In this document: piece after piece, positions 1 through 64,000 of the stretch
Numbering within the stretch: the first letter of the stretch is position 1
Layout: each line of letters starts with the position of its first letter
Assembly (NCBI GenBank): GCA_024742735.1
Contig: JANSXV010000008.1
Coordinates: forward strand, 1 to 64,000
DNA: 64,000 nt
Source of the DNA: Alphaproteobacteria bacterium
GTDB lineage: Bacteria; Pseudomonadota; Alphaproteobacteria; Caulobacterales; Maricaulaceae
Direction: 5' to 3'
Notes under the pieces: generated by a model
Databases searched by the model: none
Told to the model about the DNA's origin: nothing
Seen by the model: the letters and a program-made list of their open reading frames with translations, nothing else
Position numbers and translations under genes: made by a program

Positions 1-297
1 CAGGATCGCGCCGTCCATCTGAGCCGCGCCCGTGATCATGTTCTTCACGTAGTCCGCGTGGCCCGGGCAGTCCACGTGCGCGTAGTGACGGCCATCGGTC
101 TCGTACTCAACGTGAGCCGTCGAAATCGTGATCCCGCGCGCCTTCTCTTCAGGAGCGCCGTCAATCTGGTCATACGCCCGGAAGTCGCCGAAATACTTCG
201 TAATCGCAGCCGTCAGCGTCGTCTTGCCGTGGTCAACGTGACCAATCGTGCCGATGTTCGCATGCGGCTTGTTACGCTCAAACTTTTCCTTACCCAT
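1..297 (-). CDS. tuf: Elongation factor Tu, N-terminal part (gene runs off the left edge)
   Basis: EF-Tu is the GTPase that delivers aminoacyl-tRNA to the ribosome. The 99 visible codons start [19 protein letters not shown] and contain the P-loop [10 protein letters not shown] and the G3 motif [12 protein letters not shown], both diagnostic. The ATG is at 297 on the minus strand; the rest of the gene lies left of base 1. tRNA-Gly is about 150 bp upstream in the same direction, and an element-split tRNA-Tyr lies further upstream. This is the widespread bacterial tRNA-Tyr / tRNA-Gly / tuf order. The identification is secure, but whether this is the only tuf copy cannot be told from here. Confidence 0.97.
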
Positions 298-448
298 CGT
301 CGTGACCCTCACGCTTAAGGCTGCACCAGGACGGGGCACGAAGGGCCGCCGCCGCAAAACTGAGCGCGGGGGATAGCGCCCGAAACAGCCTATGGCAAGG
401 GGGCGTGCGCGCCCGGGGCGGTCAGAGTGCGGAGGAACGCAGGAAAGT

Positions 449-522
449 TGGAGCGGGTAGACGGAATCGAACCGACATATTCAGCTTGGAAGGCTGACGT
501 TCTACCGTTGAACTATACCCGC
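449..522 (-). tRNA. tRNA-Gly (anticodon TCC)
   Basis: On the minus strand the acceptor arms GCGGGTA and TACCCGC pair, the anticodon loop reads CTTCCAA (TCC), the T-arm holds GGTTCGATTCC, and the discriminator T is followed by an encoded CCA (449-451). It lies between tuf and the left end of the integrated element. It was probably co-transcribed with tRNA-Tyr before the insertion. Confidence 0.95.
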
Positions 523-675
523 CCGGAACCTCTTTTTTGACCGGCTTTGGCGTCGCTGACAAGGCGTGCGCTTCACATGGGCGCCATCCGGGAGCCGACA
601 TCACGGCGCCAGGGACAGCGGCGCGGCGGCTCTTGCGAAGATCGACCGAGCGGACACGAAGGAGGATTGAGGAAG

Positions 676-690
676 ATGGTGGAGGGGGCT
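676..690. repeat. Left attachment site (15-bp direct repeat)
   Basis: The 15-mer atggtggagggggct is identical to 9801-9815. It matches the last bases of tRNA-Tyr plus its CCA, so it is the 3' end displaced by integration. It lies 153 bp from tRNA-Gly, which would be the original spacer between the two tRNA genes. Confidence 0.88.
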
Positions 691-718
691 ACCGATTAAA
701 TTCTCCTGCAACGAGAAT

Positions 719-795
719 CACCCTTAGTCAACAATGACGCCATAACAGGGAGATAGCCGATCAGCCGCTATCACCCTATTGCACCCTTACTCAAC
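719..795. repeat. Paired direct repeats, possible integrase arm sites
   Basis: Two 14-mers, cacccttagtcaac (719-732) and cacccttactcaac (782-795), differ at one base and lie between the left attachment core and the integrase. A partial relative, caccctattgcac, overlaps at 772-784. The spacing and position fit integrase arm-type or excisionase binding sites. Together with the attachment core they fill the roughly 350 bp between tRNA-Gly and the integrase start; no gene is seen there. Confidence 0.5.
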
Positions 796-878
796 CTAGT
801 GCACATTCGTTGGTGGGTAGACCGTAGTTGAAAAGTGGTTCGGTGGACGGTTTAGGCAGTATAGAAAACGAGGCAACC

Positions 879-2180
879 ATGCCGCGAGCGGCGAGAGAGT
901 GGACGGCGCTTGAAGTCAAAAACGCCAAGCATTCGGGTGGGCGGGCGAACGACCGGCGCCCAGTTGGCGGCGTCCCTGGCCTGACCCTTCAGATAAGCCC
1001 AGCAGGCACGAAGTCGTGGTTACTGCGCTACTCTATTGCAGGACAGCGGCGCGAGATGGGCTTGGGCGCATATCCTGAAATCGGGCTGGCGAAGGCCCGC
1101 GAGCGCGCTCGCGACGTGCGCGATCAGATATGGGAAGGGCTCGACCCTGTAGCAGAACGCGACAAGCGCCGAGCTGAGATCGCGCTGGAGCGCGCAAGAC
1201 AGATGACCTTCGCCGACGCGGTGGAGCAATATCTGGACGCGCACCTAGACACCTTCCGAAACGAGAAACACAAATACCAGTGGCGGCAATCGCTGACCGC
1301 CTACGCTCTGCCCGTGCTCGGCAGCATACCCGTCGCGGACATTGACGTGGGCGATATGCTCCGCACGCTCGAACCTATCTGGAATACCAAAACCGAGACC
1401 GCCGCGCGGCTTCGCGGGCGCATTGAGAATGTGCTCGCATGGGCGACCGTGAAGGGCTATCGCACGGGCGACAATCCCGGCCGGTGGGCTGGCAATCTGG
1501 CCGCTGTCCTGCCCTCGCCGATCGCGGTTAAAAAGGCTAAGGCGGGCGGTAAAGAGGGACGCCAACCCGCGCTCGCCATTGCAGACGCGCCGCGTTGGTT
1601 CCGTGAGGTAAGACAGCGCGACGGCATGGCCGCCCTTGCCCTCGCCTTCCAAGCCCTGACCGCCTCGCGCTCCGGCGCGGTGCGGCTGGCGACATGGGAT
1701 GAAATCGACATGGACGGGCGGGCGTGGGTGATCCAGCCGGGCCGTGAGGCAAGCAAGATCAGCGGCTCGGCGCACCGCGTCCCGCTTACCGATCAAATGG
1801 TGGAGCTGCTGCGCGAAGCCGAGGCCGGGCGGCGTTCTGAGATGGTGTTTCCAGCCGCACGCGGCGGGCCGTTGTCTGACATGGCGTTGGGCAAAACCAT
1901 GAAGATGATCCACGCGGCGGACGTGAAGGCGGGCGGCGCGGGTTTTGTCTGCCCGACCATGAACCGGCCCGCCGTTCCTCATGGGCTTAGATCGACGTTT
2001 CGAGACTGGGCAGCGGAAAAGACCACCTACCCCTCGGAAATGGCTGAGATCGCCCTTTCGCACAACGTGGGCAGCGCGACGGAGCGGGCTTATCGGCGAT
2101 CCGACATGCTAGAGAAGCGCCGCGCCATGATGGCGGATTATGGCGCATTCTTATGGGGGCTGGCGGAGGCGAAGCCATGA
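879..2180 (+). CDS. Tyrosine-recombinase integrase (P4 type, DUF4102 arm-binding domain)
   Basis: This 433-residue site-specific recombinase would insert and excise the element at tRNA-Tyr. The N-terminal 90 or so residues form the arm-DNA-binding domain typical of P4-type integrases (KSWLLRYSIAGQRREMGLGAYP). A core-binding helical segment follows. The catalytic domain shows Arg264 (TASRSGAVR), the His368-x-x-Arg371 pair (HGLRSTFRDW), His395 (LSHNVGS) and the nucleophile Tyr405 (ERAYRRSDM), so it looks active. The ATG at 879 is preferred because a gagg stretch lies just upstream; an in-frame TTG at 828 is possible. It overlaps the next gene by 4 bases (ATGA). It sits at the end of the element away from intact tRNA-Tyr. 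Confidence 0.95.
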   Translation: MPRAAREWTALEVKNAKHSGGRANDRRPVGGVPGLTLQISPAGTKSWLLRYSIAGQRREMGLGAYPEIGLAKARERARDVRDQIWEGLDPVAERDKRRAEIALERARQMTFADAVEQYLDAHLDTFRNEKHKYQWRQSLTAYALPVLGSIPVADIDVGDMLRTLEPIWNTKTETAARLRGRIENVLAWATVKGYRTGDNPGRWAGNLAAVLPSPIAVKKAKAGGKEGRQPALAIADAPRWFREVRQRDGMAALALAFQALTASRSGAVRLATWDEIDMDGRAWVIQPGREASKISGSAHRVPLTDQMVELLREAEAGRRSEMVFPAARGGPLSDMALGKTMKMIHAADVKAGGAGFVCPTMNRPAVPHGLRSTFRDWAAEKTTYPSEMAEIALSHNVGSATERAYRRSDMLEKRRAMMADYGAFLWGLAEAKP

Positions 2181-2815
2181 CCGGCTTCACAGGTCTAGAC
2201 GGCTGGCCTTGTGAGTTTGAGCAAAGCCCTGTGGGCATGGCCCTGATCGCCGCAGTGCGCGGTCTGCCCGGTGCTGATGCACTATCCGAATCCGAAGCCG
2301 TCGCAGAGGCGAAGCTGTTGCATTTTGTTTCGCTGGCCGGACAGGACGATGAAATGCCTCGCAGCCGTCCCGCCTCACAAAAGGCAAGCGAGAACGAGAT
2401 CGCGCGACTGGTCGAACTCGCCTCAAGCCTTGCAGATCATATCGACACACTCAGAAGGCCCGCGGTTTCGGCATTGTTCGGTGAAGGCGCTGACGTGTTC
2501 ACGTTCGCCAAGCAGGCCCGTGAGATGGCAGAGACAGCGCGCATAGCCTTTAGCGAGATTGACGTGAAGACGCCTCCGCGTGGCGCACCTAAAAAGCTAG
2601 AGGCCGCCGAGGTGACGTATTGGGCCGCGTTCACCTATCAGAAGATCACGCGCTCGCCCGTAACGTTCACGACAACAGACACAACCCACGGCGCCAAAAT
2701 CAGCGGCGAATGGCCTGACTTTCTAGCGGCGGTATTTAAGGCGCTGCGCATCGACGCTAGCGTGGAGTCACAGGTGCGCGGCTTGAAATTAAAGGCTCGC
2801 AGAAAGCCCCTTTAA
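2177..2815 (+). CDS. Unknown protein translationally coupled to the integrase
   Basis: This 212-residue protein has no family I recognise. Its ATG overlaps the integrase stop, so the two are probably co-translated. It is soluble, with no signal peptide or membrane segment. The N-terminal third is acidic. A helical middle follows (ASENEIARLVELASSLADHIDTLRR), and the C-terminus is basic (LKLKARRKPL). The middle and C-terminal segment (TYWAAFTYQKITRSP) looks like a folded domain. In satellites, genes beside the integrase are often helper-interference, immunity or accessory functions, but nothing here identifies which. Confidence 0.7.
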   Translation: MTGFTGLDGWPCEFEQSPVGMALIAAVRGLPGADALSESEAVAEAKLLHFVSLAGQDDEMPRSRPASQKASENEIARLVELASSLADHIDTLRRPAVSALFGEGADVFTFAKQAREMAETARIAFSEIDVKTPPRGAPKKLEAAEVTYWAAFTYQKITRSPVTFTTTDTTHGAKISGEWPDFLAAVFKALRIDASVESQVRGLKLKARRKPL

Positions 2816-2883
2816 CTCCTTTATCCCGGCTGGCGGATGGTCGCTAATGGTTGGGCTCCTCTGATCGCAAATGGAGCTAAACC

Positions 2884-3120
2884 ATGTCTCTTGAACACGC
2901 CCGCCCCGGCCAATACGGCGGACAGGCGAAGACCTACAGCCTCGACATTAAGGACGTGGCCGCCCGCTATGGCGTGAGCGTCCCGACGATCCGCCGCAAG
3001 CTGGCCGCTGACCCTGATTTTCCGCAGCCCCTCCGTTTTTCCTCTCAGACGCACCGCTGGGCCGCCGCTGAGCTGGACGCCTATGACGCGCGCCAGACTG
3101 GCCGCGTGGAGGCGTCCTAA
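2884..3120 (+). CDS. AlpA-like helix-turn-helix regulator / excisionase
   Basis: This 78-residue protein has a single MerR/AlpA-type winged HTH (residues about 20-65): DVAARYGVSVPTIRRKL is the recognition helix region and RFSSQTHRWAAAELDAY is the wing and following helix. AlpA-family proteins activate integrase transcription in P4-like satellites or act as recombination directionality factors. A good Shine-Dalgarno (ggagc) lies 7 bases before the ATG. The stop overlaps the next start (TAATG). The family call is firm; whether it activates genes, excises the element or does both is inferred. Confidence 0.85.
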   Translation: MSLEHARPGQYGGQAKTYSLDIKDVAARYGVSVPTIRRKLAADPDFPQPLRFSSQTHRWAAAELDAYDARQTGRVEAS

Positions 3121-3434
3121 TGGCTGTCAATCAAAGTGACCTCCGCGACCTGATCGAGCTGGCGCGACAAGAAGGCCGCAAAAGCGCCAGGGCGATGAAG
3201 GACAGCTTCGCCGCTGGCCTGGACTATGGCCTCACGAAGCGCGAGCGCGTGGAAAATGAGCTGGACCTCCAGCAAGACACGCTGCGCCACGGCATCATTT
3301 TGAGGGACTTCGCCACCTTTCGCGGCTGTAGCGACGAGCAGGCAAGCCAAGTGCTTCAAGCCTTCGGCGCGGCGATCTGGGCCGCCTATGGCTATCGCTC
3401 CGAAACTTCTGCGCATCGACGCGGCGAGACCTGA
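3120..3434 (+). CDS. Small unknown protein of the element
   Basis: This 104-residue, mostly helical protein overlaps the end of the alpA-like gene by one base, so it belongs to the same operon. Residues 1-45 are strongly charged (LRDLIELARQEGRKSARAMK). The rest includes a possible small helical domain (FATFRGCSDEQASQVLQAFG). There is no signal peptide and no motif I recognise. About 80 bp separate it from the toprim gene. Confidence 0.65.
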   Translation: MAVNQSDLRDLIELARQEGRKSARAMKDSFAAGLDYGLTKRERVENELDLQQDTLRHGIILRDFATFRGCSDEQASQVLQAFGAAIWAAYGYRSETSAHRRGET

Positions 3435-3512
3435 TCGCGGCCTTGGCCCTCCCCTTCACGATAAGAAAAGGCCCGCCGCGCGTGCAGGCGCGAACGGGCC
3501 GAAAGGCTCGAA

Positions 3513-4427
3513 ATGCAACGTTTGAATATCCCCCCAGACCTCCAAAGGCAAGCCGACGCGCGCCTCATCGTCCTGGCGCGCGGCGGCGATTGGCATGGCC
3601 AGTACGGCCTCACCGCTTGCCCTGTTTGCCAGCCTGAGCGCCGCCGCGATCAACGCGGCCTGAGCGTCACTGATCGCCCCGGCGGCGGCCTGCTGGTGCA
3701 CTGTCACAAATCAGGCTGCGACTTTCGCGACGTGCTCGACGGCCTGGGCCTCGCCGCTCCGGCGTCTGGGTTCGCCTCCCGACAGACCGTAACAAGCGTA
3801 ACAAACGAAACAGAGCCCGGCCCGACTGACGCTGACCGGACGCGCCGTGCGCTCGGTATCTGGGCCGATGGCCAGCCGATCCAGCCTGACGATTTGGCCG
3901 CGCGATATCTCCGTGGTCGCGGGATCGACCTGGACTTCGCCGCGCTGGACCATGTGATCCGGTTTAACGCCTCGACGCCCTGGGGGCGCAAGCGTGTCCC
4001 GGCGCTGCTGGTGCGGATGCAGACCTTGCCCTCCATGAACACTTGCGGCGTCCAGCGCATCGCGCTCGACGCTGACTGCGCCAAGATCGGGAAGCGCATG
4101 CTCGGCAAGGCCGGTTATGCGTTCCTCTCTTTTGATACCTGTCCCGGCGCGGCGTTAGTAACGGAGGGACCGGAGGACGCGCTGGCGGCGCTGGTGCGTT
4201 ACCGCCTGCCCGTGTGGTGCGCCATGAGCGCTGGCGGCCTGGCGCGCTTTCCGGTGCTGAACCATTGGCACACCGTCGCGGTGCTGGCCGATGGCGATGA
4301 CGCTGGCCGCAGCGCCGCTCTGGACCTGGCGCACCGCTGGCGATCAGCTGGCCGCACCGTGCACATTCTCGACGCGCCAGATGGCCGCGACCCCAACGCG
4401 ATGATCGAGGGGGCGCACCATGACTGA
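3513..4427 (+). CDS. Zinc-finger and toprim primase-like protein
   Basis: This 304-residue protein resembles the primase half of a satellite replication protein. Residues about 30-75 hold a primase-type zinc ribbon (TACPVCQPE ... VHCHKSGCDF). After a linker, residues about 215-295 form a toprim fold: the acidic VTEGPEDALAAL, then VLADGDDAG as the metal-binding DxD-like strand. This arrangement is common in phage and island primases that pair with a helicase. The gene overlaps the DUF3631 ATPase gene by 8 bases, and the two probably form one primase-helicase unit. A TGTTAC-type repeat (3788-3803, reverse orientation) lies in the linker-coding part. The ATG at 3513 starts directly before the zinc-ribbon domain. 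Confidence 0.82.
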   Translation: MQRLNIPPDLQRQADARLIVLARGGDWHGQYGLTACPVCQPERRRDQRGLSVTDRPGGGLLVHCHKSGCDFRDVLDGLGLAAPASGFASRQTVTSVTNETEPGPTDADRTRRALGIWADGQPIQPDDLAARYLRGRGIDLDFAALDHVIRFNASTPWGRKRVPALLVRMQTLPSMNTCGVQRIALDADCAKIGKRMLGKAGYAFLSFDTCPGAALVTEGPEDALAALVRYRLPVWCAMSAGGLARFPVLNHWHTVAVLADGDDAGRSAALDLAHRWRSAGRTVHILDAPDGRDPNAMIEGAHHD

Positions 4428-5595
4428 TTTTCCCGGCCACGTTCTGGAACAGATCAAGGCTGACGGCTTCAGGCAGATGGCCAACCCCGGCGCGGACGTG
4501 CTGGACGCGGTGGAGGCCTTCCTGACGCGGTTTGTGGCCTACCCCCATGAGGGCGCATCGACCGCACACGCTCTATGGATCGCTCACACGCACATCATGG
4601 ATGCGTGGGAGAGCACACCCCGGCTGGCCTTCCTATCGCCTGAACCTGGAAGCGGTAAGACAAGGGCGCTTGAAGTCACCGAGCTGCTCGTTCCGAGGCC
4701 GGTGGAGGCCGTCAACGTCACTCCGGCCTATTTGTTCCGCAAGGTGGGCGACCCTGACGGCGCGCCCACGATCCTGTTTGACGAGATCGACACCGTGTTC
4801 GGCCCGAAGGCCCGCGACAATGAGGAATTGCGCGGCCTCCTGAACGCTGGACACCGGCGCGGCGCCACGGCTGGGCGATGCGTCGTAAAGGGTAAGCAGA
4901 TCGAAACAGAGGAAATCCCGGCCTACTGCGCCGTAGCGCTGGCTGGCCTGGGCGATCTGCCCGATACGATCCTGACGCGCTCGGTGGTCATTCCGATGAA
5001 GCGCCGGGCGGCTCACGAGACCGTTGAAGCATACCGGCGTCGGATCCATGCGACTGAAGGCCATGCGCTCCGCGACCGACTGGCTGACTGGTGCGCCTCG
5101 ATCGCGGGAACGGTTATGGAGGCGTTTCCCGAAATGCCCGATGGCGTCACCGACCGGAACGCGGACGTCTGGGAACCGCTGATCGCGGTAGCCGATGCTG
5201 CTGGTGGCGACTGGCCGGATGCAGCCCGTGTTGCGGCTGTTACGCATGTTACGCTTCTCGGGGAGGCGAACCCAAGCCTCGGCGTGACCCTGCTGCGCGA
5301 CATCAAGACCTGCATTGAAGGCAATGATCGCCTTGCCAGCACGGCCCTTGTGGATCGGCTCAACGCCCTGCCCGAAGCACCCTGGGCGGACCTGAAAGGC
5401 AAGGCGCTGAACGAGCGACGGCTGGCCTATCACCTCAAGCAATACGGGATCGGTCCGAAGGTGGTGCGCATCGGATCGCAGACGGTGCGCGGCTATGAGC
5501 GCGCCGACTTCGCGGACGCCTGGGCGCGATATCTGACGACTTCACCGCAGAATGCCCAAGAGGAAACAACGCATCCGAAAGGCGCGGCTTATTGA
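4420..5595 (+). CDS. DUF3631-type P-loop ATPase / replicative helicase-like protein
   Basis: This 391-residue protein has a Walker A motif (SPEPGSGKTRALE, residues about 70-82), Walker B (TILFDEIDTVFG), a probable sensor region (ALAGLGDLPDTILTRSVVI) and a C-terminal DUF3631 region that ends in a winged-helix-like segment (LAYHLKQYGIGPKVVR). Such proteins accompany toprim primases in integrative elements and are taken to be the helicase partner. The start overlaps the primase gene. Its coding sequence at 5225-5277 is duplicated imperfectly at 9389-9441, including a TGTTACGCATGTTACG repeat. The helicase role is inferred from family and neighbours. Confidence 0.82.
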   Translation: MTDFPGHVLEQIKADGFRQMANPGADVLDAVEAFLTRFVAYPHEGASTAHALWIAHTHIMDAWESTPRLAFLSPEPGSGKTRALEVTELLVPRPVEAVNVTPAYLFRKVGDPDGAPTILFDEIDTVFGPKARDNEELRGLLNAGHRRGATAGRCVVKGKQIETEEIPAYCAVALAGLGDLPDTILTRSVVIPMKRRAAHETVEAYRRRIHATEGHALRDRLADWCASIAGTVMEAFPEMPDGVTDRNADVWEPLIAVADAAGGDWPDAARVAAVTHVTLLGEANPSLGVTLLRDIKTCIEGNDRLASTALVDRLNALPEAPWADLKGKALNERRLAYHLKQYGIGPKVVRIGSQTVRGYERADFADAWARYLTTSPQNAQEETTHPKGAAY

Positions 5596-5701
5596 CGGAG
5601 CGGCACAAATGAGCGATATTCAGCACACGCCAGCAAGTGCATCCCGCGCGGCTGGCCACCTACCGGCAGGCGCATCCCAGCGCGGCCAAGGTTTGAGCGA
5701 A

Positions 5702-5717
5702 CGCCCGGTTTCGGGCG
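5702..5717 (+). promoter_or_regulatory. Small hairpin before the capsid module
   Basis: cgcccg and cgggcg pair perfectly around the loop gttt. The hairpin lies in the gap between the replication genes and the preferred protease start at 5744, followed by a good Shine-Dalgarno (gaggga). It could attenuate or process the transcript between the replication and head modules. It has no T-run, so it is not a classic terminator. Confidence 0.35.
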
Positions 5718-5743
5718 CGGTTTCACCTTGTGCGAGGGATGCA

Positions 5744-6427
5744 ATGCAGCACCTCCAAAAATACCAAGGCCCTGAACGCCTCTCCCCCGTGTTCGCCCTC
5801 GACATGAAGGCGGACGCCCAAGGTGTCGTGGAAGGTCTGGCCAGCCCGTTCGGCGGCCCGCCTGACAGCTTTGGCGACACAATCGCCCCCGGCGCATTCC
5901 GCGAAAGCCTGGACGAGCACAAGGCGGCTGGCACGGCCCCGGCCTTGCTCTGGCAGCATGACGCTCGCCAGCCCATAGGCGTCTGGTCCGATCTTCAAGA
6001 ACGCGAAGACGGGCTGCATGTGCGCGGGCGGCTGAACCTCGACACCGAACGCGGGCGCGAAGCTTTGGCGCTTCTGAAGCAGGGCGCCTTGAACGGGCTT
6101 TCAATCGGCTTCGCCATCCGCGAGGGCGGTTCCCGTCGCATGGACGGCGGCGGGCGTGAGCTGACTGCGGTGGACCTTTGGGAAGTGTCCTTAGTGACGT
6201 TCCCGGCGGCCCGGCGGGCGCGCGTGACTGGCGTGAAGTCAGCGGCGGACGTGCAAAGCCGCGCTGACCTTGAGCGCTTCCTGAAGAATGCCGGGTTTGC
6301 AAACCGGCTCGCCAAGTCGATCAGCCGCGACGGCTGGACCGACAAAACCCCCGACTCCTCCCCTGAAGACCTCGCCGCAATCGTCGCTGAGCTGCGCGCA
6401 TCTGCGGCCCGATTTATGAAAGGCTGA
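5744..6427 (+). CDS. HK97-family prohead protease
   Basis: This is the maturation protease of HK97-type capsids (peptidase family U35/S78). It cleaves the N-terminal scaffold domain of the capsid protein inside the prohead. It is 227 residues from the chosen ATG, the usual family size. The catalytic candidates are visible: His72 in LLWQHDARQPIGVW and Ser120 in NGLSIGFAI. The conserved opening EGLASPFGGPPDSFGDTIAPG is also present. The start at 5744 is preferred for its gaggga Shine-Dalgarno. An upstream in-frame ATG at 5609 would add 45 low-complexity residues. It ends 4 bases before the capsid gene, so the two are co-expressed. Confidence 0.92.
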   Translation: MQHLQKYQGPERLSPVFALDMKADAQGVVEGLASPFGGPPDSFGDTIAPGAFRESLDEHKAAGTAPALLWQHDARQPIGVWSDLQEREDGLHVRGRLNLDTERGREALALLKQGALNGLSIGFAIREGGSRRMDGGGRELTAVDLWEVSLVTFPAARRARVTGVKSAADVQSRADLERFLKNAGFANRLAKSISRDGWTDKTPDSSPEDLAAIVAELRASAARFMKG

Positions 6428-6431
6428 CCCA

Positions 6432-7616
6432 ATGGACATGGACGCCCTGAAGACCGCGCTCTCCGAACGTGACGGCGCAATCAAGACCCAACTCGACGCC
6501 ATCGCCGGACGCCTCGACAAGATCGAGACGAAGAGCAACCGCCTCCCCGGCGGCGGCGGCGGCAACACTGACGGCCTGACCGACTCCGACGCCATCGAAC
6601 ACCGCAAGGCGTTTGAAAAGTGGATCAGGAATCCCGACGCGGCGGCGGTGAAGGCCGACCTTGAACGTCTGCAGGAAAAGGCCGTCACGATCGGCAGCAA
6701 TTCCGGCGGCGGCTATGCCGTGCCTGAAGAGATCAGCCGGGACATTCAAAAGCGCCTGCGCGACCTGTCGCCCATTCGCCAGATCGCCCGCGTCACGCAA
6801 GTCGGTTCGTCCGATTTTAAAATGCTGGTGGACGTCAACGGTACCGCGTCCGGCTGGGTGGGCGAAGGCGATACCCGCAACGAGACCGGCACCCCGTCCC
6901 TGGCTGAAGTCGCGCCGACCTTCGGCACCGTCTACGCCTACCCCAAGGCCAGCGAGGAAAGCCTGAATGATATTTTCTTCAACGTGGCTGATTGGCTGGT
7001 GCGTTCTGTCTCTGAAGAACTGGCTATCGCGGAAGGCCAGGCGTTCATCTCCGGCAACGGCACCAAGAAGCCGACCGGCTTCCTGAACGGCACCCCGGAA
7101 GCTACCGGCGACAATGACAGCCCGGCGCGCGCCTTCGGCACCCTGGAATACGTCCCGACCGGCGTTGCGGGCGGCTTCGGCACCTTGTCCACGACCAGCC
7201 CGGAACACTATCCGGCGGACGTGCTTTGGCAGACCGTCTACACCCTGCGCGCTGGCTATCGTCAGAACGCTCGCTGGGTGATGAACTCCGCCACGGCTGG
7301 CGTTATCCGCCGCTTCAAGGATGCTGACGGAAACTATCTCTGGCGTGACGGCCTGGCCGCTGGACAGCCTGCGCTCCTGTGTGGCTATCCCGTGACCATC
7401 GCAGAGGATATGCCGGACATTGGCGCCAACGCCTTCCCGGTGGCCTTCGGCGACTTCGAGCGCGGCTATCTGATCGCTGACCTGATGGACCTGCGCATCA
7501 CCGTGGATGAATCCATCACCACGCCCGGCCAGACGAAATGGTATGTCCGGCGCCGCGTTGGCGGGGCGGTGCTGGATGACGATGCGATTAAGCTCATCAA
7601 GGTTGCGGTGAGCTAG
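6432..7616 (+). CDS. HK97-fold major capsid protein
   Basis: This 394-residue capsid subunit has the typical two-part structure. Residues 1 to about 85 are a helical, charged scaffold/delta domain (KTQLDAIAGRLDKIETK) with a Gly-rich hinge. From about residue 86 (VTIGSNSGGGYAVPEEI) the HK97 fold begins. Landmarks are the P-domain strand segment ASGWVGEGDTRNET, the FISGNGTKKPTGFLNG loop and the C-terminal PVAFGDFERGYLIADL. Its protease partner lies 4 bases upstream. An intact capsid gene without portal, terminase large subunit or tail genes is the defining oddity of this element. The capsid identification is firm; that it makes a distinct, probably small, shell is inference. Confidence 0.95.
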   Translation: MDMDALKTALSERDGAIKTQLDAIAGRLDKIETKSNRLPGGGGGNTDGLTDSDAIEHRKAFEKWIRNPDAAAVKADLERLQEKAVTIGSNSGGGYAVPEEISRDIQKRLRDLSPIRQIARVTQVGSSDFKMLVDVNGTASGWVGEGDTRNETGTPSLAEVAPTFGTVYAYPKASEESLNDIFFNVADWLVRSVSEELAIAEGQAFISGNGTKKPTGFLNGTPEATGDNDSPARAFGTLEYVPTGVAGGFGTLSTTSPEHYPADVLWQTVYTLRAGYRQNARWVMNSATAGVIRRFKDADGNYLWRDGLAAGQPALLCGYPVTIAEDMPDIGANAFPVAFGDFERGYLIADLMDLRITVDESITTPGQTKWYVRRRVGGAVLDDDAIKLIKVAVS

Positions 7617-7676
7617 ATCACGGCTTGGAGGGTGTCGACCGTTAGAAACTCCGGGCGGTTTCCACCTTTCAAGTCA

Positions 7677-7859
7677 GCGCCGGGCTGTTCCCCCGCCCAA
7701 GTGCGGCCCGGCGCACCCCTTTCAGCACGGTTCTCCATGACGTGCTGGAAACGGAGCGGTTTTGATGGTTTCCCGCTCCACCCCTGCGCTGGGTTTGCTC
7801 ATCCCGCGTGTCCCAGCGCCCCGCGCCCGGTTGGTCCTAGCATTGAGCCAGCCGGGCGC
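7677..7859 (+). ncRNA. Four tandem GC-rich stem-loops in the capsid-terminase gap
   Basis: The 343-bp gap between the capsid and terminase genes holds four consecutive hairpins. (1) 7677-7685 with 7706-7714, 9 bp perfect. (2) 7753-7759 with 7773-7779, 7 bp perfect. (3) 7786-7793 with 7812-7819, 8 bp perfect. (4) 7823-7834 with 7848-7859, 12 bp with one G-T wobble. None is followed by a T-run, so they are not simple terminators. This could be a structured RNA, a processing or 5' leader element, or a DNA/RNA packaging signal. Pairing is seen directly; function is unknown, and transcription as a separate RNA is not shown. Confidence 0.5.
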
Positions 7860-7959
7860 ACCGGGGGGCTTCAACTCTTCAACAGGCAGGGCAAAGGGAC
7901 CGGCGCGGGAACTTTCCTTTCACAACGCCCGCCCCGAATAGTTTTTTCAGGAGGCCGAC

Positions 7960-8298
7960 ATGGGCCGACGCAAACGCACCGCACCGGCGCACCTTAAGCC
8001 TGAGACAGCTGACTGGTTCGAGGCCGTCATGGCCGAGTACCTGCTGGAACCGCATCATGTTCGCCTCCTGACGCTGGCCGCTGAGACTTGGGACAGGGTG
8101 CAACAGGCGCGCGAACTGCTGGCCCGTGACGGCCTGTGTGTTCCGACTGGTGACGGCGGATTGAAGGCGCACCCCGCCGCGAACATCGAGCGCGACGCCC
8201 GCGCCGCCTTCGCCCGCCTTATTCGAGAACTGGACCTAGACGCGGACGCCGCGCCGCGTGACGCGCGCCCGCCCGCGCTCCGATCTAACAGAGGATAA
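7960..8298 (+). CDS. P27-family phage terminase small subunit
   Basis: This 112-residue protein matches the P27 small-terminase type. The N-terminus is basic (MGRRKRTAPAHLKPETADWF), the middle is helical (LLTLAAETWDRVQQARELL), and the signature segment GLKAHPAANIERDARAAFARLIRELDL is present. Small terminases recognise the pac or cos site and hand DNA to the large subunit. No large subunit is encoded here, so it would have to redirect a helper's motor, as in PICIs. A Shine-Dalgarno (caggagg) precedes the ATG. The structured gap lies immediately upstream. Confidence 0.85.
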   Translation: MGRRKRTAPAHLKPETADWFEAVMAEYLLEPHHVRLLTLAAETWDRVQQARELLARDGLCVPTGDGGLKAHPAANIERDARAAFARLIRELDLDADAAPRDARPPALRSNRG

Positions 8299-8304
8299 CC
8301 CGCC

Positions 8305-8544
8305 ATGCCTCGCAAACGCCGCAACGCTAAGGCCCGCGCCCAGATCGGCCCTGACGCCCTGGACGCCTTCAAGGCTGGCCGGTGGATGGACCTGCACCGC
8401 GCCTTGGGCCTTCGCCCCTGGGAAGCCTCGCCGCTGGACGCGACCGCGCCAGAGCCGCCCTCATGGGCCGCATGTGACGCATCAACCGCATGGGCCGCAT
8501 CATGGCCGCGTGCGTATGCCCTGCGCACTGAGCTAGTGGCGTAG
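8305..8544 (+). CDS. Small unknown protein after the terminase
   Basis: This 79-residue protein begins with a very basic stretch (MPRKRRNAKARAQIG), followed by a helical tract (ALDAFKAGRWMDLHRALGLRPWE) and a Trp/Ala-rich tail. It starts 6 bases after the terminase stop and is probably co-translated. It may bind DNA or a packaging partner, but no known domain is recognised. Confidence 0.6.
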   Translation: MPRKRRNAKARAQIGPDALDAFKAGRWMDLHRALGLRPWEASPLDATAPEPPSWAACDASTAWAASWPRAYALRTELVA

Positions 8545-8884
8545 GGGGGCGTTAGGTCTTCACGGCGGCGATCAGCGGACCGGCGGGGTGGTCAGCCGTC
8601 AGCGCTAATACAGGAAACGCCTCGTGCGCGCGTGCGCGCAACGGGCCTCGCATTCTTCAGCGCGCCCGGATCGGAGACCGGCGTGGGGCCTCTCTGCATT
8701 TCTCCGCAATTCAAATGTTGACCTTGAGCGGGATGAACAGGTGGCGCGGTGGGTCTACCTGCAAGGGCTAAAGGTTTCGGACAATCTGTCCGAAACTGAG
8801 AAAGCCAAAGGAGGAAGGCCGGGCGCGGGGCGCGGGTCAAATGGCGCAGATTGATCCGACGCTTAGGAAACTACGCCGAAAAGA
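8545..8884. other. Intergenic stretch of the element with no assignable gene
   Basis: This 340-bp stretch lies between the last head-module gene and the stop of the divergent regulator gene. It has no ORF that looks like a real protein. Its main feature is the palindrome at 8774-8796, listed separately. Confidence 0.5.
8774..8796. promoter_or_regulatory. Perfect 10-3-10 palindrome, candidate operator
   Basis: gtttcggaca and tgtccgaaac are exact inverted repeats separated by atc. No T-run follows, so a dimeric-protein binding site is more likely than a terminator. The winged-helix gene at 8885-9319 lies beside it and is the obvious candidate binder, although the palindrome is at that gene's 3' side. 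Confidence 0.5.
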
Positions 8885-9319
8885 TCATACACTTATCGCC
8901 CGGCCCGCATCGGTCAGCCCGACATAGCTTTGGCCCTGGCGCGATGCTCTGGAGCGCTCCACCAGCCCGCGACGTTCAAGCGCGGTGATGGCGCGCGAAA
9001 GGTTCACAACATCGTCGATGTTGCGTTCGCGGCGTTCGCGCTTGCGGCCCGCGCGTGGTCGAAATCGGGCAATGCTCGCGCCGAGCGAAAGGATCAGCGC
9101 CGCGTCTTTGTCGCCGTCGCGGGCTTGGCGTTCAATCTCTTCGCGCCAAGCCTTTGCACCCTCCATCTGTTCGATGACGACCGGGTGTTCGCGCTGAGCT
9201 ATCGCGGATACCCGGTCATGTATAACCGCAACCGCGAACCAGGCCGGGCCTTGTTCGACCTCAAGCTCAAGGAGCGCCCGCATCACCATGCGCTGAGATG
9301 ACCCTAACCCGCGACCCAT
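8885..9319 (-). CDS. Winged-helix (MarR-like) regulator, divergent from the rest of the element
   Basis: This 144-residue protein has a C-terminal winged HTH: NLSRAITALERRGLVERS is the recognition region and YVGLTDAGRAI the wing. The N-terminal half is helical (SSQRMVMRALLELEVEQG). A basic linker (RPRAGRKRERRERN) lies between. It is the only well-supported protein gene of the element on the minus strand, which is typical of the lysogeny-type regulator of islands and satellites. It may repress the main operon or sense a helper phage; the palindrome at 8774-8796 is a candidate target. The HTH call is good; the role is inferred. Confidence 0.72.
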   Translation of the reverse strand: MGRGLGSSQRMVMRALLELEVEQGPAWFAVAVIHDRVSAIAQREHPVVIEQMEGAKAWREEIERQARDGDKDAALILSLGASIARFRPRAGRKRERRERNIDDVVNLSRAITALERRGLVERSRASRQGQSYVGLTDAGRAISV

Positions 9320-9388
9320 TCCAAAATCCCTTCAAACGTGGAAATGGGCGGACCTGAAAGCCCGCCCGCTTCACCTTCTCCGCCGCGA

Positions 9389-9441
9389 CCCGTGTTGCGC
9401 TTGTTACTCATGTTACGCATCTCAGGGAGGGGAGCCCAGGC
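9389..9441 (+). pseudogene. Duplicated fragment of the DUF3631 ATPase gene
   Basis: 45 of 53 bases match 5225-5277 inside the ATPase gene without gaps, including the double TGTTAC repeat (9402-9417 here). No open frame continues the ATPase, so this is either a remnant of a second related replication gene or a retained DNA signal. It sits in the roughly 480-bp stretch between the regulator and tRNA-Tyr, which otherwise holds only the doubtful small ORF below and an AT-rich run before the attachment site. Confidence 0.6.
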
Positions 9442-9449
9442 GCCCTCCC

Positions 9450-9707
9450 TCACTCATGGCGGCGCGGGCCAGGAACATCGTCTGGTGCACCTGGTGGCAA
9501 CCTGCCCTGCCCGTCCGCCCATAGCGCTTCCACCTGGACCCGATCGCCGCAGCGCTTGCACCTGCGCTCACGCAAGGCCGCGCCCTGCTGAATCATCGCC
9601 TGCTGGTCCCGTTCGGCCTTGATGCTGACCGGCGCGAAGCAATCACGGGCGCATGTGACCCTGAAGACGGCGATATGTGGGCGTCTAAGCTGACTGGATT
9701 CATGCAT
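9450..9707 (-). CDS. Possible small cysteine-rich protein
   Basis: An 85-residue frame starting at ATG 9707 (GTG 9716 is possible) contains VTCARDC and RRCKRCGDR, two cysteine pairs that could form a zinc knuckle, and ends in a Pro/Gly-rich tail. It lies upstream of, and on the same strand as, the winged-helix gene. Composition and cysteine pairing are suggestive, but no family is recognised and it may be spurious. Confidence 0.3.
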   Translation of the reverse strand: MHESSQLRRPHIAVFRVTCARDCFAPVSIKAERDQQAMIQQGAALRERRCKRCGDRVQVEALWADGQGRLPPGAPDDVPGPRRHE

Positions 9708-9800
9708 GTTCTGCACTGCCTACAGGATGGCTGGCAGGATGGTGGGTTGATATCAAGCTGCTCCAGAAAATTTAATTAAATCAAATGCCTAGATGGTAAA

Positions 9801-9815
9801 ATGGTGGAGGGGGCT
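9801..9815. repeat. Right attachment site (15-bp direct repeat, inside tRNA-Tyr 3' end)
   Basis: This copy of atggtggagggggct is identical to 676-690. It overlaps the encoded CCA, the discriminator and the 3' acceptor strand of tRNA-Tyr, so the tRNA stays intact after integration. An AT-rich run (9768-9800) borders it on the element side. Confidence 0.9.
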
Positions 9816-9887
9816 GGATTCGAACCAGCGTACGCCGAAGCGGGCAGATTTACAGTCTGCTGGATTTAACCACTCTCCCACCCCTCC
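9802..9887 (-). tRNA. tRNA-Tyr (anticodon GTA)
   Basis: On the minus strand, GGAGGGG pairs with the CCCCTCC 3' strand, the anticodon loop is CTGTAAATC (GTA), a long variable arm is present as expected for tRNA-Tyr, and the discriminator A is followed by an encoded CCA (9802-9804). Its 3' end is the integration target of the 9.1 kb element. Confidence 0.96.
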
Positions 9888-10035
9888 ACTGAGCTCCTCT
9901 CTTTCGAGAGGATGCGCCCGCGGGAGCCGGGCGCTTGGGACCCGATCAAAAAACCGCCCCGCCAAACCCGATTGCGCCAGGGCGCTTGGGGCTTTAACGA
10001 GGCTGCTCCTTCGATCACGAGCGCGGACTATAGTC

Positions 10036-10875
10036 ATGGCCCCAACACGGCGCAACACCGGCAAGCGTCCCGATGCAGCACGGCGCTCAGGACCTCGGAA
10101 GCCGGGCGGCAAGCCGCGCGCCCAGGGCGGCGAAACCGACCCGAATGAAGGCTGGATCTGGGGCCGTCACGCTGTTCTGGCCGCGCTCGCCAATCCGCGC
10201 CGTCAGGTCCTGTCCATACATGTGACCCGCAACGCCGCCGATGACCTGTCCGACGCCGATCTGAAACGCGCCAGCCTGGAACCGCCTCACGAGATCGCCT
10301 CGCGCCTGCCCGATGGCGCAGTCCACCAGGGCTTCGCCGTGAAGGCCCGGGCCCTGCCGTCGGAACCGCTTTCGGCAGTGGCCGATCCGACCCATGGGCT
10401 CCTTGTGGTGCTCGACCAGATCACCGACCCGCAGAATGTCGGCGCGATCTTCCGCTCCGCCGCCGCCTTCGGCGCAAGGGCCGTGATCATGCAGGACCGC
10501 AAGTCCCCGCCCCTGTTCGGCGCCCTGTGCAAGGCGGCTGTCGGATGTGTGGAGACCGTCAGCCATGTGCGCGTGACCAATATCGCCGATACGCTGATCG
10601 AGCTGTCGAAGGAGGGCCGCGTTTCCATCGGTCTCGCGGGCGAGGCCGAGACGTCCCTGTCTGATCTGGTCGCCGAGCATGCCGGTCCCGGGCTTGTCAT
10701 CGTCATGGGCGCAGAGGGCGACGGCTTGCGCCCGCGCGTGGCCGAGCACTGCACCGCCCTGGCGCGCATTCCCATGGGGCCGAAGGCGGAGAGCCTGAAC
10801 GTGTCGGCGGCTGCGGCGATCGCCCTCTACGAAGCCTCCCGCTTCGATCCGCGGATCAATCCGGCCGAAGGCTGA
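10036..10875 (+). CDS. rlmB: 23S rRNA (guanosine-2'-O)-methyltransferase, TrmH/SpoU family
   Basis: RlmB methylates the 2'-O of G2251 in the 23S rRNA P-loop. The protein has 279 residues from ATG 10036. A basic N-terminal tail comes first, then the substrate-binding domain (WIWGRHAVLAALANP, residues about 40-55) and the SPOUT knot with the three family motifs: DQITDPQNVGAIFRSAAAFG, VIVMGAEGDGLRP and IPMGPKAESLNVSAAAAIALYE. An in-frame extension back to 9793 only reads through the complement of tRNA-Tyr and is rejected. The gene is divergent from tRNA-Tyr. Confidence 0.94.
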   Translation: MAPTRRNTGKRPDAARRSGPRKPGGKPRAQGGETDPNEGWIWGRHAVLAALANPRRQVLSIHVTRNAADDLSDADLKRASLEPPHEIASRLPDGAVHQGFAVKARALPSEPLSAVADPTHGLLVVLDQITDPQNVGAIFRSAAAFGARAVIMQDRKSPPLFGALCKAAVGCVETVSHVRVTNIADTLIELSKEGRVSIGLAGEAETSLSDLVAEHAGPGLVIVMGAEGDGLRPRVAEHCTALARIPMGPKAESLNVSAAAAIALYEASRFDPRINPAEG

Positions 10876-10943
10876 GCGTCTGGTCGATCCGCCCGGCGGC
10901 CTGCAGCGTAAGAAGTAGCATTGCAGCACCGAGGAGCCCCGCC

Positions 10944-11531
10944 ATGCCGACTGCTATCACACGCGTGATCCGCCTGCTGGTTCTGCCCGCGATGCTGATG
11001 CTGACCGCCTGCGCCGGGGGTCCGCAGCCCGCGGACCGGTCCGCGGAGTCTCCCTCCATGCTTCTGGAAGAGGTGCTGACCGGACGCACTTACGCCTACG
11101 CGGTGTTCGAGCGCGGAGGCGTCCTCGACCGGCGTTTCTGGGTGGAGGCCGTCGGCGACTGGGACGGAGACGCGCTGACCTTGGAGGAATACTTCCTCTA
11201 TGACGACGGGCGCACCGACGAGCGCGTCTGGACCTTCCGCAAGACCAGCGAGACCGCCTATGTGGGCACGGCCGCCGACGTGATCGGTCAGGCCGATGTC
11301 GAGGTCTTCGGCGACGCGGCCTATTTCGAGTACCGCGTCGATCTGGAGATGGAAGACGGATCGACCGTCGAGGTGAACTTCCAGGACCGGCTCTACCGGG
11401 TCAGCGAGGACACCATCATCAACCGGGCCACGGTGAAGAAGTTCGGCCTGGTGGTCGGACAGGTCACCGTGGTGTTCTTCAAGGATCGTCCGGCCGACTG
11501 GCCGGACATCCCCGGCGCCCCGCCGCTCTAG
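10944..11531 (+). CDS. DUF3833 family lipoprotein
   Basis: This 195-residue exported protein has a lipoprotein signal: a hydrophobic stretch LLVLPAMLMLTACAGG with the lipobox Cys at about residue 23. The mature part matches the DUF3833 pattern: RRFWVEAVGDWDGDALTLEE, then YFEYRVDLEMEDGSTVEV, then RATVKKFGLVVGQVTVVFF. These are acidic beta-rich proteins of unknown role in the envelope. The stop overlaps the convergent GIN-domain gene by 4 bases. Family call good, function unknown. Confidence 0.8.
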   Translation: MPTAITRVIRLLVLPAMLMLTACAGGPQPADRSAESPSMLLEEVLTGRTYAYAVFERGGVLDRRFWVEAVGDWDGDALTLEEYFLYDDGRTDERVWTFRKTSETAYVGTAADVIGQADVEVFGDAAYFEYRVDLEMEDGSTVEVNFQDRLYRVSEDTIINRATVKKFGLVVGQVTVVFFKDRPADWPDIPGAPPL

Positions 11532-12511
11532 CAGCCGGTCTCGAAATCACCGCTGCCCGTGGTGCGAAGGCTTTGCACGCTTTCGGCGGCCCCGACCCTC
11601 ACGCCGCCGCTGCCCGACAGGCGGACATCGACGCTGGCGGCGGTTCCGCAGAAGCGCACGCTGCTTGACCCGCTGGAGCGCACTTCAAAGGAGGCCGCGC
11701 GCCCATCCGCGATGCGCACATCGCCTGAGCCGGACAGGGTGACCGCCAGCGGGCCGTCGAGGCGGCCCATCACAAGCTCGGCTGAGCCGCCTGACCGCAT
11801 CGTCAGTCCCTGCGCAGAGACGGCTTCCAAGTCACCGCTGCCGCTGGCGGAATAGACCAGCGGACCAGAGATCGCGCCAAGCTCGACATCACCCGATCCG
11901 CTGACGCTGACATCCGCGCTGGCGGCATTCCCGACCGTCACGTCGCCGGAGCCGGATACGGAGACCGACAGCTCTCCGGTCACGTCGCCCAGCGTCACAT
12001 CGCTGGAGCCGGCGATGGCGATTCGCGCCGCGCCGCCGACATCGCCAGCCGTCACATCCGCTGAACCGGCCAGACCGAGCTGCGCGGCGCCCGCGATGTC
12101 GCCGGCCTCCACCGAACCGCAGCTGGACAGACCAAGATCGAGCGAAGCCAGATCGCCGAGACGCGCGCGCACGATGGAGTCTTCAAGCTCCACCGCCGCG
12201 GGTTCCGGGGTGGTGATGACCAGAAGCGGCAATTCGTCGAAGGACCGCGCGGACCGGCGGTTCACGCCGACCCGGGTCTGGCGCCAGCCACCCCGGCAGC
12301 CCCATTCGCGCATGTCGCGTCCGCCATCGATGACGAGCGAAGCCGCCGTCTCCTCGATGCTGACCGGTCCCTCCGCGTCGGGGCGCTCGATTCGCACTGA
12401 CAGGCTCGCGCCCTCCTCGATGCGGATTTCTCCGGCGAAGTCGGTAATGGAGATGGACGGTGCGCCGGAAGCCTGGACGGCGGCGGCTGCGGCGAGGACG
12501 AGGAGGGACAT
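11528..12511 (-). CDS. GIN-domain (DUF2807-like) repetitive beta-helix protein
   Basis: This 327-residue exported protein has an N-terminal hydrophobic signal (MSLLVLAAAAAVQASG). From residue about 120 onward it consists of repeating short strands with recurring SGSGDV/AGSSDV motifs, as in GIN or putative auto-transporter-adhesin head domains. These fold as right-handed beta-helices. The Gly-Ser-Gly-Asp turns are very regular, about one every 18-20 residues. The two Cys in the first half (EWGCRGG, SSCGS) may pair. Such proteins are envelope-associated with unknown role. It is convergent with the DUF3833 gene. Confidence 0.75.
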   Translation of the reverse strand: MSLLVLAAAAAVQASGAPSISITDFAGEIRIEEGASLSVRIERPDAEGPVSIEETAASLVIDGGRDMREWGCRGGWRQTRVGVNRRSARSFDELPLLVITTPEPAAVELEDSIVRARLGDLASLDLGLSSCGSVEAGDIAGAAQLGLAGSADVTAGDVGGAARIAIAGSSDVTLGDVTGELSVSVSGSGDVTVGNAASADVSVSGSGDVELGAISGPLVYSASGSGDLEAVSAQGLTMRSGGSAELVMGRLDGPLAVTLSGSGDVRIADGRAASFEVRSSGSSSVRFCGTAASVDVRLSGSGGVRVGAAESVQSLRTTGSGDFETGC

Positions 12512-12685
12512 GGAGTGCTCCGGGCTGACTTGTTGAACGCATGGGTGATGCGCGCGGGCGATGATCTGGATGCAAGCCTAGCCGCCACGCCCGGTCCGGA
12601 CCCGTTAAACTCTGGAAAGGCGGCTTGGGCGACGGGCGTGATTCCTGTCTCGACAAGCCGGCCCGCCTTGGGTTTGTCTCACACC

Positions 12686-14341
12686 ATGACCCATCACGAA
12701 CCCCGCACCCAGCTCTCCACCCACACCGTCGAGAACCAGTCCGAGCCGCTCGTCGGCGTGAACTGGCATGGCGGCGATGCGATCCTGTCGAGCGCGGTCG
12801 CGCGCGCCGGAGGGGCAGCCCACGCAGACCGGCTGAACGCCTTCGGCGCTGAGGTCGGTTCCGAGCGGGTTCAGGAGCTGGGCCGGGTCGCCAACGAAAA
12901 CCCGCCCAGGTTCAAGCCCTTCGACCGGTTCGGCCATCGCATCGACGAGGTGGAGTTCCACCCCGCCTATCACGAGCTGATGGGTCTGGGCCTGTCGAAC
13001 GGCGTATCCTCCGCCGCCTGGACTGTCGACGAAGCCGGTCATGTCCTTCACGCCGCCCTGCTCATGCTCATGGGGAACGCCGACGCGGGCGTGTGCTGCC
13101 CCCAGTCCATGACCTACGCCAGCGTGCCGGCGTTGAAGCACGCCGACTGGACGGGCGACTGGATCAAGGGCGCGACGTCCGGCGCCTATGATCACCGCTT
13201 CCTCCCGCCCGATCAGAAGTCCGGCCTGACGATCGGCATGGCCATGACCGAAAAGCAGGGCGGCTCGGACGTGCGCGCCAACATGACCCGCGCCGCCGCG
13301 ATCTCCGACGACGAGGTGGAACTCACCGGACACAAATGGTTCTGCTCCGCGCCCATGTCCGATGGGTTCCTGACGCTGGCCTATGAGGGCGAAGGCGATG
13401 CGCCGGCCTTGTCTTGCTTCCTGGTTCCCCGCTGGCGTCCGGACGGCACGCGCAACGCGATCGAGATCCAGCGCCTCAAGGACAAGCTCGGCGACAAGTC
13501 CAACGCCTCCTCCGAAATCGAGTACAGGCAGGCCTGGGCGCGCCGCATCGGGGAGCCGGGCCGGGGCGTGCGCACCATCATCGAGATGGTCAATCATACC
13601 CGCCTGGACTGCCTGGCCGGATCGGCTGGCCTCATCCGGTCCGCCGCCGCCCACGCGGTGTGGCACGCCGAGCGGCGCAGCGCCTTCCAGCGCCGGCTCA
13701 TCGACCAGCCGCTCATGCGCGAAGTCCTGGCCGAGCTGGGCCTGGAGGCCGAAGCGGCCGTCGCGCTCGCCTTCCGCGTCGCCGAGGCCTTCGACAAGGC
13801 CGAGACCGACCCTCACGAGGCCGGTCTCGCGCGGCTCCTGACCCCGATTGCGAAATACTGGATCTGCAAGCGCGCCCCCTACATCGCCTATGAGGCGATG
13901 GAGGCCCATGGCGGCGCGGGCTATGTGGAGGAACACCCCCTGCCCCGCATGTTCCGCCAGAGCCCGCTGAACGCCATATGGGAAGGCTCGGGCAATGTCA
14001 TCGCGCTGGACGTGCTGCGCGCGCTCTCACGCGACGCCGGCGCGCGCGAGGCGTTGTCCGCCGAGCTCGACGCGGTGCGCGGCGCTTACGCCGCGCTCGA
14101 TCTGAAGATCCATTCCCTTGAGACGATGATGATGACCGGCGTCGGCGAAACCGATGCGCGGCGCTTCACCGAAACCGCCGCCCACTGCTTCACCGCTGCC
14201 GCTCTGATCCGCGCCGGGCTCGAGCCCGCCGCTGAGGGCTATGTCGCCCGCCGAATCGCGGAGAACGCGACGACTCTGGGCGCCGGCGGAGCGAAGATCG
14301 ACGCCGAATGGCTGATCGGGCGTGCGGGGGTGTCAGCGTAG
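12686..14341 (+). CDS. AidB-like acyl-CoA dehydrogenase
   Basis: This 551-residue flavoprotein belongs to the acyl-CoA dehydrogenase superfamily, AidB branch. Diagnostic segments are the N-terminal TVENQSEPLVGVNWH, the flavin loop MTEKQGGSDVRANMTRA, GHKWFCSAPMSDGFLTL and the C-terminal GGAGYVEEHPLPRMFRQSPLNAIWEGSGNVIALDVLRAL. AidB is known from the alkylation (Ada) response in E. coli; in alphaproteobacteria many homologues simply sit in fatty- or amino-acid catabolism. No ada genes are seen nearby. The ATG at 12686 begins just before the conserved N-terminus; the frame upstream to 12515 overlaps the divergent gene's promoter region and is not used. Confidence 0.9.
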   Translation: MTHHEPRTQLSTHTVENQSEPLVGVNWHGGDAILSSAVARAGGAAHADRLNAFGAEVGSERVQELGRVANENPPRFKPFDRFGHRIDEVEFHPAYHELMGLGLSNGVSSAAWTVDEAGHVLHAALLMLMGNADAGVCCPQSMTYASVPALKHADWTGDWIKGATSGAYDHRFLPPDQKSGLTIGMAMTEKQGGSDVRANMTRAAAISDDEVELTGHKWFCSAPMSDGFLTLAYEGEGDAPALSCFLVPRWRPDGTRNAIEIQRLKDKLGDKSNASSEIEYRQAWARRIGEPGRGVRTIIEMVNHTRLDCLAGSAGLIRSAAAHAVWHAERRSAFQRRLIDQPLMREVLAELGLEAEAAVALAFRVAEAFDKAETDPHEAGLARLLTPIAKYWICKRAPYIAYEAMEAHGGAGYVEEHPLPRMFRQSPLNAIWEGSGNVIALDVLRALSRDAGAREALSAELDAVRGAYAALDLKIHSLETMMMTGVGETDARRFTETAAHCFTAAALIRAGLEPAAEGYVARRIAENATTLGAGGAKIDAEWLIGRAGVSA

Positions 14342-14389
14342 CCGCGCATCTCTGGCTCGTCGGGCACGACCTGCGCTGGCGGAGCACGA

Positions 14390-14881
14390 TCAAGCGACTG
14401 GCTTCATCATGGTCTGAGAAATCGGCGCATAGCCCAACGACTCAAAGAACTTGTGCGCTCCTGCGTTCCGCCAGCCGCTCTCCAGCACAAGCCAATCGGC
14501 TCGGAACTCTTCAGCAGCCCGTTCGGCCTCCCGAACCAACAGCCGTGCCAATCCAGTGCGCCTATGGCCAGGCGCAACAATTAAATCCTCCAGGACCAGA
14601 AACTTCGCACCGTCTTGAGAAACGAACCTGGTGCAGATCAGCGCTGCGAGCTCGTTGTCCACTCGAGCGACAGCTCGGAATACGTCACTATCAGCGTGTT
14701 CGAATTCCCTTCGCACAACCGCTTCAAGGTCCGAGCTCCACTCGTCGGCGTTTCGCGCCCGGCCCCAAAGCACTTCTGAGTGGGAAATGTAATCAGGTTC
14801 GAGTCGGAGTTGGGACGCGAACCAGTCGGCTACGCTCTCAAGCTCGCGCGGGTCAATCACCCGCTGAATATCAACGGTCAA
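14390..14881 (-). CDS. GNAT family N-acetyltransferase
   Basis: This 163-residue protein has the GNAT core: FLVLEDLIVAPGHRRTGLARLLVREAE is motif A with the acetyl-CoA loop (HRRTGLA), and WRNAGAHKFFESLGYAPISQTMMK is the C-terminal motif B region. The substrate is unknown. It starts at TTG 14881, overlapping the stop of the upstream gene by 4 bases (TTGA), so the pair is translationally coupled. GC content here is visibly lower than in flanking genes, suggesting transfer. Confidence 0.85.
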   Translation of the reverse strand: MTVDIQRVIDPRELESVADWFASQLRLEPDYISHSEVLWGRARNADEWSSDLEAVVRREFEHADSDVFRAVARVDNELAALICTRFVSQDGAKFLVLEDLIVAPGHRRTGLARLLVREAERAAEEFRADWLVLESGWRNAGAHKFFESLGYAPISQTMMKPVA

Positions 14882-15450
14882 ACGGCGCGCTCCAAATCAT
14901 CAAGCCACTTTTTTACGACCGGACACTTCATCGCTTTCGCAACATGTAGAAAAAAGTACCGGCGGTCCTCGATCGATGGCTTTTCCTTGGAGAACTTGGC
15001 GACAGGAGCATCAAAGATCTCGCGGAGGGCACGCGTGTAGTTATCTCGCCATTGAAACCAATTTTCTCTAAAGTACCATGACTGAGCTGCATCATAAAAC
15101 CAAATTACCCAACTTCCGAATATTTTTGGGTCGAAACTGTTCGCCTTACGAAGCCGCACTGCGATTTCGAACAAGTTCAGCTGTTGAAGGTAAAAATTCG
15201 TCGCCACTGCATCTCCGCTAACACTGCCTTCAAATTTATCGGGGCGCGTTGTGGCCATGTATGGCGCAAGCTGGGCACCATACTGCGCTTCGTAACGAAA
15301 GAGCTCTGTCGAGGAGAGTTCCAGCGACAGATAGTTCTCCTGCTTTCTGAGCTGAATCAATCGCCGTTGCTGCAGCAGAAATATGACCAGCGAAACGAAC
15401 AGACCGACCGCCGCGACGTAGCCTTCAAGTGACGCTTCCAATCCAAACAT
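14878..15450 (-). CDS. Unknown membrane-anchored protein coupled to a GNAT
   Basis: This 190-residue protein has one N-terminal transmembrane helix (YVAAVGLFVSLVIFLLQQRR, residues about 11-30). A cytoplasmic helical part rich in aromatic residues follows (SFDPKIFGSWVIWFYDAAQ, WYFRENWFQWRDNYTRAL). Its pattern is like small one-helix proteins annotated as hypothetical in many genomes. Codon use and GC content are lower than the neighbours. No family is assigned with confidence. Confidence 0.65.
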   Translation of the reverse strand: MFGLEASLEGYVAAVGLFVSLVIFLLQQRRLIQLRKQENYLSLELSSTELFRYEAQYGAQLAPYMATTRPDKFEGSVSGDAVATNFYLQQLNLFEIAVRLRKANSFDPKIFGSWVIWFYDAAQSWYFRENWFQWRDNYTRALREIFDAPVAKFSKEKPSIEDRRYFFLHVAKAMKCPVVKKWLDDLERAV

Positions 15451-15460
15451 CGGTGCCCCC

Positions 15461-16597
15461 TCAACTCACTAGTCCGTAGATCCCCAGCGCGATCACCGTG
15501 CCGATCACATAACCCAGAACGCCGGCCAGCACGCCCGGCGTGACCAGATCCTTCCAGCCTTTCGCCGCCGCCAGCGCCGGCGCTGTCGTGGCGCCGAGGA
15601 TCGCAGCATTCGAGGCGATGATCATCTCGGGCAGGGACAGGCGGAACAGGGATCCGGCCACGAGCATCACCAGGGCATGAATGGCGATCAGCACCAGGAT
15701 GAAGACCATCACCATGGGGGCGCTGGCGAGCAGATCCGGGATGTTGGCGCCCGCCGCAATGGCGCCGAAGAACAGGAAGGCGAGCACCACACCAAGCTCG
15801 AACCCGCCATGCAGTTTCGCCATCTGCTTCGGAAACAGCGTGGCCGGAATGACCGCCAGCACTGTGATGTAGACATATCGCAGCCCGTCGATCCCGCTGA
15901 CCATGACAAGCCAGTCGGCGACCGCCACCACCGTGATCGCGAACGTCAGGGTGAGCGCCAGGCTCAAGCTGGTCGCACGCCCCGTGCTGCCCTCGCCGCT
16001 TTCCTCGACAACGCCGCCGGTATGGTCGCGGTCGGCGAAGCGCTTCGCCAGCCAGGCAAAGCCCGGCAGGATCGCCAGCACGCCCAGATAGGCCGCGCTC
16101 GCCAGATGGTCGGCGGCGACGATGGCGCTGACCAGCGCCGGCTCATTATCAGCCAGGCCGGTCTGTTCGATCAGCGGCGCGAAGTTCACCGAGCCGCCGA
16201 TATAGCTGGCCGTCAGCGAGCCGGTCACCGCTGCGCTGACATCGCCCAGAGGGATCAGCATGAAGGCCAGAAGGGCGCCGGCGACCGTGCCCACCGTGCA
16301 GATCAGGAAGGCGGCGGTGACCCGCGTGGTTTCAAAGAAAATCCGCCGAAGATCGGCCTTCATCAGAAACAGCGGGATCAGCACCGGCACGGCGTAGGTG
16401 AAAACGAAGTCATAGGCCGGGCTGTCGAACGGCATGATGCGCAGGTTCGAGGCCAGAATCGCCAGAAGGATCGTCCAGACCGTGCCCGTCAGCAGCGCGC
16501 CGAACTTCGTCTTCTCCAGCAGAAAACCAGCGGCGGCGATGCCGACCAGACCCGCCATGACAGCGAACGGCATGTTGGCGGGAATAAGGGATTCCAC
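15461..16597 (-). CDS. DUF819 family inner-membrane protein
   Basis: This 378-residue protein has about ten hydrophobic helices and matches the DUF819 (YjcL) family: FLLEKTKFGALLTGTVWTIL at the N-terminus, TASYIGGSVNFAPLIEQTG in the middle and ASNAAILGATTAPALAAAKG near the C-terminus. The family resembles transporters, but no substrate is known. It starts at GTG 16597 and lies in a minus-strand run after RidA and the M20 amidohydrolase (12 bp gap to RidA), suggesting an operon that hydrolyses and moves a small amide or dipeptide. That substrate link is inference. Confidence 0.85.
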   Translation of the reverse strand: MESLIPANMPFAVMAGLVGIAAAGFLLEKTKFGALLTGTVWTILLAILASNLRIMPFDSPAYDFVFTYAVPVLIPLFLMKADLRRIFFETTRVTAAFLICTVGTVAGALLAFMLIPLGDVSAAVTGSLTASYIGGSVNFAPLIEQTGLADNEPALVSAIVAADHLASAAYLGVLAILPGFAWLAKRFADRDHTGGVVEESGEGSTGRATSLSLALTLTFAITVVAVADWLVMVSGIDGLRYVYITVLAVIPATLFPKQMAKLHGGFELGVVLAFLFFGAIAAGANIPDLLASAPMVMVFILVLIAIHALVMLVAGSLFRLSLPEMIIASNAAILGATTAPALAAAKGWKDLVTPGVLAGVLGYVIGTVIALGIYGLVS

Positions 16598-16609
16598 GGG
16601 GTCCTACTC

Positions 16610-17005
16610 CTAGTCTGAAATGACGGCGTCGGCTTCGATCTCGACCAGATAGGCCGGATCGGCCAGCGCTGAAACCCCGATCATGGACGAGGCCGGCGGG
16701 CAGTCCTTGAACATGTCGTGATGGGCCTTGCCGACGGCCGCTTGAGTCGCCGGACTCATATCGGTGACGAACATGCGCGTGCGCACAACGTGGCGCGGCT
16801 CAGCGCCGGCCTGTTTCAGGGCGTCGGCGATGATCTCAAGGCAGCGCGCGGCCTGGGCGCCGGGATCGCCGGGGGCGTGGACCTTTCCGTCCACGCCTAC
16901 TGAAACCGTCCCGGCCACGAAGACTTGATCGCCAACCCTCACCGCCCGGCGGTAGCCGACCTTGTCCTCCCAGGGCGCGCCGGAGGTGATGCGCTGGACG
17001 CTCAC
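16610..17005 (-). CDS. RidA family (YjgF/UK114) protein
   Basis: This 131-residue RidA-type protein belongs to the family that hydrolyses reactive enamine/imine intermediates. The signature RTRMFVTDMSPATQAAVGKAH carries the conserved Arg, and YLVEIEADAVISD closes the chain. It starts at GTG 17005, overlapping the stop of the upstream amidohydrolase gene by 4 bases, so it probably serves that pathway. Confidence 0.9.
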   Translation of the reverse strand: MSVQRITSGAPWEDKVGYRRAVRVGDQVFVAGTVSVGVDGKVHAPGDPGAQAARCLEIIADALKQAGAEPRHVVRTRMFVTDMSPATQAAVGKAHHDMFKDCPPASSMIGVSALADPAYLVEIEADAVISD

Positions 17006-18336
17006 TGCGCGCCCCCGTCGGGGACGCCGTTCTCGAACAGGTCCAGCGCGATCGCGGTCATGCCCTCGGCCGCGACGGTCACCGCGCCTTCAGCGTCAGG
17101 ATAGAAGAACGGCGAGTGGTTGGCCGGCGGGGTTTCGCCGCGCGCCTGATACTCCGCCCAGACATCCATGGGCGCGCCGCCGACCCAGAACATGAAGATC
17201 GGCACGTCCTCGTCTGTGCGTCCATAGCGCGAGAAATCCTCCCCGCCCGTAACCGGATCGGCGGTCGCGACGCGCTCGCCGAAGCGGGCGGTCAGGACTT
17301 CGCCGGCGCGGGTCGACAAAGCCGGATCGTTATAGACCGCCGGCGTATAGGTCTCCTCGATCTCCATGACCGGCATCAACGCGTCAGGCAGCCCGGCGGC
17401 CATGGCGACGCCGCGCGCCACGCGCTCGATGCCGGACAGCAGCTGTTCGCGGACCTCATCGGTATAGGAGCGAACCGTGATCTGCAGATGGGCTTCATCG
17501 GAGATGATGTTGTGTTTGGAGCCCGCGTTGAACGCGCCGACGGTCACCACGCCGGTCTCGAAGGGAGAAAGCTCGCGGCTGACCAGCGTCTGCAACTGCA
17601 TGACGATCTGGCTGCCGATGACGACCGGGTCCCGTCCCAGATGAGGCGAGGCGCCATGGGCGCCGATCCCGCGCACATACAGATCCACCGTATCCACGTT
17701 GGCCATGGCGAAGCCGGGAACGTAGCGGATCTCGCCCACAGGCATATAGCCCCAGGTGTGGTGGCTGATCACGGCGTCGGGCGTGGGGAAGCGCTCATAA
17801 AGCCCGTCGGCCAGCATGGCGTAGGCGCCAAGCCCCACCTCCTCGGCCGGCTGGGCGATCAGCACCAGCGTGCCGGACCAGGCCCCGCGATTATCCGCCA
17901 TCCAGCGCGCCGAACCGATGAGCGCCGTCATGTGGGTGTCGTGGGCGCAGGCATGCATGACCGGATGGGTGTTTCCCATGCGATCCTCGGCGACCACCGT
18001 GGAGGCAAAGTCCAGCGGCGTGTCTTCTTCCATGGGCAGGCCGTCCATGTCCGCGCGCATCAGGATGGTCGGACCATCCCCGTTCTCCATGACGGCGACC
18101 ACGCCGGTGCGCCCGACCTGTTCGGTCACCTCATATCCGGCGCTGCGCAGCTCTTCAGCCATGCGCGCGGCGGTCTCGACCTCCATGAAGGAGAGTTCGG
18201 GATTGGCGTGGAAGTGCTCGTAGAGCCCCTGGAGGTGGGCGTCCCAGTCCGCGTCGAGCGCTTCGCCCAGCTCCTGAGCCGGCGCGGCGAACGGGATGAG
18301 CGCCGCAAAGGCGCAGGCGGTGAGAAAACGGCGCAT
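17002..18336 (-). CDS. Exported M20-family amidohydrolase
   Basis: This 444-residue metallohydrolase of the hippurate/IAA-amino acid hydrolase type (M20D) has a signal peptide (MRRFLTACAFAALIPFAAPAQE). It therefore acts in the periplasm. Metal-binding segments are MRADMDGLPMEE, MHACAHDTHMTALIG and QPAEEVGLGAYAML; the dimerisation lid starts around GIGAHGASPHLGRDP, and the last ligand region is PANHSPFFYPD. It removes N-acyl groups from amino acids or dipeptides; the actual substrate is unknown. The ATG at 18336 is chosen because it gives an exact signal peptide; 18381 would prefix 15 polar residues. Confidence 0.9.
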   Translation of the reverse strand: MRRFLTACAFAALIPFAAPAQELGEALDADWDAHLQGLYEHFHANPELSFMEVETAARMAEELRSAGYEVTEQVGRTGVVAVMENGDGPTILMRADMDGLPMEEDTPLDFASTVVAEDRMGNTHPVMHACAHDTHMTALIGSARWMADNRGAWSGTLVLIAQPAEEVGLGAYAMLADGLYERFPTPDAVISHHTWGYMPVGEIRYVPGFAMANVDTVDLYVRGIGAHGASPHLGRDPVVIGSQIVMQLQTLVSRELSPFETGVVTVGAFNAGSKHNIISDEAHLQITVRSYTDEVREQLLSGIERVARGVAMAAGLPDALMPVMEIEETYTPAVYNDPALSTRAGEVLTARFGERVATADPVTGGEDFSRYGRTDEDVPIFMFWVGGAPMDVWAEYQARGETPPANHSPFFYPDAEGAVTVAAEGMTAIALDLFENGVPDGGAQ

Positions 18337-18407
18337 GGTGACCCTCCCCGGATGCTTATGCGCCGTCATACCAGCGCGCACCGGGGCGCGGCGTCAATGC
18401 GGGAGGT

Positions 18408-18902
18408 TTAGCCGAACAGGGCGTCCACGCCGGCTTGCGCCGCCGCTCGGTCGTCCACATCCTCGCCCTCGATCCGGCCGTTCACGCAGGCGCGGGCCGC
18501 CGCGAGCAGGGTCTCGATCTCCTCGCCCGCCATGGCGGCCGCGGCTGCGACATCGCCGGAGCGCACCAGCAGCTTGGCCTCGCCCAGCGCCTCATCGAGG
18601 GCGGCGATGATGGTTTCGAAATGGGCCTTCAGCGCGCGCGGCGCGGCGGCGTAGGCGGAGATGACCGTCTCGGCGCCGGCATAATTCGTGCGCTGAAAAT
18701 GCTCGGCATAGCCGCATGGGCTCCAGGCGAGCACCTCTTCGGCCATGTCGGGCATGTCGCCCAGCATCTCCAGGAGCATCACCACTTCGTTGAAGTGGTT
18801 GAGGTAATCAGTGGCGAGCCCGCTTTCCGGGTGCACATTCGCCGCATTGAGCGCTTCAGCGCTCAAAGGTCCCTCGCCCAGCTGTGCGGTCTGCTCGCTC
18901 AT
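18408..18902 (-). CDS. Conserved-looking helical protein of unknown function
   Basis: This 164-residue, all-helical acidic protein has no signal peptide. Segments such as DYLNHFNEVVMLLEMLGDMPDM and WSPCGYAEHFQRTNYAGAETVISAY look structured and could form a four-helix bundle. It stands alone between the amidohydrolase and metG on the minus strand. I do not recognise a family. Confidence 0.7.
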   Translation of the reverse strand: MSEQTAQLGEGPLSAEALNAANVHPESGLATDYLNHFNEVVMLLEMLGDMPDMAEEVLAWSPCGYAEHFQRTNYAGAETVISAYAAAPRALKAHFETIIAALDEALGEAKLLVRSGDVAAAAAMAGEEIETLLAAARACVNGRIEGEDVDDRAAAQAGVDALFG

Positions 18903-18971
18903 GGCTTCGCTTCGATGCTTCAGATCAAAGCAGGAATGGCCCGGCCAGCCTTTATAAACGGCTAACCGTGA

Positions 18972-20681
18972 TCAAACGGCCCCGCCGAAGCGCTCCGACC
19001 ATTCTGCGATCTGCTCATCCTCGACCTTGGCGAACAGGACATCAGGGACAGTGAACTCCAGCCCGCGCGGCAAAGCGTCCAGCAGGACCGCGCCCGCATC
19101 AGCGGGCCAGGTCCGTTTCCCCTCCGGAACCCCCACCGCGTGCAGGATCTTCGCCGCCGTCTCCGGAATGACTGGCTGAGCCACGATCGCCGACAGCACC
19201 GCCAGATTGATGCCCGTGCGCACGCCGATAGCGGCCTTGTCCCTGTCGGTCTTGAAGTGCGACCAGGGCTCGGCGCGGGTCAGATACTCATTGCCGGCCG
19301 CCCACAGGGCGCGGGTCTCCGCCCCGGCCTTGCGGAACTCCATGGCGTCATAATGGGCCGCAATGGCCTTCAGGCGCTGATCGACTTCAGCCGCCAGCCA
19401 GGCCTCGTGTTCACCGGGCTCGCCGCCCTCAGGGATGACGCCGTCAAAGCGCGAGGCCGCGAACTTCAGGATCCGGTTGACGAAATTGCCCAGCACATTG
19501 GCGAGATCGGTATTGATCACACCCTGGAAGTGCTCCCATGTGAACTGGGCGTCTCCGCCTTCCGGCGCATAGGCGGTCAGATACCAGCGCCAGTAGTCAG
19601 CCGGCAAAAGCTCCAGCGCCTGGTCCATGAAGACCCCGCGCTTGCTGGAGGTGGAGAACTTGCCTCCATACCAGTTCAGCCAGTTGAAGGCTTTGAGCTT
19701 GTCGACGGTCTTCCAGGGCTCTTGCGAGCCCAGAATGGTCGCGGGGAAGCTGACCGTGTGGAAGGCGACATTGTCCTTGCCCATGAACTGGACATAGCTG
19801 ACATCGTCCGCGCCCTTGTCGGTGCGCCACCAGCTTTCCCAGTCATTCCCGGTCGCCTCGGCCCATTCCGCAGTCGCGGAGATGTAGCCTATGGGCGCAT
19901 CGAACCAGACATAGAAGACCTTGTCCTCGAAGCCCTCTCGCGGCGCTCCGTCTTTCGTGACCGGCACGCCCCATTTCAGGTCGCGCGTGATGGTGCGGTC
20001 GCGCAGGCCCTCATCCAGCCATTTATAGGCGATGGACTTCGCAAGCGGCGGCCAGCCCTCGGCGGCGTCCACCCAGGCGCGGATGCGCCCCTCCATTTCG
20101 GTCTGGCGCAGCTGGAGGTGCCGGGTGTCACGGACCTCGAGATTCTTCGATCCCGACACGGCGGAATAAGGCTCGATCAGGTCGATGGGATCGAGGAGCT
20201 TTCCGCAATTGTCACACTGGTCGCCGCGGGCTTTTTCAAACCCGCAATTGGGGCAGGTCCCCTCCACATAGCGGTCGGGCAGGAAGCGGGCGTCGTCGAT
20301 GGAATAGACCTGCTTCTCCACCACCTCGGCGATGAGCCCATTGGCCTCCAGCATCTCGGCGAAGTGTTGCGTCAGGCGCTTGTTCCAGTCCGACGAGGTG
20401 CGCCCGAAATGGTCCCAGGCCAGGTTGAAGCGCTCGCCCAGCGCCTTCTGAACCTCGTGCTGCTCATTGCAGTACTGCGCCACGTCCTGACCGGCGGCGG
20501 CCGCTGCGAGCTCTGCGGGCGTGCCGTGCTCGTCGGTGGCGCAGATCGCCAGCACTTCATGGCCGCGCAGGCGCTGAAACCGCACGTAAACGTCGGCGGG
20601 CAGCATGGAGCCGGCCAGATTGCCCAGATGCTTGATCCCGTTGATGTACGGCAGGGCGCTGGTGACGAGGATGCGGGCCAT
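18972..20681 (-). CDS. metG: Methionyl-tRNA synthetase
   Basis: This class I synthetase charges tRNA-Met. It has 569 residues. The HIGH-type motif is in [20 protein letters not shown], the zinc knuckle is [18 protein letters not shown], and the KMSKS-type motif is [14 protein letters not shown]. The anticodon-binding alpha-bundle follows ([27 protein letters not shown]). No C-terminal tRNA-binding OB domain is present, as in many shorter bacterial MetG proteins. It starts divergently from the ECF sigma gene. Confidence 0.96.
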
Positions 20682-20824
20682 GATCTCTTCCGGTCTTGAG
20701 TGTGGCGCCAGACATAGCCGCGCGCGACGCGAAGGGAAACCGGGCAGGCCCGTGTCCAGGCGCCTTGAAGCGGCCCGGCGGGGCGCTACCGTCTGGCGTC
20801 ACGGGTCGGCGAGGGACGGGTGTC

Positions 20825-21361
20825 ATGGACGAGCAACAGGTTTCCGGCCTGATCAAGCGGGTCTCGCTGGCCGACCGGGCTGCCTTTTCTGAACTCTATG
20901 ACGTCACCTCGGCGAAGCTGTTCGCCGTCATCTCGCGTATCATAAAGGACTCAGATGAGGCGCAGGACGCCCTGCAGGACTGCTATGTCAATCTATGGAG
21001 ACGCGCGAAGAGCTTTGACGAGACCCGCGCCCGGGCGGCGGGGTGGCTCGTCATGATCGCGCGCAACGCCGCCATCGACCGCCTGCGCCGGCGCAAGCCG
21101 ACCACGGCTCTGGCGCCCATGCACGAGCCGGTCGATGACAGTCCCTCGCCGGAGCTCAGCGCGGCGAACAGCGACGAGGCCCGCCGGCTGCATGCCTGCC
21201 TTGGCGAACTGACCGAGGCGGAGAACGGCCTGGTTCAGCGCGCGTTCTTCGGCGGCGACAGCTATTCTGAAGTCGCCGAGGCGAGCGGACGGCCCCTGGG
21301 CACGGTGAAGAGCGTCATCCGCCGCGCCCTGATGAAGCTGAGGCGGTGTCTGGATCAATGA
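20825..21361 (+). CDS. ECF-type RNA polymerase sigma factor (SigK-like)
   Basis: This 178-residue sigma-70 family factor has region 2 (SDEAQDALQDCYVNLWRRA, then GWLVMIARNAAIDRLRRRK) and region 4 (DSYSEVAEASGRPLGTVKSVIRRALMKLRRCL). The gene overlaps the next by 4 bases (ATGA) and is followed by an RskA-type anti-sigma factor. It is therefore released by loss of its membrane partner, likely on an envelope or oxidative signal. The start at 20825 is in good register with the family. Confidence 0.92.
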   Translation: MDEQQVSGLIKRVSLADRAAFSELYDVTSAKLFAVISRIIKDSDEAQDALQDCYVNLWRRAKSFDETRARAAGWLVMIARNAAIDRLRRRKPTTALAPMHEPVDDSPSPELSAANSDEARRLHACLGELTEAENGLVQRAFFGGDSYSEVAEASGRPLGTVKSVIRRALMKLRRCLDQ

Positions 21362-22083
21362 GCAAGCCCAAGCAGACACAGCCGCCTGACGGCGACGACC
21401 TCCTCGCCGCCGAGCTCGCATTGGGCGTGCTTGAGGGAGACATGCGCGATGCGGCCCTGGCGCGGCGCGAGGCCGAACCAGAGTTCGGCGCCCGGGTGGA
21501 GGCCTGGTCGCTGCGCCTGGCGCCTCTGGCGGAAACTCTGCCGGCAAAGACGCCGCCGGGCGAACTCAAAGCCCGCATTGAAGCGGCCCTGTTCGGTCCG
21601 CCGGTAGCGGAGCCTCGGAGGGGGCTCTGGGCCTCGCTCGCCTTCTGGCGCGGCGCTGCGGCGGCCTTCGCAGCCAGTACGGCGGCGGCGGTCTTCCTGC
21701 TGCTGGCTCCCGGCGATCAGTCGCCGCCGGCGGACACCGGGCTCTATGCGGCGCTGCAGGCTGACGCCTCCGGCCCCTCAGTCCTGATCCGTTTCGATCC
21801 GCAAACCCGCCGAATTCAGATCGCTGGCCTGCTGGGCGACCCTGCAGCCGAGCCGGTCCAGCCTGAGCTCTGGGTCATCGCGCCGGGCGAAGCGCCGCGC
21901 TCGCTGGGTCTGATCGCCGATGTGGACGGCGCCCTGACCGACGGGCTTGAGGTTGATGAGGCGGCCAGCGCCGCCATCGCCCGGGGCGCCACGCTGGCCA
22001 TCAGCCTGGAGCCGCCCGGCGGCTCCCCGACCGGAGCGCCCACCGGCCCCGTGATCGCCGCCGGCGAAGTGCGAACGCTCTAG
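21358..22083 (+). CDS. Anti-sigma factor, RskA-like
   Basis: This 241-residue protein has an N-terminal anti-sigma domain (LLAAELALGVLEGDMRDAALARREAEPEF), one transmembrane helix (FWRGAAAAFAASTAAAVFLLLA, residues about 98-119) and a periplasmic anti-sigma-K domain (PELWVIAPGEAPRSLGLIAD, then LAISLEPPGGSPTGAPTGPV). It holds the sigma factor encoded just upstream at the membrane. The start codon overlaps the sigma stop, ensuring stoichiometric translation. Confidence 0.92.
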   Translation: MSKPKQTQPPDGDDLLAAELALGVLEGDMRDAALARREAEPEFGARVEAWSLRLAPLAETLPAKTPPGELKARIEAALFGPPVAEPRRGLWASLAFWRGAAAAFAASTAAAVFLLLAPGDQSPPADTGLYAALQADASGPSVLIRFDPQTRRIQIAGLLGDPAAEPVQPELWVIAPGEAPRSLGLIADVDGALTDGLEVDEAASAAIARGATLAISLEPPGGSPTGAPTGPVIAAGEVRTL

Positions 22084-22943
22084 CTGCGCGCCGCAACGCC
22101 CCCGGCGCGCGGGCCGTAATGCACGACGCTGGACGACGCGACCCGCGCCGCTTCTGCGAGCGCACGGTCGAACGGCAGCCCGGCGCCATACCGGAACCAG
22201 ACATAGACGCCGTGGAAGATGTCGCCTGCCGCCAGGGTGTCGCGGGCGTCCACGGTGGGCGGCGTGACGGCGCCTTCGCTCCCATCGACAGTCCGCCAGC
22301 GGATCGCTGCACCGTCAGAGGTCACGGCGGCGGCCCGTGCGCCCGCCTCCAGCGCCCGTGCCAGCACATCGCCGCCTTCGGGAAAGGCGAAGGCTGAACT
22401 GGCGATGATGTCAGTCGCCAACCCGGTCAGCGCCTCCATGCCCGGCTTCCAGGACCCGGCGTCGAGCACCACAGGCCTGCCCGCAGCACGAAACGCCCGG
22501 GCGGCGGATACCGCCGCGTCGGGCAGCTGCCCGTCCACAAGCAAGACATCGAAGCCTTGAGGAGCCGGCAGATCATCAAGGGCGCCCTCAGGCGTCTCGG
22601 CCTGGGGAGGCGACCAGATGGTGCGCAACCCGCCTGGCGTCAGGGCGATGGAGGCGCAGGGCGCGTCCCCGGTGCGAGCGCCAAGGCGGTGCAGGATCAC
22701 ACCATGGCCTTCGGCTTCGGCCTGAACCGCTTCGGTCAGAGGCCCCTGGCCCAATGCGCCGGCGAAAACGATGCTATGGTCACCCGATCCAGCCAGGATC
22801 GCCGCCGTGATCGCAGCGTTCAGCGCCGGACCGCCGGCGGCGGTGTAGACACGGTCCGCCTTGGCCTTGGCGTTCTCGGCAGGAAGCGCGTCCAGCCGGT
22901 AGACCAAGTCGAACGTGTGTCCGCCCAGAAACAGTGCGCGCAT
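22080..22943 (-). CDS. PfkB-family carbohydrate kinase
   Basis: This 287-residue ribokinase-fold kinase has N-terminal GGHTFDLVYRLDALPAENAK, the sugar-binding glycines in AAGGPALNAAITAA, and the C-terminal signature ARDTLAAGDIFHGVY with the catalytic Asp (GDIFHG). The typical Thr-Gly-Ala-Gly-Asp appears as LAAGD, close enough for activity. The sugar substrate cannot be told. It is convergent with the anti-sigma gene, overlapping by 4 bases. Confidence 0.88.
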   Translation of the reverse strand: MRALFLGGHTFDLVYRLDALPAENAKAKADRVYTAAGGPALNAAITAAILAGSGDHSIVFAGALGQGPLTEAVQAEAEGHGVILHRLGARTGDAPCASIALTPGGLRTIWSPPQAETPEGALDDLPAPQGFDVLLVDGQLPDAAVSAARAFRAAGRPVVLDAGSWKPGMEALTGLATDIIASSAFAFPEGGDVLARALEAGARAAAVTSDGAAIRWRTVDGSEGAVTPPTVDARDTLAAGDIFHGVYVWFRYGAGLPFDRALAEAARVASSSVVHYGPRAGGVAARS

Positions 22944-23072
22944 GCCCTCGCCCTCCACGCCCGCAGCCTCCGGTCCAGGGCGCGCTCAATCAAGCCCGCA
23001 GCGGGCGCTTTCAACAGCCAGACCGGCTTGGCGCGCTGCGCTGCTTGGCGTAAACCTCACCGCCTACGGAAA

Positions 23073-23148
23073 GCCGGTTTAGCTCAGCTGGTAGAGCAGC
23101 GGTTTTGTAAACCGAAGGTCGGGGGTTCGAGTCCCTCAACCGGCACCA
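23073..23148 (+). tRNA. tRNA-Thr (anticodon TGT)
   Basis: The acceptor arms GCCGGTT and AACCGGC pair, the D-arm is AGCTCAGCTGGTAGAGC, the anticodon loop is TTTTGTAAA (TGT), the T-arm is GGGTTCGAGTCCC, and CCA is encoded. Confidence 0.97.
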
Positions 23149-23164
23149 TGTTTTCCTGATCCTC

Positions 23165-23180
23165 AAGCCCGTCCGGGCTT
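23165..23180 (+). terminator. Possible terminator hairpin after tRNA-Thr
   Basis: aagccc and gggctt pair around gtcc, followed by ttcgg. It lies 16 bp past the tRNA 3' end. The stem is short and the T-run weak. Confidence 0.4.
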
Positions 23181-23210
23181 TCGGTCCTCGCTGAAGCAGC
23201 GTGCGCTCGC

Positions 23211-23233
23211 AAAAAGAGCGGCCCGAAGGCCGC
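23211..23233 (-). terminator. Rho-independent terminator for the DUF1328 gene
   Basis: The stem gcggcc/ggccgc encloses cgaa (TTCG on the minus strand). On the minus strand it is followed by TCTTTTT, giving a classic intrinsic terminator 27 bp past the DUF1328 stop. Confidence 0.65.
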
Positions 23234-23259
23234 CCCTTCTTGTTCGTTCTTGAAGACCG

Positions 23260-23433
23260 TCAGCGCACGCCGCGTCCGCGCAAGGCTCGCACGACGAAAC
23301 TCAGCACCAGCAGCACGAGTAACACCACGAACAGAATTTGCGCAATCCACGCTGAGGCTCCCGCGATGCCGCCGAAGCCGAGTAGGCCTGCTACAACTGC
23401 GAGCAGAAGAAAGGCGAGCGCCCATCCAAGCAT
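23260..23433 (-). CDS. DUF1328 family small membrane protein
   Basis: This 57-residue protein is almost entirely hydrophobic, with two membrane helices ([17 protein letters not shown] and [18 protein letters not shown]) joined by GGIAGASAW, the typical DUF1328/YtjA pattern. It ends in a basic tail (RALRGRGVR). The role is unknown; family members are often stress-induced. An intrinsic terminator follows. Confidence 0.9.
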
Positions 23434-23571
23434 GATCAGATCTCCTATTTGCCAGGTCCAGGTCGACCATGAGTATGAAACGCGCTCGAGCCCGGTCGGT
23501 TCCCAGGTTCGAAGTTTCCGCTGGGTCGATCCCGATTGCCGGACGCGCAGGCGCGCCTAAACTCTTCGCTT

Positions 23572-24360
23572 ATGAGCGATCTGAAGCAGACATATTTCGC
23601 CGCAGAGCGGAAGCGCGATGACGAGGCGGATCGGCTGCGCCGCCTGGATGCATTCTACGCCGAGCCGACCCAGAACTGGTTGAAGGGCGCCGCGCCGCTA
23701 AAGCCGGGCGCCCGGGTTCTGGAAGTCGGAGCCGGATCAGGCGGCATGCTCGCCTGGCTCGCAGAAAGGGTGGGTCCGACCGGCGATGTTCTGGGTCTGG
23801 ACATGGACCTGTCTCGCGCGGCGCCGCCAACGGCCGTCGTGCGGCATCTGGAAGCGAACATCTACGATGCGCCAGCCGAACCGTCGGCGTTCGATCTGGT
23901 CTACGCGCGGCTGGTGCTGATGCATCTGCACGATCCCGAAGCAGCCCTGGCGCGGATGATCGAGTGGGCCAAGCCGGGCGGTACCATCGCCATCGCCGAT
24001 CTGGATTGTACGATCGCAGCGCCCGCAGACCGCGCCGCGCCGGGCGCTGACCTGTTCGATGAAAAGCTGCACGTCGTGCGCGCCGCCATGGTGCGCACCG
24101 GGCTGATGGAACCGGCCTTCGGCGCGCGCCTTCCCGGCATGATGGCCGCCGCCGGGCTTCAGGACGTCACCGTGGAGCGCTTCGACCGGATCGTGGAGGG
24201 CGGCTCGGACTGGTCGCTGTTTCAGGCGGAGAACAACTTGCTGATCTCCGGCGCGCTGGGCGAACCCGAAGCCGCGCGCATCGTGTCCGACTTCATGAGC
24301 CGGCCGGGGTTCTTCTACCATGACCAGCGGCTGGTCATGGTGACGGGGCGGAAGCCTTAG
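23572..24360 (+). CDS. SAM-dependent methyltransferase (class I)
   Basis: This 262-residue protein has a Rossmann SAM-binding domain: motif I is VLEVGAGSGGMLAWLAERVG, the acidic ribose ligand follows in LGLDMDLS, and motif IV is FDLVYARLVLMHLHDPEAAL. The C-terminal half (VTVERFDRIVEGGSDWSLFQ) resembles small-molecule methyltransferases. Substrate unknown. The start ATG 23572 gives a charged leader and a complete domain; an upstream ATG at 23536 is not needed. Confidence 0.88.
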   Translation: MSDLKQTYFAAERKRDDEADRLRRLDAFYAEPTQNWLKGAAPLKPGARVLEVGAGSGGMLAWLAERVGPTGDVLGLDMDLSRAAPPTAVVRHLEANIYDAPAEPSAFDLVYARLVLMHLHDPEAALARMIEWAKPGGTIAIADLDCTIAAPADRAAPGADLFDEKLHVVRAAMVRTGLMEPAFGARLPGMMAAAGLQDVTVERFDRIVEGGSDWSLFQAENNLLISGALGEPEAARIVSDFMSRPGFFYHDQRLVMVTGRKP

Positions 24361-24367
24361 CCGAGCC

Positions 24368-27300
24368 TCACTCCGCCGGCGCCTGGCGGGCGCCGACGTC
24401 AGTATCAGCGTTCTCGACGGCCTGTCTCTCGATGCGCTTGGCCACCCAGTTCGGCGTCTTGGTGAACCGGCCCGCCGCAGCATAGGCGGCCGGCACGACG
24501 AACAGGGTGAAGAGCGTCGCCACCAGCACGCCGGTGAAAATCACCACGCCGATGGTGATCCGGCTTTCCGAGCCGGGCCCTGACGCCAGCATCAACGGGA
24601 GCGCGCCGATGGCGGTGGACACGCCCGTCATCATGATCGGCCGCAGGCGGGTCGCGGCCGCCTCCAGCGTGGCTTCGCGCACGCTCATGCCTTCATCGCG
24701 CAGCTGATTGGCGAACTCCACGATCAGGATGCCGTTCTTGGCCGCAAGCCCGATCAGGATGATCAGGCCAATCTGGGAATAGATGTTCAGGCTGGACCCG
24801 GCCATGTAGAGGCCGAATAGCCCGCCCGCGACGGCCAGCGGCACGGTCAGCATGATCATGACCGGCTGGATCAGGCTTTCAAACTGGGCGGCCAGGACCA
24901 GGAAGACGATCAGCAGCGCCATGGCGAAGGCGAAGATCAGAGCCTGCTCGGAGTCCAGAAACTCCTTGGCGCCGCCCACATAGGTGAAGTTGAGCGCCGG
25001 CGGCAGCTCCGCGACGGCCCAGCTGTCCAGCCATTCAACCGCTTCGCCCAGCGTGTAGCCTTCTGCGATGGTGGCGCTGACCGTTATGGCGCGCTGGCGA
25101 TCGACCCGGTTGCGCGCCGCAGCCTCGCCGACTTCGCGCACCGAGACCAGATTGGTCATGGGGATCAGATCGCCGCCGTCATTGCGCACGTAAAGGCTTT
25201 CCAGATCCTGAGGTTGGGACCGGTCCGACTGGCGGTTCTCCAGAATGACGTTATAGGCCTCTCCACGATCAATGAACTGACCCACGCGCCGCGATCCCAG
25301 ATGGGTCTGCAGGGTGCGGCCGATATCGGCGACATTCACACCCAGCGCGGCGGCGCGCTCCCGGTCGATATCGACGAGCAGGCGCGGTGTCGTGGGCTCA
25401 TAGTCCGAACGCGGTCGCAGAAGGCCGGGATTGCCCTGGCGGATATCGACCAGCAGCTGCTCGGCGAAGCCGTAAATCTGATCATAATCCGGCCCCTGCA
25501 GGACGAACTGGATATCGTCCCCGCCGCCGCCGCCTCCGCCGAGCGAGGAGCGCATGGACACAAAGGCGCGCACGCCCGTCAACTGCCCCAGCCGGCCATT
25601 GATCTCGGCCATGATCTCATCGCCGGGCCGGCGCTCGTCCCAGGGAACCATGGTTCCGATGGCGATGCCGGACGAGAAGGTCGCGCCGCCGCCGAAGCCG
25701 GGCGCCACGACCAGCACGCGCTGCAGCTCACCGCCTCGCTGATAGTCCAGCAGGATGTCCTCGACCTCGCCGGCCTGTTCGGCGAGATAGTCGAAGCTGG
25801 CGCCTTCAGGTGCGGAGAAGAAGCCGAAGAACGAGCCGCGATCCTCCGGCGGGGTCAGCTCTCCGGGCAGCTGGTTGAACATGAAGGCGCCCCCGCCCAC
25901 CGCCACCAGGACCAGTGGAATGACGCTGGCGGGCAGGCCCAGCACGACCTCGAGGCTCTCCTTGTAGCGTTCACGCGTCCAGTCGAGACCTCTGGAAACC
26001 CAGCGCGCCGGCCCCCGCGCCTCACCGGAGGGCCTGAGCAGCTTGGAGGTCATCATCGGCGACAGCGTCAGCGCAACGAGGCTCGACAGCACCACAGCGC
26101 CGGTGATCGTCACGGCGAGCTCGGTGAAGATCCGCCCGATCAGGCCCGGCAGGAAAATCAGCGGCACGAACACGGCGACCAGCGTGGCGGTTGTGGCGAT
26201 GACGGCGAAGAAGACTTGGCGCCCGCCTCGAAGGGAGGCGAGCTCCGGGGGTTCGCCCAGATCAACCCGGCGCTGGATGTTCTCCAGCACCACAATGGAG
26301 TCGTCGACCACCAGACCGATGGTCAGGACCAGGGCCAGCAGGGTCAGGATGTTGATGGAGAAGCCAAAGGCGGCCAGCACCGCGAAGGTTCCGATCAGGC
26401 AGACCGGCACGACAGCGGCAGGCACGACAGCCGCGCGGAACGAGCCGAGGAACAGATAGATGACCAGCACCACGAAGGTGGCGGCCACGGCCAGGGTGCG
26501 CCAGACCTCCCTGATCGATTCGCGGATGAAGACGGTGTCGTCACTGGCCGCGATCAGCTCCATGCCCTCGGGCAGCTGCGGCTGGATGCGCAGGGCCAGC
26601 TCTCGCACGCCGTCCGCGACAGCCACCGAGTTCGCCCGTGACTGCCGCACGAAGCCGATGCCGATCATGTTCTCGCCATTGCCGCGGAACAGAGCCCGAT
26701 CCTCCTCGGCGGCGAGTTCGACATCGGCGACCTCTCCCAGGCGCACCACGTGGCCGCCGGCGCCTTCGAAAATGCGAACCCGCGCGAAGGCTTCAGCCGT
26801 CGAGAAGGGCCGCTCGACCCGGACGAAGAGCTGATTGTCATCGGTTTCCACCGCACCGCCGGGCGCTTCGACGTTCTCGGCGCGCAAGGCGTTCTCGATA
26901 TCGGCGGTGGTCACGCCGCGCGCGGCCATGGCGGCGGGATCAAGCCAGATCCGCATGGCGTAGCGACGGGATCCGCCCACGCGAACGGCTGCGACGCCGT
27001 CGATGACCGAAAACCGGTCGACCAGCGAGCGCTCCGCGTAATCCGTCAGCTCCTCCGACGTCATGCGGTCGGAAATCAGATTATACCACATGAACGGGCG
27101 CGCATCGCTGTTCTGCTTGGCGACCTGGACTTCATCGACATCGTCGGGCAGGCGGGGGCGTATGCGGCTGACCGCGTCGCGAACGTCATTGGCGGCGGCC
27201 TCGATGTCGCGGGACAGTTCGAAGCGGATATTGACGCTCGCCTGACCGTCTTCGGATTGGGAGGTGATCAGATCGACGCCGTCTATGCCCGACAGCGCAT

Positions 27301-27505
27301 CCTCGATGACCTGAGTGACGCGGTTCTCGACCACCTCGGCGTTGGCGCCAGGATAATCGGCGCGCACAGACACCACGGGCTGGTCCACATCCGGCAGTTC
27401 ACGCAGGGGCAGGTCGCGAAGGCCCAGAATTCCGAAAACCACGACCAGCGCGCTCAGCACGAAGGCCAGCACCGGACGGCGGACGGCGACGTCTGACAGG
27501 GTCAT
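24368..27505 (-). CDS. RND efflux permease (HAE1 type)
   Basis: This 1045-residue inner-membrane proton-driven pump has twelve membrane helices and two large periplasmic loops. The proton-relay aspartates are in TIGLVVDDSIVVLENI (helix 4) and the lysine in LAAKNGILIVEFANQL (helix 10). The N-terminus LSDVAVRRPVLAFVLSALVV and the RND signatures are complete. It lies 12 bp downstream of its adaptor gene and was probably co-transcribed. No outer-membrane TolC partner is in the window. Substrates are unknown, and no local regulator is visible. Confidence 0.95.
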   Translation of the reverse strand: MTLSDVAVRRPVLAFVLSALVVVFGILGLRDLPLRELPDVDQPVVSVRADYPGANAEVVENRVTQVIEDALSGIDGVDLITSQSEDGQASVNIRFELSRDIEAAANDVRDAVSRIRPRLPDDVDEVQVAKQNSDARPFMWYNLISDRMTSEELTDYAERSLVDRFSVIDGVAAVRVGGSRRYAMRIWLDPAAMAARGVTTADIENALRAENVEAPGGAVETDDNQLFVRVERPFSTAEAFARVRIFEGAGGHVVRLGEVADVELAAEEDRALFRGNGENMIGIGFVRQSRANSVAVADGVRELALRIQPQLPEGMELIAASDDTVFIRESIREVWRTLAVAATFVVLVIYLFLGSFRAAVVPAAVVPVCLIGTFAVLAAFGFSINILTLLALVLTIGLVVDDSIVVLENIQRRVDLGEPPELASLRGGRQVFFAVIATTATLVAVFVPLIFLPGLIGRIFTELAVTITGAVVLSSLVALTLSPMMTSKLLRPSGEARGPARWVSRGLDWTRERYKESLEVVLGLPASVIPLVLVAVGGGAFMFNQLPGELTPPEDRGSFFGFFSAPEGASFDYLAEQAGEVEDILLDYQRGGELQRVLVVAPGFGGGATFSSGIAIGTMVPWDERRPGDEIMAEINGRLGQLTGVRAFVSMRSSLGGGGGGGDDIQFVLQGPDYDQIYGFAEQLLVDIRQGNPGLLRPRSDYEPTTPRLLVDIDRERAAALGVNVADIGRTLQTHLGSRRVGQFIDRGEAYNVILENRQSDRSQPQDLESLYVRNDGGDLIPMTNLVSVREVGEAAARNRVDRQRAITVSATIAEGYTLGEAVEWLDSWAVAELPPALNFTYVGGAKEFLDSEQALIFAFAMALLIVFLVLAAQFESLIQPVMIMLTVPLAVAGGLFGLYMAGSSLNIYSQIGLIILIGLAAKNGILIVEFANQLRDEGMSVREATLEAAATRLRPIMMTGVSTAIGALPLMLASGPGSESRITIGVVIFTGVLVATLFTLFVVPAAYAAAGRFTKTPNWVAKRIERQAVENADTDVGARQAPAE

Positions 27506-27517
27506 GGCGGTGAACTC

Positions 27518-28639
27518 CTACCCGGCGGCCGAAATCGAGCCGGCGGTCCGCTCGGAGCCGCGCTCTTGATCCACCCGGTCGCCCGGTATGGCGACAGGGG
27601 CGCCGTCCGACAGCCGGTGAACGCCTTCTGGGACGATACGATCACCAGCCTGGACGCCGGAGAGGACTTCAATCAGCCCTGCAGTGCGCCGTCCAAGCTC
27701 CACGGGCGTGCGCGCCACGATGGGGCCGCGCTCACCGTCTTCAACCCTGAAAACAAAGGCCTGCTCATTCAGCCGCACCACCGCGCCGCCGGGGATCGCG
27801 GGCATGGACCGGCGATCGCGCCGCAGCTCCACCGTCATCAGCATGCCGGGACGCAAGCGGCCGTCGGTATTGTCGATCAGGGCGCGGACCGTCACGGCTC
27901 GGGTCGCCGGATCGACACGGGAATCGATCTGGTCGACCTGACCGGTGAACTCTGTCTCGGGAAAGGCCGAGGCGCGCGCTGCGACCTGCTGGCCGGGTTC
28001 GATCACGGCGAGAAAGCGTTCCGGCACAGTGAAGTCGAGCTTGATGATGCTGGCGTCATCAAGCTGCGCGATCACGTCGCCAGGACGCACCAGCTCACCG
28101 ACCGACACATTGCGCAGGCCGATGACGCCGGAGAAGGGCGCGCGAATGATCCGGTCGGCAACGCGGGCCTCGATGGCTTCAACCCGCGCGCGCGCCCGCT
28201 CGCTCGCTGCAAGGGCTTCATCAAGACGGGACCGGGGCGCGACGCCGCGCTCGGTCAGATCGCGGATGCGGTCCACGTCTCGGCGGGTTTCACGCTCTGT
28301 GGCCAGCGCCTCGGTCAGGCCGGCGGCCTCTTCGGCATCGGCGAGCTCGACGAGAATATCGCCCGCCTCAACACGCTGACCGGAGTCGAAATCCAGCTGC
28401 GCGATGACATCGGACACCTTGGCCGTGATCGTCACGCTTTCATTGGCGCGAGCGGTCCCGAGGGCTTCAACCACATCGGTGAACTCGGCCAGTTCAACCG
28501 TGTGGACGGCGACCGGCGTCTGGCGCCCGCCCCAGCCCTGGCTCTGGTCCGGCCCTCCCGTCGTGGCGCGCCACAGGACTGCGGCCGCCATCACGGCGAA
28601 AGCGACGGCGACGATGGCGATGAAGGCATAGCGGCGCAT
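27518..28639 (-). CDS. RND efflux periplasmic adaptor
   Basis: This 373-residue membrane-fusion protein of the AcrA/MexA type has an N-terminal membrane anchor (YAFIAIVAVAFAVMAAAVLW). The first lipoyl half is SVTITAKVSDVIAQLDFDSG. A coiled-coil hairpin follows (ETRRDVDRIRDLTERG to ASERARARVEAIEARV), then the second lipoyl half and beta-barrel (IIRAPFSGVIGLRNVSVGE). It couples the permease encoded next to an outer-membrane channel. The adaptor gene comes first in the operon. Confidence 0.93.
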   Translation of the reverse strand: MRRYAFIAIVAVAFAVMAAAVLWRATTGGPDQSQGWGGRQTPVAVHTVELAEFTDVVEALGTARANESVTITAKVSDVIAQLDFDSGQRVEAGDILVELADAEEAAGLTEALATERETRRDVDRIRDLTERGVAPRSRLDEALAASERARARVEAIEARVADRIIRAPFSGVIGLRNVSVGELVRPGDVIAQLDDASIIKLDFTVPERFLAVIEPGQQVAARASAFPETEFTGQVDQIDSRVDPATRAVTVRALIDNTDGRLRPGMLMTVELRRDRRSMPAIPGGAVVRLNEQAFVFRVEDGERGPIVARTPVELGRRTAGLIEVLSGVQAGDRIVPEGVHRLSDGAPVAIPGDRVDQERGSERTAGSISAAG

Positions 28640-28719
28640 GGCGGGTCCGTTTCATGTTTCCTGCGCGTGGATATGCTTCAATTCCGCGCGAAAGCAAAAC
28701 ACGCAAAGTTTACCAGCGC

Positions 28720-29688
28720 TCAGAAGGTGCGCCAGACCGAGGCGATCAGCGCGGTCTCCTGGCTCATATTGGCCCGGCTGAATGTGGCCAGGGCCGAGAT
28801 CTGGGCGCGTCGATCAGTGTCGATCGGCCAGAGCACCGACACCTGGGCGCGGTGGCCGGAATAGCCATCCAGCCCGCTGACGCCATCGCCGACCGACCAG
28901 ACCGAATAGGTCTGCGCCATAACCCGCACGCCGCGCGTGACGTGCGTTCCAGCTGTCAGGTCCAGCCGCATCTCGTCGGGACGCGAGCCGGCCACGAGCC
29001 GCATGCCGGCAGAGGCGTTGATGAAGGTGGACCTGCCGAAGGACCGGCCGGCCTCGAGGCGCAGATCCGCACTCACGCCGCCCTCACCGAAGCGCAGATT
29101 GTTCCAGTTTTCGCCATTGCCCGGCAATCCGATCATGGCCTGCGCCGAAACGACCGCCCGCTCACGCTGCAACAGCCGGTAGCGCACGCCGGCTTCCAAC
29201 CCTCCGACGCCGGTTTCCGGCGGCGGCAAAAAGGTCCGCGTCTTGCTTCGGCGCTCAAAGACCGGAAGCGGTTCAGACGGTGGATCGTCGCGATTGGAGA
29301 CGCCGTCGCCATCATGGTCAGCGCCGGGATCATCACGGCCTGGATCCAGCGCGGGCTTGACCGGGACGCTGAAGCCGATGGTCTCGGTCTGCGGCGTCGT
29401 GATCTGCATGGATTGCCAGGCGGCCCGGCCCACAAGCGTCAGCCGGTCATTCCAGCCATACTCGCCATAGACCGAAAGCTCGCCCTTGAGGCGATTGAAA
29501 GCCTCATAGCCTTCCGCCGGCAGAAGCTGGTGGATCGACAGGCCCAGGATGGCGAGACCATCGCCCTTCTCACGCGTCCAGGCCCCTGCCGAGGCTGGAG
29601 CGGTCAGCGCCGACGCCAGAGCCGCGGCGGTGACAGCCCCTAAGCCGCCCCAAAACGGCGCCGTCGATTTTCGACACGCCCAAGCCAT
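28720..29688 (-). CDS. Putative outer-membrane protein with a calcium-loop insert
   Basis: This 322-residue exported protein has a signal region (AVTAAALASALTAPASAG) and then alternating beta-strands typical of an outer-membrane barrel (YGEYGWNDRLTLVGRAAW ... LEAGVRYRLLQRERAVVSAQ). It ends in aromatic-terminated strands (ALIASVWRTF). An unusual insert, DHDGDGVSNRDD (residues about 125-136), looks like a thrombospondin-3/EF-loop calcium-binding repeat. It is on the same strand as and upstream of the RND pair, but the 80 bp gap does not prove an operon. No named family is recognised. Confidence 0.7.
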   Translation of the reverse strand: MAWACRKSTAPFWGGLGAVTAAALASALTAPASAGAWTREKGDGLAILGLSIHQLLPAEGYEAFNRLKGELSVYGEYGWNDRLTLVGRAAWQSMQITTPQTETIGFSVPVKPALDPGRDDPGADHDGDGVSNRDDPPSEPLPVFERRSKTRTFLPPPETGVGGLEAGVRYRLLQRERAVVSAQAMIGLPGNGENWNNLRFGEGGVSADLRLEAGRSFGRSTFINASAGMRLVAGSRPDEMRLDLTAGTHVTRGVRVMAQTYSVWSVGDGVSGLDGYSGHRAQVSVLWPIDTDRRAQISALATFSRANMSQETALIASVWRTF

Positions 29689-29772
29689 TCTCGCCCCACG
29701 CGGTCATGCATGGGGCGAGATGAAAGCGCCCATTGGGCGAATTGTCGAGTCAATTTCCCGCTATGCGGGAAA

Positions 29773-30543
29773 TCAGGCGTCGAACCCGGGGCTCTCGCGG
29801 CGCACCCGGTCAAGCAGCGCCGCCCAGGCGATTTCGAGGAACAGTTCGTTGGTCACGCCTTCCGCGCCTTGATTGAAGACCCGTGTTTGCATGTCCTCGC
29901 CCCACTCGATCAGCTCCGCGCCGGCGCCTTGCGCCTTGGTCTGCACCGAACAGGCCCGCTCCAGCAGATACATGCGCAGATAACAGCTGAACGGATGATC
30001 GCCGACGCTCAACGTGCCATGACTGCGAAGGATCATCAGGTTCTTCTCGCCAAGATCGGCGACCAGACGCTCCTTCTCGGCGGGCTCCAGCGCCAGGCCC
30101 TCGTAATCGTGATAGCTCACATCGCTCATGATGTTCATGGCCAGTTGGCTGATCGGCAGCAGGCCGCGCTTCTGGGCCGCCACCGCCACGCCGTCATCGG
30201 TATGCAGGTGCATGGCGACTTTCACGTCGGGGCGCGCATGGTGGATCGCCGAATGGATCGTGAAGCCTGCCGGATTGATGCCGTACCGGCTTGGGGGCAG
30301 GACATTGCCGTCCAGATCGACCTTCACCAGGTTGGATGCGGTCACATCCTCATAAAGAAGTCCGAACGGATTGATCAGGAAATGCTCGTCCGGACCCGGC
30401 ACGCGCATCGATATATGGGTGAAGAACAGATCGTCCCAGCCATGCATGCGTACGAGTCGGTAGAGCGCGGCGAGGTCGCAGCGCGCCTTCCACTCTTCTT
30501 CGGTCACCTGGTCCTTTACGGAGATGTTGGCGGCGTCGTCCAT
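29773..30543 (-). CDS. Class II aldolase/adducin family protein
   Basis: This 256-residue protein has the class II aldolase fold: WDDLFFTHISMRVPGPDEHFLINP, the metal-binding VAMHLHTDDGVAVAA (HxH), then LMILRSHGTLSVGDHPFSCY with the third His. It may cleave a ketose phosphate or, as in many adducin-like members, act on an unknown substrate. It stands alone downstream of egtB, which is on the same strand 92 bp away. Confidence 0.9.
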   Translation of the reverse strand: MDDAANISVKDQVTEEEWKARCDLAALYRLVRMHGWDDLFFTHISMRVPGPDEHFLINPFGLLYEDVTASNLVKVDLDGNVLPPSRYGINPAGFTIHSAIHHARPDVKVAMHLHTDDGVAVAAQKRGLLPISQLAMNIMSDVSYHDYEGLALEPAEKERLVADLGEKNLMILRSHGTLSVGDHPFSCYLRMYLLERACSVQTKAQGAGAELIEWGEDMQTRVFNQGAEGVTNELFLEIAWAALLDRVRRESPGFDA

Positions 30544-30635
30544 GTCGTCCTCCCTGCCTCGCCGGTCTGCAGCCGGCGCATAAGGCTATCGTGAACACTG
30601 TTCACGTTTGAAATTCGCAAGCTGAAGCCCCGGCG

Positions 30636-31922
30636 TCAAATGTCGCGCGCAAGCCTGAGCCCGGTCATCTGCCATCGCGCGCCGGGCGGAAAGAAGTTGC
30701 GATAGGTGGCGCGCATGTGACCGGGCGGCGTGAGAGCCGATCCGCCCCGCAGCACGAACTGGCCGCACATGAATTTGCCGTTGTACTCCCCGATGGCTCC
30801 GGCTGGCGCGCGGTAGCCTGGATAAGGCGAATAGGCCGAGCGCGTCCATTCCCAGACCTGACCGAACAAGCCTGCCAGCGGGCCGTCCTCATCGGGAGCC
30901 TGCGGGTGAAGCCTTCCATGAGGATCGGCCCATGTGGCGCGTTCAGGATCATAGGCGCGGGCAGCGAGCTCCCATTCGCGTTCATCGGGCAGACGGAAGC
31001 CCGACCACGCTGCGAAGGCGTCGGCTTCATAGAAGTCGACATGGCAGACCGGCGCTTCAGGATCGAGCGGTTCGAGGCCATGCAGCGTGAATTCGCGCCA
31101 CCCCGCCTGCCCGCGCCGCCAGTAAAACGGCGCGGTGCGCTGCTCATCGTTGATCACCGCCCAGCCATCCGACAGCCAGAACTCCGGGCGCTGATAGCCC
31201 CCGTCTTCTATGAAGGCGAGAAACTCGGCGTTGGTGACCGGGCGGGCCGCCAGGGCGAACGGCGTCACAACCGCCTCATGGTCCGGACCCTCGTGGTCGA
31301 AGGCGAAATCCGGCCCGCAATGACCGAAGCGGTGAACGCCGCCCTCGAACGCGATCCAGTCCGGCGCGGGGCTGCGGGCGGTGGCGGGAGCGAACGTCAC
31401 CGCATTGTCGGGGTAGGCGGACTCCGGAAAGCTGTTACGGGACAGCACGTGCTTGATGTCGGTCAGGAACAGCTCCTGATGCTGCTCCTCATGGGCGAAG
31501 CCGGTCAGGATGATCTCCAGCACCTCGCGCAGCTGATCGCTGGAGGCTTGCGCAAGCCAGTCCTCCACAGCCGCATCGACATGGCGCCGGTAGGCCATCA
31601 CCTCATCAAGGGAAGGCCGGGTCAGAAACCCGCGTTCCGGCCGGGCGTGGCGCTCGCCCACGGTCTCGTAATAGCTGTTGAAGAGATAGCAGAAACGCTC
31701 GTCGAAAACCTCATAACCCGGCACGGCCGCCTGCAGCAGGAAAGTCTCCCAGAACCAGGTGACATGGGCGAGGTGCCACTTGCCGGGCGAGACGTCAGGC
31801 ATCGTCTGGACGCACAGATCCTCAGCTGAAAACGGAGCAGAGAGACTCTCGAACCGGGCGCGCACCGTCTTGAAGCGGGCGTTGAGGGCCGCAGCATCGA
31901 GGGGCGCCAGATCCCGGGGCAT
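30636..31922 (-). CDS. egtB: Ergothioneine biosynthesis sulfoxide synthase
   Basis: EgtB joins a sulfur donor to hercynine (N-alpha-trimethylhistidine) at an iron site. The 428-residue protein has an N-terminal DinB-like helical domain with one iron ligand in WHLAHVTWFWETF and the other two in the HxxxHxE motif (HEEQHQE). The C-terminal formylglycine-enzyme-like domain includes GFRLPDEREWELAARAYD and FVLRGGSALTPPGHMRATYRNFF. The usual partner egtD is not adjacent; see findings. Substrate (Cys or gamma-Glu-Cys) cannot be told from sequence by eye. Confidence 0.92.
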   Translation of the reverse strand: MPRDLAPLDAAALNARFKTVRARFESLSAPFSAEDLCVQTMPDVSPGKWHLAHVTWFWETFLLQAAVPGYEVFDERFCYLFNSYYETVGERHARPERGFLTRPSLDEVMAYRRHVDAAVEDWLAQASSDQLREVLEIILTGFAHEEQHQELFLTDIKHVLSRNSFPESAYPDNAVTFAPATARSPAPDWIAFEGGVHRFGHCGPDFAFDHEGPDHEAVVTPFALAARPVTNAEFLAFIEDGGYQRPEFWLSDGWAVINDEQRTAPFYWRRGQAGWREFTLHGLEPLDPEAPVCHVDFYEADAFAAWSGFRLPDEREWELAARAYDPERATWADPHGRLHPQAPDEDGPLAGLFGQVWEWTRSAYSPYPGYRAPAGAIGEYNGKFMCGQFVLRGGSALTPPGHMRATYRNFFPPGARWQMTGLRLARDI

Positions 31923-32037
31923 GCAGTCCCCCTTTCCGCAACGCTGGCGCAGCGCCGGCGCGCTAAGCCTTTGCTAACCATGACACTCGCAAGATGGACT
32001 TGAAAACTGCGTTTCAAGCTCCTGCGAGGGTGACGAT

Positions 32038-33099
32038 ATGGCCACCGGCCGAAGCGACGGAGAGTTCCGCCCGCCGGCTGATGCGATTCGCGCCGGTCGA
32101 AAGGCGCTGGACATCTCACATCTTTGCACGCTCGCCCCCCTTCCCGAAAGCGCCATCAGGGAAATTGATCCGGCCCTGACCGGCTTGTTGCAGCAGGCCG
32201 AGGGCGCAGTGCGGCTTCAGGTCGCCCGGCGGCTGGCAGACTGCAGCTGGGCGCCGCGCGAAGCGGTCCGGATGCTGGCGTTCGACGACCTCAAGATCGC
32301 CGAGCCGCTTCTGAAACGCTCACCCCGCCTCGACGACGAGGCACTGGTCGAAGCCGCTGGCCTTGGCCGCGAACGCCGGCTGCTCATCGCCGAACGCTCC
32401 GCCATTTCCAGGACCGTCGTCTCGGCGATCACCGCCTATCGCGAGACCGAATGCCTGACGGCGCTGGCGGAAAATCCCGGCGCCGAGCTCGGCCCTGCCA
32501 GCGCTTCGGATTTCGCCGCTGCGGCGCGGGGCGATGAAGTCCTGCAGACACGCCTCGCCCAGCGCTCTGACCTCGATCCAGCCATCGCCCGCGCCGTGTT
32601 CGCGGTCGCGGCGGCCCATGTGAAAGACATGCTGGCCGCGGCGATGCCGGAGCTGGACCCGGCGCGGCTGGCGGCGGCGGTGGAGGATGGCCTTGAGGCT
32701 GCGCTGGACGCCGGAGAGGACGACGCCGCACAGTCGCTGGTGTCGAGCCTCATGGCGCGCGGCGCCCTGACAAAAGCCGACGTCCTGCGCGCGGCTCGCG
32801 GCGGACGCGCCGATATCGCCGACCACGCCGTGGCCAGACTGACCGGGCTTCCTTCGTCCGACTGGCGCCGGGCCCTCGGCCGCTCGCCGCTGCGCACCAC
32901 CATTATGGCTGCGCGCACCATGGCCATGACGCTGGACGAAGCCGCCGCGCTGTACGCGGCGCTCGCGGACTCCGGACGCGCACACCCGCTGCCCCCCGAC
33001 GCGCTCGCGCAGGCCTGCCGCGAGATCTACACCGGCTTTGCGCGCGACGATGCGCGCCGGGCCTTGCACCGGATGGGCGCAGGGGCTTCAATTCATTAA
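32038..33099 (+). CDS. DUF2336 family protein
   Basis: This 353-residue, wholly helical protein has the DUF2336 pattern of HEAT-like repeats: EGAVRLQVARRLADCSWAPREAVRMLAFDD, then IAEPLLKRSPRLDDEALVE, then RRLLIAERSAISRTVVSAIT. The family is typical of Caulobacterales and Rhodospirillales and has no assigned function. A paralogue is at 35037-36191. It precedes nadK on the same strand. The ATG at 32038 is preferred; the upstream region holds a weak CtrA-like site only. Confidence 0.85.
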   Translation: MATGRSDGEFRPPADAIRAGRKALDISHLCTLAPLPESAIREIDPALTGLLQQAEGAVRLQVARRLADCSWAPREAVRMLAFDDLKIAEPLLKRSPRLDDEALVEAAGLGRERRLLIAERSAISRTVVSAITAYRETECLTALAENPGAELGPASASDFAAAARGDEVLQTRLAQRSDLDPAIARAVFAVAAAHVKDMLAAAMPELDPARLAAAVEDGLEAALDAGEDDAAQSLVSSLMARGALTKADVLRAARGGRADIADHAVARLTGLPSSDWRRALGRSPLRTTIMAARTMAMTLDEAAALYAALADSGRAHPLPPDALAQACREIYTGFARDDARRALHRMGAGASIH

Positions 33100-33159
33100 A
33101 GCCTTTGCGGGTCGCCGCCGGTTCGCCGAACCGGCCTTTCCATCGATGGACACCCAGTC

Positions 33160-33915
33160 ATGCGTTTGGCCTATCACGCCGCTGATCGAGACGACGCTCA
33201 GGCCGCCAAGGCCCGGCTGGCTGAGCTTTATGGCGAAGCGAATAGCGCCGACTGCGATGTTCTGATCGCGCTGGGCGGCGACGGGGTGATGCTCGACGCC
33301 CTGCACTCGGTGATGGGGCGCTCCACGCCGGTTTACGGCATGAATTTCGGCTCGGTCGGATTTCTGATGAACGAACCGAACGAGGATGATCTGATCGCGC
33401 GCCTGCAATCGGCCGAGCGGACCGATATCCACCCGTTGCGCGCGGTTGGCCGGGACACAAGCGGGCAGACTTTCGAGGCGCTGGCGATCAACGAGGTCTC
33501 CCTGCTGCGTGAAACCCGCCAGACAGCCAAGATCCGAATCCAGATCGACGGGCGCGAGCGCCTGTCCGAGCTGGCCGCTGATGGCATCATGGTGGCTACG
33601 CCGGCCGGATCGACGGCCTACAATTATTCCGCCCACGGTCCGATCATTCCCATGAACGCCCAGCTGCTGGCGCTGACGCCCATCAGCGCGTTCCGTCCGA
33701 GACGCTGGCGCGGTGCGCTGCTGCGCCATTCCAGCAAGGTGCGGCTGGACGTGCTGGAGCCGAAAAAGCGGCCGGTGTCCGTCGTCGCGGACAATCAGGA
33801 ATTCCGGGACGCGGAGACGGTCACGGTCTGCGAGGCCGCCGACAAGACGCTGACCATGCTTTTCGATCGCGGGCGGGCACTGGATGAGCGCATTCTCCTG
33901 GAGCAGTTCGCCTGA
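33160..33915 (+). CDS. nadK: NAD kinase
   Basis: NAD kinase phosphorylates NAD+ to NADP+. This 251-residue protein has the catalytic GGDGVMLDALH, the second motif MNFGSVGFLMN, NEVSLLRETRQ and the nucleotide-binding glycine-rich segment DGIMVATPAGSTAYNYSAHG. The protein is compact, as in other alphaproteobacteria. Starts 60 bp after DUF2336. Confidence 0.95.
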   Translation: MRLAYHAADRDDAQAAKARLAELYGEANSADCDVLIALGGDGVMLDALHSVMGRSTPVYGMNFGSVGFLMNEPNEDDLIARLQSAERTDIHPLRAVGRDTSGQTFEALAINEVSLLRETRQTAKIRIQIDGRERLSELAADGIMVATPAGSTAYNYSAHGPIIPMNAQLLALTPISAFRPRRWRGALLRHSSKVRLDVLEPKKRPVSVVADNQEFRDAETVTVCEAADKTLTMLFDRGRALDERILLEQFA

Positions 33916-33989
33916 TCAGATCGTCACTTTAGCTGGGCATTAAGCAAATGCGCCTAAGCCTTTGAGCTCAAGATGATGCGGTTTGAGGC

Positions 33990-34511
33990 TTGGCGGACGT
34001 GACCCCCCAGATGACTGCCGACACGGGCATGGCGGCCCTGAAGGTCCTCGTTGTGGACGATAACGCCGCCATGCGGGGGATCGTACGCGCTGTCTTGTCG
34101 GCCTTCGGCTGCGTGCAAATCAAGGAAGCCGCCGACGCCAAGTCGGCCCTCACGACACTGACCGAGGACTCCATCGACGTGCTGATCGTGGACTGGAAGA
34201 TGAAGCCGGTTGACGGGCTGGCCCTGGTCAAGCGCTTGCGCGATCCGGACAAGAGCCCCAACCCCTACCTGCCGATCATCATGCTAAGCGCCTACTCCGA
34301 AGCCGCGAAGGTCCGGCTTGCCCGCGACGCCGGCGTGACGGAGTTCCTGGTCAAGCCTTTCAATGCCGGCGCGCTGTACGCCCGCCTGACCTCCATCGTG
34401 AACCGGCCCCGGCCGTATGTGCGCACCAAGGAATTCTTCGGCCCGGACCGGCGTCGCCTTGATGCGACCCATGAAGGCCCCGAGCGCCGCGAAGAAGCCC
34501 CCATCGACTGA
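33990..34511 (+). CDS. Single-domain CheY-like response regulator
   Basis: This 173-residue response regulator has the receiver fold: the acidic pocket LVVDDNAA, the phosphoacceptor Asp in VLIVDWKMKPVDGLAL, the signalling Ser/Thr position IIMLSAYSE, and the Lys FLVKPFNAGAL. The receiver is followed by a short charged tail (RPYVRTKEFFGPDRRRLD) with no output domain. It begins at TTG 33990 (an ATG at 34011 is possible). It is followed 25 bp later by an Hpt-like protein, suggesting a phosphorelay pair. Confidence 0.9.
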   Translation: MADVTPQMTADTGMAALKVLVVDDNAAMRGIVRAVLSAFGCVQIKEAADAKSALTTLTEDSIDVLIVDWKMKPVDGLALVKRLRDPDKSPNPYLPIIMLSAYSEAAKVRLARDAGVTEFLVKPFNAGALYARLTSIVNRPRPYVRTKEFFGPDRRRLDATHEGPERREEAPID

Positions 34512-34536
34512 CCCCTGATCAGACCGGAGAGCCCTG

Positions 34537-35031
34537 ATGGCCCCCAAAGAGAAGCCCATCGAAATCATCAACCCGCCCAACATGCTGAAGGTGAAGGTGG
34601 GTGGAAAGCTGCCGCCGGCCGATCCCTCTGCCATTCATCGGGCTGAGACCGCATTGAACAATCTCAAGACCGAATTCGCCGACTGGTTAGGCGAGGAGGT
34701 GGTCAAGCTGGAGCACTACATGGCCGAGGTGCGCTCCAGCGGCCTCGTAGGCGAAACCGGCGAGATGCTGTTCACAACGGCCCATGACCTGCGGGGTCTG
34801 GGCGCGACCTATGAGTTCCCGCTGATCACGCGCATCGCAGGATCGTTGTCCAAGCTGATCGAGAACGCCGAGAAGCGCGCCGAGGTTCCCATGAGCCTTG
34901 TGGAGGCGCACGTGGGCGCCATCCGTGCGGCGATCAATCAGAACATTCGCACCGAAGATGATCCCATCGGCAAGCAGCTCGCCGAAGAGCTTGAGACCCG
35001 CGTGATCGCTCTGGTCGGCGAGGCCGAGTAA
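34537..35031 (+). CDS. Hpt-like histidine phosphotransfer protein
   Basis: This 164-residue helical protein has an Hpt-type histidine in FTTAHDLRGLGATYEFPLIT (HxxRG), followed by LSKLIENAEKRAEVPMSL. It therefore could pass phosphate to and from the response regulator encoded 25 bp upstream. There is no kinase domain. The pairing by operon is seen; the partner sensor kinase is not in the window. Confidence 0.8.
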   Translation: MAPKEKPIEIINPPNMLKVKVGGKLPPADPSAIHRAETALNNLKTEFADWLGEEVVKLEHYMAEVRSSGLVGETGEMLFTTAHDLRGLGATYEFPLITRIAGSLSKLIENAEKRAEVPMSLVEAHVGAIRAAINQNIRTEDDPIGKQLAEELETRVIALVGEAE

Positions 35032-35036
35032 GCGCG

Positions 35037-36191
35037 TCAGCCTGCAGCACGGATGTCTGCGCTGCGCAGAGCCGCTTCATCGGCGTCCAGGCGGTCCAGG
35101 CAGTAGGCCAGCTCACGCTCCGGCGCGCCCTGGAACTGGGTGAAGATCCGCTCGGTCAGCCGCCGGCGGAAGATCGCGATCTCACGGGCGCCGCCGTCAC
35201 CGATCTCCAGCGAGTGCCAGGCCGAAAGCGCGGCGCGCACGGCCGGCAGAACACGCTCCGGAAGCCCGGCGCGCTTGAACACCGCCTCAAGCCCCAGCGG
35301 CCCTGCGTCATGGATCAACAGCCAGGCCTTGGCGTGATCGATCTCGGCGAGTTCGGCGATACAGTGCTCGAAGAAGGTCATGTGGCCGCGGAACAGGGCG
35401 CGCAGCATCAAGGACGGCGTCAGCCGGCCGTTGAGCTGGAGCTGCTGCACGAAGCGGCGCGGTTCCGGCGAGAGGCCGGCCTGGTCGACCAGATCGACCG
35501 TCGCACGCTCTCGGGCGCCCTCGGCGAGTTCCACGGCGAGCTGGGGCGGCAAGGCATGGCGGTTCACCAGACGCGTCATGGCCGCGTCTGAAATCTTCGA
35601 GATCAGCTTTTCGGTGACTTCGAGCGGCAGGTGCGAGCGCTCCACGAAGCGCTCCAGAATATCAGACCGGTCTCCGAAGCGTTCGAAAGTGCGCGCATAG
35701 CAATGGGCGTTGAACAAGGCGCCGTCATTGCCCGCCGCCATTGCGACGGCTTCAGGGGCGCCGACCTCGATAATCTCGCCGACAACGATTTCGCTGACCG
35801 CCGCACGGCCCGCAACGGCGGTCTGGCGGCGCGGGTCTCCCGCGCGCACGATCTCGATAAGGTCGTCATCGTCCAGCACGGGCGACCCGGCGATGACCGG
35901 CAGGGCGATGGTGTCGATATCGGCGGCCAGCTTACGCGCCACATCGGGCGGCAGGTGCTGGCTGCGCTGCAGCGTCACCGAAAGGGCCCGCCGGACCAGC
36001 TCGGCGGCGTCCTCGGCCAGGACGCGGACGATCTCGGCGCCGGTCGCGCGCTCCTCGTCGGTCAGCAGGTCGGAGGCGAAGCGGGCGCACACCTTGCGCG
36101 CGGCGAGGGCGCGGGCCTCGGGATCTCTTTGATCGGCGAGCCGGACGATGTCGTCGCGGGTCAGGCGGGCGCGCAGGGTCTGGACCGTCAT
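35037..36191 (-). CDS. DUF2336 family protein (second copy)
   Basis: This 384-residue HEAT-like protein is the paralogue of 32038-33099: RRALSVTLQRSQHLPPDVARKLAADID, PVLDDDDLIEIVRAGDP and LFRGHMTFFEHCIAELAEID. It is convergent with the Hpt gene, leaving 5 bp between stops. The cluster DUF2336, nadK, receiver, Hpt, DUF2336 is probably a unit of regulatory proteins; function unknown. Confidence 0.85.
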   Translation of the reverse strand: MTVQTLRARLTRDDIVRLADQRDPEARALAARKVCARFASDLLTDEERATGAEIVRVLAEDAAELVRRALSVTLQRSQHLPPDVARKLAADIDTIALPVIAGSPVLDDDDLIEIVRAGDPRRQTAVAGRAAVSEIVVGEIIEVGAPEAVAMAAGNDGALFNAHCYARTFERFGDRSDILERFVERSHLPLEVTEKLISKISDAAMTRLVNRHALPPQLAVELAEGARERATVDLVDQAGLSPEPRRFVQQLQLNGRLTPSLMLRALFRGHMTFFEHCIAELAEIDHAKAWLLIHDAGPLGLEAVFKRAGLPERVLPAVRAALSAWHSLEIGDGGAREIAIFRRRLTERIFTQFQGAPERELAYCLDRLDADEAALRSADIRAAG

Positions 36192-36286
36192 GGTCGTGCG
36201 TCCTTTCTCAAGGCCTCATGCGGAGCGAGAATCGCGCCGGACCTGTTAACGTGTGCTTTGCAATCACGGTTTCCCTATGATTCATC

Positions 36287-37093
36287 CTAGCTGTCGCGCC
36301 GCGCCCGCTCGGGCGCATCCAGCGAGGCCAGCAGCTCGACAACCGCCGGAGACAGCACGCCGTCACCCCGATCAAAGGCGGCGTAGCCGGCCACGGACGG
36401 TCCGAACATTGAAGGAGGATCGACGCGCCTCGCCGCCTGCTCAGGCCGATTCAACGCCATGGTTTCAGGCGCGGACACCGACCGCTCGCCGGTCAGGCGC
36501 TCAAGCAGCGCCGCCGTTGTCAGCGGGCGTCCCCCGTCGAAAAACACCGGGCGATTGGCGGACGCAGCCTGGGGGAACAGCGCATCAGCGCGCTGGCCCG
36601 GCTCGGAGGCGGCCGCGTTGATCAGGTTCGCCGCACCCCGCGCCCCTAGGAAATGGGCTGCGTAGAGCTCGCCGGAGGTTGGTTCGCGCCCGATGGCGCC
36701 GCGCAGGATGGAGGCGTTCTCAGCCGCCAGCTCGCCGGCCATGACGCTCGCCGCGTCCGGATCAAAGCGCAGATCGAGCACGCGCTGGCGCATGTCGGGG
36801 TCAGCAACGGAGAATCGTCCGTCGGCGCCCTGTTCAATGGCGCCGGCCAGCGCGCCGTAACCATGGGCCTCGCCGTGGCGGTGCATCATGGCCATCCAGG
36901 TCTGCTCGATGAACTGGAACAGGCCTGCAGCCGAAGATGTGCGCGCCTGGGCGCCGGCGTCGAAATTGGACTCGCGCGCGGCGGTCTGCAGCAGGAAGTC
37001 GAAGTCTGCGCCCGTCTCTCGCGCCGCACGCTCGATAACGCGGCGCGGTGAGAAGCTGGCGATGTCGCCGGTTTCAGGAATAGGTGCGGACAT
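36287..37093 (-). CDS. Lytic transglycosylase-like (SLT) protein
   Basis: This 268-residue protein has the SLT-type opening LLQTAARESNFDAGAQARTS, with the catalytic Glu in the ARES motif, then SSAAGLFQFIEQTWMAMMHRHG and AAHFLGARGAANLI. It lacks a signal peptide, so it may be exported by another route (e.g. with flagellar machinery) as in other cytosolic-looking members. A near-CtrA box (37144-37159) lies about 50 bp upstream of the start, suggesting cell-cycle or flagellar control. Confidence 0.85.
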   Translation of the reverse strand: MSAPIPETGDIASFSPRRVIERAARETGADFDFLLQTAARESNFDAGAQARTSSAAGLFQFIEQTWMAMMHRHGEAHGYGALAGAIEQGADGRFSVADPDMRQRVLDLRFDPDAASVMAGELAAENASILRGAIGREPTSGELYAAHFLGARGAANLINAAASEPGQRADALFPQAASANRPVFFDGGRPLTTAALLERLTGERSVSAPETMALNRPEQAARRVDPPSMFGPSVAGYAAFDRGDGVLSPAVVELLASLDAPERARRDS

Positions 37094-37143
37094 GGGCGCT
37101 CATGGCAGGGCTTTGATTCGCCGCCAGACTGACGCGCGCCGCG

Positions 37144-37159
37144 ATAAGCCTTGGTTAAC
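37144..37159 (-). promoter_or_regulatory. Near-consensus CtrA-type site
   Basis: ataa-gccttgg-ttaac fits the CtrA consensus TTAA-N7-TTAAC with one mismatch. It overlaps the end of thiO and lies upstream of the lytic transglycosylase gene on the minus strand. Confidence 0.4.
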
Positions 37160-38321
37160 GCTCCGCGCCTGTGAGACCCGGCCGGCGCGGCGAGAACGGG
37201 GCCGCGGACGGCCAGTCCTCGCCGACGCCAAGATAGGCCGCCAGCGCTTCCGCGATCGCCGGCGCCAGAAGCACGCCGTTGCGATAGCCCCCGCCCGCCG
37301 CCAGCAGGCCCGGCTCCACCTCGCCGATGACGGGCATGGAATCCGCGGTGCGCGGGCGCAGGCCCGCCCACCGCTCCATGACCGGCGCCGCCACGAGACC
37401 GGGGATCGCCGCGCGCGCCGCCGCAGTCAGCCGGGCGATCGCCTCATCATCCGTGCCAGGATCCTCGACACCCGGCTCGCTGGTGGCGCCGGCGACAAGA
37501 CGCGTGCCCGGCTTGGCGGCCAAATAGATGGAAAAGCCGCGCACGACATGGGCCGGCGCAACCGGGCGCGCAGCGGCGAACGCGATCATCTGACCCTTCA
37601 CCGGCTCCATGGCCATGACCGGCGGCGCGCCGGAAATTGCTCCGGTCCCGGAAGCGAGGATGACCGCCTCGGCGTCCACCGGATCGCCAAGGTCGAGCGT
37701 CACGCCGGTGACCCGTCCAGCCGACCGCTCCAGCCCGGTGACGCTGCGGCCCTTGATGATGTCGACACCGCGCCCTCTGGCGGCTTCCGTCAGAGCCTTG
37801 CCCAACGCCCGATTGTCCACCTGACCGTCGCGCGGGAAGACGATCGCGCCCAGAGCCCGCGCCAGGCTCGGCTCGGCCTCGTGCAGGGCGGCGGCGTCAT
37901 AACGGCTGGTCTCTATGCCCAGAGCCCTCGCCCGGTCCATCGCCGCAGCAGCGCGTTCGCTCTCTTCGGCGGTGAAGATCGGGATGATCGATCCGCGGCG
38001 CTCATAGCCCAGCGCCCGTCCGCTCTCGGCCTGTAAACGCTCCGCCCACCCTGGCCAGAGGTCGGAAGCGGCTTCGGCGAAGCGCACGAAGGCGGACGCC
38101 AGAAGATGGTCCGGCTGCAACTCGACCGCACTTTCAAATCCCGCCGCCAACATACCGCCGGAGGCGTGAAGGGCTCCCCCGCCGGGCTCCCCCGCCTCGA
38201 TCAGGGTCACTTTCAGCCCTGCTCCGGCCAGGCGCCAGGCGCAGGACAGCCCTGAAGCCCCGCCCCCGATGACGACGATGCGTCCGGCGGCCTGATCAGC
38301 TATGATGGAGGTGTCAGACAT
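37155..38321 (-). CDS. thiO: Glycine oxidase-type FAD oxidoreductase
   Basis: This 388-residue DAO-family flavoenzyme resembles ThiO, which oxidises glycine to the imine used in thiamine thiazole synthesis. The FAD-binding Rossmann motif is VVIGGGASGLSCAWRLAGAG, the substrate-side segment is GFSIYLAAKPGTRLVAGATSE, and the C-terminal FAD motif is VIGEVEPGLLAAGGGYRNGVLLAP. No thiamine genes are next door, so another amino acid oxidase role is possible. ATG 38321 fits the Rossmann start better than 38357. Confidence 0.82.
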   Translation of the reverse strand: MSDTSIIADQAAGRIVVIGGGASGLSCAWRLAGAGLKVTLIEAGEPGGGALHASGGMLAAGFESAVELQPDHLLASAFVRFAEAASDLWPGWAERLQAESGRALGYERRGSIIPIFTAEESERAAAAMDRARALGIETSRYDAAALHEAEPSLARALGAIVFPRDGQVDNRALGKALTEAARGRGVDIIKGRSVTGLERSAGRVTGVTLDLGDPVDAEAVILASGTGAISGAPPVMAMEPVKGQMIAFAAARPVAPAHVVRGFSIYLAAKPGTRLVAGATSEPGVEDPGTDDEAIARLTAAARAAIPGLVAAPVMERWAGLRPRTADSMPVIGEVEPGLLAAGGGYRNGVLLAPAIAEALAAYLGVGEDWPSAAPFSPRRPGLTGAER

Positions 38322-38380
38322 GGCGGGATCCACTGTGATTCCGGTCACGCGAGACATAGAGATTTTGAGGAGGCGCCGCC

Positions 38381-38782
38381 ATGGCCCTTGCTGTTCACGC
38401 CCTGCTTTCCGCCCTGGTGCTGGCCGGCGCTGATGCGGCCGTTCAGGATGACGAGCCGCGCTGCGTCCAGGTGCGCGGGATCAACGGGTACAGCGTGCTG
38501 GACGACCGCCACCTTCTGCTGCGCGGCGGGGCGAGCCGGTATTATCTGGTCACGACGCGGACGCGGTGTTCCGGTCTTCGGTTCGGCGCTTCAGTGGGGT
38601 TGTCCTTCGCGGATACCGCGCGGATCTGCCCGCCCATTACTGAGTATCTCATCCCTGATGACGGCTGGCGTTGCCGGATTTCCGAGATCGTCGAGGTCCA
38701 GGACGAAGACGCGGCGCGCGCGCGCATCGCCGAACAGGCCGAGGCTGACGCGGCGGAAGACGAAGGCCAGGACAGCCGCTAG
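38381..38782 (+). CDS. DUF6491-like exported protein
   Basis: This 133-residue protein has a signal peptide (MALAVHALLSALVLAGADAA). The mature part, CVQVRGINGYSVLDDRHLLLRGGASRYYLVT with paired Cys (RTRCSGL, RICPPI, WRCRI), matches the DUF6491 pattern of small periplasmic proteins. The function is unknown. It is divergent from thiO. Confidence 0.72.
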   Translation: MALAVHALLSALVLAGADAAVQDDEPRCVQVRGINGYSVLDDRHLLLRGGASRYYLVTTRTRCSGLRFGASVGLSFADTARICPPITEYLIPDDGWRCRISEIVEVQDEDAARARIAEQAEADAAEDEGQDSR

Positions 38783-39447
38783 ACCGGCCGGCGCTCGGAC
38801 TGCAACCTGAACAAGGCGCTGTCAGGCGCCGCGTTGATCTCCTGTGCGGTGCAGTCGTCTATCAAATCGATCACCGCCCGGCAGTCCGCCAGGAAGCGCT
38901 CGCCGTGATCCCCGGTCGGCGCGGTCCAGGGACGCGCAAGAACCCGCGTGTAGAACTCGATCAGAGTGCGCCGCCAGGTCTCGTCGGGGTCCCGCTCTTC
39001 CTGGGCTGCAGCGAGCGCAGCGTCATAGGCTTCGGTCAGCCAGGTCAGCGCCCCGCGCATGTCATCCAGCCTGATCGCAGAAGCCCCGTCGCCGCCCGCG
39101 CGCCGCTCGCCCTCGCGCAGGGCCGCCAGGTGCAGACGGCTGAGGCCGACGCTGGCGGCATCGGACGCGATCTGCCCCGGCTCCGGCGTCAGCTCGGCCA
39201 GCTGGGCTGCGAGGCGGCGGGCGAGCTGGAGGTCCTGACGCACCCGCACCAGGCGCGAAGCCCGGCTGAGACGCTTCTGGTCGAGATAGGCGCGTCCGGC
39301 CTGCTCGAGCAGACGCCACAGGGCGTTGCGACGGTCCGGGGCGATATCATGGGCTGAAGCGATGCGCGCGATATCGCCCTGATCATACAGGGGTTCGCGG
39401 TCGAGAATGACGAAGGTCGCCGTTCCGTTTTCACAAAGACGCGCCAT
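38779..39447 (-). CDS. Unknown protein under a CtrA-type box
   Basis: This 222-residue soluble helical protein has several amphipathic segments (YLDQKRLSRASRLVRVRQDLQLARRL and MRGALTWLTEAYDAALAAAQE). A perfect CtrA-type box lies about 45 bp upstream of its start (39490-39506), so it is probably cell-cycle or flagellum-linked. The ATG at 39447 is chosen; a GTG at 39459 is possible. No family recognised. Confidence 0.7.
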   Translation of the reverse strand: MARLCENGTATFVILDREPLYDQGDIARIASAHDIAPDRRNALWRLLEQAGRAYLDQKRLSRASRLVRVRQDLQLARRLAAQLAELTPEPGQIASDAASVGLSRLHLAALREGERRAGGDGASAIRLDDMRGALTWLTEAYDAALAAAQEERDPDETWRRTLIEFYTRVLARPWTAPTGDHGERFLADCRAVIDLIDDCTAQEINAAPDSALFRLQSERRPV

Positions 39448-39489
39448 AAGCGCCTCCACCCGCTGTTCGACTCGGGGCCAAGAGACGAT

Positions 39490-39506
39490 GTTAACCTATG
39501 GTTAAC
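39490..39506 (-). promoter_or_regulatory. CtrA-type binding box (palindromic)
   Basis: GTTAACC-TAT-GGTTAAC contains TTAA-N7-TTAAC, matching the CtrA consensus. It is also a perfect inverted repeat, which would allow binding in either direction. It lies about 45 bp upstream of the unknown gene at 38779-39447; the rest of the 39448-39678 gap shows no other feature. Confidence 0.7.
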
Positions 39507-39678
39507 GAATGCGAAGGCGACATAAGGGGCGAAGCGCGCAGATTTTGTGGAAAACTCCCCTGACGCGCGCCGTCAGAGGGTCGCTTGAGGCGCCATCGCC
39601 GGTCTTGCAGCCTGACTGAACCAGGTTTCGACTGCAGCCTTACGCCTCGTCATGGGGCGATGCCTGCATTCACGTCCG

Positions 39679-40806
39679 TCACCAGCCGTTGAAGCGTTCA
39701 AGGCCGCCGGTCACGGCGCCATCGTCGTTGATCAGGTGATAAGCGCTGTAGGCGGCAGCCGTCATGTCGGCGTGGTTGGGCAGAACCCGAAGCCGGCGCC
39801 CGACGGGGAAATCAGCCATGTCGAGCGTCGCGCCGGACAAACTGGTCACCAGGCCGAGCTCCTGACTGGTCGTCTGCACGTAAAGATCACCGATCAAGGC
39901 GCCGGTCTCCGCGTCGCAGATCCGGCCAAAGCCAGCGTCGCACTTCGTCGCCGCCGTGCTGCGATCCTTCGAAAGTGCAAGCCCCCCGGCATCGATCACG
40001 AAGCGATTGTTCCAGGGCTGCCGGCTGATCACCTCGGTCAGGACCGAACCTGCGATATCGCCGATCTCGCAAGCGCCGATCGCCGCCTGGAACAAGTCCT
40101 GGAAGGCATAGATGCCGCAGCGCACCTCCGTGACGCCCGAGAGGGTCTTGGCGTGAAGAACAGCCGGCGTGGAGCCGAAGCTGACGATGCGCATCTCATG
40201 TCCGGCCGCCCGCAACCGCGCGGCGGCCGTCACCAGAGTTGAACGATGATGCTCGGCCAGCGCGGCGGCCTCAGATGGCCGCAGCCCATAGGACGCGCCG
40301 CCATAGGACATGACGCCGACAAGCCGAAGCCCGTCATGGGCGGCGATGGCCGCGGCGAGCTGCTCCAGCGAATCCCCGTTCAGGGTCACACCGCTGCGGT
40401 AATCGTCCGCGGCGACCTCGATCAGAAGGCGCAGCGTCACTCCGGCCGCGCGCGCGGCCTCGGCGATCCCCTGAAGTCCGCCCGGGTCATCGATCAAACA
40501 TTTGAGATCAGCCCCTTTCGCGACCAGCGCAGCGGCTCGGGCGGCCTTCGCGGGCGTGAGCGCCACAGCGTAGAACAGGTCGGCGACGCCGGCGGCGAAA
40601 TAGCGCTCCGCCTCCAGCAAGGTCGATGTGCAAAGCCCGCCGCCGGCCGCGAGGCGCAGACCGATCTCGGCGCATTTGGGTGTCTTCCCATGGGGCCGCA
40701 GGGAGACCCCGAGCACCTGCGCACGCGCAATCATTCTGGCGATGTTGGCCTCAAGCCTCGCGGTATCGATAACGAAGCTTGGGGTCGGCAAATCATCAAG
40801 CGTCAT
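39679..40806 (-). CDS. D-threonine aldolase/D-serine dehydratase-like PLP enzyme
   Basis: This 375-residue fold-type III PLP protein (alanine-racemase-like barrel) has the PLP lysine in LRPHGKTPKCAEIG. The C-terminal metal ligands are in VLPNHADMTAAAY: His-x-Asp, the D-threonine aldolase pattern (D-serine dehydratases have His-x-Cys). It probably cleaves D-beta-hydroxy amino acids. ATG 40806 (MTLDDLPTPSFVID) is chosen over an upstream frame that reads through the tRNA-His region. Confidence 0.85.
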   Translation of the reverse strand: MTLDDLPTPSFVIDTARLEANIARMIARAQVLGVSLRPHGKTPKCAEIGLRLAAGGGLCTSTLLEAERYFAAGVADLFYAVALTPAKAARAAALVAKGADLKCLIDDPGGLQGIAEAARAAGVTLRLLIEVAADDYRSGVTLNGDSLEQLAAAIAAHDGLRLVGVMSYGGASYGLRPSEAAALAEHHRSTLVTAAARLRAAGHEMRIVSFGSTPAVLHAKTLSGVTEVRCGIYAFQDLFQAAIGACEIGDIAGSVLTEVISRQPWNNRFVIDAGGLALSKDRSTAATKCDAGFGRICDAETGALIGDLYVQTTSQELGLVTSLSGATLDMADFPVGRRLRVLPNHADMTAAAYSAYHLINDDGAVTGGLERFNGW

Positions 40807-40941
40807 GGCGCGGCTCCGGGTTGGTCCGTCCTCAGCATACAAGAGGGCGAAAGCCGGACATGCTGGAAAAGCCGCAGACGTCGCAAGCGACGCAGGTGAA
40901 GCGCCGGTGCGGACGGGACCCGGTGGCATCTTAGAGAGAAA

Positions 40942-41018
40942 TGGTACCGCCTCCCCGGTTCGAACGGGGGACCTCTAGATCCACAATCTAGCGCTCTAAC
41001 CAACTGAGCTAAGGCGGC
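40942..41018 (-). tRNA. tRNA-His (anticodon GTG), alphaproteobacterial type
   Basis: On the minus strand the 5' arm GCCGCCT pairs with AGGCGGT (the first pair is G1:U72). The anticodon loop is ATTGTGGAT (GTG), the discriminator is A73 and CCA is encoded. The base before G1 is T, so no G-1 is encoded. This unusual acceptor is the one known for alphaproteobacterial tRNA-His. Confidence 0.95.
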
Positions 41019-41120
41019 ACGCGCGTCCGGGCTGACTGGCCCGGTCGTTTTGAGGCGCGGAAACTAGCTCCGCCGCGCGGCCGGATCAAGCGGCCAGGCG
41101 CTTGTGATGCAGCAGGCCGG

Positions 41121-41942
41121 TCAGGCGTAGCCCCTCGACTGGATGTGGCTCTCAAGCGCCGCCATCCGCGTCTGATTGGAGGGGTGGGTGGACATCAATT
41201 CCATGGGTTGACGCTGGTTCCTCGCCGACATGGTGCGCCAGAAATCGAGCGCCTCACTCGGCCGGTAACGCGCCGCGTTCATGTAATCCACTCCCAGGCG
41301 GTCGGCTTCCAGCTCGTGCTGGCGCGAGTAGGGCAGCAGCACGCCGAAGGTGAGACCCGCGCCAAGGATGGCCGCCCACTGACCGCTGTTTTCCACGTCA
41401 GCGGCGCCGAGTCCGGCGCCGACAACGGCCAGTCCAAGTCCGGCCGCAGCCTGCTGACGCGCCCGCTGCGCGGCGTGGTTCGCTCTCACATGGCCGACTT
41501 CGTGACCCATCACCGTTGCGACCTGATCATCATTGGCCATGATATCGAGCAATCCGCTGTAGAAGGCGACCTTGCCGTTGGGCAGGACCCAGGCGTTCTG
41601 CTGGTCGTTTTCGAAGACGACGAACTCCCATTGATACTGGGTCAGGCCTGAAGCCGGCACGATGCGCTGGCCGACCCGCTCCACGCGCCGCCGCATGCCG
41701 GGGTCGCGGCTGACCGGGTTTTCGCGCAGCGCCTCCTGCCAGGCCATCTGGCTGGCCTGCATGATCTGCTGGTCGCTGACCAAGAACTGCCCGACGCCGC
41801 CATCGGTGGCGCAGCCCGACACGCTGAGCGGCACGACCGTGCCGGCGGCCAGGCCGATGAGAAGCTCGCGCCGGCCCATGCTCACACGCGGCAGCTTGTC
41901 GAATTCGTCCTGGCTCAATTCAACGGTGGTGTTCTCGCTCAT
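41121..41942 (-). CDS. M48-family zinc metalloprotease (lipoprotein)
   Basis: This 273-residue protease has the zinc motif HEVGHVRANHA. The N-terminal segment is twin-arginine-like (MGRRELLIGLAAGTVVPLSVSGC), and the Cys in SGC may be lipidated. The third ligand region EADRLGVDYMNAARY is present. It belongs to the M48C type used in envelope quality control. ATG 41942 (MSENTTVELSQ) is chosen; 41990 adds a basic stretch. Confidence 0.9.
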   Translation of the reverse strand: MSENTTVELSQDEFDKLPRVSMGRRELLIGLAAGTVVPLSVSGCATDGGVGQFLVSDQQIMQASQMAWQEALRENPVSRDPGMRRRVERVGQRIVPASGLTQYQWEFVVFENDQQNAWVLPNGKVAFYSGLLDIMANDDQVATVMGHEVGHVRANHAAQRARQQAAAGLGLAVVGAGLGAADVENSGQWAAILGAGLTFGVLLPYSRQHELEADRLGVDYMNAARYRPSEALDFWRTMSARNQRQPMELMSTHPSNQTRMAALESHIQSRGYA

Positions 41943-42094
41943 GGTCCATCCCCGACCTGGAATCTTTGGAGGAGCGTCACGCTTCGCCATGGAAACGCCA
42001 CGCGACTTGATTAATCATACTCACACAAGGGCCATGCTCGGCAAGGCGCCGCTGGCTCTTATTCGATACACGCCAAGCTGCAGGACCCATTCTC

Positions 42095-44200
42095 ATGCGC
42101 CGTCTGCTCCTCATCGTCCTCGTGCTCGCTTTCGCTCTCGTCGGAGCTGCGTTCCTCGTCCCGGCCCTGATCCCTGATGACGCCCTTCGCAGCCGTGCGG
42201 AGGCTGCAGCGACGGAAGCCCTGGGCCGCGAAGTGTCCCTGCCCGGGGATATCTCGCTCCAGATCCTGCCCACGGCGCAGATCCGGGCCGGTGAAGCGCG
42301 CATCGCGAACGAGGAGGGTTTCAGCTCAGAGCCGTTCGCCGAAATGGCCGAGATGCGGGTGACCGTGGCCCTGATGCCGTTGATCTCCCGGATCATCGAG
42401 GTGCGCGAGTTCGTTCTGGTTGATCCGACCATTCGTCTGGAGTCCCGCGGCGGCCGCAATAACTGGACTTTGGGTTCGAGCTCCAGCGCGCAAGCCGCTC
42501 CCGCCTCCAGCAGCGAAGGCTTCGTTCGGGCGCCCGGAGCCCTGCCGTTCGAGGCCAGCTTCGGCGATGTGCGCATCGTCAACGGGGCGGTGGTCTATTC
42601 CGATGGAAGCCAGACCCGGCGCATCGAGGCGCTGAACCTGACCGCACAACTGCCCTCCGTCGACGAGCCGGCGCGCCTGTCCGGCTCGTTCAATGCGGAT
42701 GGACGGCCCATGGAGTTCGCCCTCACGCTCGGCTCGCTGCGCGGCTTCTTCGAGGGCGCACAGACATCGTTCGAAGCCGAGCTGACCGGCGCACTCGCCG
42801 ATATCCGGCTGGACGGCGCGTTTCGCGAGAGCACCGACCTGTCGTTTGACGGAGAGGCCGATATCACCCTGCCCCTGCGCGCGCTCGGCCGCTATCTCGG
42901 CGCGGACCTGCCTGAGGGCGACATCTTCCGCCGCTTCGCCGCCGAAGCCCGCATCAGCGCGGTTCCCGGCCGGATCGAGCTCAGCGAAGCAGCCGTCACA
43001 TTCGACGACATCCAGGCCAGCGGCGGGCTCAGTCTGAACTACACGCCGGTGCGCCCCATGATCACGGGATCGTTGTCGACACCGCGCCTGGACCTGACGC
43101 CCTATATTCCCGCTGAAGAGCCCTCCAATGCGTCCAGCGGCCAGCAAGGCGGCGTCGGACCCTGGAGCGATGAAGAAATCGACCTGTCGCCCCTGCGCAC
43201 GGTGGACGCGGACCTGACCGTTCGCGCCACGCGGTTCAAGGCGCGCGACATCGAGGCTGAGAACGCCACGGTCAACGTCGATCTCGACAATGGCCGACTC
43301 GTCGCCTCGATCAGCGAAGTGCAGATGTATGGCGGGCGCGGGGTGGTCACGGCCGTGGCCAACGCCCGCTCCGCCCGGCCGAGCTACTCCTTCAACGCCC
43401 AGATCGACACGCTGCAGGCTCAGCCTTTCTTGACAGCTGCAGCGGGCTTTGACCGTCTGATCGGGCTTGGGAACCTGAATATCGACCTGGCGGCCACGGG
43501 ACAGAGCCCGGCCGCCATCATGAACTCCCTTTCGGGACAAGGCAGCTTCGCCTTCTCTGACGGGGCCATCGCCGGCGTGAATCTCGCCCAGGTGATCCGC
43601 ACGGTGCAACAAGGCCTGTCGACCGGGTCGATCCCCGCCGGCTTTGCTGAATCACAGCAGACCGACTTCACCGCATTGACCGGCACAATCAATATTCAGA
43701 ACGGTCTGGCCCAGAACCTGGACCTGACCATGCTCAGCCCGCTCCTGCGGGTGGAGGGGACCGGCACGGTGAACCTGGCTGAACAGGCCATAGAATACCG
43801 GCTGACGCCGCGAGCCGTGCAGTCCCTTACCGGCCAGGGCGGGGATCTGGACCTCCAGGGCGTCGGCGTGCCCATCGTCATCCGCGGCGGGTTCAACGAT
43901 GTCTCCATCAGCGTCGACTTCGCCTCCGTCGCCCGCGACATCGCCCGGGCCCGCGCCGGCACGCTGATCGGCGGTGAAGCCGGAGCCGCACTGTCGGGAA
44001 GCGGCTCGCTGGAGGACGCGGCCCGAGGCGCTATTCGTGACGCGTTAGGCGGAAATCGCTCCGGCGACGACGCTGAGGAGGACGACCCGGCTCGCAGGTT
44101 GCTGCGCGGCATCCTTGGTGGGTCGCGCCCTCAACAGGAGGATGAGCCTTCTGCGGATGATGATGAGGATGGGGAGGGCGACGGCGAAGGCGGGCGTTAG
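42095..44200 (+). CDS. AsmA-family protein
   Basis: This 701-residue protein has an N-terminal membrane helix (RLLLIVLVLAFALVGAAFLVP) followed by the AsmA repeat pattern: ALGREVSLPGDISLQILPTAQIRAGEARI, ISRIIEVREFVLVDPTIRLE and, near the C-terminus, LINGLAQ-type and VNLAEQAIEYRLTPRAV segments. AsmA-like proteins move phospholipids across the periplasm. The last 50 residues are highly acidic (DDEDGEGDGEGG), unusual and possibly flexible. Starts divergently from M48. Confidence 0.9.
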   Translation: MRRLLLIVLVLAFALVGAAFLVPALIPDDALRSRAEAAATEALGREVSLPGDISLQILPTAQIRAGEARIANEEGFSSEPFAEMAEMRVTVALMPLISRIIEVREFVLVDPTIRLESRGGRNNWTLGSSSSAQAAPASSSEGFVRAPGALPFEASFGDVRIVNGAVVYSDGSQTRRIEALNLTAQLPSVDEPARLSGSFNADGRPMEFALTLGSLRGFFEGAQTSFEAELTGALADIRLDGAFRESTDLSFDGEADITLPLRALGRYLGADLPEGDIFRRFAAEARISAVPGRIELSEAAVTFDDIQASGGLSLNYTPVRPMITGSLSTPRLDLTPYIPAEEPSNASSGQQGGVGPWSDEEIDLSPLRTVDADLTVRATRFKARDIEAENATVNVDLDNGRLVASISEVQMYGGRGVVTAVANARSARPSYSFNAQIDTLQAQPFLTAAAGFDRLIGLGNLNIDLAATGQSPAAIMNSLSGQGSFAFSDGAIAGVNLAQVIRTVQQGLSTGSIPAGFAESQQTDFTALTGTINIQNGLAQNLDLTMLSPLLRVEGTGTVNLAEQAIEYRLTPRAVQSLTGQGGDLDLQGVGVPIVIRGGFNDVSISVDFASVARDIARARAGTLIGGEAGAALSGSGSLEDAARGAIRDALGGNRSGDDAEEDDPARRLLRGILGGSRPQQEDEPSADDDEDGEGDGEGGR

Positions 44201-44305
44201 GGCTACGCTTCAGGGCGCCTTGAAGTCTGGCGGCTGCGCCTATCTACTCCGTGGCAAAGAGCCTCCCATTCTAGGGCGGCCAGATACGCGCACGGGGAGA
44301 TCCGC

Positions 44306-46078
44306 ATGATCCGTAAAGCCGCAGTCCTGGGAGCAGCCGCCGTTATGGCCTTCAGTGAATTTGGCGCGCCCGCCGAGGCCCAGACCCGCTATCCCGGAGA
44401 CCGCGTCTCCGGCGACCACTTCGCCACGCGCTCGCCGGTCACCGCCGTCAACGGCATGGCCGCCACCGCCCATCCGCTGGCGAGCCAGGTGGCGCTGGAC
44501 GTGCTGAAAGCCGGCGGCAACGCCGTGGACGCAGCCATTGCAGCGAACGCCGCCATCGGCCTCATGGAGCCTACAGGCAACGGCATCGGCGGGGATCTGT
44601 TCGTCATCGTCTGGGATCCTGAGACCCGCCAGGTCTACGGTCTCAACGCCGCTGGCCGCTCGCCGCAGTCGCTGTCCTATGACGAGGTGATCTCGATCGT
44701 CGGTGAAGACGGGGCCATCCCGCCGCTGGGCGCCATGCCGGTCAGCGTGCCCGGCACCGTGGACGGCTGGTTCACCCTTCATGAGCGCTTCGGCTCCATG
44801 CCCATGGATCAGGTGCTGGCGCCGGCGATCTCCTACGCCGAGAACGGTTTCCCGCTCACCGAGACCATCGCGTACTACTGGGACCGCAACATGCGCATCC
44901 TGGCCTCGCGGTTCGAGGAGGGCGGCTTCGAGGAGTTCGCCAATGCCCAGGCGACCTACCTGACCGAGGACGGGGACTCGCCGCGCGAAGGCGAGATCTT
45001 CCGCAATCCGGACCTCGCCAGCACCTACCGGGCCCTGGCCGAAGGGGGGCGCGACGCCTTCTATGAAGGCGATATCGCGCGCACGATTGACGCCTACATG
45101 GAACGCATCGGCGGCTGGCTGTCCTATGAAGATCTGGCCAGCCACCGCTCGGAGTGGGTCGATCCTCTCAGCGTGAATTATCGCGGCTATGATGTCTGGG
45201 AGCTGCCGCCCCAGGGCCAGGGCATTGCGGCGCTTCAGATGCTGCAGATCCTGGAGGACTATGACCTCGCCTCCATGGGTTTCATGAGCGCTGAGGCGCT
45301 CCACGTCATGATCGAGGCCAAGCGTCTGGCGTTCGAGGACCGCGCGCGCTTCTACGCCGATCCGGACTTCTCCAGCACCAATCTTGAGGCCTTGATCTCC
45401 GAGGATTACGCCGAAGCGCGCCGCGCCCTGATTTCCATGGATCAGGCCATGGAGCGCGTCACCCACGGCGACCCGGCGATCCTGGAGGACGGCGATACGA
45501 CCTATCTGACCGTGGCCGATGGGAACGGCATGATGGTCAGCCTGATCCAGTCGAATTTCCGCGGCATGGGATCAGGTCTGGTGCCTGACGGGCTGGGCTT
45601 CATGCTCCAGGACCGCGGCGAGCTGTTCAGTCTCGATCCGGCCCATCCCAATGTCTACGCGCCGGGCAAGCGGCCCTTCCACACCATCATTCCGGCCATG
45701 ATCACCCAGGGCGATGAGGCCTATATGAGCTTCGGGCTCATGGGCGGCTCCATGCAGCCCCAGGGCCATGTCCAGATCATCACCAGCATCATCGATTTCG
45801 GCCTGAATGTTCAGGAAGCCGGTGACGCCGCGCGCTGGCGCCATGACGGCTCCACGTCGGAGACCGCGGCAGCCGGCGGAACCGCCGGCGTCGGCGTGGT
45901 GCGCGTGGAAAACGGCGTGCCGCAGTCCGTCCGAGACGCATTGGAAGCCCTCGGCCACGTCGTCGAGGACGGAGACGGCGGCTTCGGCGGCTACCAGGCG
46001 ATTCTGCGCGACCCCGAAACCGGCGTGCTCCACGGCGCCAGCGAGATGAGAAAAGACGGCGCGGCTCAGGGGTACTGA
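44306..46078 (+). CDS. ggt: Gamma-glutamyltransferase
   Basis: This 590-residue exported proenzyme has a signal peptide (MIRKAAVLGAAAVMAFSE). GGT cleaves itself before a catalytic Thr, here in GDTTYLTVADGNGMM. Other landmarks are GGNAVDAAIAANAAIGLMEPTGNGIGGDLF and the C-terminal GLMGGSMQPQGHVQIITSIIDFG. It hydrolyses gamma-glutamyl amides such as glutathione in the periplasm. Confidence 0.93.
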   Translation: MIRKAAVLGAAAVMAFSEFGAPAEAQTRYPGDRVSGDHFATRSPVTAVNGMAATAHPLASQVALDVLKAGGNAVDAAIAANAAIGLMEPTGNGIGGDLFVIVWDPETRQVYGLNAAGRSPQSLSYDEVISIVGEDGAIPPLGAMPVSVPGTVDGWFTLHERFGSMPMDQVLAPAISYAENGFPLTETIAYYWDRNMRILASRFEEGGFEEFANAQATYLTEDGDSPREGEIFRNPDLASTYRALAEGGRDAFYEGDIARTIDAYMERIGGWLSYEDLASHRSEWVDPLSVNYRGYDVWELPPQGQGIAALQMLQILEDYDLASMGFMSAEALHVMIEAKRLAFEDRARFYADPDFSSTNLEALISEDYAEARRALISMDQAMERVTHGDPAILEDGDTTYLTVADGNGMMVSLIQSNFRGMGSGLVPDGLGFMLQDRGELFSLDPAHPNVYAPGKRPFHTIIPAMITQGDEAYMSFGLMGGSMQPQGHVQIITSIIDFGLNVQEAGDAARWRHDGSTSETAAAGGTAGVGVVRVENGVPQSVRDALEALGHVVEDGDGGFGGYQAILRDPETGVLHGASEMRKDGAAQGY

Positions 46079-46089
46079 GCCGCCTTGCC

Positions 46090-47433
46090 TCACACCCGCT
46101 GGAACGGGTAGAAGTCCGGGCCTAGCTTGAGGATCTGCGTCAGCTCATCAAGCGCGGTCTGGCTTTCACCCACCAGCGCCGGATCGCCGAGATCGTCCGG
46201 TCCGAGCTCCTCGCGATAGTGACGGGTCGCCCAGGCGGTCAGCGTCTCGTAGAGGGCGTCATCCAGCCAGACCGCCGTATTGACCGCCGCGCGTTCCGCC
46301 TCGGTCAGCACCACGCGCAGGCGCAGGCAGGCCGGGCCGCCGCCATTGCGCATGGACTGGCGCACGCCGGCGTACTGAACTTGGCCGATCGGCGAATTTC
46401 CGGCGGTCATCCGCTCACAGAAGGCGCGCGTGGATTCAGTCTCCTCGGTTTCCTGGGGCGCAAGCAGGACCTGGCGCCCCTGCCCCGGCCAGGTCAGCAG
46501 CTGGGAGTTGAACAGGTAGGAAGTGATGGCGTCGCCGATTGGAACTTCGGCCGCGGAAACCTCCACGAAGACCGGTTCGAACAGGCCGTCAGCGGCGCGC
46601 CGGATGGCATCAAGCGCAGCGTTTTTGTCCTCGAAGGCCAGTTCGTGAAAAAGCAGCACCGGACCGTTCCCCACGCAGACCACGTCATTGTGGAAGGCGC
46701 CGGCGTCGATGGCGGCGCGGGACTGGCGGATGTGGACGGTGCGCGCCGGATCAAGCCCATGGCGCCGGGCGACCGCCTCGCAGGCCTGCTTGGTCTGACG
46801 GGCTGGGAAACGGCCCTCCCAGTCCTCGAATGCGTCCCGGCCATAGACAAAAAGCTCAACGCCCGGCCCGCCATGCTCGGCGCACAGGCGCACATGGTTG
46901 GCCGCGCCCTCGTCGGCGAAGCTCGCCTGGTGGGGCAGTTCGCTGTGAACGGCGAAATGGCTCTCGGCCGGGAAGATTCGCTGCAGGGCGCGATAGGTCT
47001 GGTAGCCCTCGATGGACCTATGCAACCCGGTCAGAAGGTTCGCCGGCGTGAAGTGCAGCCGCCCGTCGGCGGTATCTGCACTCGGGCTCACTGTCGCGGC
47101 GTTCGCCGCCCACATGGAGGAGGCCGACATCATGTTGAGCGCGAGTACCGGATCAGCCTTGTAGGCAGCCTCCCACACTGCGCCATCCGTAGCGCCGTCA
47201 AACCCCAGCTGGCGCAGGCCGAAGATGAAGGGCCGGTCCTGGGGCGGCAGGAAGCCCTGAGCCAGACCGGCGTCCGCCAGACGTTTGGCCTTGGCCAGCC
47301 CCTCCAGCACTCCGGCGCGCGGACTGGCCACCGAGCCCTGGTTCTTTGCGCTGGCCAGATTGCCGGGCGCCAGGCCGGCATAGTTGTGGGTCGGGCCCAC
47401 CAGCCCGTCGAAATTGGCTTCGATGGCAGACAT
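46090..47433 (-). CDS. astB: N-succinylarginine dihydrolase
   Basis: AstB converts N2-succinylarginine to succinylornithine, ammonia and CO2. It is 447 residues, the standard length. EANFDGLVGPTHNYAGLAPGN is the conserved N-terminus, the catalytic His is in AGAFHNDVVCVGN, and the catalytic Cys is in GGGPACLRLRVVL. Start ATG 47433 overlaps the astD stop by one base. It is last in the operon astA, astD, astB. Confidence 0.96.
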   Translation of the reverse strand: MSAIEANFDGLVGPTHNYAGLAPGNLASAKNQGSVASPRAGVLEGLAKAKRLADAGLAQGFLPPQDRPFIFGLRQLGFDGATDGAVWEAAYKADPVLALNMMSASSMWAANAATVSPSADTADGRLHFTPANLLTGLHRSIEGYQTYRALQRIFPAESHFAVHSELPHQASFADEGAANHVRLCAEHGGPGVELFVYGRDAFEDWEGRFPARQTKQACEAVARRHGLDPARTVHIRQSRAAIDAGAFHNDVVCVGNGPVLLFHELAFEDKNAALDAIRRAADGLFEPVFVEVSAAEVPIGDAITSYLFNSQLLTWPGQGRQVLLAPQETEETESTRAFCERMTAGNSPIGQVQYAGVRQSMRNGGGPACLRLRVVLTEAERAAVNTAVWLDDALYETLTAWATRHYREELGPDDLGDPALVGESQTALDELTQILKLGPDFYPFQRV

Positions 47434-48887
47434 CAATCCAGCCCCTTCACCGCCATGCGCTCCAGCTTCGCAGACGCCTGCGTCGCGACCGGATAGGCGC
47501 AATAGTCCGCCGCGTAATAGGCGCTGGGCCGCAGATTGCCCGACTGTCCCGGCCCGCCGAACGGCATTGTGGAGGCTGCCCCGGTGGTCGGCCGGTTGCG
47601 GTTCACGATCCCGGCCCGGCTGCCGACCCAGAAGCGCTTCCAAAGGTCGTCGTCATCGGTGATGAGCCCGGCCGAGAGGCCGTAGGCGGTATTGTTGGCT
47701 TCAGCCAGCGCCGCTTCGAAGCTCGCCGCCCGGCGCACCTGCAGGAGCGGACCGAAGATCTCCTCATCGGGAATGTCCACGCCGTCCACGGCGATCAGGC
47801 CCGGGCTGACGAAGGCCGCGCCTGCTTCGTGGCGCGCCGCCTTGACGATAGACTGACCGCCCCGGCGCAGAAAATCGTCCTGGCCGGCGATCACGGCCTG
47901 AGCCGCACGCTCGGAGATCAGCGGCCCCATGAAGGGCTCGGGATCGGTTCTGTAGGAACCGATGGGCAATTTGGGGATAGCAGCAGCAATCGCCTCGACC
48001 ACCGCATCACCCTTCGCGCCGTCCGGCACGATCAGGCGACGGGCGCACGAGCAACGCTGACCGGCCGTGATATAGGCCGACAGCACCGCGACGCGCGCGG
48101 CGGCCTCGGAGTCTTCAGCATCCCAGACCACAAGCGGGTTGTTGCCGCCCATCTCAAGGGCCAGCTGCACGCCCGTCCGACCCGCGAACTTCTTGTGAAT
48201 GAAGGATCCCGTCGGCCAGGAGCCGGTGAACAGCACACCGTCCAGATCCGCGTCATCCAGCGCCGCCGCGCCGGTTTCCCGCGCGCCCTGCACCAGGTTG
48301 AGAACGCCGCCAGGCAGGCCCGCCTCTTCCCAGCAGCGCACCATGAGCGCGCCGACCGCCGGGGTCAGCTCGGACGGTTTGAACACCGCCGTATTGCCCG
48401 CCAGCAGCGCAGGAATGATGTGGCCATTGGGAAGGTGGCCGGGAAAGTTGTAGGGGCCCAGAACGAACATGACGCCAAGCGGCTTGTGATCGAGCACCTG
48501 CTCGCCGAACTCGGTTTCGGTGCGGGTGCGGCCCGTGCGATCTTCGCAGGCCTTGATGGACACGCCGACCTTGGCGGCCATGGCGCCGGCCTCGCCCTTG
48601 GCTTCCCAGAGCGGCTTGCCGGTTTCACGGGCGACCAGCTCACCCATCTCATCGGTTCTGGCTTTGAGAATTTCACCATAGCGTTCAACGACTTGCCTGC
48701 GGGCTTCAAAGCCGGCGAGCGCCCAGTCGGGAAACGCCCGGCGCGCTGCAGCGAACGCCTGGCGCACATCGCCGGGCGAGGCGCCCGGCCCGCTCCAAAG
48801 CGTATCGCCATGGGCCGGATCGGTGGAGGCGAACGCCTCACCCCCGCCGGCCCGCCAGGCGCCGTCGATGAAAAGCGTATCGGTCAT
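47433..48887 (-). CDS. astD: Succinylglutamate-semialdehyde dehydrogenase
   Basis: This 484-residue aldehyde dehydrogenase oxidises N-succinylglutamate semialdehyde. The NAD-binding motif is VLFTGSWPTGSFIH. The catalytic Glu is in LALEMGGNNPLVVWD and the Cys in AGQRCSCARRLIVP. The gene lies between astA and astB with 6 bp and -1 bp gaps, confirming the ast pathway. Confidence 0.95.
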   Translation of the reverse strand: MTDTLFIDGAWRAGGGEAFASTDPAHGDTLWSGPGASPGDVRQAFAAARRAFPDWALAGFEARRQVVERYGEILKARTDEMGELVARETGKPLWEAKGEAGAMAAKVGVSIKACEDRTGRTRTETEFGEQVLDHKPLGVMFVLGPYNFPGHLPNGHIIPALLAGNTAVFKPSELTPAVGALMVRCWEEAGLPGGVLNLVQGARETGAAALDDADLDGVLFTGSWPTGSFIHKKFAGRTGVQLALEMGGNNPLVVWDAEDSEAAARVAVLSAYITAGQRCSCARRLIVPDGAKGDAVVEAIAAAIPKLPIGSYRTDPEPFMGPLISERAAQAVIAGQDDFLRRGGQSIVKAARHEAGAAFVSPGLIAVDGVDIPDEEIFGPLLQVRRAASFEAALAEANNTAYGLSAGLITDDDDLWKRFWVGSRAGIVNRNRPTTGAASTMPFGGPGQSGNLRPSAYYAADYCAYPVATQASAKLERMAVKGLD

Positions 48888-48893
48888 GTCGAG

Positions 48894-49910
48894 CTAGTCC
48901 TTGGTCCAGATGCGGACGACGTCGCCGTCCGTCACATCAAGGGCGCGCCGGGCTTCATCATTCAGGCGCAGCGCGTCGCCTGTCGTCTGCGCCTCACTGT
49001 AGACGCAACGAAAATCCTGTTTGCGATCATTCGAGATCAGCACCCGCACCGGCTCTCCCGGCCCGGTGGGCTCGCCAACCGTCACATGGCGGCTGTCGCG
49101 GATCGTAGCGACCTCATCCATGCCGCAGGAGACCAGCGGTCCCCCGTCGAAGATATCGATATAGCGCTCATAGCGCAGGCCCTCAGCCTCCAGCATGCGC
49201 AGGGCGTTCACGCCATGGGGGTGGGTCTTGCCGATCACCTCGCGCACCTCGCGCGGCAGAAGGTCCACATAGATGAGGTGCTGGGGCATCAGGTCGAGGA
49301 TGAACTGGTTGTCCGTCGACGCAGACAGCCGGTCGGCCTCCTCAAAGCTCATGCGGAAGAAAGGCCGGGTGACGTGTTCGAAGAAGATGCTGTCGCCGTT
49401 CTCATCGACCACGCCGCGCAGCTCGGACAGCATGCGCTCGCCGAACCGCTCGCGGGCGGCGGCGACCAGCATGTAGCGCGCTTTGGCGGTCAGGCTGCCC
49501 GCCCCGGTTCCGCGCAAACCGTCGCGCACGAAGAGCGAGCCCACCTCGGTGCAGCCCGCGAAATCGTTCACCAGCATCATGGCGTCCATGTCGAAGCGGC
49601 GGTCGGCTTCCTTCGAGGCCTGGGCGAAGGTGAAGATCTTGAAGTCAAAATACGGCTTCTTCACCCCGATCATGGCCTTGACCGCGCTGGTGCCCAGCAC
49701 CTGGCCTGTCTCGCTGTCCTCCAGCATGAGCTGATAGACGCAGTCGCTGGGATCGGAGAGCTTGCCGTCAAAGGCTTTTTCGGACTTGTACAGCTTTTCA
49801 TTCAGCGCTTCGTCCTCAAGCGCCAGGCTGGTGAAGCCGGGTCCCGCAGCGCGCGCCAGCTCGACGAACGCATCATGGTCATCAGATCGGGCGGCGCGGA
49901 CGACGAGCAT
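48894..49910 (-). CDS. astA: Arginine N-succinyltransferase
   Basis: AstA transfers succinyl from succinyl-CoA to arginine, the first AST step. It is 338 residues. VVRAARSDDHDAFVELARAAGPG opens the GNAT-like fold. GSLFVRDGLRGTGAGSLTAKARYM is the acyl-CoA loop. DIFDGGPLVSCGMDEVATIRDS is the C-terminal signature. Starts 7 bp after the upstream M20 gene. Confidence 0.95.
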   Translation of the reverse strand: MLVVRAARSDDHDAFVELARAAGPGFTSLALEDEALNEKLYKSEKAFDGKLSDPSDCVYQLMLEDSETGQVLGTSAVKAMIGVKKPYFDFKIFTFAQASKEADRRFDMDAMMLVNDFAGCTEVGSLFVRDGLRGTGAGSLTAKARYMLVAAARERFGERMLSELRGVVDENGDSIFFEHVTRPFFRMSFEEADRLSASTDNQFILDLMPQHLIYVDLLPREVREVIGKTHPHGVNALRMLEAEGLRYERYIDIFDGGPLVSCGMDEVATIRDSRHVTVGEPTGPGEPVRVLISNDRKQDFRCVYSEAQTTGDALRLNDEARRALDVTDGDVVRIWTKD

Positions 49911-49917
49911 GGATTTC

Positions 49918-51177
49918 CTATCCCTGTGACGACAAGGCGCGGGCTTCGGCGGCGTCGAAACGGCCTCGGGCGAACGCCATCAGCATGACGGCCGACAGCT
50001 TGGCGCGTTCGGCGAAGCTCGACAGCTTGGCGATCTCGCGGTCAGAGTGGATATCCGCGCCGCGCACGCCCAGCGTATCCACGTTGGGGCAGCCCGAGGC
50101 CCACAGATTATTGCCTTCGCAAACGCCGCCGGTGTCGTTCCAACGGATGTCGAGACCGATGGCCGAGCCGGCCGTCTTCGTCCACTCGAACATGCGCGCA
50201 TTGGCCGGGCTCATGGGCTTGGGCGGCCGGGTGAACCCGCCGTGGAGATCAGCCGTGATGCCGTCGCGCGCGTTCGCCGCTTTCACCAGATCGGCCAGCT
50301 CGGCCTTGATCCAGGCCGCTTCGTCCTCGGTCTTCACCCGGACATTGAAGCGGCAGATACCGAGATCCGGCACGACGTTCGGCGCCCCGCCCCCGTCGAT
50401 GCGCGAGACATTGATGGTGACGTTCTCCTTGCGGCCATTCAACTGGTCCAGGGCGGCGGCGAACTCGGCTGCGGCGACGATGGCGTTGCGGCCCAGATGG
50501 TGCTCGCGCCCGGCATGGGCGGCCCTGCCGAGGCAGCGCAGGGAGAAATTGCCCGAGCCCTTGCGCGCTCCAGCCATGGAGCCGTCGGCCAGCGCGGGCT
50601 CATAGGTCATGCCCACATGGGCCCTGGCGCCCAGCTCCATGAGCACGGGTCCCGAGCCCAGCGAGCCGATCTCCTCGTCCGGGCTGATCAGCACGTCATA
50701 GCCGATCTGGCTGGCCCAGGGGCTGCGCTCCAGGCCAAGCAGGGCATGGAGCATGACCAACAAGCCGCCCTTCATGTCCGCGACGCCGGGCCCGTTCAGC
50801 GTGTCCTCGTCCTCAAGGCGCCAGTCCTCGAACCCGCAGCCGGGCGGGAAGACCGTGTCATGGTGACCGGTCAGCACGATGCGCACGGGCGCGTCGGGAC
50901 GTTTGGAGACCTTCAGGGACGGCGTGTACTCGATGTCACGGATTTCTCCGTTGGACTCAACGGTCTGGCTGGGCTTGAGATCAACGGCGCTGACTTCGCC
51001 CTCAAGCTCGCCGAAGGCCTCGGCGAGCTTGCTGCGCATGGCCTCCAGACCGTCCGGATTGCGGCTGCCCGAATTGATCTTCGACCAGGTCTTTACCGTG
51101 TCGATCATGTGACCGGCGCGCGTATCGATCCAGTCGAGAACCTGGCGTTCTTCGGCGTCGAGCGTGAAGTCGATCAT
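49918..51177 (-). CDS. M20-family hydrolase in the ast operon
   Basis: This 419-residue M20 metallopeptidase-like protein has the zinc motifs LTGHHDTVFPPG, NGPGVADMKGGLL and ISPDEEIGSLGSGP, then the dimerisation domain. It sits between the PLP lyase and astA with 7-8 bp gaps on each side. AstE (succinylglutamate desuccinylase) is absent here, so this enzyme may remove the succinyl group instead; M20 hydrolases do deacylate amino acids. That role is inferred from position only. Confidence 0.88.
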   Translation of the reverse strand: MIDFTLDAEERQVLDWIDTRAGHMIDTVKTWSKINSGSRNPDGLEAMRSKLAEAFGELEGEVSAVDLKPSQTVESNGEIRDIEYTPSLKVSKRPDAPVRIVLTGHHDTVFPPGCGFEDWRLEDEDTLNGPGVADMKGGLLVMLHALLGLERSPWASQIGYDVLISPDEEIGSLGSGPVLMELGARAHVGMTYEPALADGSMAGARKGSGNFSLRCLGRAAHAGREHHLGRNAIVAAAEFAAALDQLNGRKENVTINVSRIDGGGAPNVVPDLGICRFNVRVKTEDEAAWIKAELADLVKAANARDGITADLHGGFTRPPKPMSPANARMFEWTKTAGSAIGLDIRWNDTGGVCEGNNLWASGCPNVDTLGVRGADIHSDREIAKLSSFAERAKLSAVMLMAFARGRFDAAEARALSSQG

Positions 51178-51185
51178 CGTGGAGC

Positions 51186-52481
51186 TCAGGCCTTGTCCAG
51201 CGCCTGCTCCAGATCGGCGATGATGTCCTCGGGGTTCTCGATGCCGACCGAGATGCGCACAAGCCCCGACGTGAACCCGCAGCGCTCGCGCAGGGTCTCG
51301 TCCACGGCCGCATGGGTCGTGCTGCCGGGATGGCAGATCAATGATTCCGTCCCGCCCAGACTGACCGCCAGCTTGATCACTTTCAGTTCATTGAGCATGC
51401 GGAAAGCGGCCTCCTGCCCTCCGGCGACATCAAAGGCGAACGTGGACCCGTAGGCGTTCTCACCCGTCTGACGATGATGAATCTCGTGGTCGCGGGAGCC
51501 TTCTTCGAGGAAGCCGAGATAGCGGACCTTCTCCACCTTTGGATGGCCGCGCAGGTATTCGGCGACGACCCGCGCGCCCTTGAAGGCGGCCTCCATGCGC
51601 AGCTTCACCGTCTCCAGGGACCGGGCCAGCATCCAGCAGGTGTTGGGGTCCAGATTGGTGCCCATGCCTGAGCGCAGCTTGCGCACCGGCGCCATGATCG
51701 CGCTGGACCCCATGGCCGCCCCGCCGATCAGGTCGGAGTGCCCGCCGATATATTTGGTCAACGAGTACACCGAAATGTCCGCGCCGTGGGCGAGCGGCGT
51801 CTGACCGATGGGACCGAGAATGGTGTTATCGACCACCACGACCGGACGGCGGCCCTGAGTCTCCTCCAGCTCGTCAGCGAGCTTCTTCATGAGCTGGAGG
51901 TCGACGACCTCATTGGTCGGGTTGGTGGGCGTCTCACAGTAGATGACGCCGATCGGCCCCAGGGCGCGCGCCTTGTCGAGCTCGGCGCGGATCTCGTCCT
52001 CGCGCGCGCCGGCGAAGAAGTCCTGAGACTTGATGCCGTACTGGGGAAGGATGGCGCGGATCAGCGTCTCGGTCCCGCCATAGAGCGGGGTCGACTGGAA
52101 CACGACATCTCCGGCGTGGGCGTGGGCCATGATCACCGTGGAGATCGCGCCCATCCCGGAGGAGAAGACCAGCGCGTCCTCCGCGCCATCAAACAGCGTC
52201 AGCCGGTCCTCCAGCACTTCCATGTTCGGGTTGTTGAAGCGCGAATACAGCAAGCCCGCCTGGGCCGGGTCCCCCGCCTGGGCCCGACCGCCCATGACCC
52301 GGAAGAAGGCTGCGCCCTCTTCAGCCGTCGCGAAGGCGAAGGTGGAGGTCTGAAAAATCGGCGGCTTGATCGAGCCTTCCGAAAGCTTGGCGTCGAAGCC
52401 GTAGCTCATCATCAGGGTTTCAGGGCTCAACGCCCGTTGTCCCAGCGCGCGCTTGCGATAGGGCGTATCCGGCTTGCTCAT
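51186..52481 (-). CDS. Cystathionine-gamma-synthase-family PLP enzyme
   Basis: This 431-residue Cys/Met-metabolism PLP enzyme has the PLP-binding Lys in ISVYSLTKYIGGHSDLIGG, GLLYSRFNNPNMEVLEDRL and VIYCETPTNPTNEVVDL, and the final CGFTSGLVRISVGIENPEDIIADL. It could be a methionine gamma-lyase or cystathionine synthase or lyase. It heads the ast operon, 8 bp before the M20 gene, so nitrogen/sulfur amino-acid degradation is likely. ATG 52481 is chosen over an upstream 52523 start. Confidence 0.85.
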   Translation of the reverse strand: MSKPDTPYRKRALGQRALSPETLMMSYGFDAKLSEGSIKPPIFQTSTFAFATAEEGAAFFRVMGGRAQAGDPAQAGLLYSRFNNPNMEVLEDRLTLFDGAEDALVFSSGMGAISTVIMAHAHAGDVVFQSTPLYGGTETLIRAILPQYGIKSQDFFAGAREDEIRAELDKARALGPIGVIYCETPTNPTNEVVDLQLMKKLADELEETQGRRPVVVVDNTILGPIGQTPLAHGADISVYSLTKYIGGHSDLIGGAAMGSSAIMAPVRKLRSGMGTNLDPNTCWMLARSLETVKLRMEAAFKGARVVAEYLRGHPKVEKVRYLGFLEEGSRDHEIHHRQTGENAYGSTFAFDVAGGQEAAFRMLNELKVIKLAVSLGGTESLICHPGSTTHAAVDETLRERCGFTSGLVRISVGIENPEDIIADLEQALDKA

Positions 52482-52630
52482 GGCGGTCAGCTCCAACGGT
52501 CGGTGATCCGGTGAGGCGCGCACATGCGCGATTCCCCACCTTGAAATGTGGATTTGCGCGCATGGTTCTGCGCGCCTGCATGGCTGCGGTCAACCCGCCG
52601 CCCGGCGTGGTGCTCATGCTGCAGGCGCAA

Positions 52631-52665
52631 AAGAAAACGGCCCGGCGCTGGGAAGCGCCGGGCCG
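52631..52665 (-). terminator. Rho-independent terminator of ompA
   Basis: A perfect 12-bp stem (52638-52649 with 52654-52665) closes a 4-base loop and is followed on the minus strand by TTTTCTTTT. It ends transcription of ompA and lies upstream of the PLP lyase gene, insulating the ast operon. Confidence 0.88.
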
Positions 52666-52689
52666 CAATCAATCGCTGTCGGACAGACC

Positions 52690-53769
52690 CTAGTTCAGGT
52701 CGATCTCGACATTGGCGCGCCGGTTGAGCGGCTCGCGGACACCGTCCGGAGTCTGGACCGCCGGGCGGCTTTCGCCGAAGGCGTTCAGAGAGATCGCCGA
52801 GGCAGGAACGCCCAGACGAACCATCTCGTCGCGGACCGCACGAGCACGGCGCTCGGACAGACCCACGTTGTAAGCCGCAGCGCCCGAACGGTCAGCGTGA
52901 CCGTCGATCGACACCGACGCGACGCCGCAGGAGCGGGCCTGGTCGATGGCGGCGTTCACCACGTCACGCGCCTGAGCGGTCAGGTTCGAGCGATCCCACT
53001 CGAAGTAGACCACGAAGTCCACGTCCTCACACGCCGGCGGAGGCGGCGGCGGAGGCGGAGGAGGCGGCGGCGGAGGCGGAGGCGGCGGAGGCGGCGGGGG
53101 CGGCGGCGGGGGCGGCGGAGGAGCCGCGAAGAGATACCGCAGACCGATCCAGGCCTCATGCGAGGCCGCGTTGTCGATGTCCAGCGCCGGCGTGTAGCTG
53201 GTGTCGTTATGCGCGAAGTAACGATACTCGGTGTCGAGCGTCAGGTTGCGCGTGAGCGACCAGCCGATACCCGCCATGAGTTGATAGGCCAGAACGTTGT
53301 CGCTGTCCTGGATGTTGGCGTAGAGCGCCGGGTTCGGGACCACCGGAATGGTGCCCGTGGTCCAGCCGGAAGCCGACGTGTTCACGTTGGCCCAACCGAT
53401 GCCCGCACCGACGTACGGACGCCACCAGGAACCCTGGTTGAAGTCGTACAGCAGGTTCAGCATGCCCGACCAGGTCTGCAGGTCCGAGGAGCTGTCCTCG
53501 AAACTGCCGATAGCGCCGGTGTCGTTGAAGCGGTGGGCGAGTTCGCCCTCCATGCGCCAGCCGCTTGCCCACTGGTAACCCAGAGCAAGCTTCTCACGCA
53601 GGTCGCTTTCACCTTGAATTTCACCATTCAGCGTGCCGGTGACATCCATGTCGCCGGGGCCGCCATAACCAAGCGCGCCGCTCAGATACCAACCTTCGTC
53701 CGCGACCGCCATGGACGGTGCGGCAAGGATGGCCCCGACGGCGGCTGCCGAAAGAAGCTTAGCTTTCAT
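52690..53769 (-). CDS. OmpA-family outer-membrane protein with polyproline linker
   Basis: This 359-residue protein has a signal peptide (KLLSAAAVGAILAAPSMAVA), an N-terminal eight-strand barrel (residues about 25-215: WYLSGALGYGGPG ... WIGLRYLFA), then exactly 29 consecutive prolines (53035-53121), then the OmpA peptidoglycan-binding domain (SIDGHADRSGAAAYNVGLSE, RRANVEIDLN). The C-terminal domain anchors the outer membrane to peptidoglycan. The proline run replaces the normal flexible linker. ATG 53769 fits the signal peptide; a perfect terminator follows. Confidence 0.94.
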   Translation of the reverse strand: MKAKLLSAAAVGAILAAPSMAVADEGWYLSGALGYGGPGDMDVTGTLNGEIQGESDLREKLALGYQWASGWRMEGELAHRFNDTGAIGSFEDSSSDLQTWSGMLNLLYDFNQGSWWRPYVGAGIGWANVNTSASGWTTGTIPVVPNPALYANIQDSDNVLAYQLMAGIGWSLTRNLTLDTEYRYFAHNDTSYTPALDIDNAASHEAWIGLRYLFAAPPPPPPPPPPPPPPPPPPPPPPPPPPPPPACEDVDFVVYFEWDRSNLTAQARDVVNAAIDQARSCGVASVSIDGHADRSGAAAYNVGLSERRARAVRDEMVRLGVPASAISLNAFGESRPAVQTPDGVREPLNRRANVEIDLN

Positions 53770-53923
53770 TCCTATCCCCTCTCCGGGCGAAGAACGCCCT
53801 TCGTGTGAGCTATACATTGGACGCCGCGATATACGCGAAGCCTGAGCGGCTTTACGATCCGAATAGACTGATAACGCATTTGCTTCGCAGGCGCCACACC
53901 TGCAATCGGATGTTAACCAAGCT

Positions 53924-55132
53924 TCATCGCACGGCCCCGCTTGCAATCAGGGCTTCCACGCCATTTTGGTCGAGACCGAGGCGTTCGTGCAACACCTCAG
54001 CCGTGTGCTCGCCAAGGCGGGGAGGTGCGCGGCGATATTGCGGCTGCGAAGCTGTCAGCCGCATGGGGTTGGCGACCAGCGGCGCCGCGGCAGCGCCCGT
54101 CATCGCCAGATCCACGCGAAGTCCCCGCGCCTTCACCTGGGGATGTTCGAAGAGCTCCGCGATCGTCTGAATCGGGCCGCACGGAACGCCTGCGTCATGT
54201 AGGCGCGCCGACCAGGCTGCGCTGCCCTCCTTCGACATGACAACCGTGATCTCGGCGATCAGGACTTCACGGTTCGCCACCCGATCGGCATTGCGCCTGA
54301 AACGGTCATCTTCAGCCCAATCCGGCCTGCCCAGAGCCGTTGCGAAGGCGGCGAACTGACGGTCATTGCCGACCGCGACGGCGATCCGCCCGTCCAGCGT
54401 CGGGAAGTCCTGGTACGGCACGATATTGGGGTGGGCGTTTCCGCCCCGTCCAGGCGACCGGCCCGACACGAAGTAGTTCGAGGCCTGGTTCGCCAGCATG
54501 GCCGCCTGAACGTCCAGCAGCGCCATGTCGATGTAATCCCCGCCGGCGCCGCGATCCCGAGCAATCAAGGCGGCCATGATGGCTCCAGCTGCATAAACGC
54601 CGGTGAACAGATCGACTGCGGGCACGCCCACTTTCATGGGCTTGTCCTCCCCGGTGACGCTCATGAGCCCGCCCATGGCCTGGATCAGGAAGTCATAGCC
54701 GGGCTGATCGGCCAGCGGGCCGTCCTGCCCAAAACCTGTGATCGAGCAGTAGACGATATCATCCTTCAGCGCTTTGACGCTTTCATAGTCGAGCCCGTAC
54801 TTCCTCAGGCCGCCGGTCTTGTAGTTCTCGATGACCACGTCGCTCTGGGCGGCAAGGTCCTTCAGGACTTGCAGCCCCTGTGGCGATCTCATGTTGACCG
54901 CGATGGAGCGCTTGTTGCGGTTGGCGCACAGATAGTAGGCCGCCTCGGCGTTCTCTCCGTGATCATCCTTGAGAAAGGGCGGGCCCCAGCTGCGCGTATC
55001 ATCACCGCCGTCGGGATTCTCCACCTTGATCACGTCGGCGCCGAGGTCGCCGAGGATCTGCGTGCACCAAGGCCCGGCCAGGACGCGGGACAGATCAAGC
55101 ACCTTGATATGAGACAGCGGGCCTTCGGCCAT
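53924..55132 (-). CDS. CaiB/BaiF family (class III) CoA transferase
   Basis: This 402-residue CoA transferase has the N-terminal signature VLDLSRVLAGPWCTQILGDLGADVIKVE. The catalytic Asp is in DMALLDVQAAMLANQ, and the C-terminal GVPCGPIQTIAELFEHPQV is present. It exchanges CoA between carboxylic acids by an anhydride mechanism; the substrates are unknown. Starts divergently from recQ. Confidence 0.93.
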   Translation of the reverse strand: MAEGPLSHIKVLDLSRVLAGPWCTQILGDLGADVIKVENPDGGDDTRSWGPPFLKDDHGENAEAAYYLCANRNKRSIAVNMRSPQGLQVLKDLAAQSDVVIENYKTGGLRKYGLDYESVKALKDDIVYCSITGFGQDGPLADQPGYDFLIQAMGGLMSVTGEDKPMKVGVPAVDLFTGVYAAGAIMAALIARDRGAGGDYIDMALLDVQAAMLANQASNYFVSGRSPGRGGNAHPNIVPYQDFPTLDGRIAVAVGNDRQFAAFATALGRPDWAEDDRFRRNADRVANREVLIAEITVVMSKEGSAAWSARLHDAGVPCGPIQTIAELFEHPQVKARGLRVDLAMTGAAAAPLVANPMRLTASQPQYRRAPPRLGEHTAEVLHERLGLDQNGVEALIASGAVR

Positions 55133-55234
55133 GGGCGTTCACCACAGGTCTGAAAAATGCACGGACAAATTTGAAGGCTTCGCCTACTCCCCTGGACGCT
55201 TGAGGGCAAGCCGGGAGCGGTTAGCCTGCAGCCG

Positions 55235-57079
55235 ATGTCCATGCCTGATTCCCTTCCTGAAAGCGGCCCCCCGATCGAGGCCGCGCGGTCCGCCATGGCG
55301 GAGGTGTTCGGCTTCCACCAGTTCCGGCCCGGGCAGGAAGCGATCATCACGGCGGTCCTGGCAGGCCGCGACGTGCTGGCCGTCATGCCGACCGGACGCG
55401 GCAAATCGCTGTGCTTCCAGCTTCCGGCGATCGTGCGTGGCGGCCTGACCCTGGTGATCTCCCCGCTGATCGCGCTCATGCGCGATCAGGTCTCAGCCCT
55501 TCAGGCCAACGGCGTGGCCGCCGCGCACCTGACGAGCGCAGATACGCCCGACGAGCGCGAAGCAGCCTGGGATGCGCTGGATCGCGGCGCCTTGCGCCTT
55601 CTTTACGTGTCCCCGGAACGCCTGGCGGTGAACGGTTTCGCCGAGCGCCTCGCCAGAGCCGGCCTGACCATGATCGCCGTCGATGAAGCCCATTGCGTCA
55701 GCCAGTGGGGCCACGACTTCCGTCCCGACTATCTGCGCATTTCAGAATTGGCGGATGCAGCCGGCCGGCCCCAGATCGCGGCTTTCACCGCGACGGCTGA
55801 CGCGGCGGCGCGCCGGGATATCGCCGCGCGCTTGTTCGCTGCAGCTCCGGATGAATTCGTCTCCGGCTTTGACCGTCCCAACCTGCATCTGGCCGCCGGA
55901 GCGCGGCGCTCCGGCGATCGGCAGATCGAGGACTTCGTGAAAGCCCGCAGCGGCCGGGCCGGGATCATCTACTGCGCCAGCCGCAAGGCCTGTGATGATC
56001 TCGCCGACAAGCTGCGCAACGCCGGGGTCGACGCCCTGTCCTACCATGCCGGCCTTGAGTCGGCCGTGCGGAGCGCGCGCCAGGACCGCTTCGTGAAAGA
56101 GGACGGCGTGGTGATGTGCGCGACCATCGCGTTCGGCATGGGCGTGGACAAACCCGATGTGCGCTATGTGGTCCACGCCGCCCTGCCCAAGTCCATGGAA
56201 GGCTATTATCAGGAGATCGGCCGGGCCGGGCGTGACGGCGATCCGGCCGATACACTGCTCCTGTGGTCGCTGGGCGACGCGGCCCTGCGCCGCCGTCAGA
56301 TCGCCGAGAGCGACTCAGACGAGGCCCGCAAGGCTCAGGAGCTGCGCCGTCTGTCGGCCCTCATCGCCTATTGCGAGGCGCCGCGCTGCCGGCGTCAGAC
56401 GCTGCTGTCTTATTTCGGCGACGCCGCCGAGCCGTGCGGCAACTGCGATCTGTGCGACGACCCGCCCACGCTGATCGACGGGACCGAGCTCGCCCAGAAG
56501 GCCATGAGCGCCATCGCCCGCACCGGCCAGCGCTTCGGGCTGGAGCATCTGGTCAGCGTGCTGCGCGGGCTGAAGACCGAGAAAGTGCTCGCCCGCGGCC
56601 ATGACGCGCTGCCCACCTTCGGCGTCGGCGAAGCCTTGTCCAAGGCCCAGTGGATGAGCGTCTTCCGTCAGCTCTTCGCCGCCGGCGCCATCGACCAGCC
56701 GATCGACGGTCATGGGGAGTTCGTCATTACGGCCAGGGGCAAGGATATCCTGTTCGGCCGCGAACCCATCGCGCTGCGGCCGCCGGAAGAGGCGCGCGGA
56801 ACCCGCAGCGCCCGGGCGCGCCCGTCTTCCGACGCGGCCGAGGCCCTCGCCTCAGAGCGTGACCGGGCGCTCTATTCCGAACTCAGGAAGCTCCGGCTGG
56901 AGCTGGCCAAGCAGGCCGGCAAGCCCGCCTACACCGTGTTCGCCGACCGGACCCTGATCGAGCTGGCGCTAGAAAAACCGTCGACGCTCGAGGAGATGAG
57001 CCGGTGCTTCGGTGTGGGCCAGCGCAAGCTGGAACGCTATGGCGAGGCGTTCCTCAGAGCGATCGCCGAGGCGGCGTAG
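55235..57079 (+). CDS. recQ: ATP-dependent DNA helicase RecQ
   Basis: RecQ unwinds recombination and replication intermediates. The 614-residue protein has Walker A (VMPTGRGKSLCFQLPA), the DEAH box (VDEAHCVSQWGHDFRPDY), motif VI (YYQEIGRAGRDGDPADT), the zinc-binding CEAPRCRRQTLLSYFGD...CGNCDLCDD and a C-terminal HRDC domain (TVFADRTLIELALEKP). Complete and typical. The second Met at residue 3 could also be the start. Confidence 0.95.
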   Translation: MSMPDSLPESGPPIEAARSAMAEVFGFHQFRPGQEAIITAVLAGRDVLAVMPTGRGKSLCFQLPAIVRGGLTLVISPLIALMRDQVSALQANGVAAAHLTSADTPDEREAAWDALDRGALRLLYVSPERLAVNGFAERLARAGLTMIAVDEAHCVSQWGHDFRPDYLRISELADAAGRPQIAAFTATADAAARRDIAARLFAAAPDEFVSGFDRPNLHLAAGARRSGDRQIEDFVKARSGRAGIIYCASRKACDDLADKLRNAGVDALSYHAGLESAVRSARQDRFVKEDGVVMCATIAFGMGVDKPDVRYVVHAALPKSMEGYYQEIGRAGRDGDPADTLLLWSLGDAALRRRQIAESDSDEARKAQELRRLSALIAYCEAPRCRRQTLLSYFGDAAEPCGNCDLCDDPPTLIDGTELAQKAMSAIARTGQRFGLEHLVSVLRGLKTEKVLARGHDALPTFGVGEALSKAQWMSVFRQLFAAGAIDQPIDGHGEFVITARGKDILFGREPIALRPPEEARGTRSARARPSSDAAEALASERDRALYSELRKLRLELAKQAGKPAYTVFADRTLIELALEKPSTLEEMSRCFGVGQRKLERYGEAFLRAIAEAA

Positions 57080-57241
57080 GCGCCGACCTAATCATTTCTG
57101 AAAATCGCTGATCGCGGCTGAAAAGCGCTGGGCGTTTTCATCCCCGCGCAGACGGCGCGCCCGCTGTCCGCTTCTCTCGTCAACAGGCCGAGCGCCCCCT
57201 GCCCGGCCGATCTGGTGAACGATTGAAAAGCGAGACACGCC

Positions 57242-57574
57242 ATGACCCTGAAGAGTCTGCTCCTCCCCGCCCTTGCCGTCAGCGCTCTGTTCGGCGCTCC
57301 GGCCCTGGCCGAAGAAGCTCAAACCCGCACCGTCGCGATCGACCGCGCCGCCCTTGCGACCGATGACGGCGCGGCGCGCGCCTACGCAGCCATTGAGACC
57401 GCCGCTCGCGCGGCCTGCCGGGCGGAGAACCGCGGCGGCGCGGCGTTCGAGCGCGGCGTGCGCATCTGCACCGCCGACACGGTCGAACGAACGATCAACG
57501 CGTTGAATGCGCCGCGGCTGACCGCGCTGCACGAGCGCCGCGAGCCGGCGATCACGCTTGCCTCGGCCGGCTGA
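57242..57574 (+). CDS. UrcA family protein
   Basis: This 110-residue exported protein has a signal peptide (SLLLPALAVSALFGAPALA). The mature UrcA core has a Cys pair (ARAACRAENRG ... VRICTADTVER). UrcA proteins are small periplasmic proteins of unknown function in alphaproteobacteria. It stands just left of the prophage remnant junction. Confidence 0.82.
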   Translation: MTLKSLLLPALAVSALFGAPALAEEAQTRTVAIDRAALATDDGAARAYAAIETAARAACRAENRGGAAFERGVRICTADTVERTINALNAPRLTALHERREPAITLASAG

Positions 57575-57616
57575 CCGGGGCCATCCTGACATCCTAACAG
57601 CCTTCCGGAGACAGGC

Positions 57617-58126
57617 GTGGACGGCCTTTCCATTCTGGATCTGATGATGCGCGGCGGCGCGGCGGGGGTGAGCCTCATCCTCGCCGCGACGCTGTTGCGG
57701 CGCGCACGCGCCTCCTCCATCGCCCGCGTCCGCGTCACCGCTCATAGCGTCGTGCGAGAGGGCTGCGGGTCCGGTCACGGCATCGGCGTGGATCTTGGCG
57801 AAGCCCACGAGAGCGCGATCAAGGAGGCCGAAACTGACGCGATGAAGCGCGCGCTCATGACGTTTGGCAACCCGTTCGGTCTGGCCCTGTACGACAAGAG
57901 TCGCGCCAATGTTGGCGCCGACGGCGCGCCCACCTCGGGCGCGATTTCCAGCGAGGAAGCCATAGCCCTTGAGGATCGCATCAAGGCGCTGGGCGCAGAT
58001 CGCAACGCCCTGCTCCAGTACTATCAGGTGGACGGGCCGCACCAGCTCACACCCAAGCAACTCGCCAGCGCTCACGCCTCACTCGACAAGAAAGAGGCGG
58101 CGGCGCGGGAAAGCGAGGCCGCATGA
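57617..58126 (+). pseudogene. Chimera: membrane-type N-terminus fused to a truncated Rad52-like annealing protein
   Basis: The first 35 or so residues (VDGLSILDLMMRGGAAGVSL...) form a membrane helix and look like the start of AraC-type membrane regulators. They join in frame, around 57722, to a Rad52/Rad22 single-strand annealing protein: HGIGVDLGEAHESAIKEAET, DAMKRALMTFGNPFGLALYD. The normal Rad52-like N-terminal half is missing. A deletion between a chromosomal gene and a prophage explains this. It starts at GTG and is still open, so a fusion product could be made. The next ORF overlaps by 4 bases. Confidence 0.75.
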
Positions 58127-58638
58127 CCCGCCCTGTGCAGTGCATCTATGACGGCGAAGCGTTCTGGCCGGCGAACCGCTATCAGGCCAAGCTCGCCGCA
58201 GAGCATTATGGCGCTGGCGAGCTGCTGGCGCTGGAGCCGGTGGAAGACCGTTCGCCTGCCTCGCATCGCCATTATTTCGCGGCGATCCGTGAGGCGTGGA
58301 AGTCCATCCCTGAAGATCAGGCTTCCGCTCCTTGGGCGCTTAGCCCTGAGCACCTTCGCAAATATGCTCTGGTGCGCGCAGGCTATGCCGACGCGACCAC
58401 GACCGATTGCGGATCAAACGCCGCCGCGCTGCGCGTTGCATGGGCCATGAAGGGGCTGAACGAATTTGCGGTGATCGCCGTGCATGAATCAACCGTGACC
58501 GCCTACACACCGCACAGTCAAAGCGCCCGCGCGATGGGGAAGAAAGCGTTTCAGGAAAGCAAGGACGCGGTTTTGAACGTGATCGCTGGGCTTCTCGGCG
58601 TGACGGTCGATCAGCTTCCGAAGAACGAGGCTGCCTGA
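58123..58638 (+). CDS. Phage-type unknown protein
   Basis: This 171-residue soluble protein contains HYFAAIREAWKSIPEDQASA and ALRVAWAMKGLNEFAVIAVHEST. These segments resemble phage early-region proteins seen beside recombination genes. It overlaps the Rad52-like fusion by 4 bases, so the recombination operon is preserved downstream of the junction. I cannot name the family reliably. Confidence 0.65.
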   Translation: MTRPVQCIYDGEAFWPANRYQAKLAAEHYGAGELLALEPVEDRSPASHRHYFAAIREAWKSIPEDQASAPWALSPEHLRKYALVRAGYADATTTDCGSNAAALRVAWAMKGLNEFAVIAVHESTVTAYTPHSQSARAMGKKAFQESKDAVLNVIAGLLGVTVDQLPKNEAA

Positions 58639-58639
58639 C

Positions 58640-58852
58640 ATGACCGCCCGCCGCCCCTCCCCTGAATGGATCACGAAAGCCATTGACGCTGCGCGCGCGG
58701 CGGGTGTTACGCCCGGCACCGTGGAGATCAGCGCTGACGGTTCTGTTCGCATCCACGCGCCCGGCGCGTACACTCCCCAGGACGCTTACGGGGAGTGGAA
58801 GCGTGGACGTAAATCTAAAGGGCGTGCATCGGGTCCGCAGGAGGCTCGCTGA
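58640..58852 (+). CDS. Small phage-type unknown protein
   Basis: This 70-residue protein starts MTARRPSPEWITKAIDAARA and ends in a basic tail (GRKSKGRASGPQEAR). It starts 1 base after the previous stop and overlaps the integrase start by 50 bases. It is the type of short ORF that precedes integrases in alphaproteobacterial prophages. Confidence 0.6.
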   Translation: MTARRPSPEWITKAIDAARAAGVTPGTVEISADGSVRIHAPGAYTPQDAYGEWKRGRKSKGRASGPQEAR

Positions 58853-59849
58853 TGGAAGCTATCGCGTCCATCATTACGCTTGGCGAGGCGGCCCGCGTCT
58901 GGACGGAGAACCGGGAAGCCCGGAGTTCATCGCCAGCTATCACGCGGCGCACCGCAAGCGCGCGCAGCCTGTCGTGGACGCGCCGCAGACGGTCAATGAA
59001 GCCGTCACGCGCTTCCTGCGCTCTGGTGAATACACCCGGCTCTCAGAAGCCACACGGCGCGATTACAGGGGGTTTCTGGACATGATCCGGGCTGAGTTCG
59101 GAGACGCGCCCTTGGCGGCCTTCCAGAACCCGCAGATGCGCGGAGACATAAAGGCATGGCGCGATACCATGCGCGACACGCCCCGCAAGGCGGACTATGC
59201 CGTGGCCGTGCTGAAGCGCCTCCTGTCCTGGTGCATGGACAATGGGGAGATCAGCGTGAACCCGGCCGCCAAGCTGGGACGGCTGCACAAGGCCGATCGA
59301 TCTGCCGAGATATGGACCGAGGCCGATTTTGAAAGGCTGGAGGCGCACGCCCACCCGCGCATTGTGTGGCTGGCGCGCTTCGCCGGCCTGACAGGCTTTC
59401 GCCGTTCGGATCTGTGCGCGGTCACATACGCCCACGACAAGGGCGCCTATTTCGACCTGACCACCCGCAAGACCAGCGCGCGCGTCATCGTGCCGATCTT
59501 GCCTGAATGCCGCGCCCTGCTGGACGCCATGCCGGAGCGCGCCGGGCCGATCATACGCGGGGTGAAGGGCGAACCTCTGACGCCTGCTGGCGTCAGTGCG
59601 AACATCGGCAAGGCCAAGCGCCGCGCCGGAATCACGAAGCGCCTGCATGACCTGCGCGGAACCGCCGTCACGCGGCTTGCGCTGGCCGGTCTAGATGATC
59701 GGGAGATCGCCGCAATCGTGGGCTGGACAACCGAACAGGTCGCCCAGGTGCGGCGCTATTACGTCAACGCAGAAAGCGTGGCGCTGAACGCCGCGCGGCG
59801 GCTTTCTGTAAACGCGACCCGTAAACCGCACAACCCGGAGGATGGCTAA
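58803..59849 (+). CDS. Tyrosine-recombinase integrase (tRNA-Lys element)
   Basis: This 348-residue recombinase has a core-binding domain (YTRLSEATRRDYRGFLDMIR) and a catalytic domain with Arg200 (TGFRRSDLCAV), the Lys strand (TTRKTSARVI), HxxR (LHDLRGTAVT), Trp (IVGWTTEQ) and Tyr319/320 (RRYYVNAE). All catalytic residues are present, so it may still be active despite the decayed element. The start GTG 58803 is chosen because it begins the domain properly (VDVNLKGVHRVRRRL). It reads toward tRNA-Lys, which lies 5 bp past its stop. Confidence 0.9.
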   Translation: MDVNLKGVHRVRRRLADGSYRVHHYAWRGGPRLDGEPGSPEFIASYHAAHRKRAQPVVDAPQTVNEAVTRFLRSGEYTRLSEATRRDYRGFLDMIRAEFGDAPLAAFQNPQMRGDIKAWRDTMRDTPRKADYAVAVLKRLLSWCMDNGEISVNPAAKLGRLHKADRSAEIWTEADFERLEAHAHPRIVWLARFAGLTGFRRSDLCAVTYAHDKGAYFDLTTRKTSARVIVPILPECRALLDAMPERAGPIIRGVKGEPLTPAGVSANIGKAKRRAGITKRLHDLRGTAVTRLALAGLDDREIAAIVGWTTEQVAQVRRYYVNAESVALNAARRLSVNATRKPHNPEDG

Positions 59850-59854
59850 GTGTC

Positions 59855-59930
59855 TGGTGAGCCGGCAGGGGTTCGAACCCTGGACCTACTGATTAAAAGT
59901 CAGTTGCTCTACCAACTGAGCTACCGGCTC
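59855..59930 (-). tRNA. tRNA-Lys (anticodon TTT)
   Basis: On the minus strand GAGCCGG pairs with CCGGCTC, the anticodon loop is ACTTTTAAT (TTT), the T-arm is GGGTTCGAACCCC, and A73 is followed by an encoded CCA. Its 3' end meets the integrase gene of the prophage remnant, marking it as the integration site. Confidence 0.96.
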
Positions 59931-60083
59931 GCCCGGACACGGCGGTGACCGCCTGCGTCGAGAGGCGCGGAACCTAGTGTCAGGTGCGCCCCCGGTCAAG
60001 GCGCTGCAGCCCTGCATGCAGGCGCTTTTGCAGCGTTCGAATTTCAGCTGACGAAACGGGCGCTGGACGCTAGCGTCCAATTC

Positions 60084-60668
60084 ATGACCCGGACGCGATT
60101 CACCCTGGCCGCGCTCGTCGCGGCGCCCGTCCTGACGGCCTGCGCGAGCGGCTCTCTGGGCGATGTGTTTTCCCAAGGCACCGCCGAAGACGCCATCGGC
60201 CTGCCGCGCGCTGAGCCTGGCGCGGTCGTGATTGATGACGGCGACACCACAGTGGCGACTCCCTATGGCGGCGCCGGAGAGGACCTGACCTGTGGCGCGG
60301 CGGCCCGCGATATCGCCCGCCTCACCGCCGTGCTCGGCCCGGACGCCCAGCCTCCGCGTGAAGAGCCGGCCGCGGACGCGGATGACGACGATGTGACCGA
60401 ATTCGCCAGCGATATCGTTGAAGGCGCTCCCGACGCCGCCGGTGACGCGGCGCGCTCGGCCATCGTCGGACTGAACCCGGCTCGCCCCATCGTGCGTTTC
60501 CTGGGCCAGGCCAGCGAGATCGAAGCCGCGGCACAGCGCGAACGCGAGCTCGCCCTGAAGCGCCGGGCGTGGCTGCGCGGGGCGTTCGATGCGCTGGAGT
60601 GCGACCACGCCGTGCTGACCGGAGCGCTGGGCGCCTACAACCTGCTGGCCGAGCCTGAAGCGGGCTAG
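60084..60668 (+). CDS. Unknown lipoprotein-like protein
   Basis: This 194-residue protein has a signal region and lipobox ([16 protein letters not shown]). The mature part is acidic ([10 protein letters not shown]) and helical at the C-terminus ([27 protein letters not shown]). It is convergent with tgt, overlapping it by 4 bases. No family recognised. Confidence 0.7.
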
Positions 60669-61798
60669 TTTCCGTCCGGGGCCGCGCCGCTGGCCCAGCG
60701 GTCATTGAAATCCTTGCGGAACGCGTCGAAGCGGCCTTCGGTGATGGCGATGCGCATGCGCGCCATAAGGTCCTCATAATAGGCCACGTTGTGCCAGGAC
60801 AGCAGCATGGCGGCGAGATATTCGCCAGCCCGCACCAGATGGTGAATGTAGGCGCGCGAGTAGTCCCGGCTCGCCGGACAATCGAGATCGGGATTGAGCG
60901 GCGCGGTATCCTCGGCGAAGCGGGCGTTCTTCAGATTGAACGGGCCATAGTCCGACCAGGCCTGGCCGTGGCGGCCGGAACGCGTCGGCATGACGCAATC
61001 GAACATGTCGACGCCGCGCGCTACCGACTCCACTAGATCGATGGGCTTGCCCACGCCCATGAGATATCGCGGGCGCTCTGAGGGTAGATGGGGCGTGGTG
61101 ACGTCGAGGACCTGGCACATGGTCTCGAACCCCTCCCCGACCGCCAGACCGCCGATGGCGTAGCCATCATAACCTTCTGCGATGAGGGCCTGCGCGCTTT
61201 CCCGGCGCAGGTCCTCGTAGACCGAGCCCTGGACGATCGCGAACAGGTTCTGGCCCGAGCGCTCGCCGAAGGCGGCCTTGGACCTCGCGCCCCAGCGCAC
61301 CGAGAGCTGCATGGAGCTGGCCGCCTCGTCGCGGGTGCACGGGAAGTTGGTGCATTCATCCAGCTGCATGGAAATGTCCGCGCCCAGCAGGTCCGCCTGG
61401 ATCTCGATGGAACGTTCCGGGGTGAGCATGTGGCGCGACCCGTCCAGATGGCTTTTGAACGCCACACCTTCCTCGCTCATTTCGCGAAGGGACGACAGCG
61501 ACCAGACCTGGAAACCGCCTGAGTCCGTCAAGATCGGGCCGTCCCAGCCCATGAAACGATGGAGCCCGCCCAGAGTCTTCACCCGCTCCGCGCCGGGGCG
61601 CAGCATGAGGTGGTAGGTGTTGCCCAGGATGATGTCGGCGCCAGCCGCCCTCACCTGATCGGTATAGAGCGCCTTCACCGTGGCCGCTGTGCCCACCGGC
61701 ATGAAGGCGGGCGTGCGGATCTCGCCGCGCGCAGTTTTCAACACGCCGGTGCGCGCTGACCCGTCGACGGCGGCGATCTCAAAGGGGAAACTGGTCAT
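60665..61798 (-). CDS. tgt: Queuine tRNA-ribosyltransferase, with an altered zinc site
   Basis: Tgt exchanges G34 for preQ1 in tRNAs with GUN anticodons. This 377-residue protein has [20 protein letters not shown] with the catalytic-side Asp, [29 protein letters not shown] and the C-terminal helix [20 protein letters not shown]. The zinc site normally has three Cys in a CxCxxC stretch before this helix. Here it reads LDCPAS, so only one of the three is present; the fourth ligand (His in SWHNVAYY) remains. ATG 61798 gives the normal MTSFPFEI start. Confidence 0.93.
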
Positions 61799-61835
61799 CG
61801 AGCCTTCAGGCGTGCAGCGGCGGACGGACGAACGA

Positions 61836-63383
61836 ATGAGCTGGAAAGACGAAATCGAGCACTTGCGCAAGCGTCAGGCGCTGGCCAGGGGCATGGGCGG
61901 GCCGGAAAAGCTGAAGCGCCAGAAGGACGCCGGCCGGCTGAACGTGCGCGAACGCATTGATCTTCTGCTGGATCCGGGAAGCTTCACGGAGGTGGGCTCC
62001 ATCACCGGAACACCGCAGCATGACGAGGCTGGCGCACTGACCGGTTTCATGCCGGCCAACTGCATTTTCGGGCGCGGCTCGATCCGGGGCCGCCGGGTCG
62101 CGGTGGTCGCTGATGATTTCACGGTGCGCGGGGGCGCGGCGGATGCGGCGATCATCGAAAAGCAGATCGAGGCCGAGAAGATGGCCGGCGAGCTGGGACT
62201 GCCGCTCATCCGCCTGATCGAGGGGACGGGCGGCGGCGGGTCTGTCAAATCCATCCTCGACATGGGCGCGAGCTATGTGCCGTTCAATCCGGGCTGGGAC
62301 CAGGTGGTCGCCAATCTGGAGCGGGTGCCCGTGGTGTCTCTGGCGCTTGGTCCCGTGGCGGGACTGGGCGCGGCCCGGGCCGTGTCGAGCCATTATTGCG
62401 TCATGGTGAAAGGCCTGTCCCAGATGTTCATCGCCGGACCGCCCGTGGTGGCCGGGATCGGCGAAGAGGTCACCAAGGAGGAGCTCGGCGGGGCGGACCT
62501 GCAGCTCGCCGCCGGCGCGGCCGACGACGCCTATAACAGCGAAGCCGACGCCATGGAGGCGGCGCGCTGGTTCCTGTCCTACCTGCCTGACCGCGCCGGC
62601 GAAGCGGCAGACCGCGGTCCGGTCACCGACGACCCCGGGCGCACGGACGCGTCGCTCCGCGACATCGTGCCGAGAGACAAGCGCTATGGCTATGACATGC
62701 GCGCCATCCTCGCCTCCACGCTCGACAAAGGGTCGCTGTTTGAAATGGGCCGGGCCTTCGGCGCGTCGGTGATCACCGCGCTCGCCCGAATCGACGGCTG
62801 GCCGGTGGCGGTGCTGGCGAGCAATCCGAACGTCTATGGCGGTGGCTGGACCGCGGAAGCCGCCCAGAAGATCACACGCTTCGTCGATCTGGCCGAGACC
62901 TTCAGGCTTCCGGTGGTTCACTTCGTGGACGTGCCCGGCTTCGTGATCGGGACGCGAGCCGAGCGCGCCGGCACCATCCGCCATGGCGCCAGGGCGCTCA
63001 GCGCGATCTATCAGGCCAGCGTGCCCTGGTGCACGATCCTCGTGCGCAAGGCGTTCGGCGTGGCGGGCGCAGCGATGATGGACCATACCCGCTTCCGCTA
63101 TCGCTACGCCTGGCCCAGCGGGGACTGGGGCTCGCTGCCGCTGGAAGGCGGGGTGGAGGCCGCGTTCAAGGCCGCTCTGGCGCAGAGCGATGATCCCGAA
63201 GCGATGAAGGCCGAGCTGTCAAAAGCCATGCGCGATCTGGCCTCACCCTTCAAGACCGCCGAGCGCTACTGGATCGAGGAGCTGATCGATCCGGCCGACA
63301 CCAGGCCTTTACTGAGCGAGTTTGCGAACCTGACGGCCAAGCTGCGGACGGACCAGCCGCCCCAGACCCGGTACCGGCCTTGA
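61836..63383 (+). CDS. Acyl-CoA carboxylase, carboxyltransferase (beta) subunit
   Basis: This 515-residue protein of the propionyl/methylcrotonyl-CoA carboxylase beta family transfers CO2 from biotin to acyl-CoA. Landmarks: the N-terminal [24 protein letters not shown], the acyl-CoA oxyanion segment [14 protein letters not shown], and the C-terminal half with [14 protein letters not shown] and [17 protein letters not shown]. The biotin-carrying alpha subunit is not in the window. The start overlaps nothing; it is divergent from tgt. Confidence 0.9.
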
Positions 63384-63499
63384 CCCTCTCATTGATTCCC
63401 TGGCTCTGCGCTTCGTTTGGCAGGGCGCTCAGTGAGGCTTCGCCTGATCCAGCCAGCCCTACCGGCCGTAGACTCCCATGAACCCCAAGGGAGGACACG

Positions 63500-63667
63500 A
63501 TGAACAAGGACGATCTGGAATATCTGCGCGACGTGCTCGTCAACGACCACCAGGCCCTCACTGAAGAGCCGGTCGGCGCTGAGGAAATCGACGCCGCCTG
63601 CGCCACCTTCACCCTCCAGGCCGAGGTGGAAACGCTGGCCGCCCGCGAAGCCGCTTCCAGCCTCTAG
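63500..63667 (+). CDS. Small acidic ORF of 55 residues
   Basis: ATG 63500 follows a good Shine-Dalgarno (gggagg, 7 bases upstream). The protein, [20 protein letters not shown] then [18 protein letters not shown], is acidic and helical and could form a small coiled coil. It ends convergently with queA, overlapping by 4 bases. The strong RBS and helical pattern argue it is real; no family recognised. Confidence 0.55.
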
Positions 63668-64000
63668 TCCTTGCGCCAGAGAAGGCTGGAATCTCCGTAG
63701 GAAAAGAAGCGGTAGCGCTCACGAATCGCGTGGGCGTAGGCCGCGTGCATGTCCTCGAAACCGGCGAGCGCGCAGACCAGCATGAACAGGGTCGATTTGG
63801 GCAGGTGAAAGTTCGTCATCAGCGCGTCGACGGTTCTGAACCGGTAGCCCGGCGTGATGAAGATGTCGGTCTCGCGCGCCTCGGCCCTGATCATCCCGTC
63901 CGGCTCGGCGGCGCTCTCCAGCGTGCGCAGAGAGGTCGTGCCGACGGCGATGATGCGCCCGCCCGCCTGGCGGGCCGCGTTGATCTGATCGGCGGTGTCC
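63664..64000 (-). CDS. queA: S-adenosylmethionine:tRNA ribosyltransferase-isomerase, C-terminal part
   Basis: QueA adds the cyclopentene-forming ribose moiety to preQ1 in tRNA, following Tgt in queuosine synthesis. The visible C-terminus reads [19 protein letters not shown], then [36 protein letters not shown], diagnostic of QueA. The 5' part lies beyond 64000. With tgt 2 kb away it forms the queuosine pathway neighbourhood. Confidence 0.94.

Follow-up and report, generated by a model that had tools for sequence, protein, structure and literature searches.

A probable phage satellite at tRNA-Tyr with a head module reduced to protease, capsid protein and small terminase

Insertion site and gene content

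Within the window (the whole 64-kb stretch of DNA that was analysed), 9,140 bp are enclosed by two copies of the 15-bp repeat ATGGTGGAGGGGGCT, the attR side being the 3' end of tRNA-Tyr (Table 1). These are the sole copies in the window on either strand, the chance expectation for such a repeat was 0.00 (100 shuffles), and a 40-bp stretch of the tRNA end shared at most 10 bp with any of 106 chunks of 500 bp to the right of position 10,500. Insertion into a tRNA-Tyr/tRNA-Gly/tuf cluster, which the earlier note had proposed together with perfect repeats around 9.1 kb, was likewise borne out. The left flank encodes what we take to be the N-terminus of EF-Tu, and the tRNA-Tyr block was matched in 15 of 15 genomes of the genus, the host's own included. 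An empty site was found in two of 13 relative loci examined, with tRNA-Gly to tRNA-Tyr gaps of 127 and 145 bp; the gap here is 154 bp with the element left out. An RNA-family search of positions 1-12000 returned the two tRNAs and nothing else. Nine stretches surrounding tRNA-Tyr in the genus gave no capsid, protease, DUF3631, portal or terminase match. One integrase was present among them, sited at tRNA-Phe.

Table 1. Coordinates of the element, its target site and flanking tRNA in the window.
Feature	Position	Strand	Basis
tRNA-Gly	449-522	-	
attL, 15-bp copy of the tRNA-Tyr 3' end	676..690	.	
Tyrosine integrase, P4 type	828..2180	+	Arm-DNA-bind_3, Phage_int_M, Phage_integrase (Pfam)
220-aa protein, no assignment, overlaps integrase end	2153..2815	+	
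AlpA-like helix-turn-helix regulator or excisionase (weak)	2884..3120	+	PHROGs
104-aa protein, no assignment	3120..3434	+	
Toprim/DUF7146 primase-type protein	3513..4427	+	Toprim_3/DUF7146; phrog_510
DUF3631 protein, P-loop ATPase, putative replication type	4420..5595	+	Pfam, E 3.6e-61
Prohead protease, Peptidase_S78	5552..6427	+	Pfam, 6.4e-29
HK97-type major capsid protein (MCP), Phage_capsid, 394 aa	6432..7616	+	Pfam, 1.1e-75
Small terminase (TerS), Terminase_4, phrog_83	7960..8298	+	Pfam, 3e-8
79-aa protein after TerS, no assignment	8305..8544	+	
Winged-helix candidate regulator (MarR-like, below cut-off)	8885..9319	-	
attR, overlaps tRNA-Tyr 3' end	9801..9815	.	
tRNA-Tyr (gta), integration target, intact	9802..9887	-	

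The main open reading frames (ORFs) are intact. The likelier integrase start, as read from the sequence, is an ATG near 880, and alignment places the true protease start probably near 5744. Pfam matches upheld the gene list of the earlier note except for the AlpA-like protein, which fell under every Pfam cut-off and matched PHROGs families only (phrog_597, DNA-binding, 1.8e-7; phrog_66, excisionase/regulator, 1.1e-5). Several PICI traits are present: site-specific integration through an own integrase and att repeats, a candidate replication module (Toprim plus DUF3631), and a TerS, which redirects packaging in some PICIs. MCP and head maturation protease, both cf-PICI traits, are present as well. 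TerS is located after MCP and not first. It is 51% identical to the TerS of another element, L302; a single-sequence query found no viral TerS relatives, and a two-row TerS profile recovered L323, L324 and L302. A 45%-identical piece of the 79-aa protein adjoins a TerS remnant in L331. Estimates of dN/dS against relatives were about 0.18-0.24 for MCP, protease and the DUF3631 protein, at dS values of 1.5-2.0 that are near saturation. A PADLOC defence scan of six window proteins gave nothing at E 0.1.

The head module and its capsid protein

Portal and large terminase (TerL) profiles were run against all element ORFs of at least 30 aa with hmmsearch --max, and the best E value was 0.92. As a control we used 128 loci that lack DUF3631 and whose MCP scores at least 60 bits and is preceded by 4 kb or more of sequence. 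The portal profile detected 127/128, a rate that is flattering because some control loci were profile seeds. The TerL profile found just 51/128, and the absence of TerL therefore rests mainly on ORF size, the largest coding-strand ORF without assignment being 220 aa. PHROGs scans of 16 element ORFs, which covered the small ORFs in part, recognised no family for tail, connector, HNH or lysis functions. With that qualification for TerL, profile and PHROGs scans agree with the earlier note that portal, large terminase, connector, tail and lysis genes are missing.

The MCP has a short N-terminal delta region, with 82 aa before KAVTIG. It is the sister of the MCP of L101 (100/97), itself portal-less, inside a clade of 78 phage rows that is split (100/100) from 18 GTA reference rows, the latter chosen by context or host and checked gene by gene in part. 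By this phylogeny the MCP is outside the GTA clade. A second tree again paired the two proteins (100/99). The first tree flagged L101 as having a long branch; the second did not. Counted from the first possible start codon, and hence as upper bounds, 141 residues precede the WVGE landmark in the window MCP and 134 in L101, compared to at least 170 in the other 76 rows, so that this pair has the shortest delta regions of the clade. Among all 243 MCP loci, 11 others have fewer than 141 residues, and every one of them is placed with the GTA reference rows in the second tree (100/100). Since GTA-side MCPs are also short at the N-terminus, short length alone is no proof of a satellite role. Nor is shortening a general rule of the class, because the MCP of L312, an element with the same gene order (see below), aligns almost end to end with phage MCPs, and a shortened delta was rejected there. 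The closest solved structure to the window MCP was 6TB9 (RcGTA-type; E 7e-76). A structure prediction from a three-row alignment was set aside (mean pLDDT 33).

Besides the element's own MCP, the host genome contains a single further MCP match, located in a GTA-like cluster (L287). That cluster includes TerL, portal, protease and MCP, along with genes judged by eye to be of tail type. Identity to the element's proteins is 48% for the cluster's protease (118 aa) and 41% for its MCP (386 aa). A genome search for PF04860, Terminase_6N and TerL_ATPase placed the single above-cut-off PF04860 portal and the single Terminase_6N TerL in this cluster. One TerL_ATPase, with a weak portal, belongs to L290, a second satellite-like, cf-PICI-like element at tRNA-Ser that encodes TerL, HNH, MCP, protease, weak portal and a head-closure protein. 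By tblastn (E 0.01) the MCPs of L290 and the window did not match, and among 10 ORFs of L290 none was recognisable as a tail gene. Within these portal, terminase and MCP searches, no prophage of the element's capsid lineage was seen in the host genome, which was the source that the earlier note had considered for a deletion derivative.

Recurrence of the reduced layout

After removal of 13 repeats of the same places, 62 listed DUF3631 loci became 49. An MCP of at least 50 bits was found in 11/49, of which 7/11 also have a portal or TerL; the 4/11 with neither are the window element, L092, L302 and L312. The order in L312 is identical to that of the window element (int-h-AlpA-h-Toprim-DUF3631-(h)-protease-MCP-TerS, with AlpA and TerS below Pfam cut-offs), although its DUF3631 protein is only 38% identical and its MCP gave no match at E 0.01. 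L302 carries an integrase, TerS-h-h-protease-MCP, with TerS below cut-off, and 15-bp att copies at tRNA-Ser. In L092 (Paracoccus ravus), int-h-AlpA-Toprim-DUF3631-h-MCP lies within 14-bp att copies; the MCP stands alone, with no detectable portal or TerL and no protease or TerS by profile search. L347, L348 and L349 combine integrase, protease and MCP with no detectable portal or TerL and no recognised TerS, and L348 has 51-bp att copies at tRNA-Arg. A protein at the post-integrase position is also encoded in L312, L302 and L092; none shows BLASTP similarity to the 220-aa protein of the window, and a single family was rejected, the position being common and the sequence not.

Both att copies are present in four elements (the window element, L302, L348 and L092), all of 9.1-9.7 kb. 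The contigs of L312, L347, L349 and L101 do not hold both copies, and a gene missing there may lie beyond their ends. The MCPs of the portal-less elements fall into three or more groups that do not match one another by BLASTP over the shell. The layout is thus no one-off deletion, as L312 repeats the order and L302, L347, L348, L349 and L092 are similarly reduced; the earlier note had counted a lack of related compact elements against its own reading. Other candidates were rejected or left uncounted: L323 has the usual gene run of a phage (TerS, TerL, portal, protease, MCP), L131 and L096, at first sight without portal, show by eye GTA-like runs of genes at the ends of contigs, L100 is fragmentary and scattered, L304 and L306 have MCP scores of just 28-32 bits, and L330 and L324 are incomplete. 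A literature search, mostly outside subscription journals, returned no paper on a portal-less satellite with protease, MCP and TerS.

Interpretation and comparison with known systems

We consider it probable (about 0.6), judging from gene content, that the element is a tRNA-Tyr phage satellite carrying only the shell part of a head and obtaining the rest from a helper. The element apparently has no portal, motor or tail and therefore probably rides on a helper virus. We read it as supplying shell, protease and TerS, and as taking portal, motor, tail and lysis from the helper. From the earlier description of a capsid-forming satellite with a short head module, the tRNA-integrated, satellite-like character and the head cut to protease, MCP and TerS were retained; capsid formation is kept as a proposal, and by its gene content the element is not a cf-PICI.

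We infer the following cycle. When a helper phage enters the cell or becomes induced, regulation of the AlpA type would turn on the integrase and the Toprim/DUF3631 replication genes, and the element would excise at the 15-bp att site and replicate. Its MCP, with the delta (scaffolding) region shortened, would form a small shell around the helper portal, alone or with helper MCP, and its protease would cut off the delta regions. TerS would deliver element DNA to the helper TerL, and the small head would take one element length before joining a helper tail.

It is unlikely that the element is instead a decaying and now immobile remnant, left after a prophage or a cf-PICI-like element had shed its portal, TerL, connector and tail genes. 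Such a loss is conceivable because two phage contigs with close MCPs (L201 and L204) keep TerL and portal upstream of MCP, and L331 shows a TerS remnant with an in-frame stop. However, the intact ORFs, the TerS placed after MCP, the low dN/dS, the gene order repeated in L312 at low identity and three further portal-less elements of similar size with both att copies all argue against decay. Unlikely, too, is that MCP and protease are weapons that spoil helper heads and protect the host, the element itself travelling in ordinary helper heads via TerS. Plasmid-expressed Ccm lowers helper titres 10^3-10^4-fold (PMC5052747), but deletion of the capsid-protein gene of EcCICFT073 is reported not to restore normal phage (PMC6092414). 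The co-encoded protease and shortened delta fit shell building, and a limit on head size is suggested by how little the four complete elements differ in length; none of these points is decisive.

The remaining alternatives concern the identity of the helper. GTAs package host DNA without preference, and the host's own GTA could in principle lend portal, TerL, tail and release, the element adding a shell for more than 4.5 kb, a matching protease and a sequence-specific TerS. The presence of L287, with its related protease and MCP, favors such a helper, as does the capacity of RcGTA heads, which hold less than 4.5 kb (PMC7296036). We nevertheless regard it as very unlikely, as the MCP groups with phages apart from the GTA reference rows and, among ten DUF3631 proteins, the L312 and L347 versions most resemble one another and those from out-of-class genomes. 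Co-occurrence of element and GTA says little, because MCP matches, probably mostly GTA, occur in 102/137 family genomes. If this reading were true, the element would act as satellite to a domesticated phage and turn host-controlled GTA production to its own transfer. That L290 gives portal and TerL is scarcely credible: it encodes both, together with other head genes, but its MCP gave no tblastn match to that of the window and no tail gene was recognised.

For the preferred reading of a shell-carrying satellite, the significance lies in a gap between known strategies. Satellites in the cited literature follow one of two plans: either a lone small protein or MCP homologue alters the helper capsid, or the satellite encodes a complete head module. 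The element and its relatives fill that gap with shell and protease, TerS in some, and no detectable portal or motor. This suggests that in HK97-type phages the shell can be exchanged apart from portal and terminase. Such exchange would have occurred repeatedly and involved different capsid proteins, and where a capsid protein is its own scaffold, the delta region would offer a natural point at which to control size. The element also adds capsid-bearing satellites for Alphaproteobacteria and offers a compact testable system for studying how a foreign shell is built on a helper portal.

Like cf-PICIs, the element has MCP, protease and TerS on an integrase-bearing satellite. However, portal, connectors, TerL and HNH belong to the published cf-PICI gene set (PMC10690885); as none of these was found here, the gene content indicates that the element is not a cf-PICI, and its 9.1 kb compare to an average of 14 kb (PMC10803314). 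PICMIs are marked by int, AlpA, a DUF3987 or DUF5906 primase and the Fis gene as site marker (PMC10803314), whereas the element lies at tRNA-Tyr and no DUF3987 or DUF5906 match was found among its proteins. AlpA was reported in all E. coli PICIs of PMC6092414. A capsid-protein homologue is carried by both EcCICFT073 and PmCI172, the latter yielding small capsids 38-39 nm long; the accessible text of that source does not describe the trio of protease, MCP and TerS, and replication genes and hosts differ (PMC6092414). RcGTA-type GTAs provide the closest solved MCP structure, and some members have a short N-terminal region, but they have portal, TerL and tail (PMC7296036), unlike the element with its integrase, att site and MCP outside the GTA rows.

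SaPIbov5 and other cos SaPIs with Ccm are packaged by helper machinery, as is proposed for the element from its genes. The SaPIbov5 parallel is incomplete, because Ccm is described as unable to form capsids alone and SaPIbov5 as having no protease (PMC5052747, PMC8569155). The element adds protease and TerS, resides in another host phylum and uses other replication genes (Toprim and DUF3631). In SaPIbov5, Ccm shrinks the helper capsid, its delta being 87 aa compared to 128 in the helper capsid protein and the capsids small, T=4 (PMC8569155), and a correlation of capsid size with delta length has been proposed (PMC5052747). By analogy, the shell of the element may be mixed with helper protein rather than self-made. 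Like the Ccm-bearing SaPIs, the element is read as a chromosomal satellite, and both have an HK97-fold MCP homologue (PMC5052747, PMC8569155); the Ccm-type trait of a delta shorter than in related phage MCPs is present in the element.

Integration site and gene content

The element is bounded by two copies of a 15-bp repeat, the right one forming the 3' end of a tRNA-Tyr that is itself intact, and adjoins tRNA-Gly and the start of the EF-Tu gene on its left. Chance is a poor explanation of this pair, because shuffled sequence gave no match to the repeat, and when the tRNA-Tyr end was compared with each of 106 500-bp chunks taken right of position 10,500, no shared stretch was longer than 10 bp. 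The tRNA-Tyr block was matched in 15 of 15 genomes of the genus, its own included. Among 13 relative loci examined, tRNA-Gly lies 127 and 145 bp from tRNA-Tyr in two, a spacing that fits an empty site (leaving out the element, it is 154 bp here); four more have distances of 0.5, 1.1, 3.6 and 5.7 kb; the others have tRNA-Tyr without adjoining tRNA-Gly or reach a contig end.

The gene order is integrase, a 220-aa protein without assignment, AlpA-like HTH, a 104-aa protein likewise, Toprim primase, the P-loop ATPase gene DUF3631, Peptidase_S78 protease, HK97-type major capsid protein (MCP), Terminase_4 small terminase (TerS), a 79-aa protein without assignment and a minus-strand winged-helix ORF. 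Portal and large terminase (TerL) profiles, built from loci collected in this analysis, gave a best E of only 0.92 against all element ORFs of at least 30 aa. The control set was 128 loci lacking DUF3631, each with an MCP scoring 60 bits or more and with 4 kb or more of upstream sequence. In this set, which includes some of its own seed loci, the portal profile was positive in 127, and the TerL profile in only 51. For TerL, therefore, more weight falls on size: the largest coding-strand ORF without assignment is the one of 220 aa. A PHROGs scan covering 16 of the element's ORFs turned up no tail, connector, HNH or lysis family. Values of dN/dS of 0.18-0.24 against relatives, with synonymous sites near saturation, indicate that the MCP, protease and DUF3631 genes are kept.

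Coordinates of the features discussed (window positions unless a locus is named)
Feature	Coordinates	Remarks
Element at tRNA-Tyr	676-9815	9,140 bp
15-bp repeat	676-690 and 9801-9815	either strand searched; only two copies in the 64-kb window
MCP of the element	6432 on
Likely remnant of another element	57617-59849
tRNA-Lys beside it	59855-59930
GTA-like cluster L287	G000:C30:970000-989900
Second integrated element L290	L290:8850-18829 (G000:C30)	9,980 bp; 14-bp att copies at tRNA-Ser (gct)
IMG/VR element L101	L101:1-8817	adjoining tRNA-Lys
Tail-assembly gene of L347	L347:8870-9466	phrog_32
Lambda_tail_I match of L349	L349:9040-9636	weaker match
DUF3631 relative in L189	L189:11322-12020 (-)	65%

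Recurrence of the portal-less layout

The DUF3631 gene was matched in one of 137 family genomes, its own, and in eight of 385 class genomes (own included), and a five-row profile matched 17 of 398 phylum genomes, again own included. Removing 13 repeats of the same places from 62 DUF3631 loci left 49, of which 11 have an MCP of at least 50 bits. Seven of these also carry a portal or TerL; the remaining four, with neither, are the window element, L092 from Paracoccus ravus, L302 and L312. The compact protease, MCP and TerS layout described in the earlier note does recur: L312 has the complete gene order, its AlpA and TerS falling below Pfam cut-offs, and in L302 TerS (below cut-off, 51% identical to that of the window) precedes protease and MCP. 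Scanning with the L312 protease retrieved L347, L348 and L349, where the profile search detected no portal or TerL. After protease and MCP, L347, which carries DUF3631, has a tail-assembly gene; L349, with an AAA_25 helicase, has a weak Lambda_tail_I match in the same place. L101, whose contig starts inside the element, carries AlpA, protease, MCP, a weak HNH and DUF6950, with no detectable portal or TerL; its 740-aa protein has a weak, tail-tip-like Phage-tail_3 match, and the part for host recognition may be the element's own. Four elements have both att copies: the one at tRNA-Tyr (9,140 bp), L302 (9,624 bp), L092 (9,635 bp) and L348 (9,695 bp).

Two loci were left out of this tally: L330, where TerS is followed by an MCP in which the contig ends, and the incomplete L324, with MCP, TerS and then longer genes without assignment. 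Outside the class, L336, L337 and L338 have an int-AlpA-Toprim-DUF3631-h97 backbone near tRNA genes, with no head genes recognised. Since L336 has a 1323-aa protein and others after h97, this slot may be a cargo site. By eye, the L189 element seems to have a terminase-small-subunit-like protein.

Relationships of the capsid proteins

The MCPs of all these elements match Pfam Phage_capsid, and at E 0.01 BLASTP places them in groups without mutual matches over the shell domain: the window MCP with those of L101 (63%) and L092 (39%); L312, L347, L348 and L349 (42-94%), joined by L324 at about 30%; and L302 alone. The L302 and window MCPs match over only 37 residues (38%, E 3e-4), which seem to belong to the N-terminal scaffolding part, where they also look alike by eye, and their shell domains have no BLASTP match. 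The resemblance hints, without proving it, that the scaffolding regions are related and the shells not.

In a 96-row shell-domain tree the window and L101 MCPs are sisters (100/97) within a 78-row phage clade; outside that clade (100/100) lie 18 gene transfer agent (GTA) references, chosen by context or host and not every one verified gene by gene. A second tree of 30 rows recovers the pair (100/99). Lengths were counted starting at the first possible start codon, which makes them upper bounds: 141 residues precede the WVGE landmark in the window MCP and 134 in L101 (flagged as a long branch), at least 170 in the other 76 phage-clade rows and 108-380 in the GTA references. Among 243 MCP loci, 12 have fewer than 141: L101 and 11 others, all on the GTA side of the 30-row tree (100/100). 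The L312 MCP shows no such shortening of the N-terminal scaffolding (delta) region relative to phage MCPs.

Host genome and comparison with known satellites

The host genome (34 contigs, 3.2 Mb) has two MCP matches and, among the families searched (PF04860, Terminase_6N, TerL_ATPase), one PF04860 portal above cut-off and one Terminase_6N TerL. These two lie in the GTA-like cluster L287 with the second MCP, a protease and what look by eye like tail-type genes. Among 61 loci, the best named matches to the cluster's MCP come from Oceanicaulis and Glycocaulis, at 66-73% identity, which makes a Maricaulaceae-like alphaproteobacterium the probable host. The sole TerL_ATPase match is inside L290, which carries AlpA, replication initiator, head closure, TerL, HNH, MCP, protease and a weak portal match (E 3e-6, below cut-off). 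Judged by its genes, this layout resembles that of a capsid-forming phage-inducible chromosomal island (cf-PICI), here in an alphaproteobacterium. In the window itself, a DNA-repair/recombinase-type protein, a NinB-like protein and an integrase adjoin tRNA-Lys and are likely the remnant of another element; no bounding direct repeat of at least 14 bp was found between 56500 and 61000.

The tRNA-Tyr element is real and probably works as a satellite; it belongs to a type that recurs and that carries a shell but no detectable portal. The earlier note had called it a capsid-forming satellite, which holds for a satellite-like element with shell genes. A cf-PICI, as defined in PMC10690885, carries portal, connectors, TerL and HNH; as none of these was found by the tests as run, we do not file the element there. 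Our search, which left most subscription journals outside, returned no paper on a satellite with protease, MCP and TerS and no portal.

The closest parallel is SaPIbov5. Its capsid-protein homologue Ccm has a delta domain of 87 residues against 128 in the helper protein (PMC8569155) and takes the pentamer positions in small T=4 heads that replace prolate ones (PMC5052747, PMC8569155). Where phage capsid proteins scaffold themselves, a satellite finds no separate scaffold that it could swap, which makes a replacement MCP a natural way to alter head size. The window MCP would alter the head, in a shell either pure or mixed with helper protein, its own protease being supplied too; TerS would redirect DNA loading, and portal, TerL, connectors, tail and lysis would have to come from outside. 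The element's mode of action would be that of a Ccm-type PICI to which protease and TerS have been added.
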